Below, piece by piece: positions 1-64,000 of a stretch of 64,000 nt of DNA (position 1 is the stretch's first letter; each line of letters begins with the position of its first letter). Source of the stretch: Pseudochrobactrum saccharolyticum (lineage in GTDB: Bacteria; Pseudomonadota; Alphaproteobacteria; Rhizobiales; Rhizobiaceae); the NCBI RefSeq assembly GCF_008801715.1, contig NZ_VZPG01000006.1, positions 186,001 through 250,000 of the forward strand. Reading direction: 5' to 3'. Both the position numbers and the translations under genes were made by a program. The notes under the pieces are model-generated. The model did no database searches, was not told the DNA's origin, and was given only the letters and a program-made list of their open reading frames with translations.

Positions 1-1
1 T

Positions 2-664
2 CTGAAACCGGGCTCGGCAACCCGTCCGTTTTTTGGCATCAAGCCACAGCTGGTGGACGCGGAAGGTGCTGTGATCGAAGGCGCGGCTGACGGCAATCTC
101 TGCATCACCGATTCATGGCCGGGTCAGATGCGTACACTCTATGGTGATCACCGCCGCTTCATTGAGGCTTACTTCACCACCTATAAGGGCAAATATTTCA
201 CCGGTGACGGCTGCCGCCGTGATGAAGACGGCTATTACTGGATTACCGGTCGCGTCGATGACGTGCTGAATATTTCCGGCCACCGTCTCGGCACTGCGGA
301 AATTGAATCGGCACTGGTTTCGCACCACTCGGTATCGGAAGCTGCCGTTGTCGGCTATCCGCATCCGATCAAGGGTCAGGGCATCTATTGCTATGTCACG
401 CTGATGACCGGCGAAGCAGAGCATGATGAAGATGCGCTGCGCAAAGAACTGACCAAGCATGTGCGCAGTGAAATCGGACCGATTGCAACACCGGATATGA
501 TCCAATTTGCACCGGGTCTGCCAAAGACCCGTTCGGGCAAGATCATGCGCCGAATCTTACGTAAAATTGCGGAAGATGATTTTGGTGCACTCGGCGATAC
601 ATCAACTCTGGCCGATCCGGCAGTGGTGGATGATCTGATCGAAAAGCGTCAGAACCGTAAGTGA
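2..664 (+). CDS. acs: acetyl-CoA synthetase, C-terminal part (5' end outside window)
   Basis: Joins acetate to CoA using ATP (adenylate-forming enzyme, cytosol). The frame is open from base 2, so about 220 C-terminal residues are visible and the start lies upstream. Visible signatures are the hinge motif [21 protein letters not shown], the [12 protein letters not shown] segment, and [11 protein letters not shown] near the C-terminus, whose lysine is the catalytic residue that is acetylation-controlled in the family. It ends just before a strong bidirectional hairpin terminator shared with the convergent epimerase gene. Assignment to Acs rather than another acyl-CoA synthetase rests on this C-terminal domain; confidence is high. 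Confidence 0.95.
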
Positions 665-670
665 CAGAAT

Positions 671-699
671 AAAAGGCCGGTTCAACCGGCCTTTTTATT
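671..699. terminator. bidirectional rho-independent terminator, acs / epimerase
   Basis: AAAGGCCGGTT-CA-AACCGGCCTTTTT forms a GC-rich stem with A-run and T-run on the two sides, so it can act on both strands. The last codons and the stop of the minus-strand epimerase gene are inside the hairpin. Confidence 0.85.
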
Positions 700-1560
700 T
701 ATATAGGCATCGGCCATTGCGGTCATATCCGGCTGGCCGTCATGATAGATAAAACCAGCTGCCTTCAGATCACTGCCATCAATAATCAGATCTTCAAAAA
801 GCTGCTCATACATGGCTTTTTTGCCCAAGAGTGTCAGCCCTGCTTTCATCAGCGGGCGTGGCACAGGCACCATTCTGTTCGCTTTGCCCATTGTCTGCCG
901 CAACCTTGTGACAAGCTGTTTTGTCGACAGCAAAACCGGATCAGCCAGATGGAAAATCCGGCGGTCAATTTGTGACTGACCGGCCAGAGCCATAAATTCC
1001 AGTGCCCGCACCACATTATTACAAGAAACAAAACTGCGCTGATTATTGGCACAGCCAAAGGGCAAAGGCACAGCACTGTCGCAAAGCTTCAATAACAGGC
1101 GCAAATTACCGGGGGCATCGGCACCATAAACCAGCGCAGGACGCGCAATACCGATTTCAAGCTCCTGCATTTTCAAAAGCCCTTGTTCCGCCAGTGCTTT
1201 TGCATGCCCGTAATCAGACAGCGGGCGATAGGACAAATCTGTTGTCAGCGGTGACGGATGCCCCGCAACCACATTAATTGTCGAAACAAAGATGAAGCGC
1301 TTCACTCCCGCCATGCGTGCCTGTTCAGCCAAAGCCAAAACCAGCCGGTGATTAACCGCGTCCATCTCTGCGGGGTCGGCAGCATTGCTTCCGCTTCTGT
1401 GCGCAATGCCTGCACAATGGATGACACATTCTATACCGGAAAAATCAGGCTCACTCAGCTCATGCCGCGCAATAATCCGTACTTCATGCGCCTGTTCACG
1501 CAGATGCATGACAAGTCTGCGCCCGATAAACCCGCCAGCACCGGTAACCGCAATTTTCAT
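682..1560 (-). CDS. NAD-dependent epimerase/dehydratase (extended SDR)
   Basis: Extended short-chain dehydrogenase of about 292 residues. The N-terminus has the Rossmann motif TGAGGFIGRRL, followed by the CAGIAH segment, the FVSTINV strand and the catalytic-type SDYGHAKALAEQ (YxxxK). This architecture fits nucleotide-sugar epimerases/dehydratases acting in polysaccharide or O-antigen synthesis; the substrate cannot be told from sequence. It is a single gene convergent with acs, and its stop codon lies within the shared terminator. Confidence 0.85.
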   Translation of the reverse strand: MKIAVTGAGGFIGRRLVMHLREQAHEVRIIARHELSEPDFSGIECVIHCAGIAHRSGSNAADPAEMDAVNHRLVLALAEQARMAGVKRFIFVSTINVVAGHPSPLTTDLSYRPLSDYGHAKALAEQGLLKMQELEIGIARPALVYGADAPGNLRLLLKLCDSAVPLPFGCANNQRSFVSCNNVVRALEFMALAGQSQIDRRIFHLADPVLLSTKQLVTRLRQTMGKANRMVPVPRPLMKAGLTLLGKKAMYEQLFEDLIIDGSDLKAAGFIYHDGQPDMTAMADAYINKKAG

Positions 1561-1649
1561 CTGTCAAACCCGTATTTGAAATACCTGTTTTCCTGATAGC
1601 AATGCTCTGGCAATAATCATACCGCTTTGCAGTCAAATGAGGCCGGATC

Positions 1650-2102
1650 ATGCATTTTCACTTCAGCCCCGCATGTTCAGAAGATTTCAGCAGATTATTG
1701 GAGCTGCGCCTGCTCACCATGCGGGAAAGCCTTGAACGGATCGGCCGTTTTGACCCGCAGCGAGCGTTTGAACGTTTTCAGAACAGCTTCCGCCCGCAGC
1801 ACACACGCTTAATCCTGATCGGCAACCAGTTCGCCGGATGTGTTGCGCTGGGGCCTGACAAAGACGACTGGCTTCTGGAGCATTTTTATATAGCGCCGGA
1901 ATTTCAGGGAATTCGCTTAGGGAGCTTTGTTTTAGCGCAACTGATTACCGAAGCTGAACAGGCAAAGAAAATTATAAAGCTCAGTGTCTTACAAAAAAGC
2001 GATGCTGCACGATTTTATGAAAAACACGGCTTTCACAAAACCGGCGAGGATGAATGGGACATCTATTATGCCCGCCTCCCCACCATTTCACGTGAATCAT
2101 AG
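1650..2102 (+). CDS. GNAT family N-acetyltransferase
   Basis: Small GNAT-fold acetyltransferase of 150 residues. The acetyl-CoA binding region is recognisable in LLEHFYIAPEFQGIRLGSFVLAQLI (motif A, a Q/RxxGxG/S-like loop) and the C-terminal ARFYEKHGFHKTGE strand is typical of GNAT motif B. A GAGG ribosome binding site lies about 8 bases before the ATG. The acceptor substrate is unknown. It is convergent with the DUF1674 gene. Confidence 0.82.
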   Translation: MHFHFSPACSEDFSRLLELRLLTMRESLERIGRFDPQRAFERFQNSFRPQHTRLILIGNQFAGCVALGPDKDDWLLEHFYIAPEFQGIRLGSFVLAQLITEAEQAKKIIKLSVLQKSDAARFYEKHGFHKTGEDEWDIYYARLPTISRES

Positions 2103-2120
2103 AAAAGGAAAAATCCGTCT

Positions 2121-2369
2121 TTAAAAATCAATTGTCCGGCCTTTGATTTCCCAATCACCATAGCGCGCCGGATCTTTACCACCGCGACCACCGATTTCTT
2201 TTGCCGCTTCTGCCTGCTGTTCTGCGGCGCGGCGCTCTTCAGCCTCCAGCAAAGCACGCTGGGCGGCAGGTGGCAGGTCTTCAAATTTTTTGCGTGGTGC
2301 AGGGGCATCCGATTTTTGATAATCTGCCAATGAAACCACATTATTCGCTGATGGTGTTTCATTATCCAT
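2121..2369 (-). CDS. DUF1674 protein, SDHAF4-like succinate dehydrogenase assembly factor
   Basis: A short protein of about 82 residues with a Gln/Ala/Glu-rich helix and the conserved C-terminus GGRGGKDPARYGDWE-xKGRTIDF that defines DUF1674. The eukaryotic homologue SDHAF4 chaperones the flavinated SdhA subunit of complex II, and the bacterial member is presumed to act similarly. I chose the ATG at 2369 because AGGA sits 8 bases upstream; an in-frame start nine codons earlier (2396) has no better signal. Confidence 0.8.
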   Translation of the reverse strand: MDNETPSANNVVSLADYQKSDAPAPRKKFEDLPPAAQRALLEAEERRAAEQQAEAAKEIGGRGGKDPARYGDWEIKGRTIDF

Positions 2370-2518
2370 GGGTTTTATCCTGTCCGTCTGCAACATATAT
2401 CAAATTAAGTTTTAGCAGTGCTATCATAGCCCTTGTCTTATTGAAGATATAGTCTGCAAGCCCCATTTTATCATCACATGAAAATGACCTTATTGACGAA
2501 CCGGAACGGAGATACTGA

Positions 2519-3559
2519 ATGAACATGATGCGTACTGCCATGCTGATTGCCTTCATGACAGCCATGTTTATGAGTATCGGTTATCTGATCGGCGGCTCAG
2601 GCGGCATGATGATTGCTCTGGTGATAGCTGTTGCCATGAACTTCTTCAGCTACTGGAATTCCGACAAGATGGTGCTGCGTATGTATAATGCGCAGGAGGC
2701 GGATGAAAATACTGCACCGGAATATTACCGCATCGTCCGTGAATTGTCGGATCGCGCCGGTCTGCCAACACCTAGAATCTATGTCATCAACGAAGATCAG
2801 CCCAATGCTTTTGCCACCGGCCGCAATCCGGAAAATGCAGCCGTTGCTGCCACAACCGGCCTGTTGCAGCGTCTGAACAAGCAGGAAGTTGCTGCCGTGA
2901 TGGCGCATGAACTTGCGCATGTGCAAAACCGCGACACGCTGACCATGACGATCACCGCGACGCTTGCCGGTGCGATTTCCATGCTCGGCAATTTCGCTAT
3001 GTTCTTTGGCGGCAATCGTGAAAACAACAATGCTCTGAGCATGATCGGCACAATCATCGCGATGATTGTTGCGCCTTTTGCGGCGATGATTGTGCAGATG
3101 GCTGTCAGCCGTACCCGTGAATATGCCGCTGACCGGCGCGGCGCGGAAATCTGCGGCAACCCGCTCTGGCTGGCCTCGGCTTTGAACAAGATTGCGCGCG
3201 GCGCCCATGAAACTGTCAATGAAGAGGCGGAGCATAATCCGGCAACCGCGCATATGTTTATTATCAATCCTTTGAGCGGCCGCGGCGCGGATAATCTGTT
3301 CTCCACCCACCCTGATACGGCAAACCGTATTGCCGCTCTGGAGGGCATTGCGCAGGAAATGGGCATTAATTCTGTCTATGATAATACAGATAATGGTTTT
3401 CAGAACCGTCAGTCTGGTGCATATAGCCCGACAAATAGCCAATCACAGAACCGCCCGCGCAGTACACCGTCACGGAATAATCCGTGGGGGCAAACGCCGC
3501 AGAGTGGTTCATCACCGGATGATGAGCCGGAAAAACCCTATAAAGGACCGTGGTCTTGA
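2519..3559 (+). CDS. htpX: HtpX membrane zinc metalloprotease
   Basis: M48B-family inner-membrane protease that degrades misfolded membrane proteins. It begins with two predicted transmembrane helices (about residues 5-45), has the zinc motif HELAH in [14 protein letters not shown], two more hydrophobic helices after it (about residues 145-200), and the third ligand region [15 protein letters not shown] low-complexity Asn/Ser/Gln/Pro tail of about 50 residues follows residue ~295. The 346-residue length is slightly long because of that tail. Its stop overlaps the likely TTG start of rsmB, so the two are probably cotranscribed. Confidence 0.95.
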
Positions 3560-4995
3560 ACGATAAAAACCCTGCCGCAAAACGCACCGGCTTTCGCTCA
3601 GATAAAAAGCCGTTTGATAAGCAGAGTCAAAATCAGGATCATAATCTTGGTCAGTCCGAGGCCGAATATCGCGCAAAGCTTGAAGCAGAGCATCCGGGTC
3701 TGAATGTGCGCCAATGCGCTGCCAAACTGCTCAATGCCGTGGTTGCCAAGAACACATCGCTGGACGGCCTCACGGATGCGCATCACGGTCACCCGCAATA
3801 TATGGAACTGGATGACCGCGACCGTTCACTTGTGCGCGCTATTCTCGGCACCGCCTTGCGCAATCGCAACACCATTGAAACAGCCTTGTGCAAGCTGCTC
3901 GACCGTCCGCTGCCTGCCAATGCGACTGCCTTGCAGCAATTGCTCCATGTCGGTGCGGCACAGATCCTCTATCTCGACGTACCGGATCATGCAGCCGTTG
4001 ATCTGGCTGTGACTTCCGCCAATATCGATCCGCGCAACCGCAAATATGCCAGCCTCGTCAATGCCGTGCTGCGCCGCCTCACCCGCAATAAAGAACGCGC
4101 TATCGAGCTGAAAATTCCGAACGGCCCTGAATGGTATATTGAAGGCCTGACTAAAACCTATGGCAAGAAACAGGCAGAAGCCATTCTGGCGATGCAGGCC
4201 TATGAACCATCCATTGATCTGACGGTTAAAAGCAACCCGGCAGAATGGGCTGAAAAACTCGGCGGCACGCTGCTGCCAAACGGCTCCGTGCGTCTCGGTT
4301 CCTTTGAGGGCGCCCTCACCTCGCTGGAAGGTTTTGCAGAAGGCGAATGGTGGGTGCAGGATGCGGCAGCAAGCCTGCCTGCAACTTTGCTCGGTGATAT
4401 CAAAGGCAAACGCGTTGCCGATCTTTGCGCCGCACCCGGCGGCAAAACTGCTCAGCTGATTATGGCCGGAGCTAAAGTCACCGCATTCGATATCAATAAG
4501 AACCGCCTCAAGCGTCTGAAAAGCAATCTCGACCGTCTGCAACTGGAAGCGGAACTGATCGCGACCAATATTCTCGATTATCAGACAGACGAGTTGTTTG
4601 ACGCCATTCTGCTGGATGCGCCTTGCTCATCCACCGGTACAGTGCGCCGCCATCCGGATGTACTCTGGACAAAAACACCGGATGATATTGTCCGGCTGGC
4701 ACAGGTACAGGCCAAACTTCTTCGTCATGCCATTTCTCTGGTCAAACCGGACGGCATTATTGTCTTCTCCAATTGCTCGCTTAACCGCGAGGAAGGTGAA
4801 GATATGGCGCAGGCTATTCTTGCAGAAGGCGTGCTGAAATCCGAACCATTCAAGGTGCAAGAACTGAAGGGAATGGAACAGCTGATTACAGATCAGGGCT
4901 TCCTGCGTTCAACGCCTGCTGATTTGCCTCATGATGAGCCGAAAATGGCCGGTCTTGACGGTTTCTTTGCTGCGCGCTTCCGTCGTCCGGCCTGA
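3556..4995 (+). CDS. rsmB: 16S rRNA (cytosine967-C5)-methyltransferase RsmB
   Basis: SAM-dependent m5C rRNA methyltransferase. Residues ~45-190 form the NusB-like RNA binding domain and the C-terminal half is the Rossmann methyltransferase. Visible motifs are [13 protein letters not shown] (SAM binding), [16 protein letters not shown] (motif IV with PC) and [12 protein letters not shown] (motif VI catalytic Cys). The start is taken as TTG at 3556, overlapping the htpX stop (TTGA), because AAAGGA is 8 bases upstream; GTG at 3550 is possible but too close to that site. About 479 residues. Confidence 0.93.
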
Positions 4996-5172
4996 AAACC
5001 AGCCAATAACTTATCTGTTTCTTAAAAAAACATGCCGATCCACATCATTCCGCAGCTCTTGGTTAACAAAGAGTTCACTATTGCCGTGGAATGATAGATC
5101 ATAGCGCATGAATAACGAAGCATATCGCCGCCGGATTTGTCCGTACCGATACGCTCTAAGGAGTACCCTGCC

Positions 5173-6900
5173 GTGAATGTCGCGCTGAGCGAAACCCCGC
5201 ATCTGTGGACACTGGCCGTTGCCCAAGGCTGGCGACGTTTCAGCAGACGTGTGCGGCGCGGGCCGATGTTTCGCTGGCGTTTTTCCGGCTTTACACCGGA
5301 ACGCGTGCTGATTGCTCCGCCGGATTTGCGCGTTGCTGATCCGCAGCTGGCACAGGAATTTTATCACGGCCGCTATGCGCTGGCCGGTCGTCTGGTGGAA
5401 ACCGGCGGCATCTCCCCTTTTGCCATTGAACCACCGACAGATGCATGGGAAGCCTCGCTGCATTCCTTTGGCTGGCTTCGCAATATGCGCGCCGCCGGAA
5501 CCGAACTGGCTATGGTCAATGCCCGCGCTCTGGTCGAAGACTGGATCCGTATGCATGGCAAGCGCATTGAAGGCATTGCCTGGTCGCCGGAAATTACCGC
5601 GCAGCGCATTATCGCATGGCTCCAGCATTCCAACATCATTCTTGCCACCTCCGATCTCGCCACCTATCGCAAATTCATGCGCTCGCTGGCGATGCAGGTA
5701 CGCTATTTGCGCACCATGACCGGTGTGATGGATGATGGTGAAGATAAATTACGCGCACGTATTGCGCTGGCTTTTGCCAGTCTTGCACTGCCGGTCTCGC
5801 AATCCATGGCGCGTTCGGCACGCCGCCATCTTGAATATGAGCTGAACCGGCAGATACTGGCCGATGGCGGCCATATTTCGCGCAATCCTGCTGCTATTCT
5901 GGAATTGCTGGCCGATCTGCTGCCACTGCGCCAGACCTATAGCAACGGCAATGAATCGCCGCCCAAAGCTCTGATTGAAACCGTTGAGCGTATGCTGCCA
6001 GCCTTGCGTTTCTTCCGTCATCAGGATGGCAGTCTGGCATTGTTCAATGGCGTGGGACCTACCTTGCCGGAGCGTCTGATTTCCGTGTTGCGCCATGATG
6101 AAACGGATGGCGCGCCGCTCACTCATGCACCGCATTCCGGCTATGAGCGCCTGCATATGGGCTCGACCACAATCATTGCCGATACGGGTCTGCCGCCACC
6201 GGTCACCGCATCACGCGATGCCCATGCCGGTTGTCTGGCATTTGAAATGTCCTCCGGTCGCCAGCGTTACATTGTCAATTCCGGTATCGACCGTTACGGC
6301 CCGCCGGAATTCCGGCCGCTTGGCCGCACCACAGCGGCCCATTCCACGGCAACGATCAACGACACGTCTTCGTGCCGTTTCAGCCTCAATTCCAGCATTT
6401 CCAGCGTTCTCGGCACACCAATTATTGCAGGCCCGACCAGTGTCAGACGTCAACGACTGGAAGGTATGGGCGAACAGGGTTTTGTTGCCAGTCATGACGG
6501 TTATGTGCGGCTGTTCGGCTATACCCATGAGCGTCAGGTTGTGCTCTCTCATAATGGCAGTCTGATTGAAGGTGTTGACCGCTTTATCAAGTCGCATCTG
6601 AAAACCACGCGCAGCGGTAAAAACAAACAGCAATCCGATCTGGTGACAGTGCGCTTTCATATTCATCCGCAGGTCTATATCCGCATGGATGAAGACGGTG
6701 TGGTGCATCTGACCGCCGATCACGATGACAGCTGGGCATTTTCCTGTGCCGATGTCATGCCGCAGCTTGAAGATTCCATCTTCTTCGCCGGTTTCCGTGG
6801 GCCTGTGCGCTCGCGCCAGATCGTGCTGACCTTCTCTGCGACAGCGAGTGACCACGTCAGCTGGCGCTTTACCCGCACCGGCCTTGGTCAGTATGTATGA
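5173..6900 (+). CDS. heparinase II/III family protein
   Basis: Predicted polysaccharide lyase-like protein (about 575 residues) with an alpha-helical toroid in the first ~350 residues (EDWIR, ITAQRIIAWLQHSN segments) and a C-terminal heparinase II/III beta-sandwich domain (SSGRQRYIVNSGIDRYGPPE, TAAHSTATINDTSS). Homologues are common in Hyphomicrobiales, usually between rsmB and purH as here, and lack a characterised substrate. I place the start at GTG 5173 because AAGGAG (5158-5163) sits 9 bases upstream; an in-frame TTG at 5137 lacks such a site. Confidence 0.85.
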   Translation: MNVALSETPHLWTLAVAQGWRRFSRRVRRGPMFRWRFSGFTPERVLIAPPDLRVADPQLAQEFYHGRYALAGRLVETGGISPFAIEPPTDAWEASLHSFGWLRNMRAAGTELAMVNARALVEDWIRMHGKRIEGIAWSPEITAQRIIAWLQHSNIILATSDLATYRKFMRSLAMQVRYLRTMTGVMDDGEDKLRARIALAFASLALPVSQSMARSARRHLEYELNRQILADGGHISRNPAAILELLADLLPLRQTYSNGNESPPKALIETVERMLPALRFFRHQDGSLALFNGVGPTLPERLISVLRHDETDGAPLTHAPHSGYERLHMGSTTIIADTGLPPPVTASRDAHAGCLAFEMSSGRQRYIVNSGIDRYGPPEFRPLGRTTAAHSTATINDTSSCRFSLNSSISSVLGTPIIAGPTSVRRQRLEGMGEQGFVASHDGYVRLFGYTHERQVVLSHNGSLIEGVDRFIKSHLKTTRSGKNKQQSDLVTVRFHIHPQVYIRMDEDGVVHLTADHDDSWAFSCADVMPQLEDSIFFAGFRGPVRSRQIVLTFSATASDHVSWRFTRTGLGQYV

Positions 6901-7035
6901 ATGTCATAAAAATCTAGGATTCCTCGCGCGCCTGTGATACGCCGCCTTTGTCCCACTTTACCGGATTGATGTATGCGACGGGTAATCAGATCCGTCCAGA
7001 CGCATTGTCCCGACATAAAGCACAAAGAGACCGTC

Positions 7036-8649
7036 ATGGCTGTCAGCTCCAAACATATTCCCGCTCCTGATCTTTTCCCTGTGCGCCGCGCACTGCTTTC
7101 CGTATCGGATAAAACCGGTCTGGTAGACTTTGCCCGCGCTTTGCACGCAAAGGGCGTTGAGCTTCTGTCCACCGGCGGTACCGCCAAATCCATCGCAGCA
7201 GCGGGTATTCCGGTGCGCGACGTTTCGGAAATTACCAATTTCCCTGAGATCATGGATGGCCGCGTCAAGACATTGCACCCGGGCGTTCACGGCGGTCTGC
7301 TCGCTGTGCGTAATGATCCAGAACATGTTGCGGCGATGGAAGCCCACAATATTACCGGCATCGATCTGGTAGTAATCAATCTCTATCCGTTTGAAGAAGT
7401 GCGCTATCAGGGCGGTGACTACGACACCACCGTTGAAAATATCGACATCGGCGGCCCTGCGATGATCCGCGCTTCCGCCAAAAACCATGCCTATGTGACC
7501 ATCGTCACCGATCCTAACGATTATGACAGCGTTGTTGCTGAACTGGAAACCGGTAACGGTTCCCTGCCTTATGCTTTTCGTCAGCGCATGGCCGGTAAGG
7601 CTTTTGCCCGTACCGCTGCTTATGATGCCGCAATTTCCGGCTGGTTTGCTGAAACCACAAAGGAAGAAGCACCACTGCACCGTGCACTCGCCGGTAAACT
7701 GCATTCCGTGATGCGTTATGGTGAAAACCCGCATCAGCAGGCCGGTTTCTATCTGACCGGTGAAACCCGCGCCGGTGTGGCCACCGCCACCCAGCTTCAG
7801 GGCAAGCAGCTGTCCTACAACAACATCAATGATACAGATGCGGCCTATGAACTGGTGGCAGAATTTGATCCGGCGAAGGTCGCAGCCGTTGCAATCATCA
7901 AGCACGCCAATCCGTGCGGTGTAGCTGAAGGTACATCGCTGAAAGACGCTTATCTCAAGGCCTATGCCTGCGATACAGTTTCGGCTTTCGGCGGCATTGT
8001 CGCTCTCAACCGTACACTGGATGCGGAAGCTGCTGAGGAAATCGTCAAGATTTTCACTGAAGTGATTATCGCACCGGATGCAACACCGGAAGCACAGGCA
8101 ATTGTTGCCGCCAAGAAGAACCTGCGTCTGCTGGTAACCGGCGGTCTGCCGGATGTCCGCGCACCGGGCATTGCCGCTAAAACCGTTGCCGGCGGCCTGC
8201 TGATCCAGAACCGTGACAATGGCAATGTTGATGATCTCGACCTTAAAGTCGTTACCAAGCGCGCACCAACCGAACAGGAAATGATTGACCTGAAATTTGC
8301 TTTCCGTGTTGCCAAACACGTTAAGTCCAATGCGATTGTCTATGTTAAAGACGGCGCAACTGTTGGTGTCGGCGCAGGCCAGATGAGCCGCATTGACTCT
8401 TCCCGTATTGCAGCGCGCAAGGCAGAAGATGCAGCAGCAGTAGCTGGCGGCGAGCCGCTTACCAAAGGCTCAGTTGTTGCTTCCGATGCTTTCTTCCCGT
8501 TTGCTGATGGCCTGATCTCGGCAGTTGAAGCCGGTGCCACAGCTGTTATCCAGCCGGGTGGTTCTATGCGTGATGATGAAGTGATTGCAGCGGCTGATGC
8601 AGCAGGCATTGCCATGGTCTTTACCGGCATGCGCCACTTCCGCCACTAA
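7036..8649 (+). CDS. purH: bifunctional AICAR formyltransferase / IMP cyclohydrolase PurH
   Basis: Catalyses the last two steps of purine synthesis. The N-terminal MGS-like cyclohydrolase domain shows [24 protein letters not shown] and [17 protein letters not shown]; the C-terminal transformylase domain shows [32 protein letters not shown] and a [11 protein letters not shown] end. Starting at ATG 7036 gives 537 residues, the usual family length; an upstream in-frame start (6973) would add an unconserved leader. A strong terminator follows. Confidence 0.97.
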
Positions 8650-8663
8650 CAGGCATACTCAAA

Positions 8664-8695
8664 TAAAAAAGGCGGCTTTTCAGCCGCCTTTTTTA
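8664..8695. terminator. terminator shared by purH and the convergent MFS gene
   Basis: AAAAAAGGCGGCT-TTTC-AGCCGCCTTTTTT, a 7-bp GC stem with A/T runs on both sides, bidirectional. Confidence 0.9.
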
Positions 8696-10087
8696 TTATT
8701 CTGATTTTGCCGGATAAGGCGTTCTGACCGCCAGATATAGTCCGGCCACAAAAAACAGAACCAGTACCGCAATACCAAGGCGCGGTGAGCCGCTGGCTGC
8801 TGTCATGCTCGCCACCAGAAACGGTGCCAGAAAACTGGTTGCGCGTCCGGCCAGTGCATAAATACCGAAATAGCGTCCTGCCTCATGGGGCTCGACACTG
8901 CGGGCAAACCACGAGCGGGAAGACGCCTGCACCGGCCCGAAAGCAATGCCGATCAGCATCCCGAAAGCCAGATAGGCTTTTTCTCCACCGGAGGAAAACA
9001 GACCTGTATTACTGTCGGGCGGAAAATGTACCAGACCATAAAGCGTGTAGTCCGGCCCTGTAGAAACAATGCCCAATGTGGCAATCAGCAACAGCACCAG
9101 CGATATCACCACCACCCATTTGGAGCCGAACCAGCTATCCACATAGCTGGCAAACCAGCAGCCGAAAATCGCCACGACATTGAGGATAATACCGAACAGA
9201 CCAATCTCGGTGATTGACCAACCAAACATCGCCGCAGCAAAACCGCCGCCCAGCGCCAGCAATGCATTGACGCCATCCTGATAGATCATCCGCGCGATCA
9301 GAAAACGGAACAGAGCCGCCTTTTTGCGCACTTCATGCAGCGTTTCTTTCAGCTCTGCCAGACCTTCGCCAATGGCGGCTTTCAGCCCCATGCCCTTTTC
9401 CTGATCCGGCGTGAAGATAAACATCGGCAGAATGAAAATCAGATACCACAGCGCTGCAATCGGCCCCGTGATACGGGCATCCTCACCTTTCAGTGCATCT
9501 AGATGCCAGAGTGGTTCAATGCCGATCAGCGTTTTTCCTGTTTCCGGCGAGGCTGCCAGACAGGTGACGACAAAGATCAGCACGATCATTCCGGCGAGAT
9601 AACCCAGCCCCCATGCAAAATTCGACACCCGCCCGATATGCGAGGCTGGAATCAGCCTCGGCATCATGGAATCGTTGAAAACAATGGAGAATTCTGCGGC
9701 AACAGAAGCGCAGATGAAGGCCAGCAGAACCCAGACATAGCTTGATCCCGGTTCCGCGAACCACAGCAAAGTCAGGCTGATGATTTTGATGACAGCAAAG
9801 AAACCGATCCACGGTTTTCTTGCACCGGTTTTATCAGCAATTGAGCCCAGCGCCGGAGACAAAATTGCGATGACGATGCCCGCAAAAGCCACGCCGTAGC
9901 CCCATGCCGCCTGTCCTGCCACCGGATCAGCCGACATACGCGAGATAAAATAAGGGCCAAAAATGAAAGTGGTTACGACGGTAAAAAACGGCTGAGCCGC
10001 CCAGTCGAAAAACATCCAACCCCAGATGCCCTTATTCCATACGCTGTCATGCGTCGGTCGTTCTGCAGACGGATGTGTGATGCTCAA
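8696..10087 (-). CDS. MFS transporter, UMF1 (Atg22-like) family
   Basis: Inner-membrane carrier of 463 residues with about 12 predicted transmembrane helices. The N-terminal WGWMFFDWAAQPFF and the following FGPYF match the UMF1 group of the major facilitator superfamily, related to the yeast vacuolar amino-acid effluxer Atg22. Substrate unknown. The hydrophilic central loop around QEKGMGLKAAIGEGLAELKETLHEVRKK separates the two six-helix bundles. Single gene between two terminators. Confidence 0.87.
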   Translation of the reverse strand: MSITHPSAERPTHDSVWNKGIWGWMFFDWAAQPFFTVVTTFIFGPYFISRMSADPVAGQAAWGYGVAFAGIVIAILSPALGSIADKTGARKPWIGFFAVIKIISLTLLWFAEPGSSYVWVLLAFICASVAAEFSIVFNDSMMPRLIPASHIGRVSNFAWGLGYLAGMIVLIFVVTCLAASPETGKTLIGIEPLWHLDALKGEDARITGPIAALWYLIFILPMFIFTPDQEKGMGLKAAIGEGLAELKETLHEVRKKAALFRFLIARMIYQDGVNALLALGGGFAAAMFGWSITEIGLFGIILNVVAIFGCWFASYVDSWFGSKWVVVISLVLLLIATLGIVSTGPDYTLYGLVHFPPDSNTGLFSSGGEKAYLAFGMLIGIAFGPVQASSRSWFARSVEPHEAGRYFGIYALAGRATSFLAPFLVASMTAASGSPRLGIAVLVLFFVAGLYLAVRTPYPAKSE

Positions 10088-10126
10088 ATCACTGCCCCCA
10101 ATTCATCATTTCGGCTATTTAAAACA

Positions 10127-10153
10127 AAAGGGCCGGTTTAACACCAGCCCTTT
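10127..10153 (-). terminator. terminator of the NAD-glutamate dehydrogenase gene
   Basis: On the minus strand AAAGGGCTGG-loop-CCGGCCCTTT followed by TGTTTT, about 30 bases after the stop codon. Confidence 0.65.
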
Positions 10154-10179
10154 CTGTTATGTCGTTAATCAAGCGATGA

Positions 10180-13100
10180 TCAGCCCGCAAGATCCGCCAT
10201 GAAACCGGCTGCCACGGCCAGACGGGAAACACTCAGATCTCCGCCTTCTGTCAGTGCAATCATGCGCTGACGCACACCGTCAATCCGCTCGGCATCACGG
10301 GTCAGCCAGCTCTGTACCGGATCAGCCTCACCTTTGAATTTGGTGAGCGCTTCCATCGTCACAGCACGGGTTGCCTGTGTGATCGTGTCTGTCGCACGCG
10401 ACAATGCCAGACCATCATAATAATCTGTCACCGGCACCGCAGACGCAGCCTTTTCAATATTGGCGATGCGGAACGCATCAACAATTTTGAAATAAGCCGT
10501 CGCAGCGGTCATCAGCTCTGCCTTGCCCTGATAGGCAATCAGCGCGATATCCGCCATCAGCTTAGCCGACTGTAGTCGGGCAAGTTTGCGCGCCAGCGCT
10601 TCACCGGCACCTTTGGCGATATATTTTGCTGTATCTGCGGTAATCAGATCCGCAATGAAATCAGGCATCAGCTCTTCGAGCTTCGGCTCCAGCGCCATGC
10701 GTGTCCGCTTCACCGCGCTGACCATTTCACTCAAAGTCGCATCAAAACGGTTATTGCGCAGCACCCATGCGGTGGTTGAGAACAACATTTCCCCAACCAG
10801 CGCGTAGAATTCATTCTGCACTTTGCCCGGAATCTTATTATCCAGCGCATTAATCGCCTGATAGAGCTGCTCGGTTTCAAAACCATCAGCCACAGCTACA
10901 TAAGACCGCAGAATTTCTGCCGGTGCCTCAGCTGTCAGATCATTCAGACGACTGATAAATGTTGGCCCGCAACGATTAATCGCATCATTGGACAGGAGCG
11001 TTGCAATGATTTCGCGATGCAGACGGTGATGGGTAATATCCTTGGCAAATCGCTCCTGCATTTCCTGCGGGAAATAGCCGAACAGGCGCGAATGCAGATA
11101 GGTATCATCCGGCAGATTGCTGGCGATCAGATCATCGGACAGTACCATTTTGCCATAGGCCAGAAGCACGGCCAGTTCAGGACGGGTCAGCGCCTCTCCG
11201 CGTTTCTGGCGGTCTGCGAGCACCTGATCATCCGGCAGATATTCCACCTTGCGATCCAGCAGTTTGCGGCGTTCCAGAGACGACATCATCCGCATCAGAT
11301 ATGGCAGTTCGGATGCACCGCGTTTTTCAACCAGCGACAGAGCCAGCGGTTGCTCATAATTATTATGCAGCACCAGTGCTGCCACTTCATCAGTCATCTG
11401 TGCCAGCAGCACGTCGCGTGCTTCACGGGTCAGACGGCCATCCTGCAGGCTTGGTGTCAGAGCAATCTTGATATTGACCTCAACGTCCGACGAATTCACG
11501 CCGGCCGAATTGTCAATCGCATCGGTATTACAACGACCGCCATTGAGGCTGTATTCGATACGGCCGCGCTGGGTGGCACCCAGATTAGCGCCCTCACCGA
11601 TCACTTTGGCTCGAACCTCACGACCGGTAATACGGATCGCATCATTGGCACGGTCACCGACCTGTGCATCACTTTCTTCGTTCGCACGGATATAGGTGCC
11701 GATACCACCGAACCACAGCAGATCAACCTGCGCACGCAGGATCGCACCGATCACTTCATTCGGGCTTGCGGTCAGTTTGCCCAGACCAATGGCCTCGGCT
11801 GCCGCTTCAGAAAGCGTAATCACCTTCTGCGAGCGGCTGAATACACCACCACCGGCAGAGATTTTGGAGCGGTCATAATCCTGCCAGCTGGAGCGCGGCA
11901 CGTTGAACAGACGCTGACGTTCCGCAAAACCGATATCGGTATCCGGCATCGGATCAATAAAGATGTCGCGATGGTCAAATGCAGCTACCAGTTTGATTTT
12001 CGGCGACAGCAACATGCCGTTACCGAATACGTCACCGGACATATCGCCCACACCGGCAACAGTGAATGGCGTGGTCTGGATATCAATATCCATTTCGCGG
12101 AAATGACGCTTCACTGCCTCCCATGCGCCACGGGCGGTAATGGCCATTTTCTTATGGTCATAACCGGCTGAACCACCGGAAGCAAAAGCATCATCCAGCC
12201 AGAAATGCTGTGCCTGACTGATCGCATTGGCCGTATCAGAGAAAGTTGCTGTGCCCTTATCCGCCGCAACCACGAAATACGGATCATCACTGTCCTGACG
12301 GATAACATCGACCGGCGGCACGATCTTGCCTTCGATAATATTATCGGTGATCGAAACCATGGTTGAAATGAAAGTAATGTAAGCAGCACGCCCTGCTTCA
12401 AACACCGCATTGCGATCACCGCCAACCGGCAGACGCTTCGGATAGAAGCCGCCCTTCGCACCACCCGGCACAATCACCGCATTCTTTACCTGCTGTGCCT
12501 TCACCAGACCCAGCACTTCTGTGCGGTAATCCTGCGCACGGTCAGACCAGCGCAAGCCGCCACGCGCCACAGCGCCAAAGCGCAGGTGAACACCTTCCAC
12601 TTCCGGCCCGTAGACGAAGATTTCGCGGTAAGGGCGTGGTTCCGGCAGGCCGTCCACAGCACGCGGGTTAAGTTTGATCGCCAGTGTCACCGGCGCATTA
12701 GCGTCCTTGTCATGCATATAGGCATTGGTGCGCAGAGAAGCTTCAATCAGATTGCGGTAACGACGCAAAATCTGGTCATCATCAATGCTTGGTACAGCCT
12801 GCAAAGCGGTTTCAATGGCTTCAACAACAGCGCGTTCTTTCGCTTCTGTATCCGCCTGTTTTGCCAGCACCGGATTAAAGCGCAGGTCAAACAATGTATA
12901 GAGATGCGCGGCAATATCCGGATAACGATTGAGTGCTGCAGCAATAAAGTCCTGCGAATAAGTAATACCAGCCTGCTGCAGATAACGGCCATACATACGC
13001 AGGATCATAATCTGGCGTGCTGTCAGACGTCCGCTCTGTGCAAGGCCGTTATAACCGTCATTATCCGCCTGTCCGCTCCATACAGTGCGGAACACATCAT

Positions 13101-14988
13101 CCAGCAGATCACCGTCATCGCTGAGATCAACGGCTTTGTCCGATGCGCTGACAATCAGCATATCATGGACATGCACCATGTTCTTGCCACCGGTAGCCGT
13201 CTGCACCGGAAGAGCGAAGGTCTGCTCGCTGATGACACGAAAACCCATATTCTCCAGCAGCGGCACGCGCTGTGACAAAGCCAGAGCTTCACCGAAATGA
13301 TAGAGTTTCAGGAAAGCCGCCTGCGGTTCCTGTGTGTCATAACGATAAAAATCAACATAAAGCGGATTTTCTTCAGTCAGCGCCTCAATACGTACGGCAT
13401 CAACAAGCGCTTCGGATTCGTTAAAGGTCTCGCGATAGGATTCCGGAAAACCGGAAGCCAGACTGATCACACGCGGGGCGAAAGTCTGCGAGCTTTCCTC
13501 TGCCGCATCACGCACACCATCTTCCCATGTGCGAACGAAAGTGCGGATCTGCTTTTCCAGAGCCTCACGTGCCATTTCGCTCACGCTGCCGTCATGGCGG
13601 CGGATGATGAACTGAACGCGGGTCACGCCTTTATCAAGGAAAACCGGATGGAACTCCACGGATTCCCCGTGATAAACATCCATCAGATAATTGCTGATTG
13701 CTTCACGCACCACCGAGTCATAGCGGTCGCGCGGCAGATAGACCAGCACACTGACAAAACGGCTGAAACGGTCAATACGCGGCAGCACACGCACACGCGG
13801 ACGCTCATCCAATGCCACGATCAGTTCAGCATGATCGGTCAGGGCATCCAGATCAATCTGGAACATGTCATCACGCGGATAATCTTCCAGCACTCGCACC
13901 AGAGCCTTGCCGGAATGGTCAGCAGCATTGAAGCCCAGACGACCGATTACTGCTTCCGCTTTACCGCGCAGATAAGGAATCGTGCTCAGGAAAGATGTAT
14001 AGGCCGTCGAAGTGAACAATCCGACCAGACGCATTTCGCCGGTTACTTTACCGTCTGCATCAAACAGTTTGATACCGATATAGTCGATATATTCGCGGCG
14101 ATGGACGAGCGAGCGGCTGTTGCCTTTGGTAATCAGCAGGCTTTCAGAACCTTTGAGGAAGTCCTGCAATTCCTGTGCGATCGAAGCATTATCCTGCCCC
14201 TGACGCAATACGCGGACAGCTTCATCACGCAGAATACCCAGCGATGGTGCATCAGCCTGAATGAGCGTACCCTGAGCCGCATCGTAACGAAATTCACGCA
14301 TACCCAGAAATGTAAAATTACCATCGCGCAGCCATTTGAGCAGCGCAATAGCTTCACGGCCTTCCGCTGTTTCCGGCAGACCTTTGACAGCGCTGTAAGA
14401 GGCAATCACCTCATCAAGACGCGCCAGCATCGGTTTCCAGTCACTGACAGCAGCATAAACCTGCCCCAGCACCATTCCGAGCGCCTGTTCCAGAGCTGTT
14501 CTTGCGCTTTCATCCAGTTGCGGCAGATGCAGCTGAATAACACTGACCTGTTCCGTTCCTGCAACAGATTTACCGGAGGTTGCTTCGCCATGAACTTCAT
14601 AGCTGCTGCCATTAAAGGCAACATTGAGTACCGGATGCACAACCATATAGATCATGCCGGAGCGCTCGAGAATTTCCGCCATCGTCGAATCGAGCAGAAA
14701 CGGCATATTGCGGTTGATCAGAGTTACAACTGTCAGCGGACGACCGCGACGGCGCAGAATACTGTCATTATCGACGCTGATGACTGGCTTATCGGCCTGA
14801 TAGGAACCAAGAGCTTTCAAAGCGAGCTTTGCAGCTTCTTCCATATCACCGGCATCATAGGCGGCAATATCTTCCGCCGGCGCCCATTCAAACAACAGCT
14901 TAGCGAACTGAGAAGCTACAGGCTCAGAGATATTCTGATAATCGACAACGAATTTGGTCTGAGCGGTATGGTCTGTATCGGCACTCAC
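10180..14988 (-). CDS. large NAD-specific glutamate dehydrogenase (GDH-180 type)
   Basis: Oxidatively deaminates glutamate to 2-oxoglutarate in catabolism. About 1602 residues, the usual size for the ~180-kDa class in proteobacteria. The N-terminal half holds ACT-like regulatory segments; the catalytic core starts near residue 740 with KLNPRAVDGLPEPRPYREIFVYGP, then ARGGLRWSDRAQDYRTEVLGLVKAQQVKNAVIVPGGAKGGF (catalytic Lys region), GVGDMSGDVFGNGML and the EGANLGATQRGRIEY motif. I prefer the GTG start at 14988: AGGAG is 7 bases upstream, whereas the ATG at 15003 includes that site inside the coding sequence. Monocistronic. Confidence 0.95.
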   Translation of the reverse strand: MSADTDHTAQTKFVVDYQNISEPVASQFAKLLFEWAPAEDIAAYDAGDMEEAAKLALKALGSYQADKPVISVDNDSILRRRGRPLTVVTLINRNMPFLLDSTMAEILERSGMIYMVVHPVLNVAFNGSSYEVHGEATSGKSVAGTEQVSVIQLHLPQLDESARTALEQALGMVLGQVYAAVSDWKPMLARLDEVIASYSAVKGLPETAEGREAIALLKWLRDGNFTFLGMREFRYDAAQGTLIQADAPSLGILRDEAVRVLRQGQDNASIAQELQDFLKGSESLLITKGNSRSLVHRREYIDYIGIKLFDADGKVTGEMRLVGLFTSTAYTSFLSTIPYLRGKAEAVIGRLGFNAADHSGKALVRVLEDYPRDDMFQIDLDALTDHAELIVALDERPRVRVLPRIDRFSRFVSVLVYLPRDRYDSVVREAISNYLMDVYHGESVEFHPVFLDKGVTRVQFIIRRHDGSVSEMAREALEKQIRTFVRTWEDGVRDAAEESSQTFAPRVISLASGFPESYRETFNESEALVDAVRIEALTEENPLYVDFYRYDTQEPQAAFLKLYHFGEALALSQRVPLLENMGFRVISEQTFALPVQTATGGKNMVHVHDMLIVSASDKAVDLSDDGDLLDDVFRTVWSGQADNDGYNGLAQSGRLTARQIMILRMYGRYLQQAGITYSQDFIAAALNRYPDIAAHLYTLFDLRFNPVLAKQADTEAKERAVVEAIETALQAVPSIDDDQILRRYRNLIEASLRTNAYMHDKDANAPVTLAIKLNPRAVDGLPEPRPYREIFVYGPEVEGVHLRFGAVARGGLRWSDRAQDYRTEVLGLVKAQQVKNAVIVPGGAKGGFYPKRLPVGGDRNAVFEAGRAAYITFISTMVSITDNIIEGKIVPPVDVIRQDSDDPYFVVAADKGTATFSDTANAISQAQHFWLDDAFASGGSAGYDHKKMAITARGAWEAVKRHFREMDIDIQTTPFTVAGVGDMSGDVFGNGMLLSPKIKLVAAFDHRDIFIDPMPDTDIGFAERQRLFNVPRSSWQDYDRSKISAGGGVFSRSQKVITLSEAAAEAIGLGKLTASPNEVIGAILRAQVDLLWFGGIGTYIRANEESDAQVGDRANDAIRITGREVRAKVIGEGANLGATQRGRIEYSLNGGRCNTDAIDNSAGVNSSDVEVNIKIALTPSLQDGRLTREARDVLLAQMTDEVAALVLHNNYEQPLALSLVEKRGASELPYLMRMMSSLERRKLLDRKVEYLPDDQVLADRQKRGEALTRPELAVLLAYGKMVLSDDLIASNLPDDTYLHSRLFGYFPQEMQERFAKDITHHRLHREIIATLLSNDAINRCGPTFISRLNDLTAEAPAEILRSYVAVADGFETEQLYQAINALDNKIPGKVQNEFYALVGEMLFSTTAWVLRNNRFDATLSEMVSAVKRTRMALEPKLEELMPDFIADLITADTAKYIAKGAGEALARKLARLQSAKLMADIALIAYQGKAELMTAATAYFKIVDAFRIANIEKAASAVPVTDYYDGLALSRATDTITQATRAVTMEALTKFKGEADPVQSWLTRDAERIDGVRQRMIALTEGGDLSVSRLAVAAGFMADLAG

Positions 14989-15135
14989 TGTAAAACTCCT
15001 CATTATACAGACCGCCTCTGCCTAAATTACCTTCGGCCTGCTCTTTCTCTCAAATAACAAGCAAATTGTGACAAAAGAACCGTTTTTTTCGATTTTTTCA
15101 CCCGCAAACAAGCAAAAGTGAAATTAAATCGTTCT

Positions 15136-15176
15136 TAAAAATCATAAACCCGCTGCAAAAATAAAAATCAGCGGTG
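15136..15176 (-). terminator. probable terminator of the lemA-TPM operon
   Basis: On the minus strand CCGCTG-N13-CAGCGG then TTTATGATTTTT, just after the second TPM gene. The stem is short and the loop long, so confidence is moderate. Confidence 0.5.
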
Positions 15177-15186
15177 GATAAAATTC

Positions 15187-15834
15187 TTATAGTTCCACCA
15201 GATGGTCTTCCAGCTCGTTTTTGTCGCCGTCCTCTTTAGGAAAATGCTGCGCCAGCAGGTTGCCGGCTTTGGCAATCGACTCAACAAACCCTTCCGCAAC
15301 ACTTCCCTGTGCTGCATGGCGGCTGAGCGTGGCAACAATCGCATTCCACTCCTGCTGATCGACCCGCTCATTAATTCCCGCATCAGCCACCACTTCCGCA
15401 TAGCGTTCAGCGAGGGAGACGAATAACAGGATACCCGTGCGTTTATTGGTCAGATGCACATTACGGGCGATAAATTGTTGCAAGGCATTCAAATGTGCCC
15501 GCCGGTAGCGCACCCGATGCGGAACCAGCACCATGCGCAATGCAGGTACAAAAGCCAAAAGCGCGACCAGACATATGAAGGCCGCCAGAATAGCCAGTGC
15601 GAATTTCGGCAGTGACAGATCAAACCAGTAATAATGCGCCACAAAAGCAGCAATCACTGCAGTGACGATCATACCACAACAGGCAATAAAACCCGCCACA
15701 TAAAAATAATCATCGCTGCGCTGCGCGAGCACTGCATAAATTTCGCCCCCCGTTTGCGCTTCCGCATCGCGAATGGCAGAGGCAATACGCTGACGGTCTT
15801 CCTGAGAAATATGGTTACGCTGAGAATGTGTCAT
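15187..15834 (-). CDS. TPM domain membrane protein (distal gene)
   Basis: 215-residue membrane protein with an N-terminal TPM-type segment (AIRDAEAQTGGEIYAVLA), two transmembrane helices at about residues 45-95, and a C-terminal half resembling the second part of TPM proteins (LTNKRTGILLFVSLAERYAEVVADAGI). Such genes usually sit after a YgcG-like TPM protein and LemA, as here. A role in envelope or membrane protein maintenance is often suggested; no reaction is established. Separated from the upstream gene by only 12 bases. Confidence 0.8.
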   Translation of the reverse strand: MTHSQRNHISQEDRQRIASAIRDAEAQTGGEIYAVLAQRSDDYFYVAGFIACCGMIVTAVIAAFVAHYYWFDLSLPKFALAILAAFICLVALLAFVPALRMVLVPHRVRYRRAHLNALQQFIARNVHLTNKRTGILLFVSLAERYAEVVADAGINERVDQQEWNAIVATLSRHAAQGSVAEGFVESIAKAGNLLAQHFPKEDGDKNELEDHLVEL

Positions 15835-15846
15835 AGCCCTGCCCCT

Positions 15847-16725
15847 TTACCAGCTGCCCGATGCGCCGCCGCCGCCCGATGAACCACCGCCACCGGAGAA
15901 GCCGCCACCGCCGGATGAACCGCCGCCAAAGCCACCACCGAAACCACCTCCATAGCCGCCGCGCCCTGAAGAACCACCGCCGCCGCCCAGTGCAATCGTC
16001 ACACCCAGCCATTCATATCGGCCGGGGCCGATTTTTCTGCCAAAAACCGGAGCCAGCAAAGTAAAACCAAAACCGCCGAAGAAAATACTGATCCAGAAAA
16101 TCAGAAAAATGACTTCAATCCAGTCCGTCTGGTCTGCGGCCTCTTTTTGATTGCGTTTTGCGCGCGCCTGTAATTCTGCCCCTTCTCCGCGCAGAACCTG
16201 CAAAATATCATCGGTACCTTTGGTAATGCCGGTACCATAATCGCCATTGCGGAATTCAGGAATGATCGCATTCTGGATAATGATTGCCGAGAGAGCATCC
16301 GTTACCGTGCCCTCCAGACCATAGCCGACCTCAATACGCACTTTGCGTTCATTGGGCGCTACCAGCAGCAAAATACCGTTATTTTCGCTCTTCTGGCCAA
16401 TACCCCATGCACGATAGAGCCGGTTAGCATAGGTCTCAATATCCATACCATTGAGGCTTGGAACCGTTGCCACCACAATCTGATCGGATGACTCTTTTTC
16501 ATAGGCACTGAGTTTGTTAATCAGCTCCTGCTCCTGCGCAAAGGACAGCACCCCCGCCGCATCAACCACACGATCGGTTAAAGCAATGGCCGGTTTATCC
16601 GTGCTTTGCGCATAGGCCAGATTTGCGAATGCCAGCAGCAGCACCGCCAGAAACATTTTCAGTGCAAACCGGAAAGCAGCTTGTTCCGGAATGATACGCA
16701 GACCGGCGAGACGGGCAGAAATCAT
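15847..16725 (-). CDS. TPM domain protein, YgcG family
   Basis: 292 residues. A signal peptide or anchor (about residues 20-41, ending AYAQS), a periplasmic TPM domain (about 48-180, with LTDRVVDAAGVLS, YANRLYRAWGIGQK, NGILLLVAPNERKVRIEVGYGLEG), one transmembrane helix (about 205-235) and a Gly/Ser-rich C-terminus ending GASGSW. The glycine-rich tail is typical of YgcG proteins, which pair with LemA. Middle gene of lemA-TPM-TPM. Confidence 0.87.
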   Translation of the reverse strand: MISARLAGLRIIPEQAAFRFALKMFLAVLLLAFANLAYAQSTDKPAIALTDRVVDAAGVLSFAQEQELINKLSAYEKESSDQIVVATVPSLNGMDIETYANRLYRAWGIGQKSENNGILLLVAPNERKVRIEVGYGLEGTVTDALSAIIIQNAIIPEFRNGDYGTGITKGTDDILQVLRGEGAELQARAKRNQKEAADQTDWIEVIFLIFWISIFFGGFGFTLLAPVFGRKIGPGRYEWLGVTIALGGGGGSSGRGGYGGGFGGGFGGGSSGGGGFSGGGGSSGGGGASGSW

Positions 16726-16785
16726 ACCATTCTCCTAAATTGCCAGCAAAAGTTGAACGGGCAGGATTTCTCCTGCCCGCTGTCA

Positions 16786-17415
16786 TCAGTTGAACTGTAC
16801 TTTAGGAGCAGCCTGCGAGGCCGGATCAATGGTGAAAGTCGGCATCGGTTCATTGTTCCAGAACCACAATGTCTTCCACAACATGGTCGGCATGGTCTTC
16901 AGGCCGGTATTATAAACGCGTACCGCTTCAATATAATCGCGACGTGCCACAGCAATACGGTTTTCCGTGCCTTCCAGCTGCGATTGCAGCGCGAGGAAGT
17001 TCTGATTGGCTTTCAGATCAGGATATTTCTCAACCACAACCATCAGACGGGACAGAGCACTGCTCAGATTGGCCTGATTATCCTGAAACTGTTTGAACAA
17101 TTCCGGATTATTCAGCATTTCCGGAGAAATCTGTGTCTGCGTTGCCTTGGAACGGGCTTCAATCACCGCAGTCAGCGTTTCCTGCTCATGGGCAGCATAT
17201 CCTTTAACGGTTTCCACCAGATTAGGAATAAGATCGGTACGGCGCTGATACTGGTTCAGTACCTCGCTCCATGCCGCCTTTGCTTTTTCCTCATTGGTCG
17301 GAATAGTGTTGAAGCCGCATGCTGCCAGAAGTGGCATGAACATCAATAAAACAAGTGTAAGCAGCGAGCGCATTTTCAGCGGAACTGTTGTTACAGCAGA
17401 AGTCTGACCGGTCAT
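16786..17415 (-). CDS. lemA: LemA family protein
   Basis: About 209 residues with an N-terminal membrane segment containing the lipobox-like LLAACG, followed by the family hallmark KAKAAWSEVLNQYQRR-DLIPNLVETVKGYA and long helices (WN..EA..YN pattern: YPDLKANQNFLALQSQLEGTENRI). LemA proteins form a coiled helical bundle at the membrane; the biochemical role is unknown. The ATG at 17415 follows GAGGAG and is preferred over the in-frame start at 17454. First gene of the operon with the two TPM proteins. Confidence 0.9.
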   Translation of the reverse strand: MTGQTSAVTTVPLKMRSLLTLVLLMFMPLLAACGFNTIPTNEEKAKAAWSEVLNQYQRRTDLIPNLVETVKGYAAHEQETLTAVIEARSKATQTQISPEMLNNPELFKQFQDNQANLSSALSRLMVVVEKYPDLKANQNFLALQSQLEGTENRIAVARRDYIEAVRVYNTGLKTMPTMLWKTLWFWNNEPMPTFTIDPASQAAPKVQFN

Positions 17416-17555
17416 GGATATCTCCTCATCTTGCACAAGTTTCGCGCAGATCATTTGTTATAAATAAACCGCAAAATCCCATTTGAAAATACACACTTAA
17501 TAAATATGAAAAATACAAATAATGCGCAGCTTTTCAAACCGGTCTTTTAAGACAA

Positions 17556-17594
17556 AAAAATACCGTGCCGCTTTACAGAGGCACGGTATTTTTA
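17556..17594 (-). terminator. rpsP terminator
   Basis: AAATACCGTGCC-N10-GGCACGGTATTT, a 12-bp perfect stem with a T-run on the minus strand, downstream of rpsP. Confidence 0.85.
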
Positions 17595-17655
17595 ATCACG
17601 GATATTAACCCGCAAAAACTCTATTTTTATTTAGCGCATTATCCTACGCATCGAA

Positions 17656-17719
17656 GCGGGAAAAGAAATCAGTCCTGTGAACTGATTTCCCCGCGAAGGC
17701 GGTACCCACTTTTGCTGGA
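17656..17719. repeat. palindromic intergenic element between rpsP and its terminator
   Basis: GCGGG-aaaa-GAAATCAGT-cctgtga-ACTGATTTC-CCCGC forms a long interrupted stem (17656-17694), followed by a GGCGGTACCCACTTTTGC segment. I believe similar palindrome-plus-tail sequences occur as dispersed intergenic repeats in Hyphomicrobiales; that is from memory and needs a genome-wide search. Confidence 0.5.
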
Positions 17720-17735
17720 AATGCTTTGCTCAGAA

Positions 17736-18155
17736 TTACTCTGCAGCCGGAGCTTCTTCAGCAGGCGCAGCAGCGGCAGCAGCTGCTGCTTCAGCGGCTT
17801 CTGCAGCCTTTGCAGCGGCTTCTTCTTCAGCCTGCTTAGCCATTGCCAGACGTTCCTGAGCTTTTTTGCCTGGTACGCCTTTGGTTGGGTTGTTGCCGGC
17901 TTCACGCTTAGCAATACCAGCCTGATCGAGGAAGCGCAGAACGCGGTCTGTTGGCTGTGCGCCGTGACCGATCCAATACTGAATGCGTTCTGCATTAACA
18001 ACAACGCGCTCTTCTTTGTTAGCAAGGGTTGCATTCCATGAACCCAGCTTTTCGATGAAACGGCCGTCGCGTGGTGCGCGAACGTCTGCAACAACGATGT
18101 GGTAGTAAGGGCGCTTCTTGGAGCCGGCGCGTGCCAGACGGATTTTCAGGGACAT
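17736..18155 (-). CDS. rpsP: 30S ribosomal protein S16
   Basis: Small-subunit protein; N-terminus [42 protein letters not shown] is diagnostic, shown here only as the start [18 protein letters not shown]. The S16 fold ends near residue 90 and an Ala/Glu-rich tail of ~45 residues follows, common in alphaproteobacteria. It lies downstream of ffh and the chorismate mutase gene, but the usual partners rimM, trmD and rplS do not follow: the next element is a terminator and then lemA. Confidence 0.96.
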
Positions 18156-18258
18156 AGTGTTTTCCTTAAAGTTTATGTCGTGTCACTTAAACAGTAACAA
18201 TTTCTGAAATACGACCGTTAAAACGATCGCAATGGTATTTTACACCGCAAAACGAACA

Positions 18259-18576
18259 TCACTGTCCGGTATGGTTTGCGGCGGTATGCTCATGATGCCG
18301 GATCACTTCCTTCACGATGAAGTTCAGGAATTTCTCAGCAAAATCAGGGTCGAGACTGGCGTCCTGCGCAAGGTTACGCAGACGTTCCACTTGTCGTTTT
18401 TCACGCGCCGGATCAGCAGCGGCCAGACCGCGCTCGGCTTTCAGAACACCGACAGCTTTTGTGCAGCGAAAACGCTCGGCAAGCATATGGATCAGCGCCG
18501 CATCAATATTATCGATAGATGCACGCAAAGCGAGCAGTTCGGCAGGAATTGTCTGTTGTTCGCTCATCGTGCTCAC
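18259..18576 (-). CDS. chorismate mutase (AroQ class)
   Basis: Converts chorismate to prephenate in phenylalanine/tyrosine synthesis. About 105 residues, the size of a monofunctional AroQ helical domain: LRASIDNIDAALIHMLAERF, KAERGLAAADPAREKRQVERLR and the C-terminal FIVKEVIRHHE. The GTG start overlaps the ffh stop (GTGA), implying translational coupling; an ATG three codons in (18567) is an alternative. Position between ffh and rpsP is standard for Hyphomicrobiales. Confidence 0.9.
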   Translation of the reverse strand: MSTMSEQQTIPAELLALRASIDNIDAALIHMLAERFRCTKAVGVLKAERGLAAADPAREKRQVERLRNLAQDASLDPDFAEKFLNFIVKEVIRHHEHTAANHTGQ

Positions 18577-20153
18577 TTCTTCTTAGGCAGGCCAGGCAGA
18601 CCGCCGCCAAGACCAGGAAGTTTCGGACCGCCAAGGCCAGGCAATCCCATCCCTTGGCCACCACCGAGACCCGGCATACCGCCGCTCTTACCAAAACCGG
18701 CTGCTTCAGCCTGTTTCTGCAGAGCTTCCAGCTGTTTCGGGTCCATTTTAGACAGATCCGGCATTCCGCCCCCGAGGCCGCCCATACCGCCGAGACCACC
18801 AAGTCCCATTTTACCGGCAAGGCCGCCCATCATCTGTTTCATCATGCCGCCTTTGCCTTTGCCCATGACTTTCATCATGTCAGCCATCTGGCGATGCATT
18901 TTCAGAAGCTTGTTAATGTCAGCAGCATTGCTGCCCGAACCTTTGGCAATACGCTGCTTGCGGCTATGCTTCAGCAAATCCGGATTGGCGCGTTCAGCCT
19001 TGGTCATAGAACCGATAATTGCGAGCTGGCGGTCAAACAGCTTGTCATCAAGACCGGCAGCTGCTGCCTTGTCTTTCATGCCAGCCATGCCCGGCATCAT
19101 ACCCATGATACCGCCCATACCGCCCAGCTTCTTCATCTGCTTGAGCTGCTCGGCCAGATCATTGAGATCGAACTTGCCGGCCTGCATTTTCTTGGCCATT
19201 GCCGCTGCTTTTTCAGCATCAATGGTTTCAGCCGCTTTTTCGACGAGCGAAACAATGTCACCCATGCCGAGAATACGGTCTGCAATACGCTTCGGATAGA
19301 ACTCCTCCAGCGCATCCATTTTTTCGCCGGTGGCAATCGCTTTAATCGGCTTGCCGGTAACCGCACGCATCGAAAGCGCCGCACCGCCGCGACCGTCACC
19401 GTCCATACGGGTCAGCACGATACCGGTAATACCAACGCGCTCATCAAAGTTACGCGCCAGATTAACAGCGTCCTGACCGGTCAGGCTGTCGGCAACCAGC
19501 AGAATTTCATGCGGATTGGCGGCTTTGCGGATATCCGCCATTTCCACCATCAGCGGTTCGTCAATATGCGTACGACCCGCAGTATCGAGGATCACCACAT
19601 CATGCCCGCCGAGCTTGGCAGCCTGTACGGCGCGCGCGGCAATCTCTACCGGTGACTGACCGGCGATAATCGGCAATGTATCAACGCTGACCTGCGTTCC
19701 GAGCTGGCGCAGCTGTTCCTGCGCGGCAGGACGGCGTGTATCCAGCGAGGCCATCAGAACTTTTTTCTTCTGGCGATCAGTCAGGCGCTTGGCAAGCTTA
19801 CCGGTGGTGGTGGTTTTACCCGACCCCTGCAAACCGACCATCATGATCACAACCGGTGCCGGTGCATTCAGATCAATGGACACACCTTCGGTGCCGAGCA
19901 TTTCCACCAGTTCGTCATGGACGATCTTAACGACCATCTGACCAGGCTTGATGCTTTTCAGAATTTCCGCCCCAACCGCTTTTTCACGTACGCGGTCAGT
20001 AAATGAGCGAACCACTTCCAGCGACACATCCGCTTCAATCAGCGCACGGCGCACTTCTCGCAACGCGCCTGCAACATCGGACTCGGAGAGAGCCCCGCGT
20101 CCGGTCAGACCGTTCAGAATAGAGCCAAGACGCTCCTGAAGTGATTCAAACAT
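18573..20153 (-). CDS. ffh: signal recognition particle GTPase Ffh
   Basis: Targets nascent membrane proteins with 4.5S RNA and FtsY. N-domain MFESLQERLGSILNGL, G-domain P-loop GLQGSGKTTTTGKLA, G2/G3 elements DTRRPAAQEQLRQLG and DTAGRTHID, then LTRMDGDGRGGAALS; the methionine-rich M domain (about residues 310-440) carries GMMPGMAGM. The C-terminus is an extended Gly/Leu/Pro-rich tail. Start ATG 20153 matches the conserved MFESL N-terminus; an earlier in-frame ATG (20186) adds an unconserved leader. Confidence 0.97.
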   Translation of the reverse strand: MFESLQERLGSILNGLTGRGALSESDVAGALREVRRALIEADVSLEVVRSFTDRVREKAVGAEILKSIKPGQMVVKIVHDELVEMLGTEGVSIDLNAPAPVVIMMVGLQGSGKTTTTGKLAKRLTDRQKKKVLMASLDTRRPAAQEQLRQLGTQVSVDTLPIIAGQSPVEIAARAVQAAKLGGHDVVILDTAGRTHIDEPLMVEMADIRKAANPHEILLVADSLTGQDAVNLARNFDERVGITGIVLTRMDGDGRGGAALSMRAVTGKPIKAIATGEKMDALEEFYPKRIADRILGMGDIVSLVEKAAETIDAEKAAAMAKKMQAGKFDLNDLAEQLKQMKKLGGMGGIMGMMPGMAGMKDKAAAAGLDDKLFDRQLAIIGSMTKAERANPDLLKHSRKQRIAKGSGSNAADINKLLKMHRQMADMMKVMGKGKGGMMKQMMGGLAGKMGLGGLGGMGGLGGGMPDLSKMDPKQLEALQKQAEAAGFGKSGGMPGLGGGQGMGLPGLGGPKLPGLGGGLPGLPKKK

Positions 20154-20674
20154 CCAAATTTCCCAATCTCTGTTCAGACCGGTCATGTGCCGGATCTGAG
20201 TGCAGGTTCATCCCGAAATCATATATGACAGACGGTTTATAAACCGGAGCTGCATCCAAAGCAAAACAGCACCCGAGGGCGCTCTGCGCTGTCGGATGTT
20301 GACCTCCGGGATCTCTTTATACCATACGGGTCCCGGTCGGCTGCCTGAGAACATATACTCATAGCGGAATTATCGCGCGTTCTTTACATGATCTGCAGTT
20401 TATGAGTCAAGCTTTTGCTGCGTCCTTTACAGAGGAAGCAATCATCAGACGCGTGATTAAATATAAAATGCTTCCGCCCATTTTAAACTGTGACCTAAAA
20501 AACGCGGTCAGGCTCAAACGGAACTGTACAAAAACAGTGCGCCTCATTCAGACCACATTCAACAGACATCGCCGTCATTCATATATATACAGGCCGGAAT
20601 TATATTTTCTGTAAAACCCTGTTAACCATATAAATCTATAAAGCATCCGAGCAAAGTTCTAACGAGGCAGCTTC
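20154..20674. other. intergenic region between divergent ffh and lytic transglycosylase
   Basis: About 520 bases without a supported gene. It contains GC-rich inverted segments near 20265-20345 (for example GGGA/TCCC and GACC/GGTC arms around 20295-20345), suggesting a folded leader or small RNA on the minus strand. I could not match it to 4.5S RNA, 6S RNA or a riboswitch. A 70-codon open frame at 20402-20614 has no supporting features. Confidence 0.4.
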
Positions 20675-21514
20675 ATGCAGTCAAAGACTATCAAATCTTC
20701 TCTCCGCCAGTTGGCAATTCGTGTAATCGGCGGATCAATCGCTGTGCTGGCCGTTTCCGGCGTTGCACAGGCAGCCCAGTGCGGCAATACCGGCGCTGGC
20801 TTTCCGGCATGGGTGCAGGGCTTCAAACAGGAAGCAGCAGCGCGCGGCATCAAAGGCAATGCATTGTCCGCTCTGGACAATGTAAAATACGCAACAGCAA
20901 CCATTAATGCTGACCGCAACCAGAAAAGCTTCAAGCTGTCGCTCGACGACTTCATGAAGAAGCGCGGTTCAACCACAATCATCAATCGTGGTAAAACCCT
21001 GAAAAAGCAGAATGCAGCCCTGTTCGCCAAGATTGAACAGCGCTACGGCGTTCCTGCCGGCCCGTTGCTGGCCATCTGGGGCATGGAAACCGGCTTTGGC
21101 AATTATCTTGGCAAACAGCACACGCTTTCAGCTGTTGCAACACTGGCCTATGACTGCCGCCGCTCGGAATTCTTCACCAATGAACTTTATGCAGCTCTGC
21201 AGCTGATTCAGCGCGGTGATCTCAGCCCGAATGCTGTTGGCGCAATGCATGGTGAAATCGGCCAGACACAGTTCCTGCCATCCAGCGTCATTAAATTTGG
21301 TGCAGACGGTGACGGCAACGGCCATATCGACATGGTTGGCTCCCGTGCCGATGCACTGGCTTCGACCGCCAACTTCCTGAAAGCTCACGGCTGGCGTGCC
21401 GGTGCAGGCTACCAGCAGGGTCAGCCAAACTATGTGGCAATTCAGGGCTGGAACGCTGCAACCGTTTACCAGCAGGCTATTGCCATTATGGGTCAGGCAA
21501 TCGACGGTAAATAA
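20675..21514 (+). CDS. lytic murein transglycosylase (MltB/SLT family 3)
   Basis: Periplasmic enzyme that cleaves the MurNAc-GlcNAc bond of peptidoglycan, forming 1,6-anhydro ends. 279 residues with a signal peptide (about 1-33, ending VAQAAQ). Catalytic Glu in IWGMETGFGNYLG, then YDCRRSEFFTNELYAAL, the GEIGQTQFLPSS motif and DGDGNGHIDM; the pattern matches the MltB-like lytic transglycosylases of alphaproteobacteria. There is no C-terminal peptidoglycan-binding domain, so this is a short form. Followed by a strong terminator. Confidence 0.92.
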   Translation: MQSKTIKSSLRQLAIRVIGGSIAVLAVSGVAQAAQCGNTGAGFPAWVQGFKQEAAARGIKGNALSALDNVKYATATINADRNQKSFKLSLDDFMKKRGSTTIINRGKTLKKQNAALFAKIEQRYGVPAGPLLAIWGMETGFGNYLGKQHTLSAVATLAYDCRRSEFFTNELYAALQLIQRGDLSPNAVGAMHGEIGQTQFLPSSVIKFGADGDGNGHIDMVGSRADALASTANFLKAHGWRAGAGYQQGQPNYVAIQGWNAATVYQQAIAIMGQAIDGK

Positions 21515-21532
21515 TCGTCACTTAAAGACAAC

Positions 21533-21563
21533 AAAAAACCGGCTGAAAAGCCGGTTTTTTTAT
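21533..21563. terminator. terminator between lytic transglycosylase and carbonic anhydrase
   Basis: AAAAAACCGGCT-GAAA-AGCCGGTTTTTT; symmetric, serves both convergent genes. Confidence 0.9.
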
Positions 21564-21578
21564 TATCTGAATTCAGGT

Positions 21579-22265
21579 TCAGGCAGCAGGTGTTTCATTA
21601 CTTTCAGGCTGCACCGGCATTTCATCCGTATCCGGACGAATAAAATCGCCGGTCTGCGAATCCATCACCCACAATTCACCGGTCGAAATATCGAACCATG
21701 CACCATGCAGGGAGAGACGACCCTTCTTCTCCAGAATATCAACACATGGGAAACTGCGCAGATTATTCAGCGAGAAGCGGATTGAAATACGCTCAAGCGC
21801 AGTCTGCCGCTCTGTCTGTGTCATCAGCGTGTTGGATGTGACATTCTCTGCAGCCGGTGCCAGCAGGCTCATCCATTTGCCGATAAAGTCACCCGGAGAC
21901 AGCGGGCTGCTATCCGTATCTAGCGCCGCTTTAATGCCACCGCATCGCCCGTGCCCAAGTACAACAATATGCTTGACCTTGAGGCTCTGCACAGCGAATT
22001 CCAGTGCTGCAGAAGCAGCATGATATTCACCATCCGGCTCATAGGGCGGGATGAGATTCGCGACATTGCGCAAAACAAAGATTTCACCCGGACGGGTATT
22101 GAAAATGATTTCCGGCGCTGCGCGGGAATCACAGCAGGCAATGACCATCGTTTCCGGTGTCTGCCCCTGATCTGCGAGTTCCTTATAGCGCATTCTTTCA
22201 TCGGCAAAATCCGATGCCATGAAGTTGCGGTAACCGGCGAGGAGTGTGTCTGGAAGATCTACCAT
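21579..22265 (-). CDS. beta-class carbonic anhydrase
   Basis: Interconverts CO2 and bicarbonate using zinc. About 228 residues. Zinc ligands and catalytic dyad are visible in ACCDSRAAPE (Cys, Asp-Arg) and HGRCGG (His, Cys), with the RNVANLIPPYEPD loop between them. ATG 22265 gives the family-typical N-terminus; an in-frame start at 22304 is possible. Housekeeping role supplying bicarbonate for carboxylases is inferred. Confidence 0.93.
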   Translation of the reverse strand: MVDLPDTLLAGYRNFMASDFADERMRYKELADQGQTPETMVIACCDSRAAPEIIFNTRPGEIFVLRNVANLIPPYEPDGEYHAASAALEFAVQSLKVKHIVVLGHGRCGGIKAALDTDSSPLSPGDFIGKWMSLLAPAAENVTSNTLMTQTERQTALERISIRFSLNNLRSFPCVDILEKKGRLSLHGAWFDISTGELWVMDSQTGDFIRPDTDEMPVQPESNETPAA

Positions 22266-22504
22266 GATTTTTCGATAAACCCATATTTTGCCAAGATCAA
22301 TCAAAGATTAGTCAGAATTTCACACAGCACAGACATCGGGCAGAAATTGCCTTGCTCAATTTACCCTGCATTTTTCGGCTCAAACCGGCAAAAACAACCT
22401 GTTTTCATCCAAAATCAGACTATTTTCCGCTCTTTTTGATCGCATCAAACAATCTATCAAAAAAAATTTTATCTACAAAAAATTTCAAGCTTTGATGCCC
22501 CACA

Positions 22505-22532
22505 ATGCAAAAAGAGCGCCTCTAAGGCGCTC
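22505..22532 (-). terminator. pdxY terminator
   Basis: On the minus strand GAGCGCCTTAGAGGCGCTCTTTTT; stem overlaps the last codon/stop of pdxY. Confidence 0.8.
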
Positions 22533-23418
22533 ATCCCGCGACCTGGCCGTGATTTGGATGAACCAGACGGCGCAACTGCACCATGGCCATCGGCCGCTCC
22601 AGACTCGCTGCATCGGCCTCCAGCATCAGTTCATCCGCACCGCGTTTCGCTGCGCGGGCAAGAATTTCAAACACGGCAGCTGTGGTCAGCTGCAATGATT
22701 TTTCTTCATTCATGCCGCTCATCTTACGGGCAAGGAACAAAGCCGAGGTCAGATCGCCCATACCATTACCGGGTCCGTGAACAATCCGGTGCTCAGCCAT
22801 TAAAGCCTGCGTGCGTGTCACCAGAACATTACTGATACTATCGCGCATCAGAGCAAAGGCTGAAGTGACCAGCATGGTCTCCGGCCCTGCACGCAAAGCG
22901 GCTTCCATCAATTGCTGATTGTCAGCCGGTTCCGTTCCCGTCAGCCAGCCCAGCTCATAACGGTTCGGTGTGGCGATATCGGCCAGCGGCAGCAACAGAT
23001 CACGAATGGCAATGGCTGTGCTTTCCGCCACATAAAGCCCCTTCATATCCCCGATCACAGGATCGCAAATATATTGCAGGTTCGGATTTTTGGCTTTCAT
23101 GGCAGCTATGAGATGCGCGACGGCTTCAACCTGCGCAGCATTGCTCATAAAACCGGTCAGTACAGCACTCACCTCACCCAGCCATGGCGCGCGTTCAAGA
23201 TCACCGATCAAGGAAGAAAACTGCGCGGCATCAGGAATAATCCGCCCCGCAGGCCCGTGCCCCGGATGCCATGGCAGAATAACGGTCGGCACAGCCCAAA
23301 CCGGATAGCCAAGCCGCTCCAGCGCAAAAACAGCCGCTCTGTTACCGATAGAGCCCCGCACCACATGGCTGGAAATAACGATTACGGCATTGGTGCTTGT
23401 CGGCGCAGAAACGGTCAT
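22531..23418 (-). CDS. pdxY: pyridoxal kinase PdxY
   Basis: Phosphorylates pyridoxal to PLP in the salvage pathway (ribokinase superfamily). 295 residues: N-terminal VIVISSHVVRGSIGNRAA, the VPTVILPWHPGH segment, CDPVIGDMKGLYV, TPNRYELGWLTG and the anion-hole/catalytic region GPGNGMGDLTSALFLA (GxGD). Matches PdxY better than PdxK by the single-substrate loop arrangement, though that distinction is not certain. Confidence 0.92.
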   Translation of the reverse strand: MTVSAPTSTNAVIVISSHVVRGSIGNRAAVFALERLGYPVWAVPTVILPWHPGHGPAGRIIPDAAQFSSLIGDLERAPWLGEVSAVLTGFMSNAAQVEAVAHLIAAMKAKNPNLQYICDPVIGDMKGLYVAESTAIAIRDLLLPLADIATPNRYELGWLTGTEPADNQQLMEAALRAGPETMLVTSAFALMRDSISNVLVTRTQALMAEHRIVHGPGNGMGDLTSALFLARKMSGMNEEKSLQLTTAAVFEILARAAKRGADELMLEADAASLERPMAMVQLRRLVHPNHGQVAG

Positions 23419-23526
23419 GGAAGATATCCGGCATGAATATAAATATGTCGCTATAGAACCCCCGCCGGATTCTATAGTAAAGTCAATTTTATAAGAAACA
23501 GGGCTGCAAAGACGATAATCTGTCTT

Positions 23527-24318
23527 TCAGGCGTCAGTCACACTCTCTGCCGGCATCTCAACAGATGACTGATCTGCGATTTCCGGCATATGTAAACGTC
23601 GTTTATTCACATGCCCTTCCGCCTGCCCCTCACCATCAGAATCCGGCTTTTCGCCTTTGAAATAAAATTTTTGCCATGCCTGTTTAACAGTCTGCACATC
23701 ACCATTCATAAGATTCTGATTAAATTCGCGCCGCACCTTTGACCATGTTTCATATTCCTGCTGCAAAACCGGTGCGTCCTCGATCCTGCGGATCACCGGC
23801 TTGACCGCATCCATTTTATGATGCTCCGTCAGTTGAAAAAAACAGAACGGCTCCCCTTTTTTAAAACGCACAATGCCCGGCCGTGTCATGATCCAGTTCA
23901 TGGTAAAGGGAAAAGGCAGCCAGTCTGTCTCAACAAGACCGGTCAGAGGCTGAATACCATCCTTAACATGGTTGGGCGCACCACCTGCCAGCAATGCGCA
24001 TTGCGGCGGTGTGCGGAACAGATAACCGGTATGAAAAGTCACAACGCCGTGGCTGAAATGCGATTCCACAAAATGTGAAAATTCACGATCGCGGCAAGAT
24101 ATAGTGACATCGGTCTTATCCTTACCGCCATTCCAGCAAATCCGGATATCTGTCGGGCACAAAATTTCCCAACCTGTCGTATTGGCCATGGTCAATGGCA
24201 GGCAGCGATAGGGAAACCGGATGTGAAAACCATCCATCCAGTCACGCTCGGCACGACCGGAAATAATCTGCGGCGCATTCTCCATAACGCGAAAACATTC
24301 CAGATACATGATGCACAA
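23527..24318 (-). CDS. DUF6065-like protein of unknown function
   Basis: 263 residues without signal peptide or transmembrane helix. Distinctive segments are PYRCLPLTMANTTGWEI, HFSHGVVTFHTGYLFRT, GLVETDWLPFPFTMNW and the C-terminal WSKVRREFNQNL. I associate this pattern with DUF6065, whose members have no established reaction; they are often found near oxygenase or cofactor genes, which is not the case here. An internal ATG at 24309 is an alternative start. Confidence 0.65.
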   Translation of the reverse strand: MCIMYLECFRVMENAPQIISGRAERDWMDGFHIRFPYRCLPLTMANTTGWEILCPTDIRICWNGGKDKTDVTISCRDREFSHFVESHFSHGVVTFHTGYLFRTPPQCALLAGGAPNHVKDGIQPLTGLVETDWLPFPFTMNWIMTRPGIVRFKKGEPFCFFQLTEHHKMDAVKPVIRRIEDAPVLQQEYETWSKVRREFNQNLMNGDVQTVKQAWQKFYFKGEKPDSDGEGQAEGHVNKRRLHMPEIADQSSVEMPAESVTDA

Positions 24319-24459
24319 CTCCGAATGTCAGAAAACACCCGTTGGCGACAGGAAGAAGTCCGGTCACCGCAGGTTGTTTATCAATGGCACGGAGCAACGG
24401 GCTTTGTTCACTGGCGGTTTTGTCAGGAAAATCCACCAATTGTGACCTTGCATGCATAA

Positions 24460-24492
24460 TAAAAACCCCGTTTTTGCAAACGGGGTTTCAGA
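24460..24492 (-). terminator. likely mmsA transcript terminator beyond the repeat array
   Basis: On the minus strand GAAACCCCGTTT-GCAA-AAACGGGGTTTTTATT. It is about 590 bases after the mmsA stop, so the mmsA mRNA would include the whole repeat array in its 3' UTR. Confidence 0.75.
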
Positions 24493-24581
24493 ATGAGACG
24501 CTGCCAATATTTTGGTTATGGCGTGGCGAAAGTGGTGCTTTGCGAAAACCGGAGCGGAGCGTACTAAAATATGTGAGCCCT

Positions 24582-24605
24582 CATTAGCCCTGATTAGGGC
24601 TAATG
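24582..24605. repeat. 10-bp-arm palindrome
   Basis: CATTAGCCCT-GATT-AGGGCTAATG, a perfect inverted repeat with a 4-base centre and no T-run; lies between the terminator and the repeat array. Confidence 0.7.
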
Positions 24606-24662
24606 AAAAACTCAAAATGCAAGTGGAGCAAAGTGCCATTTGCAGCCCGCCAGAGCCGAAAT

Positions 24663-25124
24663 ATCAACTCATTGTCGGAATGACAAACTCTGAACCATCC
24701 TTAACACCTGCCGCATGCCCGCAGCCACGAAGTGGTGAGGACATGCAAACAGATAAAAGTCGGGTGTTAGCTCATGGTCGGAATGACAAACTCAGCTCCA
24801 TCCTTGACACCCCGTCGCATGCCCGCAGCCACGAAGTGGTGAGGACATGCAAACAAGTAAAAGTCGGGTGTTAGCTCATGGTCGGAATGACGAACTCTGC
24901 ACCATCCTTAACACCCTGCCGCATGCCCGCTGCCACGAAGTGGTGAGGACATGCAAACAAGTAAAAGTCGGGTGTTAGCTCATGGTCGGAATGACAAACT
25001 CAGCTCCATCCTTGACACCCCGTCGCATGCCCGCAGCCACGAAGTGGTGAGGACATGCAAACAAGTAAAAGTCGGGTGTTAGCTCATGGTCGGAATGACG
25101 AACTCTGCACCATCCTTAACACCC
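24663..25124 (-). repeat. tandem ~104-bp repeats carrying copies of the mmsA 3' end
   Basis: GTCGGAATGAC anchors occur at 24674, 24777, 24881, 24985 and 25089 (steps 103, 104, 104, 104). Each unit has ~46 bp equal to the end of mmsA including a stop codon, plus ~58 bp containing GCATG-CCCGCAG-CCAC-GAA-GTGG-TGAGGA-CATGC, an inverted-repeat hairpin. Units alternate in two sequence variants (A at 24777 and 24985; B at 24881 and in mmsA itself). The most distal copy (24674) is most diverged and uses a different stop codon. Confidence 0.9.
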
Positions 25125-26575
25125 GACGGCCAGCGTGAGGTCACGGTTTTGGTCTTGGTGTAGAAGCGGAAAGCATCAGGGCCGTGCTGGTTGAGATCAC
25201 CGAAACCGGAGCCTTTCCAGCCGCCGAATGTGTAATAGGCAATCGGTACCGGGATCGGCACATTCACACCAACCATGCCAACCTGAACACGGGAGGCAAA
25301 GTCGCGGGCGGCATCACCATCGCGGGTGAAGATCGCGACACCATTGCCATATTCATGGTCATTCGGCAGGGAAAGTGCTTCTTCATAAGTCTTGGCACGG
25401 ACAACGCTGAGCACAGGGCCGAAAATCTCTTCCTTGTAAATGCGCATATCTCTGGTCACATGATCGAACAGGCAGCCGCCGAGATAAAAGCCATTTTCAT
25501 AGCCCTGCATTTTGAAATTGCGGCCATCAACAACCAGCTTGGCACCTTCTTCCACGCCGAGATCAACATAACCGCGTACACGATCCAGAGCCTGTTTTGT
25601 CACCAGCGGGCCGTAATCGGCAGACACATCCGTTGACGGGCCAACCTTCAGCGCTTCGACACGCGGGATGAGCTTATCCATCAGACGCTCGGCGGTGTTG
25701 TGACCGACGGGAATAGCAACCGAGATCGCCATACAACGCTCACCGGCAGAACCGTAACCGGCACCGATCAGCGCATCAACCGTCTGATCCATATCCGCAT
25801 CCGGCATAATGATCATGTGGTTTTTGGCACCGCCAAAACACTGAACACGCTTACCATTAGCGCAGCCGCGGGCATAAATATATTGCGCAATCGGTGTGGA
25901 GCCGACAAAGCCGATTGCCTTGACATCCGGATCATCTAGCAGCGCATCAACCGCATCTTTATCGCCATTGACCACGTTGAAAATACCGGCTGGCAGACCG
26001 GCTTCCATAAACAATTCCGCAAAACGCATCGGCACGCCCGGATCACGCTCGGAAGGTTTGAGAATAAAGGCATTGCCGCAAGCAATCGCAGGGCCAGCCT
26101 TCCACAGCGGGATCATCGCCGGAAAGTTGAATGGCGTGATACCGGCCACAACACCGAGCGGCTGGCGCATGGAATAGACATCAATGCCGGTACCGGCAGC
26201 ATCTGTAAATTCACCTTTCAGCAGATGCGGCGCACCAAGGCAGAATTCGATCACTTCCAGACCGCGCTGAATATCACCCTTGGCATCAGGAATGGTTTTA
26301 CCGTGTTCACGCGCCAGCAATTCCGCAAGGCTGTCATATTCAGCCTCAACCAGTTCCAGAAATTTGCGCAAAATACGCGCACGGCGCTGCGGGTTGGTTG
26401 CAGCCCAGCCAGGCTGCGCCGCCTTGGCATTTTCAACCGCTGCACGCACTTCGTCTTTGGTCGCCAGAGCAACCTGCCCCAGCACCACACCATCCATAGG
26501 CTGATAAAATTCAGTCGTCCGGCCGCTTGCGCCTGCCACATGCTTGCCGCCGATAAAATGCCCGACCTGTCTCAT
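25079..26575 (-). CDS. mmsA: CoA-acylating methylmalonate-semialdehyde dehydrogenase
   Basis: Oxidises (methyl)malonate semialdehyde to propionyl/acetyl-CoA with NAD in valine, beta-alanine and myo-inositol catabolism. 498 residues of the aldehyde dehydrogenase superfamily: GVVAGITPFNFPAMIPLW, LKPSERDPGVP, GFVGSTPIAQYIY, CFGGAKNHMII and catalytic Cys in GSAGERCMAIS. ATG 26575 follows a GGGAGAG ribosome site. Divergent from a LysR regulator with a candidate operator between. The final 14 codons are repeated downstream in the tandem array. Confidence 0.95.
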   Translation of the reverse strand: MRQVGHFIGGKHVAGASGRTTEFYQPMDGVVLGQVALATKDEVRAAVENAKAAQPGWAATNPQRRARILRKFLELVEAEYDSLAELLAREHGKTIPDAKGDIQRGLEVIEFCLGAPHLLKGEFTDAAGTGIDVYSMRQPLGVVAGITPFNFPAMIPLWKAGPAIACGNAFILKPSERDPGVPMRFAELFMEAGLPAGIFNVVNGDKDAVDALLDDPDVKAIGFVGSTPIAQYIYARGCANGKRVQCFGGAKNHMIIMPDADMDQTVDALIGAGYGSAGERCMAISVAIPVGHNTAERLMDKLIPRVEALKVGPSTDVSADYGPLVTKQALDRVRGYVDLGVEEGAKLVVDGRNFKMQGYENGFYLGGCLFDHVTRDMRIYKEEIFGPVLSVVRAKTYEEALSLPNDHEYGNGVAIFTRDGDAARDFASRVQVGMVGVNVPIPVPIAYYTFGGWKGSGFGDLNQHGPDAFRFYTKTKTVTSRWPSGVKDGAEFVIPTMS

Positions 26576-26631
26576 CACAACTCTCTCCCAAATTTAAAAT
26601 CTCTGTTCCATCATCACCCTGCAAAAAATAG

Positions 26632-26649
26632 TTTTCAAGTAGGTGAAAA
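26632..26649. promoter_or_regulatory. candidate LysR operator between mmsA and the LysR gene
   Basis: TTTTCA-AGTAGG-TGAAAA, a perfect 6-bp inverted repeat with the T-N11-A spacing expected for LysR-type binding sites, in the 112-bp divergent intergenic region. Confidence 0.5.
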
Positions 26650-26687
26650 GCGTATCCGTTGTGCAAAAATATATATAAGCTTAAGTC

Positions 26688-27569
26688 ATGAACTGGGATG
26701 ATATTCGCATATTTCTGGCTGTTGCCCGCTCCGGACAAATTCTCGGCGCGGCCAAGAAGCTCGGCCTTAACCACACAACAGTCTCACGCAGACTCACCGC
26801 ACTTGAAAGCAGCCTGAAAACCACATTGCTCAACAGGCGCACCAATGGCTCGGAACTCACGCAGGCCGGTGAAGAGTTTCTGCTCTCCGCAGAAAAAATG
26901 GAAGCAGAAATGCTCAGCGCCCATGCCCATCTGGCCAATGCGGATATTACTGTGGCCGGTACAATCAGGATCGGCGCACCGGACGGCTTCGGCGTGAATT
27001 TTCTCAGCCCCAGACTGGCGCGTTTCTCAGCACTCTATCCCGATCTGACCATTCAGCTCGTGCCCGTTCCCCGCTCTTTCTCACTCTCACGCCGTGAAGT
27101 TGATATTGCCATCAGTGTCGAGCGACCGGAGACCGGCAGACTGATTGCCCGTAAACTCACCGGCTACAATCTCGGCCTTTATGCGCACAAAGACTACCTT
27201 GAACGTTACGGCACACCGCACACTGTTGAGGATTTAAATCATCACCGGCTGATCGGCTATGTGGAGGATCTGGTTGCCACGCCGACACTGGATTATGCAC
27301 GGGAAATCAGCCGCGACTGGCAGCCTGCCTTTGAGGTTTCGAGTGCTTTGGGACAGGTTGAAGCTGTCAAAGCCGCAGCCGGCATCGGTATTTTACACGG
27401 TTTCATTGCCCGCGAATATTCCGATCTGACCGAAATATTGCCCCATAAACGTATCAAGCGCTCCTACTGGCTGTCCTATCATGAAACAGCCCGCACCTTG
27501 CGCCGCATCCATATTGTTGCTGGTTACATTTCCGGTCTGGTGGAGCAGGAGCGCCATTTATTTATTTAG
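26688..27569 (+). CDS. LysR family transcriptional regulator
   Basis: 293 residues. N-terminal winged HTH (WDDIRIFLAVARSGQ, LNHTTVSRRLTALE, LLNRRTNGSELTQAGE), then a periplasmic-binding-protein-like effector domain starting with VAGTIRIGAPDGFG. Divergent orientation next to mmsA and an inverted repeat between the genes suggest it controls mmsA; the effector would then be an intermediate of valine or inositol catabolism, which is inference. Confidence 0.92.
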   Translation: MNWDDIRIFLAVARSGQILGAAKKLGLNHTTVSRRLTALESSLKTTLLNRRTNGSELTQAGEEFLLSAEKMEAEMLSAHAHLANADITVAGTIRIGAPDGFGVNFLSPRLARFSALYPDLTIQLVPVPRSFSLSRREVDIAISVERPETGRLIARKLTGYNLGLYAHKDYLERYGTPHTVEDLNHHRLIGYVEDLVATPTLDYAREISRDWQPAFEVSSALGQVEAVKAAAGIGILHGFIAREYSDLTEILPHKRIKRSYWLSYHETARTLRRIHIVAGYISGLVEQERHLFI

Positions 27570-27578
27570 GCGCGATCC

Positions 27579-28241
27579 TCACTTCTCTTTGAGCCGGTAA
27601 AAGACCAGCATCAGGGTCAGAACCACGACGGGCAGTAAAAGCGACCAGATACCCGTGCCGGTATATAAGACAGCCCCGCAGGCTGCACCAAAGACCAGTG
27701 AAAGCCACACATAAATATGCTGCAGCCAGCGGTAACGCGGAGCCTGTCCGCGTAAACTATGCGCCAGATCATTCGCGGCGTTAAAAATCGTTCCGGTCAC
27801 AAAAGTTGTACCAAGCCGTGCTGCCCCATGCGGTTTAAACACAGCATTTTGCGCACCCATTGCCGCCGCCAGCAAAATGACCGGCATTGATGCCAGTCCT
27901 TGGATCTGACCAAGCAGCATGGTGATTAAGAGAAGGGTGATAACCAGCAGCATAACCCGTGCTGAATACCAGTGCTGCTCACGGGCACTGATAAAAGACG
28001 CAAGAAATGCCCCAGTGAAAAACAGCCCGATCAGCAACAGCGGCATAAACAGGCTTTGTCCGCGCAGCAATTGCAGCGCGCGACCATCGGGCCCGCTCAT
28101 TGCCAACCCGAGCTGCGTTGTATTCCCGCTCATGAAAGAGGCAAAATAACCGCCCAGCTCAATGAAAGCGAGCGCATCAACAAAACCGGCAACGGCAGTG
28201 AGAACCAGACCGGTCAGCAAACGGGCGGGAGGCGTCATCAC
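27579..28241 (-). CDS. DUF1275 (YoaK-like) membrane protein
   Basis: 220 residues with six predicted hydrophobic helices. The segments GFVDALAFIELGGYFASFMSGNTTQLG, GAQNAVFKPHG and GTTFVTGTIFN are characteristic of DUF1275. These proteins are predicted inner-membrane transporters or receptors without a confirmed substrate. Convergent with the LysR gene. Confidence 0.87.
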   Translation of the reverse strand: MMTPPARLLTGLVLTAVAGFVDALAFIELGGYFASFMSGNTTQLGLAMSGPDGRALQLLRGQSLFMPLLLIGLFFTGAFLASFISAREQHWYSARVMLLVITLLLITMLLGQIQGLASMPVILLAAAMGAQNAVFKPHGAARLGTTFVTGTIFNAANDLAHSLRGQAPRYRWLQHIYVWLSLVFGAACGAVLYTGTGIWSLLLPVVVLTLMLVFYRLKEK

Positions 28242-28322
28242 AACTCACTAAAACAAGCGTCAGGACAAATGAAAGCCCGCCGGTTTCTGTTCCGGCAGGC
28301 TGTAATAATGAATTTTAAAAGA

Positions 28323-28577
28323 TCACGCTCGTTTTACAAGTCTCAGTATGACCAGCAAGATAACAGCACCGATAAATGCATTCACAATCGCGGCAATGAC
28401 ACCGCCGCCAATCGCGAAACCAAGACGCGGCAACAACCAGCCCGCCAGAAACGCGCCGATCACACCAACGACGAGATTTCCGAGCAAACCGAAACCACCA
28501 CCGCGCACGACCTGACCCGCGAGCCAGCCGGCGACCAGACCTACAATAAGAAAGACCAGTAAACTTTCTGCACCCAT
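28323..28577 (-). CDS. GlsB/YeaQ/YmgE family stress-response membrane protein
   Basis: 84 residues forming three hydrophobic helices with Gly-rich packing: LIVGLVAGWLAGQVV, GLLGNLVVGVIGAFLAGWLLP and AIVNAFIGAVILLVIL. The family (transglycosylase-associated protein) is induced in general stress; mechanism unknown. I found no clear extracytoplasmic-sigma promoter upstream. Confidence 0.88.
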   Translation of the reverse strand: MGAESLLVFLIVGLVAGWLAGQVVRGGGFGLLGNLVVGVIGAFLAGWLLPRLGFAIGGGVIAAIVNAFIGAVILLVILRLVKRA

Positions 28578-28926
28578 TATTATCTCCGATATTAATTGCT
28601 GCCTGTTTCAGAATTTACTGCATTCCGCTCATTATTCCGACAACAATGACCGGTCGCATCATCAGGATAACGCATTAAAGACCACATGGCTGCATAATAA
28701 AATCAATAAATATAACAGGATCAGAGCAGTGCTGGTAAAATCAGGAGCCGGTTTTTCATAAACACAAGGCACAGACATAAACAGACAATACAAAGCCCGG
28801 TTTTGCAAATTAACACTATTTTAAGAAACGCCTTATTTTCATCCTCAAAATCAGAGATACTGACCTTCAAATATTCCGCTTGTTAAAATCGTGTAAATTT
28901 ATACATTTGCTAAAGTACAAGCTCGC
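28578..28926. other. AT-rich divergent intergenic region
   Basis: About 350 bases between the divergent GlsB-like and sensor-kinase genes. Presumed to hold both promoters; no operator, RNA or repeat could be recognised. Confidence 0.4.
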
Positions 28927-30837
28927 ATGGGGGATACGCAGGTGGAAGCCAGATGGGATACCTCAGTCAGTAATCTTTTCGGATTGTCCGAAGCATCTTC
29001 ATTATTTCAGGCTGTTTTACCGCGCTTTACAATCATGAACGGACAAAATGATCCTGTTCTTGATAATCTGGTTGCGCTGACTGCCAGACTCTGCGACGCA
29101 CCGGTCGCGGCTATCAATCTCATTTCCCAAGAGCAGCAGATTTTTAAAGCCGTTTACGGCCTGACGCTGAACGCCCCTCCTCCCGGACATAATTTTTGCC
29201 GCCAGACATTGCTCGCCGATGATATTTTTATCGTCAGCGATGCAAGCACAACGCCGCTCTTTGCCGGTGAACCGTTTGTAACCGGAACCTCGCCTTACCG
29301 TTTTTATGCCGGAATAAAACTGGCCGGCCATGACGGCACCATTTTCGGCACGATGCTGATACTCGATAAAAAGCCGCGCCATTTATCTGCCGAGCAACTC
29401 AAGGACCTTCGCAGGCTGGCACAGATTGCCGGTTCGCATATGGAAATGCAGGCGCGCCATCACCGGCAGCAACACAAAGAGCAGCTGAACCAGCTTATTA
29501 TCGATAATGCGCTGGACTATGCGATTATCACCACAACACTGAGCGGTCAGGTCACCAGCTGGAATGCAGGTGCGCGCAGATTATTCGGCTGGACAGAAGA
29601 GGAAGTGCTGAAATCTTCAGTCGATATCCTGTTCACACCGGAAGAGCGTGAGAAAAATGTACCGGAAATGCGCCGTGTCAGCGCCTTGCATCACAGGCAG
29701 GATGCAGTGGAGCGCTGGCATATGCGCAAGGATGGCAGCCGGTTCTGGGCAAGCGGCCAGCTTTTGCCGCTCTACGATCAGGACGGCCATATGCAGGGTT
29801 TTCTCAAAATTCTCATGGACCGCACATTCGTTCGCGAGCAGCAGGAACGCTTGCGCGAACAGGAAGAAATGCTTCGTCTTTCTCAGGAGGCCGGCGGGAT
29901 CGGGGCATTCGATATAAATCTGATCAGCCGCACCATCACCGTCACCAACCAGATCCGGCAGATTTACGGCATTGCGCCGGACACCAATATTACGATTGAG
30001 CTTTTTGAAAAGCTGATGTCGCCGCGCAATTGTGACGAGCATAAAACCGATACGGCAAAATCCGGTTCTCTGGCATTGCCCCGTTCCGGCTATAGCGAAT
30101 ATCTTATTCACCGGCTGGATAATAATGAACAACGCTGGGTTGCGCTGTCAACGGAACTCATCAGCGACGATCAGGGTTCTGTGGTGCGTATGCGCGGTAT
30201 CGTACAGGATATTACAAACCGCAAACATGCAGAAGAACAACAGGCTATGCTGACCGCAGAACTGGCCCATCGTAGTAAGAATATTCTTGCAGTTATTCAG
30301 GGCATTGCCAATCAGACATTGCGCAGTACGACCAGCGCGGAAGATGCAAGAGCCGCCTTCGAAGCCCGTATTATGGCGCTGAGCAAAGCACAGGACGTGT
30401 TGACCCAAGGGGCAAAATCTGTCAGTGCCGAACTTGCGGATATTGTCACCAACAGCCTGTCCGTTCATGCCGGAACCGGTGAAAAACGCATAAATATCAG
30501 CGGCATTCCCGTTACGCTTGGGTCACGGCAGGCTTTATCCATGGTCATGGCTCTGCATGAGCTTGGCACCAATGCCGTCAAATATGGTGCACTCTCAACA
30601 CCTGACGGACATATCGAGATCAACTGGCGTGTGGAAAATGGCCGCTTCCGGTTCTACTGGATAGAAAAGAATGGCCCGCGAGTGGAGAAACCTGCGCGGC
30701 GCGGTTTCGGCTCGCGACTGATTGAGCGTACCCTTGCTGCAAGTCTCGGCGGCTCTGCCGAGCTGCATTATTTATCGCAGGGGCTGGAATTCCGGCTCGA
30801 CGCTCCGGCAAATAATATGCGCTACGATCCGGCATAA
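28927..30837 (+). CDS. GAF-PAS-PAS HWE-family sensor histidine kinase
   Basis: Soluble 636-residue sensor kinase. GAF domain at about 35-175 (LCDAPVAAINLISQEQQIFKA, FCRQTLL), PAS at about 185-300 (SGQVTSWNAGARRLFGWTEEE), second PAS/PAC at about 310-430 (MRGIVQDITNRKHAEEQ), then the HWE kinase core: phosphoacceptor His in ELAHRSKNILAVIQGIANQTLR, and MALHELGTNAVKYGALS with the W-x-E-like INWRVENG. HWE kinases often signal light, redox or general stress. No transmembrane helix and no adjacent response regulator, so it is an orphan. Confidence 0.92.
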   Translation: MGDTQVEARWDTSVSNLFGLSEASSLFQAVLPRFTIMNGQNDPVLDNLVALTARLCDAPVAAINLISQEQQIFKAVYGLTLNAPPPGHNFCRQTLLADDIFIVSDASTTPLFAGEPFVTGTSPYRFYAGIKLAGHDGTIFGTMLILDKKPRHLSAEQLKDLRRLAQIAGSHMEMQARHHRQQHKEQLNQLIIDNALDYAIITTTLSGQVTSWNAGARRLFGWTEEEVLKSSVDILFTPEEREKNVPEMRRVSALHHRQDAVERWHMRKDGSRFWASGQLLPLYDQDGHMQGFLKILMDRTFVREQQERLREQEEMLRLSQEAGGIGAFDINLISRTITVTNQIRQIYGIAPDTNITIELFEKLMSPRNCDEHKTDTAKSGSLALPRSGYSEYLIHRLDNNEQRWVALSTELISDDQGSVVRMRGIVQDITNRKHAEEQQAMLTAELAHRSKNILAVIQGIANQTLRSTTSAEDARAAFEARIMALSKAQDVLTQGAKSVSAELADIVTNSLSVHAGTGEKRINISGIPVTLGSRQALSMVMALHELGTNAVKYGALSTPDGHIEINWRVENGRFRFYWIEKNGPRVEKPARRGFGSRLIERTLAASLGGSAELHYLSQGLEFRLDAPANNMRYDPA

Positions 30838-30887
30838 AAAACGCCGCTCTGTCGGACAAGATAGGCATCCAAAAGAGCGGCGTTTTT
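30836..30887. terminator. bidirectional terminator, HWE kinase / rppH
   Basis: AAAAACGCCGCTCT-N-AGAGCGGCGTTTTT, 14-bp arms with a ~24-base loop. Confidence 0.75.
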
Positions 30888-30902
30888 GTAAGTGATAAAA
30901 CC

Positions 30903-31424
30903 TCAGACCAGATGCCTGAAAGCCTGAATGACTTCGTCATAAACAGGGCGCTTGAACGGAACGATCAGTTCCGGCAGCTCCATCATCGGTTTCCATGCCC
31001 ACATATCAAATTCAGCATCATGTCCGCCCGGTGGCGGGTTGATTGCAATCTCGCTTTCGTCGCCCTCAAAACGATAAGCAAACCAGCGCTGTGTCTGGCC
31101 GCGATATTTGCCATTTAAGGCAATACCGATCAGATGTTCCGGCAGGTCATAATTGATCCAGTTCGGCGCTTCGGCCAAAAGGCTGACGCTGCGCATACCT
31201 GTTTCTTCATAGAGCTCGCGCAGCGATGCCGTTGCCGGATTTTCACCGGCATCAATACCACCCTGCGGCATCTGCCAAAGCTGCGTTGCACCTTCCATCT
31301 CACCATTCGGCTCAATGATGCGGCGTCCTGCCCAGACTTTGCCTTCGCTGTTCAAAACCATAATGCCCACACAGGGGCGATAAGGCAGCGATGCGGGGTC
31401 ACGCTTTTCAGTCATGTTTTTCAT
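30903..31424 (-). CDS. rppH: RNA pyrophosphohydrolase RppH
   Basis: Nudix hydrolase that removes pyrophosphate from mRNA 5' ends, starting decay. 173 residues; [36 protein letters not shown] and Nudix box [12 protein letters not shown], then [11 protein letters not shown] and RFEGDESEI are all typical. An internal ATG (31415, MTEKRD) may be the true start. Last gene of the obgE-rppH series, separated from ctpA by a terminator. Confidence 0.95.
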
Positions 31425-31447
31425 TCCGTTTATTTATCACCAGAGAC

Positions 31448-31476
31448 AAAAAACGCGGGGACTGCCCCGCGTTTTT
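31448..31476 (-). terminator. ctpA terminator
   Basis: AAAAAACGCGGGG-ACTG-CCCCGCGTTTTT just downstream of the ctpA stop. Confidence 0.88.
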
Positions 31477-31491
31477 CTGAAGTGTACAAGC

Positions 31492-32829
31492 TTATTGTTT
31501 ATCAGGCTTTGGCAGATCTTTCTTAGGATCCGGCGGGAATGCCGCATTGGCCATTTCACCGCGCAGCAGCTTCAGAGCTTCGCCCAGCTGAATGTCGTCC
31601 TTTGGCTCCAGCGGCACATAGGCCGAAGAACCTGAACCACTGTCATCTTCCTCAGCACCCTTGATATGGCCTTTCAGTCCGGCCTCACCTTTGGTCGTTA
31701 CATCACGGCCTTTCAGCTCATCCGGCAGCGGCTGTTCCACCTTGATATCCGGTGTAATGCCCTTACCCTGAATCGACTTGCCCGATGGGGTGTAATAGAG
31801 CGCTGTCGTCAGACGCAGCGAGCCGTTTTCACCAAGCGGAATGATGGTCTGCACAGAACCCTTACCGAAGGACTGTGTCCCCAGAACCGTTGCACGGCGG
31901 TGATCCTGCAATGCACCGGCCACAATTTCAGACGCACTGGCCGAGCCGCCATTGATCAGAACGATAACAGGTTTGCCTTTGGTCAGATCGCCTGCGCGGG
32001 CATCAAAACGGGTAACATCCTGCGGGTCACGGCCACGGGTTGAAACAACCTCGCCCTTGTCAAGGAACGCATCCGATACAGACACAGCCTGATCGAGCAG
32101 ACCACCCGGATTGAGACGCAGATCGAGCACATAGCCTTTGAGCTTGTTCTCAGGAATCTGTGACTGAATATCCTTGATCGCTTTTGTCAGATCGTCAGAG
32201 GTTTTCTCGGTGAAGGAAATCACACGCAGATAACCGACATCATTCTCAACGCGGTAGCGGACAGCTTTGACCTTGATGATCGCGCGTTTGATCGACAGTT
32301 TGATCGGCTTGTCTGCTCCCTGACGGATCAGGGTCAGTTCAATCGCCTCATCAACCGGCCCGCGCATCTTGTCGACAGCATCATTCAGCGACAAGCCGCG
32401 CACTTCCGCGCCATTGATCTGCGTGATCAGGTCACCGGCGAGAACGCCGGCTTTCGATGCCGGTGTATCATCAATCGGTGCAATGACCTTAACCAGATCA
32501 TTTTCCATCGTCACTTCAATACCAAGACCGCCGAACTCACCCTTTGTCTGCACGCGCATATCCTGCGCTGCTTCAGGGTTGAGATAAGAGGAATGCGGAT
32601 CAAGCGAGGTCAGCATACCGTTGATGGCGGTTTCTATCAGCTTCTTATCTTCCGGCGGCGTCACATATTGCTGGCGCACACGTTCAAAAATATCGCCGAA
32701 AATTGCGAGTTCTTTATAGGTATCATTACTGGCAGCATTTGCACTTGAAGCCGGAGCCCCCTGCACAGCAACCATCGCCGAAGCCCCCATCAAGGCACCT
32801 GCGAAAAGAAGCGACAGTTTACGTATCAT
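31492..32829 (-). CDS. ctpA: carboxyl-terminal processing protease CtpA (S41)
   Basis: Periplasmic serine protease of about 445 residues. Signal peptide at 1-30 (LLFAGALMGASAMVAV), N-terminal region SLDPHSSYLNPEA, PDZ domain at about 85-165 (GGLGIEVTMENDLVKVIAPIDDTPA), and the S41 core with LDLRLNPGGLLDQAV, catalytic Ser in NGGSASASEIVAGAL and Lys in QSFGKGSVQT. ATG 32829 follows GGAAGG; the longer in-frame start at 32889 lies inside the overlapping upstream gene. In this position it is usually coupled to the EnvC-like activator. Confidence 0.94.
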   Translation of the reverse strand: MIRKLSLLFAGALMGASAMVAVQGAPASSANAASNDTYKELAIFGDIFERVRQQYVTPPEDKKLIETAINGMLTSLDPHSSYLNPEAAQDMRVQTKGEFGGLGIEVTMENDLVKVIAPIDDTPASKAGVLAGDLITQINGAEVRGLSLNDAVDKMRGPVDEAIELTLIRQGADKPIKLSIKRAIIKVKAVRYRVENDVGYLRVISFTEKTSDDLTKAIKDIQSQIPENKLKGYVLDLRLNPGGLLDQAVSVSDAFLDKGEVVSTRGRDPQDVTRFDARAGDLTKGKPVIVLINGGSASASEIVAGALQDHRRATVLGTQSFGKGSVQTIIPLGENGSLRLTTALYYTPSGKSIQGKGITPDIKVEQPLPDELKGRDVTTKGEAGLKGHIKGAEEDDSGSGSSAYVPLEPKDDIQLGEALKLLRGEMANAAFPPDPKKDLPKPDKQ

Positions 32830-34192
32830 CTTGTGTCCTTCCGGAATGCCTGTCGGTCCACCACGGGGTCGGATCGACGGATTTCCCATCTTTTCGAAAT
32901 TCTATGTAAAGCATCGGTGAAGAATTACCACTCCCCAGTGAAGCAACACTGGTTAAAAGCTTATCTCCCATGGTTCCGACCGGCTCACCCGCCAGCACAA
33001 ACCGGCCCTGCGCAACATTGATTCTGCTTAATCCTGCCATCACGATATGATATCCGCTGCCAACATCAAGGATTAAGAGTTGTCCGTAGGAACGAAAGGG
33101 CCCCGCATAAAGTACAACGCCATCAGAAGGTGACGTAATCGTGGCGTTTTGCGGCGTTTGCAGCATTTCTCCTGCACGCGGGCGGCCAAAATCATCTTTC
33201 TGACCGAATTTTTGTACGATCTTACCGCTGGCCGGTAGCACAAGCTGTCCGCGCAGAGATGCAAAATTCGCACGGGACACCAGCGAATTCTCGCCGGACT
33301 GTGCTGCGCGCTCCTGCCCGTCTGCCAGCCGCTGCTGCTCGGCATCGCGTGCGGCATCCGCCGCCGTGCGGACTTTATCCATCCGCTCCTGCAGTGAGGC
33401 AATCAGATCTTTCAGGCTGGTTGCTTTTTTCGCCAGTTCTGCGGCATGAGCACGTTCAGTCTGCAATTCTTCTTCAGACTGGCTGTAAAGCTTTTGCTTT
33501 TCTTCCAGCAGCAGTTCCTGTTTCTGGCGCTCTTCAAGTTGCGCAGTGCGGCTGGCAATCAGCCGCTCCTGCTCATCTTTGATCGAAGCCTGCAAGCGCT
33601 GCATCTCTTTCAGATCAGCCATCAGTTCCAGCGTCTGCGCCCGCATTTCCGGCACCACCGCACCGAGCAGTACAGCAGAACGCACAGAGGACAGCGCATC
33701 ATCAGGGCGCACGAGAATGGCAGGCGGCGGGTTCAGTCCCATACGCTGCAAAGCTGCCAGCACTTCCGCCAGAACTTTACGGCGGGAACGCAAGGATAGC
33801 CGGATACCGTCTTCCTGCTCGCTGAGCGCAGTCAGTTTCTGCCCCGCAGCCTCAATATCTTCCGAGAGTTTCTTGTCTGTCTTGGCAGACTGGATCAATG
33901 CAGCAGTAATGGTTGCCTGATCTTTTTTCAGTTCTGAAACGCTTGTTTCCAGCTGCTGCAGCTTTTCTTTGGAAAGCGCAATCTCGCTGTTGATAGCATC
34001 CAGACTGCCCGAGACTTTTTGATGCTGTTCTTCCAGCGGCACCGGCGGCGGAGCGGATGGTGCTGCCTCCTGCGCAAGAGCCGGAACCGGCAACAGCAGC
34101 AACAAACCGGCAGAAAACACGCATCTGGCCTGTCCGGCACAAATGCGGCTCATCTTAAAAAGCCGGAAGGAAATGCTGCTATTATTCATCAA
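32819..34192 (-). CDS. EnvC-like murein hydrolase activator (degenerate M23/LytM)
   Basis: 457-residue periplasmic protein: signal peptide (to about residue 40, ALAQEA), long coiled coil (about 50-270, Lys/Glu/Gln-rich) and a C-terminal LytM-like domain (about 330-430, ITSPSDGVVLYAGPFRSYGQLLILDVGSGYHIVMAGL). Family activators control amidases at division. Here the metal-binding H-x-x-x-D and H-x-H positions are absent (the second is replaced around VMAGL), so it should lack peptidase activity and act as an activator, as in E. coli EnvC. The end overlaps the ctpA start. Confidence 0.87.
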   Translation of the reverse strand: MMNNSSISFRLFKMSRICAGQARCVFSAGLLLLLPVPALAQEAAPSAPPPVPLEEQHQKVSGSLDAINSEIALSKEKLQQLETSVSELKKDQATITAALIQSAKTDKKLSEDIEAAGQKLTALSEQEDGIRLSLRSRRKVLAEVLAALQRMGLNPPPAILVRPDDALSSVRSAVLLGAVVPEMRAQTLELMADLKEMQRLQASIKDEQERLIASRTAQLEERQKQELLLEEKQKLYSQSEEELQTERAHAAELAKKATSLKDLIASLQERMDKVRTAADAARDAEQQRLADGQERAAQSGENSLVSRANFASLRGQLVLPASGKIVQKFGQKDDFGRPRAGEMLQTPQNATITSPSDGVVLYAGPFRSYGQLLILDVGSGYHIVMAGLSRINVAQGRFVLAGEPVGTMGDKLLTSVASLGSGNSSPMLYIEFRKDGKSVDPTPWWTDRHSGRTQDDT

Positions 34193-34347
34193 AATTCGAA
34201 TACTGATCCGTTGCGATCACTCAGTTATAGCGGTGAATCTATAACAAAGATTATCCGTGTCAAAATCCGTCTGTAAATGCTCTATTTATTTGTGATTACG
34301 CGTATCTTATCCAGAAACCGCTTCACATTTTTCGGGATACGCTCAAA

Positions 34348-34830
34348 TTACACCCGATGATAGGGATGGCCGGAAAGAATAGTCACCGCACGGTATAATT
34401 GCTCGGCAATCAGAATACGTGCCAGCTGATGCGGCCAAGTCATCTTGCCCATCGCCAACACCAGATCTGCCCGCGCCCGCAATTGCGGATCATGACCGTC
34501 CGGCCCGCCGATCGCTAAAATCAACTGTCTTTTGCCGCCATCACGGATTTTACCCATTTGTTCGGCAAAGGCTTCAGAACCAAGCTCTTTGCCGCGCTCA
34601 TCCAGCAGGATCAGCGCTGCGCCATTATCCAGTGCTTCATAAACACGTGCAGCTTCATCGGCCTTGCGCTGATCCGCATTGCCGCCCCTACTTTCGGTAA
34701 TCTCACTGACGCCGGTAAACTCAAATCCCAAGGCCGTTCCGGACTTGGCAAAACGGTCAAAATAACGCTCGGCCAGTTCCCGTTCGGGACCGGCTTTCAT
34801 TTTTCCAACCGCAAAAACTGTAACACGCAT
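34348..34830 (-). CDS. rlmH: 23S rRNA (pseudouridine1915-N3)-methyltransferase RlmH
   Basis: SPOUT methyltransferase of about 160 residues. N-terminus MRVTVFAVGKMKAGPERELAERY, then LILLDERGKELGSEAFAEQMG, LAIGGPDGH and the C-terminal TWPHQLARILIAEQLYRAVTILSGHPYH are near-invariant. The ATG at 34830 gives the conserved N-terminus; the ORF opens eight codons earlier. Confidence 0.96.
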   Translation of the reverse strand: MRVTVFAVGKMKAGPERELAERYFDRFAKSGTALGFEFTGVSEITESRGGNADQRKADEAARVYEALDNGAALILLDERGKELGSEAFAEQMGKIRDGGKRQLILAIGGPDGHDPQLRARADLVLAMGKMTWPHQLARILIAEQLYRAVTILSGHPYHRV

Positions 34831-34925
34831 AATCAAAAAACCTCTGCCTGCCATAGCATGTCAGGCAGTTTAAGCAGCATGCCGTCACAATCCGGCATGC
34901 CTGATCTTACAAATCATCGTGCAAA

Positions 34926-35351
34926 TTAATGCACTGACTTTTTACGCGGATTAAATTCATCCGCTTCCGGTGTGAGCCAGATTTTTTCGATATTATAGAA
35001 CTCACGGACTTCCGGATGGAAAATGTGGATGATGATATCACCCGTATCGACCAGAACCCAGTCTGCTGCTTCAAGACCTTCGATCTGAACATCACGCACA
35101 CCGATTTCTTTCAGCGCACGCAGCATATGATCGGCCACAGCACCGACATGGCGCTGGGAGCGACCGGAAGCGATCACCATATAATCGCCCAAAGCGGATT
35201 TACCGCGCAGATCAATGGAAATGATATCTTCTGCCTTGGAGTCATCAAGGCTTGCAAGCAGAACCTCTAAAGCATGAGACACAGTGGCTTCGCCGCTGAC
35301 CTCAGCTGGTGAAGGCGTGGTAACACCCTTCTTTTCAATTGCTGTTCTCAA
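34926..35351 (-). CDS. rsfS: ribosomal silencing factor RsfS
   Basis: Binds L14 and blocks subunit joining under starvation. The DUF143 fold is clear: ALEVLLASLDDSKAEDIISIDLRGKS, DYMVIASGRSQRHVGAVAD, IEGLEAADWVLVDTGDIIIHIFHPEVREFYNIEKIW. I prefer TTG at 35351, with GGAAAGG 6 bases upstream, giving ~141 residues; the in-frame ATG at 35450 would add 33 unconserved residues. Confidence 0.92.
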   Translation of the reverse strand: MRTAIEKKGVTTPSPAEVSGEATVSHALEVLLASLDDSKAEDIISIDLRGKSALGDYMVIASGRSQRHVGAVADHMLRALKEIGVRDVQIEGLEAADWVLVDTGDIIIHIFHPEVREFYNIEKIWLTPEADEFNPRKKSVH

Positions 35352-35489
35352 TGAGTACCTTTCCGTAAAGAACAACGCCACACGGCAACTACTCCCCGTG
35401 TAACTATAAAAGTGGCAGAGTCCTGTGTCTGTTTCAAGACACGGGCTCATGGAAATTTGACAGGAAAAATAACCTGCTGATTTTGCGTC

Positions 35490-36161
35490 TTATTCTCTCA
35501 TCTCTTGCCGGCGCAATTGCGTGGATGAAAGATCAGACTGCGGCCCGTGGATAAAAACCCATGCCGGAGCCGTCTGTGTTGCAAGTTTTGCAGCCTCTGT
35601 TTCAGGCAGGCGTGCCGCCTCAAACTGCTGCGCCATCACGGAATCTTCCGCCGCCATATTCGAACCCGGCCGGTTGATGACAGCAATCGGATAGGTACGG
35701 GCAATCTCATCCCATTCCTGCCAGTGATGGAAATTCATCAGATTATCCGCGCCCATAATCCAGACCAGATGCTTGTCCGGATTGTGTTTACGCACCAGCG
35801 CCAGCGTATCTGCCGTATAGCGCACCTGATAACTGGCTTCAAATGCTGTCACATGAATACGCTTTCCAGTGATAAGCTCTTCACTCAGCGCAATGCGCTT
35901 GGACAGCGGTGCCAGTTCACTCACATCTTTCAGCGGATTGCCGGGTGTCACCACCCACCAGACCTGATCCAGCCCCAGCCGTTCCAGTGCCAATTCTGCC
36001 ACCAGAACATGGCCTGCATGAGGCGGATTGAAAGAACCGCCGAACAGACCGATTTTAGCGCCAGCCGGTGCAACAGGCATGTGCAGATATTTTTTTGCAA
36101 CATCCTGAAACGCTTGCGGCACTGCGGTCTTGTCTGACTGATCTTTCACTGGTTTGGACAT
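35490..36161 (-). CDS. nadD: nicotinate-nucleotide adenylyltransferase NadD
   Basis: NAD biosynthesis enzyme that adenylates NaMN. 223 residues with the nucleotidyltransferase motifs GLFGGSFNPPHAGHVLVAELAL, WWVVTPGNPLKD, FVWIMGADNL-like VWIMGADNLMNFH and a C-terminal SSTQLRR (ISSTxIR). Sits between proA and rsfS, separated from proA by 8 bases, in the conserved order. Confidence 0.95.
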   Translation of the reverse strand: MSKPVKDQSDKTAVPQAFQDVAKKYLHMPVAPAGAKIGLFGGSFNPPHAGHVLVAELALERLGLDQVWWVVTPGNPLKDVSELAPLSKRIALSEELITGKRIHVTAFEASYQVRYTADTLALVRKHNPDKHLVWIMGADNLMNFHHWQEWDEIARTYPIAVINRPGSNMAAEDSVMAQQFEAARLPETEAAKLATQTAPAWVFIHGPQSDLSSTQLRRQEMRE

Positions 36162-36169
36162 GCGTGTGT

Positions 36170-37450
36170 TTAAACCCGTGTCTGTCCGTTACCGCGCACG
36201 CGATATTTAAACGAAGTGAGCTGTTCCACACCAACCGGCCCGCGCGCATGCATTTTACCTGTCGCGATACCGATTTCCGCGCCCATGCCAAACTCACCAC
36301 CATCGGCAAACTGCGTTGAAGCATTATGCAGCAAAATGGCTGAATCAATCTCGTTAAAGAACCGCTCAACAACCGCAGTATCTTCAGCAATCACAGCCTC
36401 TGTATGATGAGATGAATAGCGGTTGATATGCGTCAGCGCACCATCAATTCCGTCAACCAGCGCCACGGAAATGATCGCATCCAGATATTCCGTTGACCAG
36501 TCTTCCGCTGTCGCCGGTTCGGCTTGCGTGTAAAGTGCGCAAACATCAACATCCCCGCGGATCACGCAACCGGCTTTTGCCAGTTCATCCAGTACCGGCA
36601 CCAGATGCGTCTCAGCCACTTTGCGGTCAACCAGCAAAGTCTCTGCTGCGCCACAAATACCAGTGCGGCGCATTTTGGCATTAAGAACGATCTTCTTTGC
36701 CATTTCCAGATCAGCGCTGGCATCAATATAAACATGGCACAGGCCTTCGAGATGCGCGAAAACCGGCACCCGCGCCTCTTCCTGCACGCGGGCAACAAGG
36801 CTTTTACCGCCACGCGGCACAATCACATCAATCGCACCGTGCAGACCTTTGAGCATTTCACCGACTGCAGCGCGGTCTGTCACCGGCACCATCTGAATAG
36901 CAGCTTCCGGCAGACCTGCGGCCTTCAAGCCTTCAGCCAATGCGGCATGAATTTCACGCGACGAATGCGCGGAATCCGAACCACCACGCAGGATCACCGC
37001 ATTACCGGCTTTCAGGCAGAGCGCACCGGCATCAGCTGTCACATTCGGACGGCTTTCATAAATCACGCCGATCACGCCAAGCGGCGTGCGCACGCGTTCA
37101 ATATGCAGACCATTCGGGCGATCCCATTCGGTCATCACTTCACCGACCGGATCTCTCAGGGCTGCAATCGCGCGAATACCATCGGCCATTGCACGGATAC
37201 GTGTTTCATCCAGTTTCAGTCGGTCAATGAAAGACGCAGCAGTGTCGGCAGCTTCCGCTGCGGCGACATCCAGCACATTGGCATTGAGGATCAGGTCTTT
37301 GCGACGCAGTAAGGCATCGGCCATAGCAATCAAAGCTGCATGTTTGCGCTCGGCACTGGCAATCGCCAGCGGGCCAGCCGCAGCACGCGCTTTGCGGCCA
37401 AGCTCTGCCATCATTTCAGCAACTGCCAGAGTGTCCTGCTTATCCTGCAT
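36170..37450 (-). CDS. proA: gamma-glutamyl phosphate reductase ProA
   Basis: Second step of proline synthesis. About 426 residues with [39 protein letters not shown]-type nucleotide region, [26 protein letters not shown], and [12 protein letters not shown] with the catalytic Cys (RRTGICGA). ATG 37450 overlaps the proB 3' end by 11 bases, implying coupling. Confidence 0.96.
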
Positions 37451-38609
37451 TGCACATTTCCCCCTCAGCGCTCGCAGCACCTTGCGCACGGCTGCCACGG
37501 ATCACCAGATCATTGCGGTGCACCATCGAAGAACGCGCGAAATAGCCGAGAATTTCCTCAATCTCACCGCTCTTATGGCCAGCAATCTTCACGGCATCGG
37601 CAGCATCATAACCGGCCAGACCGCGAGCAACCTCACGGCCTTCCAAGTTGAGAATGGAAACCGTATCGCCGCGCTGGAAATCACCGCGGACTTCCCGCAC
37701 ACCGGCAGGCAAAAGAGACTTACCTGATTTCAGCGCTTTCAAAGCACCATCATCAATCACCAATTGCCCTGCGGCATCGAGATGACCGGAAATCCAGATT
37801 TTCCATGCATTGACCGGCGCATCGGAGGCTTTGAACAGGGTTGACCGCTCACCGCGATCAATCGCCGCCAGCGGGTTCATCCGCGTACCGGAGGTGATAA
37901 TCATCGCAGTTCCGGCCGCATTGGCAATCTTACCGGCATCCAGCTTGGTCTTCATACCACCACGTGACAATTCAGATGCGGCAGCACCGGCCATAGCTTC
38001 AATATCCGGCGTAATCGCTTCCACGACCGGCAAAAACTGCGCATTCGGATCTTTATGCGGCGGCGCGGTATAAAGGCCGTCAATATCAGACAACAGAATG
38101 AGCAGATCAGCGCCGATCATTGTGGCAACACGGGCAGCTAAGCGGTCATTGTCGCCATAACGGATTTCGTTGGTCGCTACCGTATCATTCTCATTGATAA
38201 CCGGCACGGCCTTGAGTTTCAGCAGCGTTTCAATCGTTGCGCGGGCATTGAGATAGCGGCGGCGCTCTTCCGTATCAGACAATGTGAGCAGCACCTGCCC
38301 TGCCATAATCTGATGGGCACCCAGCACATCAGCATAGGCTTTCGCCAATGCAATCTGCCCTGCTGCTGCTGATGCCTGACTTTCCTCAAGTTTCAGAGTG
38401 CCCGAAGGTAGTCCCAGAACCGTGCGCCCCAATGCAACAGCACCGGAAGACACAACCAGCACTTCCACACCTTGCGCCTGCAAAGCCGCAATATCGGCAG
38501 CAAGACTTGTCAGCCAGTTCTGCTTCAGCCCCTGAGCACGATCAACCAGAAGCGCCGAGCCGATTTTGATAACAATACGACGATAATTCTTCAGCGCCCC
38601 GATCGTCAT
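37440..38609 (-). CDS. proB: glutamate 5-kinase ProB
   Basis: First step of proline synthesis, feedback-regulated by proline in the family. About 389 residues: amino-acid kinase domain ([80 protein letters not shown]) and a C-terminal PUA domain (about 285-375). ATG 38609 is chosen; the longer ORF start would overlap obgE. Confidence 0.96.
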
Positions 38610-38616
38610 GATCTGC

Positions 38617-39720
<1,104 letters not shown>

Positions 39721-39901
39721 TTAAGAGGTAATAAATTGCAGATATATGCGACCGCAATTTTAACTGAGATATTTAAACTGAGCCAATACAGCAAAAAACC
39801 GGACTTGAAAACCGCCGCCCGCTGCAGTTGCAAACTATAGTTTCAGTGCAGAGACAACAAAGTGAACAGCGGCTTTTATCCTTATGTCGCAGTACAGAGC
39901 A

Positions 39902-40573
39902 TTATTGCCCTGCACCACGCAATTCCAGCCATTGCTGACGGGTCATGATATAGCACTCCACCGGCACATCTCCGTCAACAACAGAGTGGCCAATGGCAGA
40001 GCCGGTATGTCTGAAACCGCATTTTTCAATTACTCGCTTTGAGCCTTCATTGCGGCTTTGCGCACTGATATAAATCTGCTCCAGCGACAATTCACGGAAC
40101 GACAAATCGATCAAAGCCGTCGTTGCTTCTGTGGCATAGCCTTTGCCCCAGTAAGGCTCACCCAGCCAATAGCCGATCTCATAGCCAGGGCCATATTTAT
40201 GATCGTGCAAAGTGATGCTGCCAATAAACTCGCCCGTATCGGCAAGTGTAATCGCATAAACAAATTGCCCGATCGCACCGGACGCTGCAAGCTTGATAAA
40301 ATCAACCGCATGTTCGCGCGAATATGGATAAGGCAACCGTGCCAGCATACGCGCCACATTAATATTGTTTGCCAATGCAGCGATCGCATCAATATCTTCT
40401 TCATGCGGCGGGCGCAGCACAAGACGCTCTGTGAGCTGTACGGGGGAATCCCGCAAAGTCACTTTCGCACCATAGGCTCCTGTCAACCCCGCACCTCTGA
40501 GATCATCATCGGTGGCCAGTGCAGCCTGTCTGCTTTCGCTTCTTAATTCTGTTCCGCTCTGCAATTTTGTCAT
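39902..40573 (-). CDS. GNAT acetyltransferase, RimJ/RimL type
   Basis: About 223 residues. RLVLRPPHEEDIDAIAALANNINVARML and IGYWLGEPYWGKGYATEATTALIDLSF are typical of ribosomal-protein-type GNATs, with EQIYISAQSRNEGSKRVIEKCGFRHTG at the end. ATG 40573 is preferred over the in-frame 40645, since the extra N-terminus crosses the rpmA terminator. GNAT genes between rpmA and obgE are common in the order. Confidence 0.88.
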   Translation of the reverse strand: MTKLQSGTELRSESRQAALATDDDLRGAGLTGAYGAKVTLRDSPVQLTERLVLRPPHEEDIDAIAALANNINVARMLARLPYPYSREHAVDFIKLAASGAIGQFVYAITLADTGEFIGSITLHDHKYGPGYEIGYWLGEPYWGKGYATEATTALIDLSFRELSLEQIYISAQSRNEGSKRVIEKCGFRHTGSAIGHSVVDGDVPVECYIMTRQQWLELRGAGQ

Positions 40574-40615
40574 TGTTGCTTTCAGGCCTGCCGGCCATCC
40601 TCCGGGAAAAATAAA

Positions 40616-40645
40616 AGGGGAGACGGTTTCCCGTCTCCCCTTCAA
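40616..40645 (-). terminator. rplU-rpmA terminator
   Basis: On the minus strand AAGGGGAGACGG-GAAA-CCGTCTCCCCTTTTATTTTT. Confidence 0.88.
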
Positions 40646-40714
40646 TATTTTGTCCGTAAAGCGGCTTCATATATCGGGTTCAACAGGAACACCGGTATAT
40701 GAATGGAGCACCGG

Positions 40715-40984
40715 TTACTCCGCAGCTTCAGCCATCGGGTTCACGGATACAAAGGTTCGGCCGTTTGCTTTTGTCTTGAAAGACACAACGCCGTCAGCCT
40801 TTGCGAACAGGGTATGATCTTTACCCATGCCGACATTTGCACCCGGATGCCACTGGGTACCGCGCTGGCGAACAATGATGTTGCCTGCGATAACAGCTTC
40901 GCTACCGAATTTTTTCACGCCAAGGCGTTTCGACTCTGAATCGCGACCGTTACGCGATGAACCGCCAGCTTTCTTATGTGCCAT
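40715..40984 (-). CDS. rpmA: 50S ribosomal protein L27
   Basis: 89 residues, [22 protein letters not shown] start, [26 protein letters not shown] core. N-terminus reaches the peptidyl-transferase centre. Cotranscribed with rplU, 24 bases downstream. Confidence 0.97.
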
Positions 40985-41008
40985 CGGTATTCTCCTTTAA
41001 TTCGTTGA

Positions 41009-41392
41009 TTACTCAGCAGCTTCAGCTTTTGGCGCAGCCTTTTTCGGCGCGGCCTTAGCTTTAGCGGATGGCTTGGCGCCACCGGTGAGGATTTCCGAAA
41101 TGCGGATTGTCGTCAGTTCCTGACGATGACCGCGTGTACGCTTGGAGTTCTGACGGCGACGCTTCTTGAACGCGATAACTTTTTTCGCACGGCCCTGTTC
41201 AACTACTTCCGCAGTTACAACAGCACCTTCAACGCGCGGAGCACCAACAGTGGCGTTTTCACCTTCGCCAACGATCAGAACTTCTGCAAATTCTACAACA
41301 TCACCGGCTTCACCGGCAACTTTTTCAACTTTAAGCACATCATTGGCGGCAACGCGATACTGCTTACCACCTGTCTTAATGACTGCGAACAT
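41009..41392 (-). CDS. rplU: 50S ribosomal protein L21
   Basis: 127 residues: [24 protein letters not shown], then [27 protein letters not shown], followed by an Ala/Lys-rich extension of ~25 residues ([15 protein letters not shown]-type) usual for alphaproteobacteria. First gene of rplU-rpmA. Confidence 0.97.
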
Positions 41393-41760
41393 TTGTTTTC
41401 CTTTCGGGTCGTTCGTTTCCGGCTCTCCCGCAAGGCAGGGACCGTCTTCTTGTCAGTCGTGACAGTTTGATTATTTATCTTAGCAAAAACATCAGTTTAA
41501 GGTCTGATAAACACACAACAAAAGTCAAAGGGGATTCTCATCCTCCTGCGACGTGGCCGCATATAGTGGCAAAAACACCGCCGCGTCAAGGTTTTTCAGA
41601 CCATAAAGCACATTATCTGCGAAATTATGGTGGGTTCGGAACGATTAGGACTTGTCTAAATCCGCTGTCCGCGTTATGAGCGCGACACACATTCAGCAAA
41701 TCGCATGATTTGATATGAAAACAGATTGTTTAGTCTGAAACTTTCATATGATGACACAGC
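41393..41760. other. rplU upstream region up to tRNA-Ser
   Basis: About 370 bases expected to contain the divergent promoters of rplU (minus) and the tRNA (plus). No distinct operator or leader was recognised. Confidence 0.4.
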
Positions 41761-41850
41761 GGAGAGGTGGCTGAGTGGTTGAAAGTACCGCACTCGAAAT
41801 GCGGCGTGGGGGCAACTCCATCGTGGGTTCGAATCCCACCCTCTCCGCCA
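41761..41850 (+). tRNA. tRNA-Ser (anticodon CGA)
   Basis: 90 nt including encoded CCA. Acceptor arm GGAGAGG/CCTCTCC, long variable arm (GTGGGGGCAACTCCATC), T-arm GTGGG-TTCGAAT-CCCAC. The anticodon loop CTCGAAA has CGA at 41795-41797, reading UCG. The 3' 63 bases are duplicated at 52752-52814. Confidence 0.97.
41788..41850 (+). repeat. attL: left copy of the 63-bp direct repeat
   Basis: From the anticodon stem to the CCA of tRNA-Ser; identical over 63 bases to 52752-52814. tRNA genes are preferred targets of tyrosine integrases, with crossover in the anticodon or T-loop region. Confidence 0.93.
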
Positions 41851-41922
41851 GTTATTTCTATTAAATCAAATAATTAGATAAAATCTTGGTTGTGAATTCA
41901 AACTTTCATCTGCACTAGTATA

Positions 41923-42002
41923 AGGACAGCAAATCACAGCGCCACTTGTGAGGCGCACACTGTAGTCAGGACAGCCTCATGTCGGCATATTACAGCTGTC
42001 CT
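41923..42002. repeat. three AGGACAGC copies near attL
   Basis: AGGACAGC at 41923-41930 and 41968-41975 (direct, 45 bases apart) and inverted GCTGTCCT at 41995-42002; a GCGCC/GGCGC hairpin lies between. Could be arm-type integrase or excisionase sites. Confidence 0.4.
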
Positions 42003-42059
42003 AACATCGCGCCTTGATGCTTTCACTCGGGTTGAGCTTGCAGGCCTTTCCTATAACAG

Positions 42060-42353
42060 TCAAAGTAGTGAAGCTTTACCTGAGATAAAGCTGAGCTGTT
42101 CCATATTTCGCAGCGGTCGAGATAGCATCTCCGAAACGGTAAGGATTAGTGGATGTATTGTCTCCTGAAAACGCTCATCCAAACAAGAGCAAAACTTATT
42201 TATTTTGTTGCACGCAGTCAGAATGTCCTGACCTTGATCTGACAGCACAAAGAGAAGGTCAATATCATTATACTTTTCTTGTCGAAAGAAGCTTCCGAAG
42301 CCATAGACCGAATGAATGCAACATTCATTATTCTCCGTAAACTGGATTACCAT
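42060..42353 (-). CDS. minimal nucleotidyltransferase (MNT-like, pol-beta fold)
   Basis: About 97 residues from ATG 42353. The segment SVYGFGSFFRQEKYNDIDLLFVL has the GS-x-n-DxD pattern of pol-beta-type nucleotidyltransferases (Gly-Ser loop and the D-I-D metal site). Such minimal NTases act as antitoxins with HEPN proteins, or in defence modules, by adding nucleotides to partner proteins or RNA. No HEPN partner (R-x4-6-H) is evident here. Last gene of a tightly overlapping minus-strand operon; its start overlaps the previous gene by 26 bases. Confidence 0.65.
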   Translation of the reverse strand: MVIQFTENNECCIHSVYGFGSFFRQEKYNDIDLLFVLSDQGQDILTACNKINKFCSCLDERFQETIHPLILTVSEMLSRPLRNMEQLSFISGKASLL

Positions 42354-42726
42354 CCTTGTCAGTAAAATGAAAACTCCAGTATTCACGTCGGAACAGCGCA
42401 CGGTAAAGCTCCCTTCCAGAATAGAGTCCAAGCTCGGCCTCTAGACAAAACTCTTTTGCGTCAGTTGTATAAGAATTCCAATTTCCGCCTACCGTTATTA
42501 TATGCAATGGTCCAAAACGAGCAACAAACTCTATTACTCGAGCAAGTGAACATGTGTATTCGTTACAAATAAGGATTGTGATTGCGTTCATATTTTTTAA
42601 TTGAACATCGAACACAATATCATCGCGCCTCGTATAGCCATCTACGGCAGGATGACCATCAAGAAACTCACAAAAATAAGCGATCTGAGAATACCTTACG
42701 CCAATATCGTTTGAACCGTTCGGCAA
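42328..42726 (-). CDS. unrecognised protein, possible nuclease-like fold
   Basis: About 132 residues from a TTG at 42726 preceded by AAAAGGA; an in-frame ATG at 42831 would overlap the previous gene by 164 bases. Features are RRDDIVFDVQLKNMNAITILICNEY and the stretch IITVGGNWNSYTTDAKEFC. The D-x(5-7)-Q-x-K arrangement and the TTDAKEF segment recall Mrr-like PD-(D/E)xK enzymes, but this is weak and structure prediction would be needed. Third gene of the operon with a nucleotidyltransferase behind it and overlapping both neighbours. Confidence 0.6.
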   Translation of the reverse strand: MPNGSNDIGVRYSQIAYFCEFLDGHPAVDGYTRRDDIVFDVQLKNMNAITILICNEYTCSLARVIEFVARFGPLHIITVGGNWNSYTTDAKEFCLEAELGLYSGRELYRALFRREYWSFHFTDKDGNPVYGE

Positions 42727-43327
42727 TGTTATTGTTCCTTTTAATAAGATCGGAGAAGCTGCCAGGGAATGTTGGATAATGATCGAGGCGAGTGAACTGA
42801 TGCTGCTCGAAGGCTCTTGCATGAGCCTCAAACGCCAACATCGCCGCTCTCTGATCTGCTGTCACTTCAAACCTAATACCTTTAATTAGTGCCAGTATCG
42901 CGCGATTGTTTGGGAGGATAGTATCCATTTTACGAGCGATCCATGTTAGATAAGCATTAGAGAAGGGGGTTTCGGCTGCGGTTTTAGAATGTGGGCCACA
43001 TTCATTAAAAACATACTCATTGTCCAAAAGAAAAGGCAAAACGCGGCTCGCAAACTCTGAAAAACTATTCGTTCTTTCAGGTTTCATGTCAGATTCAGCT
43101 TTGTGCAAGTAAACATCGTAACTGCGCTTAGCTTTGAGGCGGCTCTCATCAGTCATCAATACAACCGCAAGTTCTGAAATGAATTTCGACGTTTCATTCT
43201 GCTTTTCGGCAAGAATATTTATCAGCTTTTCAAGTTCATCTGGAATCAAGGTCGTGATAATCGTGTCTCGACCGCTTTGGATCGACAATCCACCGGATTC
43301 TACTTTCTGTCTCTGAACTATCATCAT
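42668..43327 (-). CDS. 219-residue protein with IQSGRDT motif, unknown function
   Basis: N-terminal motif GGLSIQSGRDTIITTL (residues ~12-27), then a helical region (DELEKLINILAEKQNETSKF), and a C-terminal domain with FNECGPHSKTAAETPFSNAYL, RKMDTILPNNRAILALIKG and a FEAHARAFEQHQF-x-RLDHYPTFP block. I recognise the last blocks as a recurrent family of hypothetical proteins in accessory DNA but know no function. The ATG (43327) overlaps the stop of the 59-residue gene (ATGA), so translation is probably coupled. Shares IQSGRDT with that small protein. Confidence 0.75.
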   Translation of the reverse strand: MMIVQRQKVESGGLSIQSGRDTIITTLIPDELEKLINILAEKQNETSKFISELAVVLMTDESRLKAKRSYDVYLHKAESDMKPERTNSFSEFASRVLPFLLDNEYVFNECGPHSKTAAETPFSNAYLTWIARKMDTILPNNRAILALIKGIRFEVTADQRAAMLAFEAHARAFEQHQFTRLDHYPTFPGSFSDLIKRNNNIAERFKRYWRKVFSDRLFL

Positions 43328-43503
43328 CTGTCTTTTAAATTGATCTTGGTATCTCGCCCCGATTGGATGCCGTTACCTTTCTGATTTTGTCTGATGCTCT
43401 TTCCGCTACGTTGCGAAAAAAAAGTCCACCCTATTATCGCCAGGATGATCATCACGATGATAGATATCAACGTCATTTGATTAGATGTGAGAAATTCTAG
43501 CAT
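43324..43503 (-). CDS. 59-residue single-pass membrane protein with IQSGRDT tail
   Basis: Small gene found by reading the gap upstream of the 219-residue gene. ATG 43503 to TGA 43324. Residues ~10-29 form a transmembrane helix (MTLISIIVMIILAIIGWTFF); the charged tail ends with GNGIQSGRDTKINLKDR, sharing IQSGRDT with the N-terminus of the next protein. The stop overlaps the next start by four bases (ATGA), which strongly supports it being real. Likely cytoplasmic tail and N-out topology (positive-inside: QRSGKSIRQNQK after the helix). Function unknown; a membrane anchor or effector for the downstream protein is inference. Confidence 0.72.
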   Translation of the reverse strand: MLEFLTSNQMTLISIIVMIILAIIGWTFFSQRSGKSIRQNQKGNGIQSGRDTKINLKDR

Positions 43504-43652
43504 TTACCTAATGTTCTCCATTTAGAATCAGAAACTAGCAGTAGATATTATAGCTAGAAGGTCCGAATTTGCCCAAGCAGGTAATATTTGAAGCCATACA
43601 TGATTTTAGGACAAATAAAAAATAAAGTGCAATGTAAGCAGTAATCCAGTAG

Positions 43653-43742
43653 CTCACAAAGCGCTGGCAAGCACAAGTCAACAGACGTGGAAATAAAACC
43701 AAGCTGCAAATCATTGGATGCAAAAACAGATACTCAATACTG
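43653..43742 (+). pseudogene. remnant of a tyrosine-integrase N-terminus
   Basis: Translates to RWQAQVNRRGNK and, after a frameshift, CKSLDAKTD, matching RWQAQVRRRGMK and CKSFDTKKD of the intact integrase at 44566. At DNA level CGCTGGCAAGCACAAGT and GCTGCAAATC are identical in both. It has an in-frame stop before and no continuation, so it is a decayed fragment of a related integrase. Confidence 0.7.
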
Positions 43743-43765
43743 TATAGGCTTCATTTTTCTTAAAT

Positions 43766-44503
43766 ATGATGGAGGAACAAAATAAGTTGGCTAGAACACA
43801 AGGACATGGAAATCCTAATTGGACGCGTGATGAGACCATTCTCGCCTTGGATCTGTATTTACAGTTCGATGGTATAGTTCCATCTACGAAATCAGAAAGC
43901 ATATCCGAACTTTCCAAATTGCTTCGTTCACTACCTTATCATGCCGAAGCCGCAAAGCAGCCCACGTTTCGAAATCCTGATGGGGTTGGCTTCAAACTTA
44001 TGAATATTCGCCAGGTGGCCACTGGAAAAGGTCTTGGTAATGTCTCCAATATGGACCGCCAGATATGGGCTGAATTCGGGCAGCGCCCAGAAGAAGTTAG
44101 ACTAATTGCCGATGCTATTAAGTCCGGGATCATAATTAACGGATCAGAGCAGTTACCGGAAATCGAACAAGAGCTTCCTGAAGGAAGGCTCTTGACCGCC
44201 CTACATATCAGGCGAGAGCGGAACCCAAAAATTCGAAAGATGCTGTTAGAAGACCGTCGCCGCTCAGGGTTACGGTGCGAGATTTGTGACCTGGCACGGC
44301 CTGACCTGGATGAGCCTCTCCAAGAGTCTATATTTGAAGCTCACCACCTGATACCCCTCTCTGAAGTCGGTGAACGCAAAACAAAGCTATCTGACTTAGC
44401 TTTGCTATGTGCTTGCTGTCATCGTCTTATTCATCGTGCCATGGCGTCAAAAACGAGATGGATTGGCCTCGTCGAAGCTCGCGCCATAATTGTGCCGGGA
44501 TAA
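43766..44503 (+). CDS. HNH endonuclease with N-terminal specificity-like domain
   Basis: 245 residues. The N-terminal part (WTRDETILALDLYLQFDG, FRNPDGVGFKLMNIRQVATGKG, IWAEFGQRPEEVRLIADAIKSG) is typical of HNH enzymes of the McrA/type IV group. The C-terminal HNH domain shows CEICDLARPDLDEPL, EAHHLIPLSEVGERKTKLSDLALLCACCHRLIH with the H-H / N-position / H residues and zinc cysteine pairs. Likely cuts invading (modified) DNA. The start is ambiguous: two ATGs (43766, 43769) precede GGAGG, which would serve a TTG at 43787. Confidence 0.82.
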   Translation: MMEEQNKLARTQGHGNPNWTRDETILALDLYLQFDGIVPSTKSESISELSKLLRSLPYHAEAAKQPTFRNPDGVGFKLMNIRQVATGKGLGNVSNMDRQIWAEFGQRPEEVRLIADAIKSGIIINGSEQLPEIEQELPEGRLLTALHIRRERNPKIRKMLLEDRRRSGLRCEICDLARPDLDEPLQESIFEAHHLIPLSEVGERKTKLSDLALLCACCHRLIHRAMASKTRWIGLVEARAIIVPG

Positions 44504-44565
44504 TCCTTGGCTCCCCATCCGGGGCATCCTACGCATGATCTTCAGTATCACCTGGAGATCATGCA

Positions 44566-45558
44566 ATGGCGACAATTCGCAAACTCAGAGGACGCTGGCA
44601 AGCACAAGTGCGCCGCCGCGGCATGAAACCCCGCTGCAAATCTTTCGATACCAAAAAAGACGCTGAGAAATGGGCGCGTGAGCTGGAAAGTCAGGTCGAT
44701 AAGTTCGGCGCCGCACCAGATACGCGCATTCTTGAAAGCACTACGCTCGGCGCGTTGATGAAGCGATACGCTGAAGAAGTATCACCATCGAAGCGTGGTG
44801 CTACTCAAGAGATACAGCGCCTCGGCGTGCTTCAACGTCATGATCTCGCTTATCGGACACTCATAGGCTTGTCTCAACAAGATATTGCTTTATTTCGCGA
44901 TGAACGTCTCCGGACAGTCAAACCCGCTACAGCCGTTCGTGAGCTTGCCATTCTCAGCCATGTCTTGGATGTAGCCATGCGTGATTGGGGTTATCCTCTC
45001 GCCCAGAACGTCGTGAAGATGATCCGTCGACCAACCATTAACAATGCAAGATCACGTCGCCTTACTCCATCAGAAGAACAGCGCTTATTAGCCGCCTGTG
45101 ACGACGGTAGGGTTGCATGCTTCCGTGCGCTGGTGATAGTAGCCATCGAGACCGGGATGCGTCGTGGTGAGCTTCTGGGACTCAAATGGAGCGACATTTC
45201 ACATAACCGCCGGGTGATCTCATTAGCCCTAACAAAAAACGGAACAAGCCGGGAAGTTCCATTATCATCCCGTGCATACGAAGCACTTATGTCACTTCAT
45301 CACAATGACAGTGTAGATCAATATATGCCATTCGGGATGACGATCTCTGCTTTTGATCAAACATGGAAACGAGTCATCAAACGCTCCGGCATCATTGATC
45401 TTAAGTTTCACGATTTGCGCCACGAAGCCGTCAGCCGTTTCTTTGAGCTAGGTCTAAACGTGATGGAAGTCAGCACGATCTCCGGACATAAAGAGCTATC
45501 AATGCTGAAGCGATACACACACTTGAGTGCCGATGCGCTGGTTGGCCGCCTTGGGTAA
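44566..45558 (+). CDS. tyrosine recombinase / integrase 1
   Basis: 330 residues. N-terminal arm-binding domain (RKLRGRWQAQVRRRGMKPRCKSFDTKKDAEKWARELE), core-binding domain (about 60-160) and catalytic domain with ETGMRRGELLGLKW (Arg I), HDLRHEAVSRF (H-x-x-R), GHKELSMLKRYTHL (His, Tyr nucleophile). Probably the integrase that inserts island 1 into tRNA-Ser. It is 2.7 kb from attL, with an HNH gene and a relic of a related integrase between, rather than at the att site as usual. Confidence 0.93.
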   Translation: MATIRKLRGRWQAQVRRRGMKPRCKSFDTKKDAEKWARELESQVDKFGAAPDTRILESTTLGALMKRYAEEVSPSKRGATQEIQRLGVLQRHDLAYRTLIGLSQQDIALFRDERLRTVKPATAVRELAILSHVLDVAMRDWGYPLAQNVVKMIRRPTINNARSRRLTPSEEQRLLAACDDGRVACFRALVIVAIETGMRRGELLGLKWSDISHNRRVISLALTKNGTSREVPLSSRAYEALMSLHHNDSVDQYMPFGMTISAFDQTWKRVIKRSGIIDLKFHDLRHEAVSRFFELGLNVMEVSTISGHKELSMLKRYTHLSADALVGRLG

Positions 45559-46056
45559 ATGCATCCGGAAGTAGAAACATAATGTTGTCACTACAACAAT
45601 AAGATTCAAAAAGTGACAACATAGCGATCGGAAAACGCTCAATTTTGTTTACATTCCGCAGCCAGAGCAACTCAAATGCTGTCAAAAACACCCGTTTTTG
45701 TTGACGTATGTTGACGAATGTTGACAAAAGTTTACGTTTTTCAGCTGATTTTGCTGTTTTTGGAAATCTGTCAACATTGGCACCTGAGCATTACCTGTCT
45801 ACCATCAGCAAAAGAGCCATGCACCCGATAGCAATCCGAATTGTAGATACATCTACCAATATAATAGTCTGACCACCGCAAATGTCATCGCTCAAAACCC
45901 TTGTGACACAGTAGCGAAAACATATTCGCAACTGATTATCAGGCACCAGCAAATCAGCCTATAAGCTGCATTCTGTCACCATCTTCCGGATATTAATTTT
46001 ATCACCGGATGACGCTGGATAAACCTCAATCGAAATAGTTTGCATGATCTGGACGA
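45559..46056. other. AT-rich gap after integrase 1, with iterons
   Basis: About 500 bases with no supported gene. Contains a run of 10-bp repeats at 45699-45738 and an inverted copy at 45769-45776. Otherwise nothing recognised. Confidence 0.5.
45699..45738 (+). repeat. 10-bp iterons TGTTGACGNA
   Basis: TGTTGACGTA, TGTTGACGAA, TGTTGACAAA, AGTTTACGTT in perfect tandem (10-bp period), plus an inverted TGTCAACA at 45769-45776. Helically phased repeats usually bind a replication or recombination-directionality protein. Confidence 0.7.
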
Positions 46057-46263
46057 TTGTCAGAGACGCGCCGCCGTTATCTTTTCTCTGCTCTGGTAAA
46101 ACGCAACCTCCTCATTCATCGCACCGCACTTCAAACCATCTGCCGGATTAATGCTGCCGCAGCAGTCGAAGTCCTAGAGAAATACAAGCCTAGTGATGGG
46201 GATGCCTTCTGGCTTCACCACATCTTTGTGACTGAAACCTCCCATACTGGAGCAAAGGCATAG
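46057..46263 (+). CDS. possible 68-residue hypothetical protein
   Basis: Open frame from a TTG with only a weak ribosome site. Basic N-terminal half (SETRRRYLFSALVKRN), no recognised domain, no signal or membrane segment. Codon usage is not clearly coding. Kept as a low-confidence gene. Confidence 0.3.
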   Translation: MSETRRRYLFSALVKRNLLIHRTALQTICRINAAAAVEVLEKYKPSDGDAFWLHHIFVTETSHTGAKA

Positions 46264-46705
46264 AAGCTCACTGGCGAGCGTCAACTATCCGGCAGCATAA
46301 TGCAGCAAAGAATACCACGGAGCGCGCCTGCGAGAATCCTCGAGTCAAATAGAAGACACCCGAAACACTTAACCGGTTGGCTGGAGCGTGTTTCATGGGA
46401 TTTGTAATTTTATCCAATCTTCCGGCAAACAAAAAATAACCAGTGGACGCCGAAGGCGGCCGTAAGCCCGAAGGGCGCGCAGACGAGCCGCGCCAGCGGC
46501 GAGGTATGAGGACATATCTGAACCGGAGAGACCCGTCACGCTTTAAGATATTTCTGTCTTTTACTTATTACTAATATTATTATTACGAATATTTATAAGT
46601 TATATATATAGGGAGAAACGTCACAAAACGTTACGCTCTTAAAACGGGCATTCCGGCAACCATTTTCGCTATAACCCAAGCATAAGAAATAGAAAGATTG
46701 CGGAA
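46264..46705. other. gap with a GC-rich mini-hairpin cluster
   Basis: About 440 bases. At 46449-46501 three small hairpins follow each other: GCC-GAA-GGC, GCCC-GAA-GGGC and CGCC-AGC-GGCG, in an otherwise AT-rich context; then an AT-rich tract to the next gene. Confidence 0.5.
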
Positions 46706-47221
46706 ATGAACAAGCAAAAAACTGATATGAGGAATCTCCCCTCTCCAGAACCCACGTCATCAGACTCAAATGCTAATACCTTATTCAATCCCCAGTCCGC
46801 TTTACGCAAAACGATCCAAAAATGGCAACAAAAGCTTGCGGTAGATATTGAAAGACAGCCCAACCTTATTGCGGCCGCATCAGCAGCAGAGGCGAGGAGA
46901 CGTTATCGCCTAGAAAAAGCAGTCGAAGGCAAAACCGTTCGTCCTTATAAGAAACATAAACTAGCCCCGTTTCAGTTTGGCGAGACACACGAGAGTCATA
47001 GAAAAAGAACTCATAAAGAACGTCAAAGGATTTATCGTGGCGTTACGGCTGAAACAGTGCGATCCTGGACGGATCTAAGCGTGATGTCTGAGGAAGAGAA
47101 AGCCGACCATATCAAACAAAAAAATAGAGAACGTCAGAAAAAATGGCGCCAGAAATCAGAGCCAACCACGAATGATCTCCATACAGAAATTGCCAAAGCA
47201 TTAGAAGATTTCGATTGTTAG
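46706..47221 (+). CDS. basic hypothetical protein
   Basis: 171 residues, highly charged, Arg/Lys/Gln-rich (AAEARRRYRLEKAVEG, HRKRTHKERQRIYRG, KNRERQKKWRQKS). No recognised domain; the composition would fit nucleic-acid binding or a coiled coil. Preceded by an AT-rich stretch suited to a promoter. Unknown. Confidence 0.55.
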   Translation: MNKQKTDMRNLPSPEPTSSDSNANTLFNPQSALRKTIQKWQQKLAVDIERQPNLIAAASAAEARRRYRLEKAVEGKTVRPYKKHKLAPFQFGETHESHRKRTHKERQRIYRGVTAETVRSWTDLSVMSEEEKADHIKQKNRERQKKWRQKSEPTTNDLHTEIAKALEDFDC

Positions 47222-47476
47222 CGCAGTCAATGAAAACAACATCATTGGCTTTGAAAGATATCTATCTTCTTCGCCATTACATAAAGACGCTCTGTGCGGG
47301 TTTACTAACCAGATTAACATTGTGAGATTCAAATATATGGAACGGTCAGCATCATAACGCATAATACTCAGGCAACGCCGCAGGCGAACGACGAATTCGA
47401 AGTAAAGCGGGAAATCGTTACGACCATCAACCGCTGCCCATGACTCGCTATGAGTCAACCAGAGCGCAGTGAAAGC

Positions 47477-48061
47477 TCATCCAACCGTGGCATCTTGCTT
47501 GAGTATCCGGATAAGGCTGCGAGGATGGACATTATAGTCCGCCGCAACGGCCGAAACTGTCCGACCATGTTCTTCAATCGCTATACGCGCAGCAATTCTA
47601 TCATCTGCAGTCAATGAAGGTTTTCGGCCGATCCTGCTACCTCTCGCACGCGCAACTCTCATGCCTGCTTTAGTGCGCTCGCTGATGATTGCACGTTCAA
47701 ATTCAGCCATAGCCCCCATAATATGAAAGGTAAGCCGACCGCCGGACGTTGAAGTATCTATTGCCTCGGTCAAAGAATGAAATTCAATTCTCTTCGCGGC
47801 GAGATCATTGATCAATGTGATCAGATCCACCAATGAGCGCCCGAGCCGATCAAGTCGCCAGACAACCAGCATATCCCCGTCGCGTAAAGAACGAAGCGCT
47901 TGATTAAGCCCCGGCCGTTCAAATCCAGCACCAGAAATACCGTGATCGCTAAAAATCTCAGTGCACTCAGCACGTTCCAATGCAGCCATTTGAAGATCAA
48001 GATTTTGATCGCTGGTCGATACTCGACAATAACCTATTTTCCACAATCTGACTGCCCTCAC
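47477..48061 (-). CDS. serine recombinase (resolvase/invertase)
   Basis: 194 residues. Catalytic domain IGYCRVSTSDQNLDLQ (Ser nucleophile in RVS), DHGISGAGFERPGL, VVWRLDRLGRSLVDL, AMAEFERAIISERTKAG; C-terminal HTH (GRTVSAVAADYNVHPRSLIRIL). Matches Tn3-type resolvases/DNA invertases. No transposase next to it, so it may be a remnant of a lost transposon or serve the island in dimer resolution. Confidence 0.92.
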   Translation of the reverse strand: MRAVRLWKIGYCRVSTSDQNLDLQMAALERAECTEIFSDHGISGAGFERPGLNQALRSLRDGDMLVVWRLDRLGRSLVDLITLINDLAAKRIEFHSLTEAIDTSTSGGRLTFHIMGAMAEFERAIISERTKAGMRVARARGSRIGRKPSLTADDRIAARIAIEEHGRTVSAVAADYNVHPRSLIRILKQDATVG

Positions 48062-48265
48062 CTATAGCCCACTACAAGCACATTTACTTGACGGGTCAAC
48101 AGCTATCATAGGCACTAAGCCATTGACTAAAAGGAACCTTTTTGTGCGGGCGGGGTTTTCTGTTGACCGCAGGAGACCCGCCAAAGGAAATCAGCAGGTT
48201 ACTGTGAGGGCGAAATAATCGGGTCAGTTATTGCGGAAGGGTTCCCTTTTGTGCAGCCAAACATC

Positions 48266-48859
48266 ATGAATGTCGCACAAATGAAGCTCGTTTCGTCCGC
48301 ATTTACAGCCATTGCTATTACTCTCGGCACCATGAACGCTTCAAACGCCGAACAAGTAAACATCCCGCTATTTCTTGAAGGGCCGACGGCAGAAACGACG
48401 ATTGACGCACTCAGAGTGATCTTCCGCAGTGAACTGGTCGACCAAAACCTGACAGAACGCACAATAACAGAACGACCACGTGTCTCGCTGTCGTGCAACG
48501 ACAAAAAACTACAAGTTCTCCATCTTTACATACCCAAAGATTTAAACCCTTGGAAATCGCTCACGAAAAGCTTCAGCACAAAAGGCGAAGTGAAATCTGT
48601 CGGCGCGTTTTCCGCCTTCACCGGAAGCGTATTAGCGGCAAATATTGGGGAAGGTCTTGATATCTCAATGGATGTTGGCAGCACGGCCGCAGGCATTGGC
48701 CGATCTTGGTATGATGGGATGTCAATCACGATAGACATTCCATCAGCTGATGATCTACCGGAACTAAATATTGTTCTATTTGGAGCTGAGCCAAGACCAC
48801 ATTTCAGAACTGAAATGGCTGCCACAATTAAAGCCTGTGAAATCTTATCTGGTTCATAA
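48266..48859 (+). CDS. secreted hypothetical protein
   Basis: About 197 residues from ATG 48266 (an in-frame GTG at 48251 also possible). N-terminal signal peptide (MKLVSSAFTAIAITLGTMNASNA, cleavage after SNA), then a beta-rich mature region without recognised motif (VSLSCNDKKLQVLHLYIP, GLDISMDVG, MSITIDIPSADD). Two to three cysteines, possibly a disulfide. Function unknown. Confidence 0.6.
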   Translation: MNVAQMKLVSSAFTAIAITLGTMNASNAEQVNIPLFLEGPTAETTIDALRVIFRSELVDQNLTERTITERPRVSLSCNDKKLQVLHLYIPKDLNPWKSLTKSFSTKGEVKSVGAFSAFTGSVLAANIGEGLDISMDVGSTAAGIGRSWYDGMSITIDIPSADDLPELNIVLFGAEPRPHFRTEMAATIKACEILSGS

Positions 48860-49291
48860 TCTGATTTTGTGTATTTGGAGCACGTAATCCGGCTCTAAAT
48901 CCTCAGACGCTATCTGAGTATTACAGATAATTACTGCAACATGATCATTACGATCATTTGTTTACACCAACTCAGGCACCCCAATCATTCATGTGGCAAC
49001 CGTTGCACTATCAATCAAACATAGAGAGAAAATGGCTATCCACAGTAGTCGATTCCTATGAAATCTTATCCGCATCCCATATGCTTTTTTAAAAAACGAG
49101 TTGAAGCGCCCTAAGTTAGAACGATGCGTATTTTTCAACCATTTTTCTATATCTATTCCCCCCTCTTTCTATACATACGAGTTATAAACCACATACTAGG
49201 GTATATCTCGCTTTGGGGATCTTGTTTTTCTCAAAAGCGTAGCCTATGTTTTTAGTGAAATTTATTGATAAATGAGCAGGATGGAAATTTC
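48860..49291. other. AT-rich region upstream of the methyltransferase
   Basis: About 430 bases without a supported gene; likely holds the methyltransferase promoter. No C-protein box or repeat was recognised. Confidence 0.4.
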
Positions 49292-50932
49292 GTGAGAGCA
49301 ATAGACCTTTATTCTGGAATTGGCGGATGGAGTCTAGGTCTGAAATTGGCCGGTATAGATGTAGTTGCATCATATGAATGGTGGCAACCTGCTATTGATA
49401 CACACAATGGAAACCACAACGGCAATCTCACACCAATTAATATCCGAAACTTAAAAATTGAGGATTTGCCAAAAGACATCGATATTGTTGTCGGTAGCCC
49501 ACCATGCACTGAATTCTCTTACGCAAACCGTGGGGGAAAAGGCAATGTAGCAGAAGGTATGAAGGATTTAGTCAAGTTTCTCGAGATTGTAGAGTATTTA
49601 CGCCCTCAATACTGGGCGCTCGAAAATGTGCCTAGGGTGGCTGATGTTTTACATCAGGGTTTTTTGAACCCTGATCATCCTTTGTATCGTTTTAAAGCTT
49701 TAAAACCCGAGATTGAGGTCATTGATTTTTCAGATTATGGGACCGCACAGGCGCGTAAGCGTTGCATTGCAGGCAACATTCCATTTGATCTACTTAAAAG
49801 CTATGCAAATAAGCTACCATCCCGAACCTTAGGTGATGTTGTTAATGCTTTTAAAGCTATCGACAATGTGGCCGACCCTCACTGGGGAGTAATACTTCCA
49901 GCAATCCAAGTTACTGAAACTCAAGAAGAAGTAGCCTTGAACGCGGAAGAGCTAAGAATGAATCGGGAGGCCAAAACATTCCATCCAGTATATAACAATA
50001 TGGCCTTTCCGGATAATTTAAACCAAAGAGCAAGAACCGTTACAGCTACCTGCACGCGCGTATCTAGAGAAAGCATTGTAATTGAAAATCCTAAAATTCC
50101 TGGATCATTTCGCCGCCTAACAATTCGCGAAAGAGCCAGTCTACAGGGATTTCCGATTACATATCAATTCTTTGGTAGATCGTTTGCAGAAAAAGCCAAA
50201 ATGGTAGGCAACGCTATCCCACCAACATTTACCTATTTACTGGCACAGGCTGCTAAGAAGACTGCACTTGAAAATCTAAAGAATTTTCACGACGCAGGAA
50301 TTTCACTCGAACTACCACTAAAGCTATCCAAAGTTACACCGCTTGATAAGGAAGGTAAAACTTACCCTACAACAAGAAGCTTTCGTGCTGCATTACCATA
50401 TCTACGATTTAAAAGTGGTATGAGGTTTGATTTGTCAAACGAATTTCAGACCGGTAACGTAAACTGGAAAGTTCGCTTCTATTTCGGTCCATCGAAAGAT
50501 ATTCACGAAGTAACGCTCGATGGCAGCCTTGAAAAAGAACTCCGCGCATCCCCTTTAATCAAACATATTATACAGAATCTTCAGCCGAGATTTGAACAGG
50601 CTCAAAAAGAACTTTGGACGACATCTCCTGCAGGAGTTCAAGCTAGTTGGTCTCATCGCAATGCTGGTCTCGGTCCGTATGAAGTTGTAGACATCTTAGG
50701 TGAGCTAGCAGACTATCTTTACGAAAAAATCACACAACTTCATAATGACGCTCATCAAGAAGAGCAAATAACAGCTTACGTTCTAATGATAGCAAGCGAA
50801 AATACAAAAGATGGGAATTTACCCGGGCAAAAGAAAATTGAAAAAAATGCTACTCGGATATTGAGTGGATTATTTATCGCAGATTGGTTTAATAATCTTC
50901 CATGGCATAATACAGAACGTGTTGCAGCCTAA
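49292..50932 (+). CDS. C5-cytosine DNA methyltransferase
   Basis: Type II modification enzyme of about 546 residues. Motif I DLYSGIGGWSLGL, motif IV GSPPCTEFSYANRGG (catalytic Cys of PC), motif VI ALENVPRV (ENV), motif VIII GTAQARKRC (QxRxR), and motif X VGNAIPP near residue 315. About 220 residues follow motif X, an unusual extension of unknown fold. GTG 49292 follows AGGATGG; the TTG at 49265 is less likely. Next to two restriction enzyme genes of the BglII/BstYI type, whose sites it presumably protects. Confidence 0.92.
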   Translation: MRAIDLYSGIGGWSLGLKLAGIDVVASYEWWQPAIDTHNGNHNGNLTPINIRNLKIEDLPKDIDIVVGSPPCTEFSYANRGGKGNVAEGMKDLVKFLEIVEYLRPQYWALENVPRVADVLHQGFLNPDHPLYRFKALKPEIEVIDFSDYGTAQARKRCIAGNIPFDLLKSYANKLPSRTLGDVVNAFKAIDNVADPHWGVILPAIQVTETQEEVALNAEELRMNREAKTFHPVYNNMAFPDNLNQRARTVTATCTRVSRESIVIENPKIPGSFRRLTIRERASLQGFPITYQFFGRSFAEKAKMVGNAIPPTFTYLLAQAAKKTALENLKNFHDAGISLELPLKLSKVTPLDKEGKTYPTTRSFRAALPYLRFKSGMRFDLSNEFQTGNVNWKVRFYFGPSKDIHEVTLDGSLEKELRASPLIKHIIQNLQPRFEQAQKELWTTSPAGVQASWSHRNAGLGPYEVVDILGELADYLYEKITQLHNDAHQEEQITAYVLMIASENTKDGNLPGQKKIEKNATRILSGLFIADWFNNLPWHNTERVAA

Positions 50933-51546
50933 TTATCAGGCGCAATTCCAAATAAAACGAGTGGCACAGGTGGCACCCCCCGCCCCTCTCGAATAAGATT
51001 ATAAAGTTCGGCCTCATAATATCCGGGGCCGGACGACATTTTTTCCTGTAAGCATTTCATTGGGATTATCTCAATACCCACATCAATCTGATCAGCAACA
51101 TAAAAAGCCATATGCTTTACAAATAAATCATATGCAATAAACGCATACTTACCCAGCTGAACCTCTACAGCCACTCTTTCTTTAACAAAGTCCGTTTGGT
51201 TTTTTGATCTATACGGCGTAAATCCCGACTGAATAATTTCTCTTTTCTGCTCGGTAGCCGTTAAATCCATTACTCTACGATTTGTTCGAGCATCCTCACA
51301 AACCCAATAATGAGTTACAACTGGCTTCCAATCATTCTTATAAAATCCTAGCTCAAAGGCTTTGTTCAAATCTTTAGGTGAATAAAGTTTTTGTGATAGC
51401 TTTCTTTGCTCTTTGGAGATTTTAGTTCTGCAGGATGCTGCATCAATTGAAGCAACCACATTTTGTATTTCATTAAGAAGTAGCGGTTTCCTTGCTTCCA
51501 AGAACTCTAAGCCATTTAGATGCGAATGGTAAGTTACAATTTTCAC
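50929..51546 (-). CDS. BglII-family type II restriction endonuclease (nuclease 1)
   Basis: About 205 residues from a GTG at 51546 (51549 also possible). Active-site segment SKNQTDFVKERVAVEVQLGKYAF holds D and ExQ as in BglII, with DLFVKHMAFYVADQIDVGIEIIPMK and EAELYNLIREGRGVPPVPLVLFG around it. The family cuts GATC-centred sites. Convergent with the methyltransferase (4-base overlap at the ends) and divergent from nuclease 2. Sequence-specific target not determinable. Confidence 0.8.
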   Translation of the reverse strand: MKIVTYHSHLNGLEFLEARKPLLLNEIQNVVASIDAASCRTKISKEQRKLSQKLYSPKDLNKAFELGFYKNDWKPVVTHYWVCEDARTNRRVMDLTATEQKREIIQSGFTPYRSKNQTDFVKERVAVEVQLGKYAFIAYDLFVKHMAFYVADQIDVGIEIIPMKCLQEKMSSGPGYYEAELYNLIREGRGVPPVPLVLFGIAPDN

Positions 51547-51705
51547 CACGCCCCCGTTATCGTTCGAGATACAATAATTATAAAATAATTTCCCATTACA
51601 ACTCGCATAACACATAGAGAATACAAATTTAAGGTAGCCTAAACCCGAGTTTTATTGCTAGGCTTATTTCGAACCAATACACATAAAATCGGGGAACATA
51701 TTGTA

Positions 51706-52512
51706 ATGTTTGAAGCTTTGCGGGAACGCGGTTTCCAGATCGAATTTCAGTCTCATGCTCAAGCTATTCTTCAGATAGATTTTCCCGAAGTAGTTAGTGA
51801 ACTTGAAAGTGCATTATTAAATACCACAATACCAATCGAAGAAATAATTGCCGGCGGAGGTGGTGAAGCAAAAGGAACCCAACGATTACGTAATGCACTA
51901 AATGGAATAGGTTGGCCAAAAACAGAGTTTACTGTAGAGCGGCGTATAAACGGGGTTCCGCGTGAAAGCCAATCACACGAAGTCGATCATGTGCGCACGT
52001 TTGAAAATGGTGACCGAGTTGCGTTAGAGATTGAGTGGAACAACAAAGACCCATTCTTTGACCGCGATCTCGAAAACTTCAAAAGACTTCATGCAGATGG
52101 TGCAATCTCCGTCGGCATTATAATCACAAGAGGAAAATCACTTCACGAAGGGATGAGAACCTTAGTTCGTCGGTTTTTAGATGAACGCCAAATTCAATCA
52201 TTTGAAGACATTCGAGAATGGGGTTATGAACCAACTTCTAGACAAAGAAAAGCAATTGAAACCAGGATTAATAGGCTTACAAATCCATTTACCTTTAGAG
52301 AAGCATTTGTTGGGCAATTTGTTTCTGACAAATTCGGAGAAGCAACCACTCATTGGCGCAAATTAGATGATCGCTTACACCGTGGCGTAGGCAACCCATG
52401 CCCTTTATTATTAATTGGCATTCCTGATACTGTGATTACCTTTCATGAAGGTAAGGCTGCTCTAGCCGAGCTTGAGGCAGAGGATTCACAGAACGAAACT
52501 CTTATTCTTTAG
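51706..52512 (+). CDS. BglII/BstYI-like restriction endonuclease (nuclease 2)
   Basis: 268 residues from ATG 51706 with GGGGAAC upstream (a TTG at 51655 is in frame). Active-site region HEVDHVRTFENGDRVALEIEWNNKDPFFDRDL contains D and ExE, the arrangement of BamHI/BstYI-type enzymes; FVGQFVSDKFGEATTHW and GVGNPCPLLLIGIP follow. Clearly different from nuclease 1 in sequence but of the same broad fold group. Divergently oriented from nuclease 1, sharing the intergenic region. Confidence 0.78.
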   Translation: MFEALRERGFQIEFQSHAQAILQIDFPEVVSELESALLNTTIPIEEIIAGGGGEAKGTQRLRNALNGIGWPKTEFTVERRINGVPRESQSHEVDHVRTFENGDRVALEIEWNNKDPFFDRDLENFKRLHADGAISVGIIITRGKSLHEGMRTLVRRFLDERQIQSFEDIREWGYEPTSRQRKAIETRINRLTNPFTFREAFVGQFVSDKFGEATTHWRKLDDRLHRGVGNPCPLLLIGIPDTVITFHEGKAALAELEAEDSQNETLIL

Positions 52513-52610
52513 TCAATGTTGTTTTTCTCTCCTCTGGATGAAGAACTCTCTTATGAGCTCCTATTAAAAACGATACGTATTAATTTGGAATAAAGTGCAG
52601 CAATTTGATT

Positions 52611-52641
52611 ATTGTGCCGGAGGACACTCCTCCGGCACAAT
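52611..52641. repeat. perfect 14-bp inverted repeat near attR
   Basis: ATTGTGCCGGAGGA-CAC-TCCTCCGGCACAAT. No T-run follows, so it is not a clear terminator; could be a recombination-protein site or an mRNA stabiliser for nuclease 2. Confidence 0.75.
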
Positions 52642-52751
52642 GCGTCCACAACGCTGTTTTGTATATCCACCCCGCTTCGGATCAACAATCACAATACAAA
52701 CAATAATTTTTATGCGTAACGCATTGAAAATGGTTTAGTTTTTACTAGACC

Positions 52752-52814
52752 CCGCACTCGAAATGCGGCGTGGGGGCAACTCCATCGTGGGTTCGAATCC
52801 CACCCTCTCCGCCA
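52752..52814 (+). repeat. attR: right copy of the tRNA-Ser 3' 63 bp
   Basis: Identical over 63 bases to 41788-41850 but not preceded by the 5' part of a tRNA, so it is not a functional tRNA. Marks the right border of island 1 and the left border of island 2. Confidence 0.93.
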
Positions 52815-52908
52815 TATTCCAGTTAACTCACTGGAAACCCTAAGGATTATCGCAGGTCGATTTTGTCTTCCACGGCACTGGTACATTCTACTGGTACAGT
52901 GGGGTTCT

Positions 52909-54606
52909 ATGACTCGTAAGAATTCGCATCGGCTCCAGAAGCGAAGCGACACTTTCTATTTTCGTGCCGCTATCCCGATCAAGTGGCGACCAGCTTTCTC
53001 GCGTGCTGAACTCAAGTTCTCCTTGCAAACGACAGATCGCATGCTAGCGAATATCCGGTGCAGATCACTGAGTAGCGCTTTCGATTGGTTCTTCGGAGTA
53101 AACAACATGGCACAGATACCGCTTGATCGTATTCATTCCGTCGCTCAAGCATATTTTCAAGAGCGCCTTACGAAAGCACTAGAGCTCTGCCTCGACCTTC
53201 CGAGCGACGTTGATGTGGACCTCAATTTTGAGATCCAAGGCTCACTTGAACGCATAAGCGCCCTAAAATCTATGATGAAAAAACATCGCTACGATGACTC
53301 AGTAGAATTAGACGCACGAGCACTGTTGGAAAAGACAGGTAATGAAGGCCCAGCAGACGATGCGCTCACATATATAAGACGCCTCGTGGCCAGAGCCATG
53401 ATACTCCAGAATGAATACCTTGTTCAGGAGCTATCAGGGGGCACGTATAATGGGGCGCCGGACGATAGCGTATTTAGAGGCATAGGGCCCGGTGCACTTC
53501 CTGAAGACGGAGACATAGCAACCGATCATGATCTGAGCATTAGAACAGCTATTGAAAGTTTCATGGCTTTGAAGGATACGGTATGGGTGCCTAAAACAAA
53601 AGCTGATTACAAGCGCTGCCTCTTACTAGCAAGCGACGTGATTGGCGCTGACCGTCCACTATCAAGCGTCAAAGCGGATGACATACGTAAAGTGCGCGAC
53701 GTGCTGATGAGCATGCCAGCCAACGCATTTAAGACATATGTTGTATCGGGTCAAAGCCTGAAAAAGATCATCACTGATAATGCTGACGGTTCCAAGCTAG
53801 CATTCAAGACTCGTGAAAAGTATTTTACGATGATCCGCACTTTCTTCAAGTGGGCTGTAGACGAAGAGAAGCTGGCACAAATGCCGGGTAAAGGTATTAA
53901 ACTTGTCGGGGGAATGAAGGAAGCCGAAATTGAAGAGCGCGATCCATATTCTAAAGATGAGCTTTTAAAAATATTTTCATCACCGCTTTACGCAGGATCC
54001 AAATCTTTCAGTCGTCGCTACATTCCGGGGACTATGACTGAACGGGATGACTACTTCTGGATACCAATCGTTGCCCTGTACACGGGAATGCGACTCGGTG
54101 AAATCGTTCAGTTACGTTTGACTGACCTTAAGTCTGAGGATGGTGTACCGTACTTCAACGTGTCCTTAGATGGTGACAAGCAAAAGACAGTGAAGACCGC
54201 TCAGTCAATTCGACGCGTTCCTGTTCACCCCATACTTATTTCGCTTGGACTATTAACCTACGCCGCAGCCCGAGAAAAAGCCAACCGACAACGACTATTT
54301 GATGACATCAAACCGAGTAAGACGGGGTATTACTCAGCAAACTTCTCAAAATGGTGGGGTCGCTACAGTCGCAAAATTACTGTTCACACCGACAAAACAG
54401 CATTCCACAGTTTCCGCCACAATTTTACTGATGCTCTACGTGAAGCAGAAGTAGCGGATGACGTCAGTCGGCAATTAACAGGCCATGCCGACAAGCCGGG
54501 TGACAGCCACGCTCGCTACGGAACAAAGGCGAGTCTGAAGCGGCTACGCGAGGGGATCATCAAGATAAGCTATGGCTCAATCGACGATCTCTTAAATAAA
54601 GTCTAA
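52909..54606 (+). CDS. tyrosine integrase 2 with DUF6538-type N-terminus
   Basis: 565 residues. N-terminus HRLQKRSDTFYFRAAIPIKWR with LQTTDRMLANIRCRSLSS is the DUF6538-like domain; catalytic domain YTGMRLGEIVQLRLTDL (Arg I), FHSFRHNFTDALREAEV (H-x-x-R), LTGHADKPGDSHARYGT. Starts 95 bases after the attR tRNA fragment, reading away from it, the layout expected of an element integrated at the tRNA. No further tRNA copy is present downstream in the window, so its far att is missing or outside. Confidence 0.9.
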   Translation: MTRKNSHRLQKRSDTFYFRAAIPIKWRPAFSRAELKFSLQTTDRMLANIRCRSLSSAFDWFFGVNNMAQIPLDRIHSVAQAYFQERLTKALELCLDLPSDVDVDLNFEIQGSLERISALKSMMKKHRYDDSVELDARALLEKTGNEGPADDALTYIRRLVARAMILQNEYLVQELSGGTYNGAPDDSVFRGIGPGALPEDGDIATDHDLSIRTAIESFMALKDTVWVPKTKADYKRCLLLASDVIGADRPLSSVKADDIRKVRDVLMSMPANAFKTYVVSGQSLKKIITDNADGSKLAFKTREKYFTMIRTFFKWAVDEEKLAQMPGKGIKLVGGMKEAEIEERDPYSKDELLKIFSSPLYAGSKSFSRRYIPGTMTERDDYFWIPIVALYTGMRLGEIVQLRLTDLKSEDGVPYFNVSLDGDKQKTVKTAQSIRRVPVHPILISLGLLTYAAAREKANRQRLFDDIKPSKTGYYSANFSKWWGRYSRKITVHTDKTAFHSFRHNFTDALREAEVADDVSRQLTGHADKPGDSHARYGTKASLKRLREGIIKISYGSIDDLLNKV

Positions 54607-54692
54607 TCAGAGATAAGTCATTCATTCACTGAGGGCCGAACCGCATTGGCGATAGTCTTAACAGTAGCTAACGAATATCTAATAGATAAAAA

Positions 54693-55274
54693 ATGACCAA
54701 ACAGAATACCTCTACCAAAGAACAGCTCATCGCGTTCGTTGCAAATGAGATCGATAATGTTCCGTACAGTTTCGACAACGCTCTCTGGGCTTGCTTATCT
54801 CAGAAGGCCTATTGTGATGCCTTGGGGATCAGCAAAGCTACATTACGGCGATATATCAGCAAACCACCATTCGTTCGTGATACTGTTACGATTAATAAAG
54901 AGCCTGTCACTCTTGTGCGCACAGGGGAGCAGGTCGAAACGCCGCGCATTACCGCCAAACGCATGGCAAAGACTTGGCGGTCTATCTTAGGCCGCAATGA
55001 AACCCCTAAAGATTTCGGTTGTCTTGTCGGTCTAGCTCAGACTTGGCCGGAAGGCTATCAGAATGAAATTCTCCGCACTGTGCTCAAGAACTGGCCGGAC
55101 TTCATGGCAGGAGTAGATTGCGCCGTTATTGATGAACAGATTGACGGCTTGGATACGAAGAAGATGCAATTCAAGTACCCTCATCTACCCACTATTTTGC
55201 GGTTCTCGGACACTGCATTTGAGCTATTTATGATGGCCAAACAGGCCGACGCTGCTGATTTTTCACTGATATGA
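54693..55274 (+). CDS. hypothetical protein with possible HTH
   Basis: 193 residues. AYCDALGISKATLRRYIS around residues 36-55 looks like a helix-turn-helix; the rest (RMAKTWRSILGRNETPKDFG, AGVDCAVIDEQIDGLD) is not recognised. Position directly after integrase 2 would fit a directionality factor or replication-related protein, but that is inference only. Confidence 0.55.
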   Translation: MTKQNTSTKEQLIAFVANEIDNVPYSFDNALWACLSQKAYCDALGISKATLRRYISKPPFVRDTVTINKEPVTLVRTGEQVETPRITAKRMAKTWRSILGRNETPKDFGCLVGLAQTWPEGYQNEILRTVLKNWPDFMAGVDCAVIDEQIDGLDTKKMQFKYPHLPTILRFSDTAFELFMMAKQADAADFSLI

Positions 55275-55771
55275 GCGTTTCTTTTTTCTCTTGTGATATA
55301 AATAGAGAGAGATACCTCTTATCTCTATAATTTTTAACACAGGAGAAGAAAAAGTAACGCTCATTATAGAGAAAAGAGGATCGGCATCTGCGCTTCGCTG
55401 GATACAGATATGGCCTAGGGCTTCATTTCTTCGGAAAAGTAAGTAGTATTGGATACTACCGTATCCTCTCCGGAGAAGCTTAGCTTATCGTTTAACGCGG
55501 GCGTGAGGGAAATAGAGTTAATGTGCATTTGTTTGTATAATGACAAACTGAACAGCGTGCTCTAGCAAGCTGGAGTGACCCTAAACCGAGATGGTCATGC
55601 CACTGCTTTCCCCCTCCCACTACTCTCAACGAACGCACCACCAAATGCACCATCTCCGCGGTAGTCAGATGACAACCGTCTGCTCAGATGCTTTCTACGT
55701 TAAATTAAATTCGTAGACTATTCCTGAACCGCTCTTGCGTGTTTCGGGACGAATGAGAAAGACTAGAACGA
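55275..55771. other. non-coding gap in island 2
   Basis: About 500 bases with AGAGATA-type short repeats near 55300-55375 and a small hairpin GTAGTA-TTGGA-TACTAC (55444-55460). No gene supported. Confidence 0.4.
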
Positions 55772-55798
55772 GTGTCGAAGCAATCTGAAATTGAAGTC

Positions 55799-56032
55799 AT
55801 GGCAAAACCTCAGGGGCGCATCCAGCGGCTAGTCCTTGAAGCACTGCAACAGAATTCAAGTTTGACGACAAGCGAGCTCGCAAAGCGATCATGCGGTCGT
55901 GAGGGAGAGTTCGAAAACCACGATGTAATTCGAGCCATCAGAGGTCTCACCCGACGTGGGTTCGCCTTTAATAAAGAGCGAAAAGGGTTAGTGAACAGAT
56001 CAGGATACGTATACCTGTGGTCGTTGGCTTAA
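55799..56032 (+). CDS. small winged-helix-like protein
   Basis: About 77 residues from ATG 55799 (an earlier start at 55772 is in frame). GRIQRLVLEALQQNSSLTTSELAKRS and DVIRAIRGLTRRGFAF form a winged-helix pattern ending in a beta-wing (RSGYVYLWSL). Likely a DNA-binding regulator of the island; target unknown. Confidence 0.55.
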   Translation: MAKPQGRIQRLVLEALQQNSSLTTSELAKRSCGREGEFENHDVIRAIRGLTRRGFAFNKERKGLVNRSGYVYLWSLA

Positions 56033-56229
56033 CACTGCTTGCATCAATACAGACAAGTGTCCCGAGCTTAGATTTGGACATTCTTTGAGACACAGAAGTC
56101 GCAATGGAACACATGGCATTTTGGACATTAGTCAGTTTCGCCTTTCTTCTCAAAAAACCGTAATATTCATTGGCTTTAGCACGCTCAAAGCTAACGTTTT
56201 CCTTGAACTTAAACTCAAGGAAATTGGTG

Positions 56230-57366
56230 ATGACAATAAACGTACACAGCCCCCATGCTGCGGAAGCCAGGATTTACAGCGAGAGCGCATGGGATGTTGT
56301 TAGTGGACTCGATCCGTGGGTCTGTTCCAGCCTATTGCAAAAGGCCATACGCCGTAGCGACATCGAGTTAGCAGTTGCCGCTGGTTTGCGACTGCATCAG
56401 TTGCGTGGGGCGGCAATCTGGTCTCGATTGTTGCTGATCACGGTTGAGGATATTGGCATCGCATCACCCTCGGCACTTTCACTAGCTGTTCAAATCGCCA
56501 AAATGACCCGTGGGCAGCCGAAAGGCGATGTGATCGGGACATTGGCCCGGTTGATCGAAACACTCGCCCTTACCCCCAAATGCCGTTGCTCTGATTACCT
56601 CGTCTCAGCAACCTATTCACATACGCGCTTCGAAAAGGAACACTGTCTGGTCGGTCGGCAGACGATAGACGAACGTATCGCGCTTTCTGTTGACCCGTCC
56701 CAGCCGATTGTAACCCGCGCCCTTGCTGCATGGTTTGCATCAGGTTTGAACTGGTCAGATGAAAGCAGGGTCGGCACTGGTAACCTGTCAGCATTGATGT
56801 CGGACTTTGCGCAGGCGGGAGTACCGGAAGAGTTTCTGTTCGATGTGGCTTATGCTTGTGAGCGAACCCGCCATCCCATAGCGATCATGTTACCCGTGTT
56901 GTGGATGGCAGCGCATTCACCCGACAATTCATCCGCTCCACGAGTTAACGACTTTGCTGTTCTGCCATCACCCGCAATTCGCGGCGTTCCAGCTTACGCT
57001 TACGATAAGCACACATACGCAGGTAAAGCTGCAATCGGTCGGCTGGCGGCTGAGAATGCGCAAGTCGCCAATGTGCTAAGCAAATGGACACCTGATTTCC
57101 GCGCTCGTGATGCCGCAGCAATGGCGGCTTTCTATGTCGATGCCATTCCAGTTCGTCCCCATTTCATATGGCAGGGATCAGCTGATCTTGAACGTCTTGG
57201 GCGTGAGGCTGACTTTCTTCACGCTGGCTTTCCGATTGAGGGCATTGAAGAGCTTGTTGAAGCGGTCAGCGCCAATATCGGGCATTTGAACGAACTTCGT
57301 TCCGAACGAGTGTTAGAGGGCAGCAAGAAAAACTCAAAAAGCAAGGTCGCATCACATGGAGCGTGA
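56230..57366 (+). CDS. protein resembling the C-terminal domain of MgsA/RarA AAA+ ATPases
   Basis: 378 residues. SSLLQKAIRRSDIELAVAAGLRLHQLRG and LLLITVEDIGIASPSALSLAVQIAKM resemble the helical tetramerisation region of MgsA/RarA, but the AAA+ ATPase domain (Walker A/B) is absent. Similar stand-alone proteins sit next to tyrosine recombinases in proteobacterial islands. ATG 56230 has AGGAA upstream; the longer frame start (56170) is unlikely. Its end overlaps the next gene by 11 bases, so the two are translationally coupled. Confidence 0.6.
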   Translation: MTINVHSPHAAEARIYSESAWDVVSGLDPWVCSSLLQKAIRRSDIELAVAAGLRLHQLRGAAIWSRLLLITVEDIGIASPSALSLAVQIAKMTRGQPKGDVIGTLARLIETLALTPKCRCSDYLVSATYSHTRFEKEHCLVGRQTIDERIALSVDPSQPIVTRALAAWFASGLNWSDESRVGTGNLSALMSDFAQAGVPEEFLFDVAYACERTRHPIAIMLPVLWMAAHSPDNSSAPRVNDFAVLPSPAIRGVPAYAYDKHTYAGKAAIGRLAAENAQVANVLSKWTPDFRARDAAAMAAFYVDAIPVRPHFIWQGSADLERLGREADFLHAGFPIEGIEELVEAVSANIGHLNELRSERVLEGSKKNSKSKVASHGA

Positions 57367-58387
57367 CCAGCCAATCTTGCATGACGTTGTTAATTCTGAT
57401 CGGTCTGCGGATGATTTTGCAATTAATTGCAACGATCAACACTCGACAGAAATCCGTGCAATTAATTGCAATCGTGATTTCGGGCATTCAGCACTGCCGA
57501 GCAATGTCCAGGATTTCCTCTCCCATTCCCTCTCGGAAAGCACGAAACGCAGCTACAAAGCTGATCTGGCGCATTTTGAAGCTACGGGACGAACTCTCCC
57601 GGCTAGATCTGCTGACATCGCATCATACATCGCTGAGATGGCCGGGCATTATGCGGTGGCAACCATAGAAAGGCGGCTCGCGTCTTTGGTAAAAGCCCAC
57701 CGCTCACGGGGCTATGATGATCCTTGCAAGACTGAGCTTGTGAAATCTACTTTGCGCGGCATTCGTCGCGCTTTGGGAACCAAGCAAAGGCAGGCAGCGG
57801 CTATTCTGCGTGATGATCTTTTTGCCATGCTTGATAAGCTAGGTGACCAGCGCCCGAAAGATGTCCGGGATCGTGCTCTATTGCTGTTGGGCTTTGCGAC
57901 AGCCATGCGCCGATCAGAGCTGGCTTCGCTTGATGTAGATGATATCGAATTCATACCCCGCGGCATGATGGTAAACCTACGTCGATCCAAAACGGATCAG
58001 GAAGGGCATGGCCGCATGATTGCCGTGCCATTAGGCAGAACAAAGCACTGCCCTGTTGCGGCGCTCAAGGACTGGCTGGATTTGGTAGGGCGATCATCCG
58101 GCTCCGTTTTCGTCTGCGTCAACAAGCACGGTCACATGCTTGATCGGCGCGTGTCGGGCGAAGCAGTCAGCCTTGTTGTCAAAACTCGGATTGCGGATGC
58201 AGGTTATGATCCCGAACCGTTCTCAGGCCATTCCCTTCGCGCGGGCTTTGCCACATCAGCAGCACAGGCCGGGGCATCAACATACAAGATCAAACAAACA
58301 ACAGGGCATCGCACCGAGAGCAGCCTAGCACGTTACATTCGCGATACGGACTTATTCACCGATGCTGCAATATCGCGGCTGCTATAG
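57356..58387 (+). CDS. tyrosine recombinase / integrase 3
   Basis: 343 residues, XerC/D-like organisation: SAM-like N-domain (SLSESTKRSYKADLAHFEATGR), catalytic region FATAMRRSELASLDVDDI (Arg I), FSGHSLRAGFATSAAQAG (H-x-x-R), TTGHRTESSLARYIR (His and Tyr). Unusual: residues ~22-40 encode AINCN twice because two copies of the TGCAATTAATTGCA palindrome lie inside the coding sequence. These may be operators for the divergent XRE repressor. Confidence 0.88.
   Translation: MERDQPILHDVVNSDRSADDFAINCNDQHSTEIRAINCNRDFGHSALPSNVQDFLSHSLSESTKRSYKADLAHFEATGRTLPARSADIASYIAEMAGHYAVATIERRLASLVKAHRSRGYDDPCKTELVKSTLRGIRRALGTKQRQAAAILRDDLFAMLDKLGDQRPKDVRDRALLLLGFATAMRRSELASLDVDDIEFIPRGMMVNLRRSKTDQEGHGRMIAVPLGRTKHCPVAALKDWLDLVGRSSGSVFVCVNKHGHMLDRRVSGEAVSLVVKTRIADAGYDPEPFSGHSLRAGFATSAAQAGASTYKIKQTTGHRTESSLARYIRDTDLFTDAAISRLL
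57417..57432. promoter_or_regulatory. operator-like palindrome O1
   Basis: TTGCAATTAATTGCAA, a perfect 16-bp palindrome inside the 5' end of integrase 3. Centre is 39 bp from O2. Confidence 0.7.
57457..57470. promoter_or_regulatory. operator-like palindrome O2
   Basis: TGCAATTAATTGCA, 14-bp perfect core, identical to O1 and O3 over 14 bases. Confidence 0.7.
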
Positions 58388-58403
58388 GTAATAGCTGCGC
58401 TGG

Positions 58404-58751
58404 CTATTTCTTCTGATTTAGTGCCGCGTCGATGATCGACTTCACCCACAGCAGGTCTTTCTCATCCAGCCCTGAAAGCATCACCTTCATTTCCATCAGA
58501 GCGGGATTGTCTCGCCCTTTCGTGGGTAGGTCTGGTGTAAAGAATTCCGCCGGGTCTGCATTCAGTGCGCGAGCGAGTTTCTCAATCACTGGAAAACGAG
58601 CACCTGAAGTGCCGGTCTCAATCTTTGTGACCATATCGACGCTGATGTCGGCTGCTTCGGCAAGCTGGCTCTGGGTCAATCCGGCTCTGCGCCGATGAAC
58701 CGCCAGCAATTGCCCAAATCTCTTTCGCAGATCATCCATGCGCCACTCCAT
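58404..58751 (-). CDS. XRE-family transcriptional repressor
   Basis: About 115 residues. HTH at about residues 14-60 (HRRRAGLTQSQLAEAADISVDMVTKIETGTSGARFPVIEKLARAL), C-terminal helices (MEMKVMLSGLDEKDLLWVKSIIDAAL) perhaps for dimerisation. Two starts are possible, 58751 and 58739. The TGCAATTAATTGCA palindromes O3 and O4 lie 38-105 bases upstream of the start and would allow autoregulation; the same palindromes occur in integrase 3. Confidence 0.85.
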   Translation of the reverse strand: MEWRMDDLRKRFGQLLAVHRRRAGLTQSQLAEAADISVDMVTKIETGTSGARFPVIEKLARALNADPAEFFTPDLPTKGRDNPALMEMKVMLSGLDEKDLLWVKSIIDAALNQKK

Positions 58752-58788
58752 TACAAATGGTCTAGGCGTGAGATTGAGAATGCAGCAG

Positions 58789-58802
58789 TGCAATTAATTG
58801 CA
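58789..58802. promoter_or_regulatory. operator-like palindrome O3
   Basis: TGCAATTAATTGCA, identical to the O1/O2 core, upstream of the XRE repressor gene. Centre is 39 bp from O4. Confidence 0.75.
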
Positions 58803-58826
58803 AAATTCATAAAATCGGTAAAACAC

Positions 58827-58842
58827 TTGCAACTTACTGCAA
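58827..58842. promoter_or_regulatory. degenerate operator O4
   Basis: TTGCAACTTACTGCAA keeps the TTGCA/TGCAA arms of O1 with a changed centre; 39-bp centre spacing from O3 equals that of O1-O2. Confidence 0.6.
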
Positions 58843-58924
58843 ATGAGTTACGGAATTAAACAAGACTGGAACTCATATTCTTGAGTCGGGGCCGGTCTAT
58901 AACGGGCAATGTGTGGGGCATTTC

Positions 58925-59353
58925 ATGACGGAAAAAACTGGTTTCAACAAAATCACAACTGCTAAGGGCGGGGTCAAAAAGGCAATGCCCAGTCTAGCGA
59001 TTGCAGTGGCAGCGCTGTCGTTGTCAGCCTGCGTATCGATCAACCCAATCCAGCCGTCCTCGTCAGGGTATGACGCGATTGAGTTCACCAGAGCAACCGT
59101 GGTGCGCGATCATGCGTGGAACCAGTATGTGTTTTCGGCAGGACGTAGGTTTATCGGTGACCGCCGCGATGCGAAGGGTCGGACGCTTTATTGTGGCCTT
59201 GTGACAATCAATGCCACGGACACTCATCCCCTCGACGCTTGCTTTGGCTTCATCGCGCCCAACACGCTTATAATCGCTCCAAACTACGGCTTCAAAGAGG
59301 TCGAAAGACCGCAAGCACCGGGCACGATCAGGATGATCAAGGTTAAGCCGTAG
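58925..59353 (+). CDS. putative lipoprotein
   Basis: About 142 residues. N-terminal basic stretch, hydrophobic segment and lipobox LSACVS (Cys at about residue 36), so probably anchored to a membrane after processing. Mature part: ATVVRDHAWNQYVFSAGRRFIGDRRD and LYCGLVTINATDTHPLDACFGF with two cysteines. No known family recognised. First of three small envelope genes on the same strand. Confidence 0.65.
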   Translation: MTEKTGFNKITTAKGGVKKAMPSLAIAVAALSLSACVSINPIQPSSSGYDAIEFTRATVVRDHAWNQYVFSAGRRFIGDRRDAKGRTLYCGLVTINATDTHPLDACFGFIAPNTLIIAPNYGFKEVERPQAPGTIRMIKVKP

Positions 59354-59364
59354 GAAGAACGAAG

Positions 59365-59742
59365 ATGGCGGAAAGCACACAAGGGAAGCCGAACAAGAAG
59401 CCCGACTATTTGTCATGGTTCTACGGAATATTTATCGTGTTGGTGATTTTGTGGTTTTACGGCAAGTCCTTAGAGACGCCTCTAACGGCCCGTGAACAGT
59501 ACATCAAAAAATGCTTTGAATATTACCATGCATCAGTGCCGAACTTGGTCGACTATGTGAAAGAGCGTTTGCGCGATCCCTCAAGCTTCGAGCACATCCA
59601 GACCAAGTACCGTGACGATGGAACCGATAATCTGCGCGTTCGCATGCAATACCGAGCCAAGAATGGCTTTGGTGGAACTAACAATGAGACTGTTTCAGCG
59701 ATCGTGCAAATCAGCACCTGCAACGTCTTGAGCGCCGAGTGA
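59365..59742 (+). CDS. single-pass membrane protein, unknown
   Basis: 125 residues. One transmembrane helix at about residues 17-34 (YGIFIVLVILWFYG), then a soluble domain (CFEYYHASVPNLVDYVKERLRDPSSFEHI, NNETVSAIVQISTCNV). The DPSSFEHI stretch recalls domains seen in small phage/plasmid envelope proteins, but I cannot name the family. Twelve bases after the lipoprotein gene; probably same operon. Confidence 0.6.
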   Translation: MAESTQGKPNKKPDYLSWFYGIFIVLVILWFYGKSLETPLTAREQYIKKCFEYYHASVPNLVDYVKERLRDPSSFEHIQTKYRDDGTDNLRVRMQYRAKNGFGGTNNETVSAIVQISTCNVLSAE

Positions 59743-59778
59743 AGTCGATATGACTTTTTAGAAAGGTGTGCTTTCCAG

Positions 59779-60252
59779 ATGGATGAGAAGACGAAAAAGC
59801 CCGCCCGCTGGAGCTACAAGAAGATTTTTGTACTTTGGCTTTGTGGCTTTGGGTTGATATTTCTAATCAGCCTTTTAGCGCAGTTGCGCCCGGCAGGTGC
59901 TCAAGAATATGCAAGCAATGATGCGAATAGCCTCCATGTAACAGCCAGCCAGTATGGTGCAACTTGGCCTTATTTCCGGTTCAACGAAGCGACGATAAAG
60001 TGCCTCCGCCATGATCCTACGGGACGTCCCATGGTCATCATTCAGTATAAGCCCGATGGCCCTGAGTATGGATTAAACGGCCCAGCTCTAAGCATCGGTG
60101 GTTATCCCGATCCCCGACCATTTATCGCTACGAATGTGGATGGGACTTACAAAGCGCCCGTTCCACAGGACTGGATCAGCCGTGGACTGAAGCTTTGCAA
60201 GCGTTTGTTTCTAGAAGCCGGTTCGTCATTCTGCAGCTCGGCTTTTGTTTAA
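59779..60252 (+). CDS. DUF2511 (YebY-like) protein
   Basis: 157 residues with a single hydrophobic segment at about 17-37 that acts as signal or anchor, and the YebY-type core VTASQYGATWPYFRFNEATIKCLRHDPTGRPM ... RGLKLC. In E. coli YebY is linked to copper handling; a related role here is not shown. Third small envelope gene; its end overlaps the end of the convergent hydrolase gene. Confidence 0.7.
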   Translation: MDEKTKKPARWSYKKIFVLWLCGFGLIFLISLLAQLRPAGAQEYASNDANSLHVTASQYGATWPYFRFNEATIKCLRHDPTGRPMVIIQYKPDGPEYGLNGPALSIGGYPDPRPFIATNVDGTYKAPVPQDWISRGLKLCKRLFLEAGSSFCSSAFV

Positions 60253-61191
60253 GAAACCTACAATGGTTGGCATTAGCTCTGAATGCAAAGGTAATGTCGG
60301 GTCGGTGTATGTGATAAATGGCTGGGCCTCGATGCCTTCCTTAAGGACGTGGGTCGCATTGTTAAGGCTTTTGAGCACAGCCTGCGGCATAGCGGCGGTA
60401 AGACGATCAGCATCTGCCTGCTTAACCTGTATGTCACCAGTTCCTTGAACGACCAGTACAGGCCCCTTCCAATGAGAAGCAATCTCAACCGGGTCGTACG
60501 AAAAAAGATCAATCATGTATCTTTGAAGCCCTGCTGAAAACAGCGGCTGCAAAACTGTTGGAATAGACTGCGCATCAACTGTACGCCCCGCCTCAAGTTG
60601 ACTCACGATTATCTCGACATCCGAAATCAAAGAGGCGTTCGCGGGATTGGCGTGAAACTGCTCAATTAACAATTGCCCGATTGGACGACCAGATGCCGCC
60701 AAAAGAATTAAGCCGCATAGGTTTGTCGGGTTAGTTTTAGCGGCGACCAGCGCAACAAGGCCCCCTTCAGAGTGTCCTGCGATCCAAACACAGGGCGATA
60801 TCTGAGAAGCACGATCAATCCATTTTAAAGCATCATCGGCGTAAGCTTCGATTGTCACATCATTCGGATCATCAATCGCAGCTTGGCTCCCGTAAAAACC
60901 GCGCTTGTCGATACGCAATGAAGATATGCCAGCCTTCTCTAAACCCTCAGCTAACAACTTATACATATTCGGCTGCAAGCCCATCTGCGGCGAGTTCCCG
61001 TCGCGGTCAGTTGGACCTGAGCCGGGAATTATCACGACTATGTTGTGAGCATTAGCAACATTGATCAGTTCGCCAACCAGCGGGCCTTTTGGTCCATCAA
61101 TCTGAAGTAGTTCGGCTATAGCCACACTTGGGATCATGCAAACGATAATGAGGTAAGGTAAAATTCTGAGTCGATACAGCATGAGTGCCAT
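60226..61191 (-). CDS. secreted alpha/beta hydrolase
   Basis: 321 residues with a signal peptide (about 1-26, ending SVAIAE). Oxyanion region PGSGPTDRDGNSP, nucleophile elbow AGHSEGGLVA (Ser), and C-terminal ATHVLKEG (His) after VVQGTGDIQV (Asp). Fits the prolyl-oligopeptidase/lysophospholipase-like hydrolases. Substrate unknown. Convergent with the DUF2511 gene, 27-base overlap. Confidence 0.82.
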   Translation of the reverse strand: MALMLYRLRILPYLIIVCMIPSVAIAELLQIDGPKGPLVGELINVANAHNIVVIIPGSGPTDRDGNSPQMGLQPNMYKLLAEGLEKAGISSLRIDKRGFYGSQAAIDDPNDVTIEAYADDALKWIDRASQISPCVWIAGHSEGGLVALVAAKTNPTNLCGLILLAASGRPIGQLLIEQFHANPANASLISDVEIIVSQLEAGRTVDAQSIPTVLQPLFSAGLQRYMIDLFSYDPVEIASHWKGPVLVVQGTGDIQVKQADADRLTAAMPQAVLKSLNNATHVLKEGIEAQPFITYTDPTLPLHSELMPTIVGFLNKSRAAE

Positions 61192-61635
61192 TCTGTGACA
61201 TTCGCATCAACATGCCAAGCGGCGACGCATTCCAACTTGGATAACTATCTATTATCACGATTTATAATTAGCCTACTTATTTGACTAATAATCAAATCGC
61301 ACATAGCGCAACGCTCAAAAGCTTTCAATCTCTAAACAAAGCTGTGGTTGCGAGATAAGTTTCTCTACATTGCAATCATCAAATTAATTAACGTCAGCTT
61401 AGAACAACCGAAACGGGCTCTATGGCCGATCATCAACTTGCGTTAACACTGATGAAAATGTGGCCAGCAAGGTTACAAGGCTATATCTTGCCGATTGGAA
61501 GTCAAAACCGACTTCCAACCCAGCATAATTTTTGACTGAACCATATTCGTCAATGTGCTGACTTACGAACATTTGTTAATTGCATTGACGTTGCCTCTCA
61601 GCCTAATGTGGAAACCGAATTATGGGGGGAGCGAA
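61192..61635. other. intergenic region upstream of the sigma factor gene
   Basis: About 440 bases, AT-rich, presumably with the divergent promoters of the hydrolase and the sigma-factor operon. No clear -35/-10 pair or operator recognised. Confidence 0.4.
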
Positions 61636-62904
61636 GTGCATAGTACGAAGATGTCCGTCTTCCAAAGCGATATGCTGCTGAAAGAGAAGCTTGGAGGAAA
61701 AGACCCCGTGCGCGATGCGCTGGCGATCTACGGCGAGGACGATAAATTAGAGATAGCTTCTAGCGCCGCTGTTTCCGAACAAGAGAACTCTCAATTCGCT
61801 TCCGAAGCGAGAATTGAAAAAGCCCTGAACGCGCTTCTCGCCGATTGGCGGCGGCAGGACCAAACGCTCGACAGATCTCAATTCGAAAGGGTCGTTCATC
61901 GCCGCAAGCTGGAAGCCGATGAAATAGTCGAAGTTCTACAGCAACTCCGCGCGCACGGGGTCGTGCTTGAAGGGCTCGACGACGATGAAGAGATCGTCAC
62001 CTTATCGCCGGAGGATGCGCGCCGATCTGGAGATGACTTCGTAGTTGGTTACTTCAGAGCCAAGCTTCTCACTCGAGAAGAAGAAGTTCGTTTCGGACGA
62101 GCTGTACAGATAGGCATCGTCGCCCAACATGAGGAGCAGGCAGGTCACTACGCAGATGATCTCGGTAAATTAATCGCCGAAGGCGAGAAGGCTCGCGCCA
62201 AAATGGTCGTCGCCAACCTGCGCTTGGTCTTTAGCGTCGCCCGCAAGTTTGGGAGCAAGGCGATAGAATTTCCCGATCATATCCAGAACGGCACAATTGG
62301 CTTGATGAGAGCCATTGAGGGATTTGATCCGGAACTCGGTCTAAAGTTCGCGACCTATGCTACATGGTGGATTAGGCAATCCATTTCGAGAGCGAACGAC
62401 AACGATAGCAATCTGATCCGAATGCCAGTCCATCGTCTTGAGCAGATCCGAAGGGTTCGTCGTCACACGCGTCGCTTGACCATGGAGAACAATCGCGGGC
62501 CGACCCTGGGCGAGCTGTGTGACGCATTAGACATGCCTCGCGAGAAGGTCGCGTATCTTCAAAGATTATCACTATTTCGGACAACTTCGCTCGACGCTCC
62601 TTTAGGCGACGAAGACGACATTCACCTCCGCGATATTATTCCTAGTGATGCCCCGACACCGGAGGACCTCACTGAAATCTGGTCTCGTAACAAGCTCCTG
62701 AAGCAATTGATTGAGGAACTCTCTCCTCGCGAGCAGATGATCCTGGATCGCCGTTTCGGCCTCACGACGCGATCCGGCCGCACGCTCCAGGAACTCGGAA
62801 ACGAAATCGGCGTAACGCGCGAGCGCATCCGTCAGATCGAAGATAAAGCTTTGAAGAAACTCTACCGTAAAGCTCTCAGATATATGCGGGCACTGGAGGA
62901 CTAG
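61636..62904 (+). CDS. accessory RpoD-like sigma-70 factor
   Basis: About 422 residues from GTG 61636 (GGGGGAG upstream, 4-base spacing; ATG 61651 also possible). Region 1.1-like N-terminal segment (RIEKALNALLADWRRQDQTLDRSQF), region 2 (ANLRLVFSVARKFGSKAIEFPDHIQNGTIGLMRAIEGFD, FATYATWWIRQSISRA), region 3 (GPTLGELCDALDMPREKVAYLQ), region 4 (REQMILDRRFGLTTRSGRTLQELGNEIGVTRERIRQIEDKAL). Complete primary-type sigma, but located in an island and followed by a helicase-like gene after 3 bases. Probably directs transcription of its own operon. Confidence 0.9.
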   Translation: MHSTKMSVFQSDMLLKEKLGGKDPVRDALAIYGEDDKLEIASSAAVSEQENSQFASEARIEKALNALLADWRRQDQTLDRSQFERVVHRRKLEADEIVEVLQQLRAHGVVLEGLDDDEEIVTLSPEDARRSGDDFVVGYFRAKLLTREEEVRFGRAVQIGIVAQHEEQAGHYADDLGKLIAEGEKARAKMVVANLRLVFSVARKFGSKAIEFPDHIQNGTIGLMRAIEGFDPELGLKFATYATWWIRQSISRANDNDSNLIRMPVHRLEQIRRVRRHTRRLTMENNRGPTLGELCDALDMPREKVAYLQRLSLFRTTSLDAPLGDEDDIHLRDIIPSDAPTPEDLTEIWSRNKLLKQLIEELSPREQMILDRRFGLTTRSGRTLQELGNEIGVTRERIRQIEDKALKKLYRKALRYMRALED

Positions 62905-62907
62905 AAA

Positions 62908-64000
62908 GTGACAGTGCAGGAACTCGCAACCACCGATGACTGTGTAAAATTCACGCAATGGCTGGAGCGCCGACTCCTTATCGCCGGACGTGGCGACGAG
63001 ATTATGGCTTCGGCAAACGATCCGGCCGGTCGCTTTTGGTTGGGACGGCTCGCTCCCGAGGAACAAGTCAATGAGGGCTCGTCCGCTGAGCGTATCGGTC
63101 GGATGGAACCGTGTGCGATAGGTATTCGTCTCCTACCGACCTCAGTCGCCCCGTGGTCGTGTACTGCACGGGTACGTCTGCGAGTATGGATCCCGCAAGG
63201 ACCAGACTGGATCAAATCGGACGAAATAGACGAGACGTTTCCCCTGGCTGTGCAGGATCGTTACCAGCAGTCATTTGGTTGCAAAATTCTTACCGACGCG
63301 ATCCATGCGGCGACTGGAACAGAAGGTTTGTCAGCAGAAATGCGAGTCGAGGTTACTCCCGGTCCGAGCGGTGTGCCCGAGTTGTTGTTCGAGATCGTCA
63401 ACACATCCCCGCGCAAACACCAGTTCTTCACCGATACTCGCCTTTACGAGGTTTCGTTATCCTTGAACGGGATAGAAACGAAACCCTACCTTCTGGAAGC
63501 CTTACCCGACTCGTTCCGCTACGACAGGGAAGTATCTGCATACGGAGTGAATTGCGGGGTGGTCGCGGAAGACGGAACATTCACAACGACCGATACGATA
63601 GGAGTAGAAAAAGCAAGACCGGACTATTGGGGAGCAGGCCTTCCACCGTTGAAGTTCGCAGATCTGGAGCGTGATCCATTTCCCGATCTCTCGGCGTTGT
63701 TAGATGCCTTGCGCCAATGGGGAGACGATATCTGGTCGTCCACGTCGCTTGATGCTCGCGCCGCGGCGAATGGGTGGTCCGCCGAGATGAGGAATGAAGC
63801 AAGAAAGGAGGCGACGAAGTTCGACGTCGAATTTGATCGGATCAAAAAAGGACTGTTTCATCTTAGCGCCAACGCCGATCTGCTGAGATCTTTCAGACTC
63901 ATGAACCGTGCCATGGAAAGAGCTTCGCAAGGTAGGGGTTACAATTCCTGGAGGCCTTTCCAGGTTGGGTTCATCTTGGCGAACCTCGCCTGCATCGTCG
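62908..64000 (+). CDS. large protein, DISARM DrmA-like helicase N-terminus (incomplete)
   Basis: Open to the window end, at least 364 residues. GTG 62908 has GGAGGA 7 bases upstream and follows the sigma-factor stop by 3 bases. The N-terminal ~270 residues are a beta-rich region (MEPCAIGIRLLPTS, CTARVRLRVWIPQGPDW, ELLFEIVNTSPRKHQFFTDTRLYEVSLSLNG); then AFrlm-like SFRLMNRAMERA and SWRPFQVGFILANL. The WRPFQ-F-L-NL signature resembles DrmA, the helicase of DISARM-type defence. The ATPase motifs would lie beyond the window, so this is a tentative call. Confidence 0.55.
   Translation, partial: MTVQELATTDDCVKFTQWLERRLLIAGRGDEIMASANDPAGRFWLGRLAPEEQVNEGSSAERIGRMEPCAIGIRLLPTSVAPWSCTARVRLRVWIPQGPDWIKSDEIDETFPLAVQDRYQQSFGCKILTDAIHAATGTEGLSAEMRVEVTPGPSGVPELLFEIVNTSPRKHQFFTDTRLYEVSLSLNGIETKPYLLEALPDSFRYDREVSAYGVNCGVVAEDGTFTTTDTIGVEKARPDYWGAGLPPLKFADLERDPFPDLSALLDALRQWGDDIWSSTSLDARAAANGWSAEMRNEARKEATKFDVEFDRIKKGLFHLSANADLLRSFRLMNRAMERASQGRGYNSWRPFQVGFILANLACIV

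What the first reader, a model, noticed from the sequence alone, without database searches (positions are those of the whole stretch)
61636..64000. Accessory primary-type sigma factor directly upstream of a DrmA-like helicase
A complete RpoD-like sigma factor in an island is immediately followed (3 bases, strong ribosome site) by a large gene that runs off the window and whose visible part ends in SWRPFQVGFILANL, a pattern I associate with DrmA of DISARM defence systems. A dedicated sigma factor for a defence operon would make its expression independent of host control or responsive to phage takeover of RNA polymerase. Pairing is seen; DISARM relation and regulatory role are inference.
Basis: partly seen in the sequence, partly recalled or inferred. 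Interest (0 to 1): 0.75.

Follow-up and report, generated by a model that had tools for sequence, protein, structure and literature searches.

The report
Defence operon with its own sigma
A predicted antiviral gene set related to the DISARM system carries its own RNA-polymerase targeting subunit, and relatives in several bacterial phyla carry it too, which suggests that this defence brings its own transcription control.

Summary
A complete RpoD-like sigma gene (61636-62904) ends 3 bases before a gene that, read past the window, encodes a 1019-aa DrmA-type helicase, followed by a DrmB-type protein, a NERD-UvrD helicase (other strand), a cytosine methyltransferase and an HNH protein; no PLD nuclease (DrmC) was found. 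Of 48 loci fetched by DrmA patterns, 37 carry the sigma; with the window and three opened plasmid loci, 40 of 52, in five phyla. It was found in 0 of 16 other DrmA loci. The sigmas lie outside the clade of host RpoDs and track DrmA, not the host. They diverge fast yet keep most promoter-reading residues of RpoD and share a region-1.1-like N-terminus. In one actinobacterial branch about half the operons start with an SOS-box-type palindrome and a RecA-NDp-type promoter, suggesting DNA-damage induction. My reading: a sigma-equipped DISARM variant whose sigma keeps the defence transcribed when host control fails. Pairing and conservation are shown; function is inferred. The open-access papers searched showed no description of it.

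The parts
61636..62904 (+). sigma factor of the RpoD type (422 aa), the conserved partner of the DrmA helicase
   Evidence: Pfam r2/r3/r4; 40 homologues, the window's own included, at homologous loci; AlphaFold model mean pLDDT 84.6, pTM 0.56; the 50 PDB matches listed are RNA-polymerase initiation or holoenzyme entries, mostly SigA/RpoD type
61816..61980 (+). region-1.1-like N-terminal domain of the sigma (residues about 61-115) with near-invariant D70 and invariant R73
   Evidence: hhalign of the 40-row profile to RpoD region 1.1: probability 93.8, E 1.7e-7; alignments A2 (37 rows) and A3 (35 rows)
62347..62391 (+). sigma region 2.3-2.4 (FATYATWWIRQSISR): most -10 reading and melting residues kept
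   Evidence: T429, Y430, W434 in 40 of 40; W433, Q437, R441 in 39 of 40; T440 in 8 of 40 (E. coli numbering, recalled and checked on landmark letters)
62815..62835 (+). sigma region 4.2 (TRERIRQ): -35 reading residues kept
   Evidence: E585, R586, R588, Q589 in 40 of 40; R584 in 39 of 40
62908..64000 (+). drmA-type helicase gene, start only; continues to window coordinate 65967 (1019 aa)
   Evidence: Beyond the window, in window coordinates: drmB-type 65964-67673 (+), NERD-UvrD helicase 67670-69292 (-), C5 methyltransferase 69454-70578 (+), HNH 70623-71375 (+), 20-bp tRNA-end repeat 71871-71890
52752..52814 (+). 63-bp copy of the 3' end of tRNA-Ser, probable left end of the element that carries the system
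52909..54606 (+). tyrosine integrase next to that end
   Evidence: Pfam Phage_integrase 1.6e-9, DUF6538 6e-12
61567..61578 (+). GAACATTTGTTA, 11 of 12 letters of the actinobacterial palindrome; possibly chance
   Evidence: its first 11 letters occur 3 times in the genome; the own lexA locus instead has a GTTCN7GTTC site

Best explanation
This is a DISARM-related defence operon (DrmA helicase, DrmB partner, cytosine methyltransferase, exchangeable nuclease or helicase module) in which a dedicated RpoD-like sigma factor is a standing part. The sigma probably binds the host's core RNA polymerase and directs it to housekeeping-type promoters, the operon's own included. The defence can then be switched on and kept transcribed in a new host, or in an infected cell whose own sigma has been inactivated. 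In part of one actinobacterial branch the trigger appears to be DNA damage (SOS-box-type site plus PafBC-type promoter), with the sigma made first as an amplifier or relay. Shown: gene order, conservation, co-inheritance with DrmA, retained DNA-reading residues, the motif block. Inferred: antiviral function, core binding, target promoters, independence from the host sigma.
For: Sigma in 37 of 48 loci fetched by DrmA alone; with the window and three opened plasmid loci 40 of 52; 0 of 16 control DrmA loci, with the same profile finding 40 of 40 positives. In 34 of 40 it is the gene directly before drmA, same strand, gap -20 to +29 to the nearest in-frame start codon, 14 of them with a 4-base overlap; in 6 of 40 it leads the opposing NERD-helicase operon. 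Sigma divergence follows DrmA (partial r 0.80 given host RpoD, 0 of 2000 permutations as high) and not host RpoD (partial r -0.01 given DrmA) over 25 loci. 31 RpoD-type sigmas of the hosts and the own genome form one clade (99/93) without any of the 40. Of the residues looked at, core-binding D403 and Q406 and most DNA-reading residues are nearly invariant. In the 15-member actinobacterial branch an exact SOS-type palindrome in 8 and TTGTCG-N11-TACNNT in 8, both in 7, with the spacing of the published RecA-NDp consensus.
Against: No good sigma-70 promoter was found before the window's own sigma: the scan gave 2 sites, both on the minus strand, against a mean of 1.5 in shuffles. Salinispora L058 keeps drmA and its promoter block but has no sigma, and 8 loci of a nested branch with a PLD nuclease lack it, so the system can exist without it. 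RpoD-like specificity means the sigma is not operon-specific. Not all functional positions are kept: core-binding 407, 409 and 413 hold the RpoD letter in 20, 16 and 20 of 40, and T440, R423, Y425 and E458 in 8, 7, 12 and 23 of 40. The damage-type motifs were not found outside that branch, and each is missing from 7 of its 15 members. That the palindrome is the LexA site there is only weakly supported. No antiviral activity has been tested.
Confidence: 0.55

Rival explanations
1. The sigma is a working part of the defence: it opens promoter DNA on the invader, and the exposed single strand is what DrmA-DrmB needs to load, so helicase and nuclease are aimed at promoters of incoming DNA.
For: DrmAB of Serratia binds ssDNA with a 5' overhang and is autoinhibited by a trigger loop (PMC9142583, abstract and passages). 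T429, Y430, W433, W434 and F427, the melting positions looked at, are kept in 38 to 40 of 40. The sigma tracks DrmA more than DrmB (partial r 0.47 against 0.15) and usually adjoins or overlaps drmA.
Against: In 6 of 40 loci the sigma is not beside drmA. Sigma-less relatives keep DrmA and DrmB. No interaction was tested; sigma usually melts DNA only with core polymerase (established knowledge).
Confidence: 0.13
2. The sigma is bait: it imitates the housekeeping sigma that many phages attack with anti-sigma proteins, and its capture is the signal that frees or activates the DrmAB machinery.
For: Very fast divergence (median identity 0.376 against 0.611 for host RpoD over 25 loci) with key features kept; phage anti-sigma factors are well known (recalled).
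Against: No sign of a DrmAB-binding surface was looked for or seen. Conservation is strongest on DNA contacts, which a bait would not need, while 4.2-tail positions 596 and 599 vary.
Confidence: 0.1
3. Hitch-hiking: an accessory sigma that merely sits in mobile defence islands, or a decaying rpoD copy.
For: The locus is on a probable integrative element at tRNA-Ser; the sigma is absent from some relatives.
Against: Conserved adjacency over five phyla, two gene arrangements, 0 of 16 in controls, co-inheritance with DrmA and near-invariant DNA contacts. It does not group with the host RpoDs.
Confidence: 0.04

Closest known systems
DISARM (classes 1 and 2: DrmA, DrmB, DrmC, DrmMI or DrmMII, DrmD/DrmE; class make-up partly recalled)
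   Same: DrmA-type helicase followed by DrmB-type protein, a 5mC methyltransferase that matches DrmMII; some relatives have DrmD plus a IIG/DrmMI-like enzyme, or a DrmC-type PLD
   Different: Carries a sigma factor; the window's copy has a NERD-UvrD helicase and an HNH protein and no PLD; DrmA 381 against 950 bits and DrmB 58 against 240 bits of NCBI's cut-offs
MZA system (MzaA sigma factor)
   Same: A defence operon with an RpoD-like sigma; mzaA is called a sigma factor in PMC9523054 (passages)
   Different: The sigma scores 239 against a cut-off of 800 bits and matches only the last third of the MzaA profile; no MutL-, Z1- or AIPR-type match among the neighbours scanned with Pfam
ARMADA, TALON, BRIGADE and other YprA-helicase systems
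   Same: YprA-type helicase systems; TALON has a NERD nuclease (PMC12458937, abstract and passages)
   Different: Both occurrences of 'sigma' in that paper's main text are a supplier's name (supplements not read); TALON has TPR-CSD and TBP genes, not seen here
DNA-damage regulators of defence operons (CapH-CapP, CapW/BrxR, CapK-CapS)
   Same: Link DNA damage or ssDNA to defence expression, DISARM included (PMC13373217, passages)
   Different: Those are repressors with their own sensors; here host-type SOS and PafBC-type sites stand before a sigma gene, in part of one actinobacterial branch

Membership tests
DISARM | DrmA helicase | tested here: met
   PADLOC DrmA 3.7e-109; NCBIfam DrmAS 1.4e-113 but below its curated cut-off
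DISARM | DrmB (DUF1998) next to DrmA | tested here: inconclusive
   PADLOC DrmB 5.6e-29 over the C-terminal part, NCBIfam 58 of 240 bits, no Pfam match at 0.01
DISARM | DNA methyltransferase DrmMI or DrmMII | tested here: met
   C5 methylase Pfam 1.2e-57, PADLOC DrmMII 5.8e-86, although a generic MTase_II model scores higher
DISARM | DrmC, PLD nuclease | tested here: not met
   None of the 8 genes scanned from the sigma to the O6-methylguanine methyltransferase gene, nor of those scanned upstream, is a PLD protein; a PLD gene is present in 1 of 40 sigma loci (L063). DrmC is reported as apparently non-essential (PMC9142583, passages)
DISARM | Protection against phage | not testable with these tools
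MzaA sigma (NF041931) | Curated score of 800 bits over the whole protein | tested here: not met
   239 bits, residues 166-411 only
RpoD/SigA-type sigma factor | Regions 2, 3 and 4 with promoter-reading residues | tested here: met
   Pfam, residue census with the exceptions named there, fold matches
RpoD/SigA-type sigma factor | Region 1.1 | tested here: inconclusive
   hhalign of the 40-row profile 93.8 percent, E 1.7e-7; lands on region 1.1 also against whole RpoD, 83.7 percent, E 8e-6; identity only 10 percent
RpoD/SigA-type sigma factor | Works with core RNA polymerase | not testable with these tools
   Only indirect: of five core-binding positions looked at, D403 and Q406 in 40 of 40, the other three vary

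The most novel reading that the evidence does not exclude
A defence system that uses its own sigma factor as a targeting subunit: the sigma melts strong housekeeping-type promoters on incoming phage DNA, and the opened strand is the entry point that DrmA-DrmB requires, so that promoters themselves become the mark of the invader.
Probability: 0.12. Interest if true: 0.92.

Novelty: new variant of a known kind. Interest (0 to 1): 0.72.

Why it matters
Defence operons are usually thought to depend on host transcription, which phages often seize. A defence system with its own primary-type sigma, found in five phyla, would show that immunity can carry its own access to RNA polymerase. It makes a testable question of whether such operons stay active after the host sigma is disabled, and it defines a DISARM branch in which the sigma is mostly kept while the nuclease module is exchanged.

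Tried and rejected
MzaA family: rejected by score; a search of 249 genomes of the phylum had 0 above the cut-off, and the matches below it are most likely RpoDs. Recruitment of each host's own rpoD: not supported by the tree or by partial correlation. Phage origin of this DrmA clade: no match in the phage collection and no relative in viral contigs.

SOS control of the window's own operon by GAACATTTGTTA: not claimed, because its first 11 letters occur 3 times in the genome, one of them at the start of a gene that looks like rplU by recall, and the own lexA locus has GTTCN7GTTC. Exact GTTCN7GTTC was sought in 10 alphaproteobacterial loci: 5 sites, none close before a sigma operon. Exact CTGTN8ACAG was sought in 19 loci: 1 site, in planctomycete L025 at 4764, about 50 bases before a methyltransferase ORF that lies upstream of the sigma gene; not followed up (ORFs).

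LexA-box identity in actinobacteria is weak. Around the main lexA gene the exact GAACN4GTTC occurs in 1 of 5 genomes (Plantactinospora, two sites), only one-mismatch forms in three more and none in one; such one-mismatch forms are expected about 1.7 times per 3.6 kb (my arithmetic from 492 in 1.06 Mb). Two further lexA-like loci (L123, L124) have neither form. The stricter CGAACNNNNGTTCG occurs 13 to 31 times per genome in three genomes (letter-reversed controls 6, 3 and 1), but the sites before the sigma, or before drmA, in those three do not match it.

Other plasmid-borne RpoD-like sigmas: 466 plasmid records matched; beyond the two with drmA I opened 4. None has a gene named DrmA or DrmB beside it, but the Tsukamurella stretch has a DEAD/DEAH helicase and a methyltransferase within 6 kb that I did not examine. 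Of 85 plasmid records with a DrmA match I opened 3; the third, Cupriavidus L015 (33% identity), has no sigma by phmmer and is left out of the 51-locus counts.

Limits. Loci were found through two DrmA peptide patterns from two sigma-bearing members, so the share with sigma holds for near DrmA relatives only. Two of the 11 sigma-less loci are uninformative (L029: contig ends in the NERD gene; L061: 3.4 kb). Of the 16 controls L130 is a 3.4-kb contig and L140 has only a 212-aa DrmA-like frame. The sigma tree holds the own RpoD, the two own RpoH-like genes and the 30 host matches that became loci, not every sigma of the hosts; the sigmas need two changes on it, because the RpoH rows root between them and RpoD, so strict monophyly is not shown, and several long branches are poorly placed. 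Neighbour families were clustered by BLAST and named from one or two representatives.

Literature: listings of searches in an open-access library without most subscription papers. Abstract and passages read: PMC12458937, PMC9142583, PMC13373217. Passages only: PMC9523054, PMC5656591, PMC6789036, PMC11804915. No paper on a sigma in DISARM was seen in these. The original DISARM and MZA papers are recalled.

Full report
What is there. The window lies at C6:186001-250000 of a 3.76-Mb genome in 12 contigs, and the contig ends at 260548. Continued, the next gene is a 1019-aa DrmA-type helicase, overlapped by a 569-aa DrmB-type gene. Then come, on the other strand, a 540-aa NERD-UvrD helicase (PADLOC RTasNERD-Hel 5.7e-62) and, on the plus strand, a 374-aa cytosine methyltransferase and a 250-aa HNH protein. 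After that follow a GGDEF protein and an O6-methylguanine methyltransferase, which look like ordinary chromosome genes (inference).

A mobile element. A 63-bp copy of the 3' end of tRNA-Ser (tRNA at 41761-41850) lies at 52752, right before a tyrosine integrase, and a 20-bp copy lies beyond the HNH gene at window coordinate 71871. The simplest reading is two elements in tandem at this tRNA, the second of about 19 kb carrying the sigma operon (inference).

Is the pairing real? Of 85 plasmid records with a DrmA match I opened three. Two show the pairing by annotation: Roseomonas (sigma-drmA-drmB-methyltransferase) and Burkholderia (drmA broken, drmB, then NERD-helicase and sigma on the other strand). 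The third, a more distant Cupriavidus DrmA, has no sigma. A scan of genome contigs with a DrmA alignment gave 48 loci. A phmmer search with the sigma found it in 37 of the 48, hence in 40 of 51 with the window and the two plasmids, or 40 of 52 with Cupriavidus. The 11 of 48 without it are 8 loci of one branch with a DrmC-type PLD nuclease, one Salinispora locus, one contig that ends in the NERD gene and one 3.4-kb fragment. As a control I took 16 DrmA loci outside the clade from two genome searches (11, five of them above NCBI's DrmA cut-off, and 5), with flanks of about 8 kb where the contig allowed: 0 of 16 have it, while the same profile finds 40 of 40 positives. Two of the 16 are weak controls (a 3.4-kb contig and a 212-aa DrmA-like frame).

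Arrangement. In 34 of 40 loci the sigma is the gene directly before drmA (gap -20 to +29 bases to the nearest in-frame start codon; 14 with a 4-base overlap). In 6 of 40 it leads the opposing strand behind the NERD helicase. The other genes vary: NERD-UvrD in 16 of 40, DrmD and/or a IIG/DrmMI-like enzyme in 13 of 40 (one of these also has NERD), SRA-HNH in 3 of 40, PLD in 1 of 40; 8 of 40 show none of these in the DNA held (families named from representatives). DrmB was found in 50 of the 51 loci, all but the L061 fragment. DrmA, DrmB and mostly the sigma are the standing part.

What kind of sigma. The tree holds the 40 sigmas, 31 RpoD-type sigmas (30 from 25 host genomes and the own one) and the two own RpoH-like genes. 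The 31 form one clade (99/93) that holds none of the 40, although the 40 come from five phyla: Pseudomonadota, Actinomycetota, Myxococcota, Acidobacteriota and Planctomycetota. The sigma branches are long and several are poorly placed, and strict monophyly of the 40 is not shown. Across 25 loci the sigma's divergence follows DrmA (r 0.82; partial r 0.80 given host RpoD, 0 of 2000 permutations as high) and not the host (partial r -0.01 given DrmA); over 39 loci the Mantel r with DrmA is 0.93. In the DrmA tree (50 rows; broken L014 and fragment L061 left out) the sigma-less PLD branch is nested within sigma-bearing ones, next to L063 which has both, so loss is the simpler reading (quick tree, SH-aLRT only).

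Function kept. In E. coli numbering (recalled; checked on W433/W434, Q437/T440/R441 and R584/E585/R588), D403, Q406, T429, Y430, W434, R451, E585, R586, R588 and Q589 are the same as in the own RpoD in 40 of 40; W433, Q437, R441 and R584 in 39; F427 in 38; H455 in 35. Others vary: T440 kept in 8 of 40, R423 in 7 (K in 15), Y425 in 12 (F in 21), E458 in 23, core-binding 407, 409 and 413 in 20, 16 and 20, and 4.2-tail positions 596 and 599. So most, not all, promoter-reading positions are held while the rest diverges, which is what a working sigma with roughly ordinary promoter taste would show (inference). All 40 align over an N-terminal domain whose profile is distantly like region 1.1 (hhalign 93.8 percent, E 1.7e-7), with invariant R73 and near-invariant D70 in the 35-row alignment. 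The predicted model has mean pLDDT 84.6 and pTM 0.56; the 50 PDB matches listed are RNA-polymerase initiation or holoenzyme entries and one SigA-RpoC model, mostly SigA/RpoD and some SigmaS, with TM-scores under 0.4 on the query length and rmsd near 20, perhaps because the domains are placed differently.

Regulation. In the 15-member actinobacterial branch with DrmD-type neighbours, an exact GAACN4GTTC palindrome stands before the sigma (before drmA in L058) in 8 of 15, with one mismatch in L023; all 51 loci together hold only 28 such sites in 1.06 Mb. TTGTCG-N11-TACNNT follows in 8 of 15, 7 times after an exact palindrome and once after the L023 form. In 23 actinobacterial loci the pattern TTGTC[AG]-N10-12-TANNNT occurs 9 times in 0.98 million strand-bases, 8 of them here. 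The published RecA-NDp consensus is tTGTCRgtg - 8 nt - TannnT (PMC5656591, passage), the same spacing. PafBC, which acts through such promoters (PMC6789036, passages), is activated by ssDNA (PMC11804915, passages). Hence induction by DNA damage is likely in those members. They are related, so the 8 are not 8 independent events, and the palindrome's identity as the LexA site there is only weakly supported. For the window's own operon there is no such evidence, and no convincing sigma-70 promoter.

Reading. I favour a sigma that serves the expression of a mobile defence operon, in new hosts and in cells under attack. The targeting and bait readings are kept as rivals because nothing here excludes them. 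Whether the system protects at all is inferred from its DISARM relatives.

Noticed in passing
window 49265-52512: A 555-aa cytosine methyltransferase with two BglII-type endonuclease genes beside it; the methyltransferase is 44% identical to the one before drmA in L027, so some sigma-DISARM methyltransferases and a BglII-type R-M enzyme are relatives.
   Followed up: partly
window 41761-52814, and 52815 to window coordinate 71890: Two probable integrative elements in tandem at tRNA-Ser, marked by a 63-bp and a 20-bp repeat of the tRNA end.
   Followed up: partly
window 43766-44503 and L002:9624-10376: Two HNH proteins, 36% identical over 221 columns, one in each element.
   Followed up: no
L058 9677-9965: Salinispora oceanensis keeps the palindrome and TTGTCG promoter block directly before drmA but has no sigma gene, unlike Salinispora loci L028 and L030.
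   Followed up: partly
L043, L049, L059: One protein family directly after drmB in these sigma loci; the L049 member is SAD_SRA plus HNH by Pfam, a 5mC-recognition type nuclease where DrmC might stand.
   Followed up: no
L055:7626-9995 and relatives in L046, L051, L052, L061: A protein of about 790 aa, directly before drmA in sigma-less loci; the L055 member has no Pfam or PADLOC match.
   Followed up: no
L014 11941-17939: In the Burkholderia plasmid drmA is broken into several frames and an IS3-type transposase lies between drmA and the larger drmB frame; described only.
   Followed up: no
L025 4764-4779: A CTGTN8ACAG site about 50 bases before a methyltransferase ORF upstream of the sigma in a planctomycete locus.
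   Followed up: no
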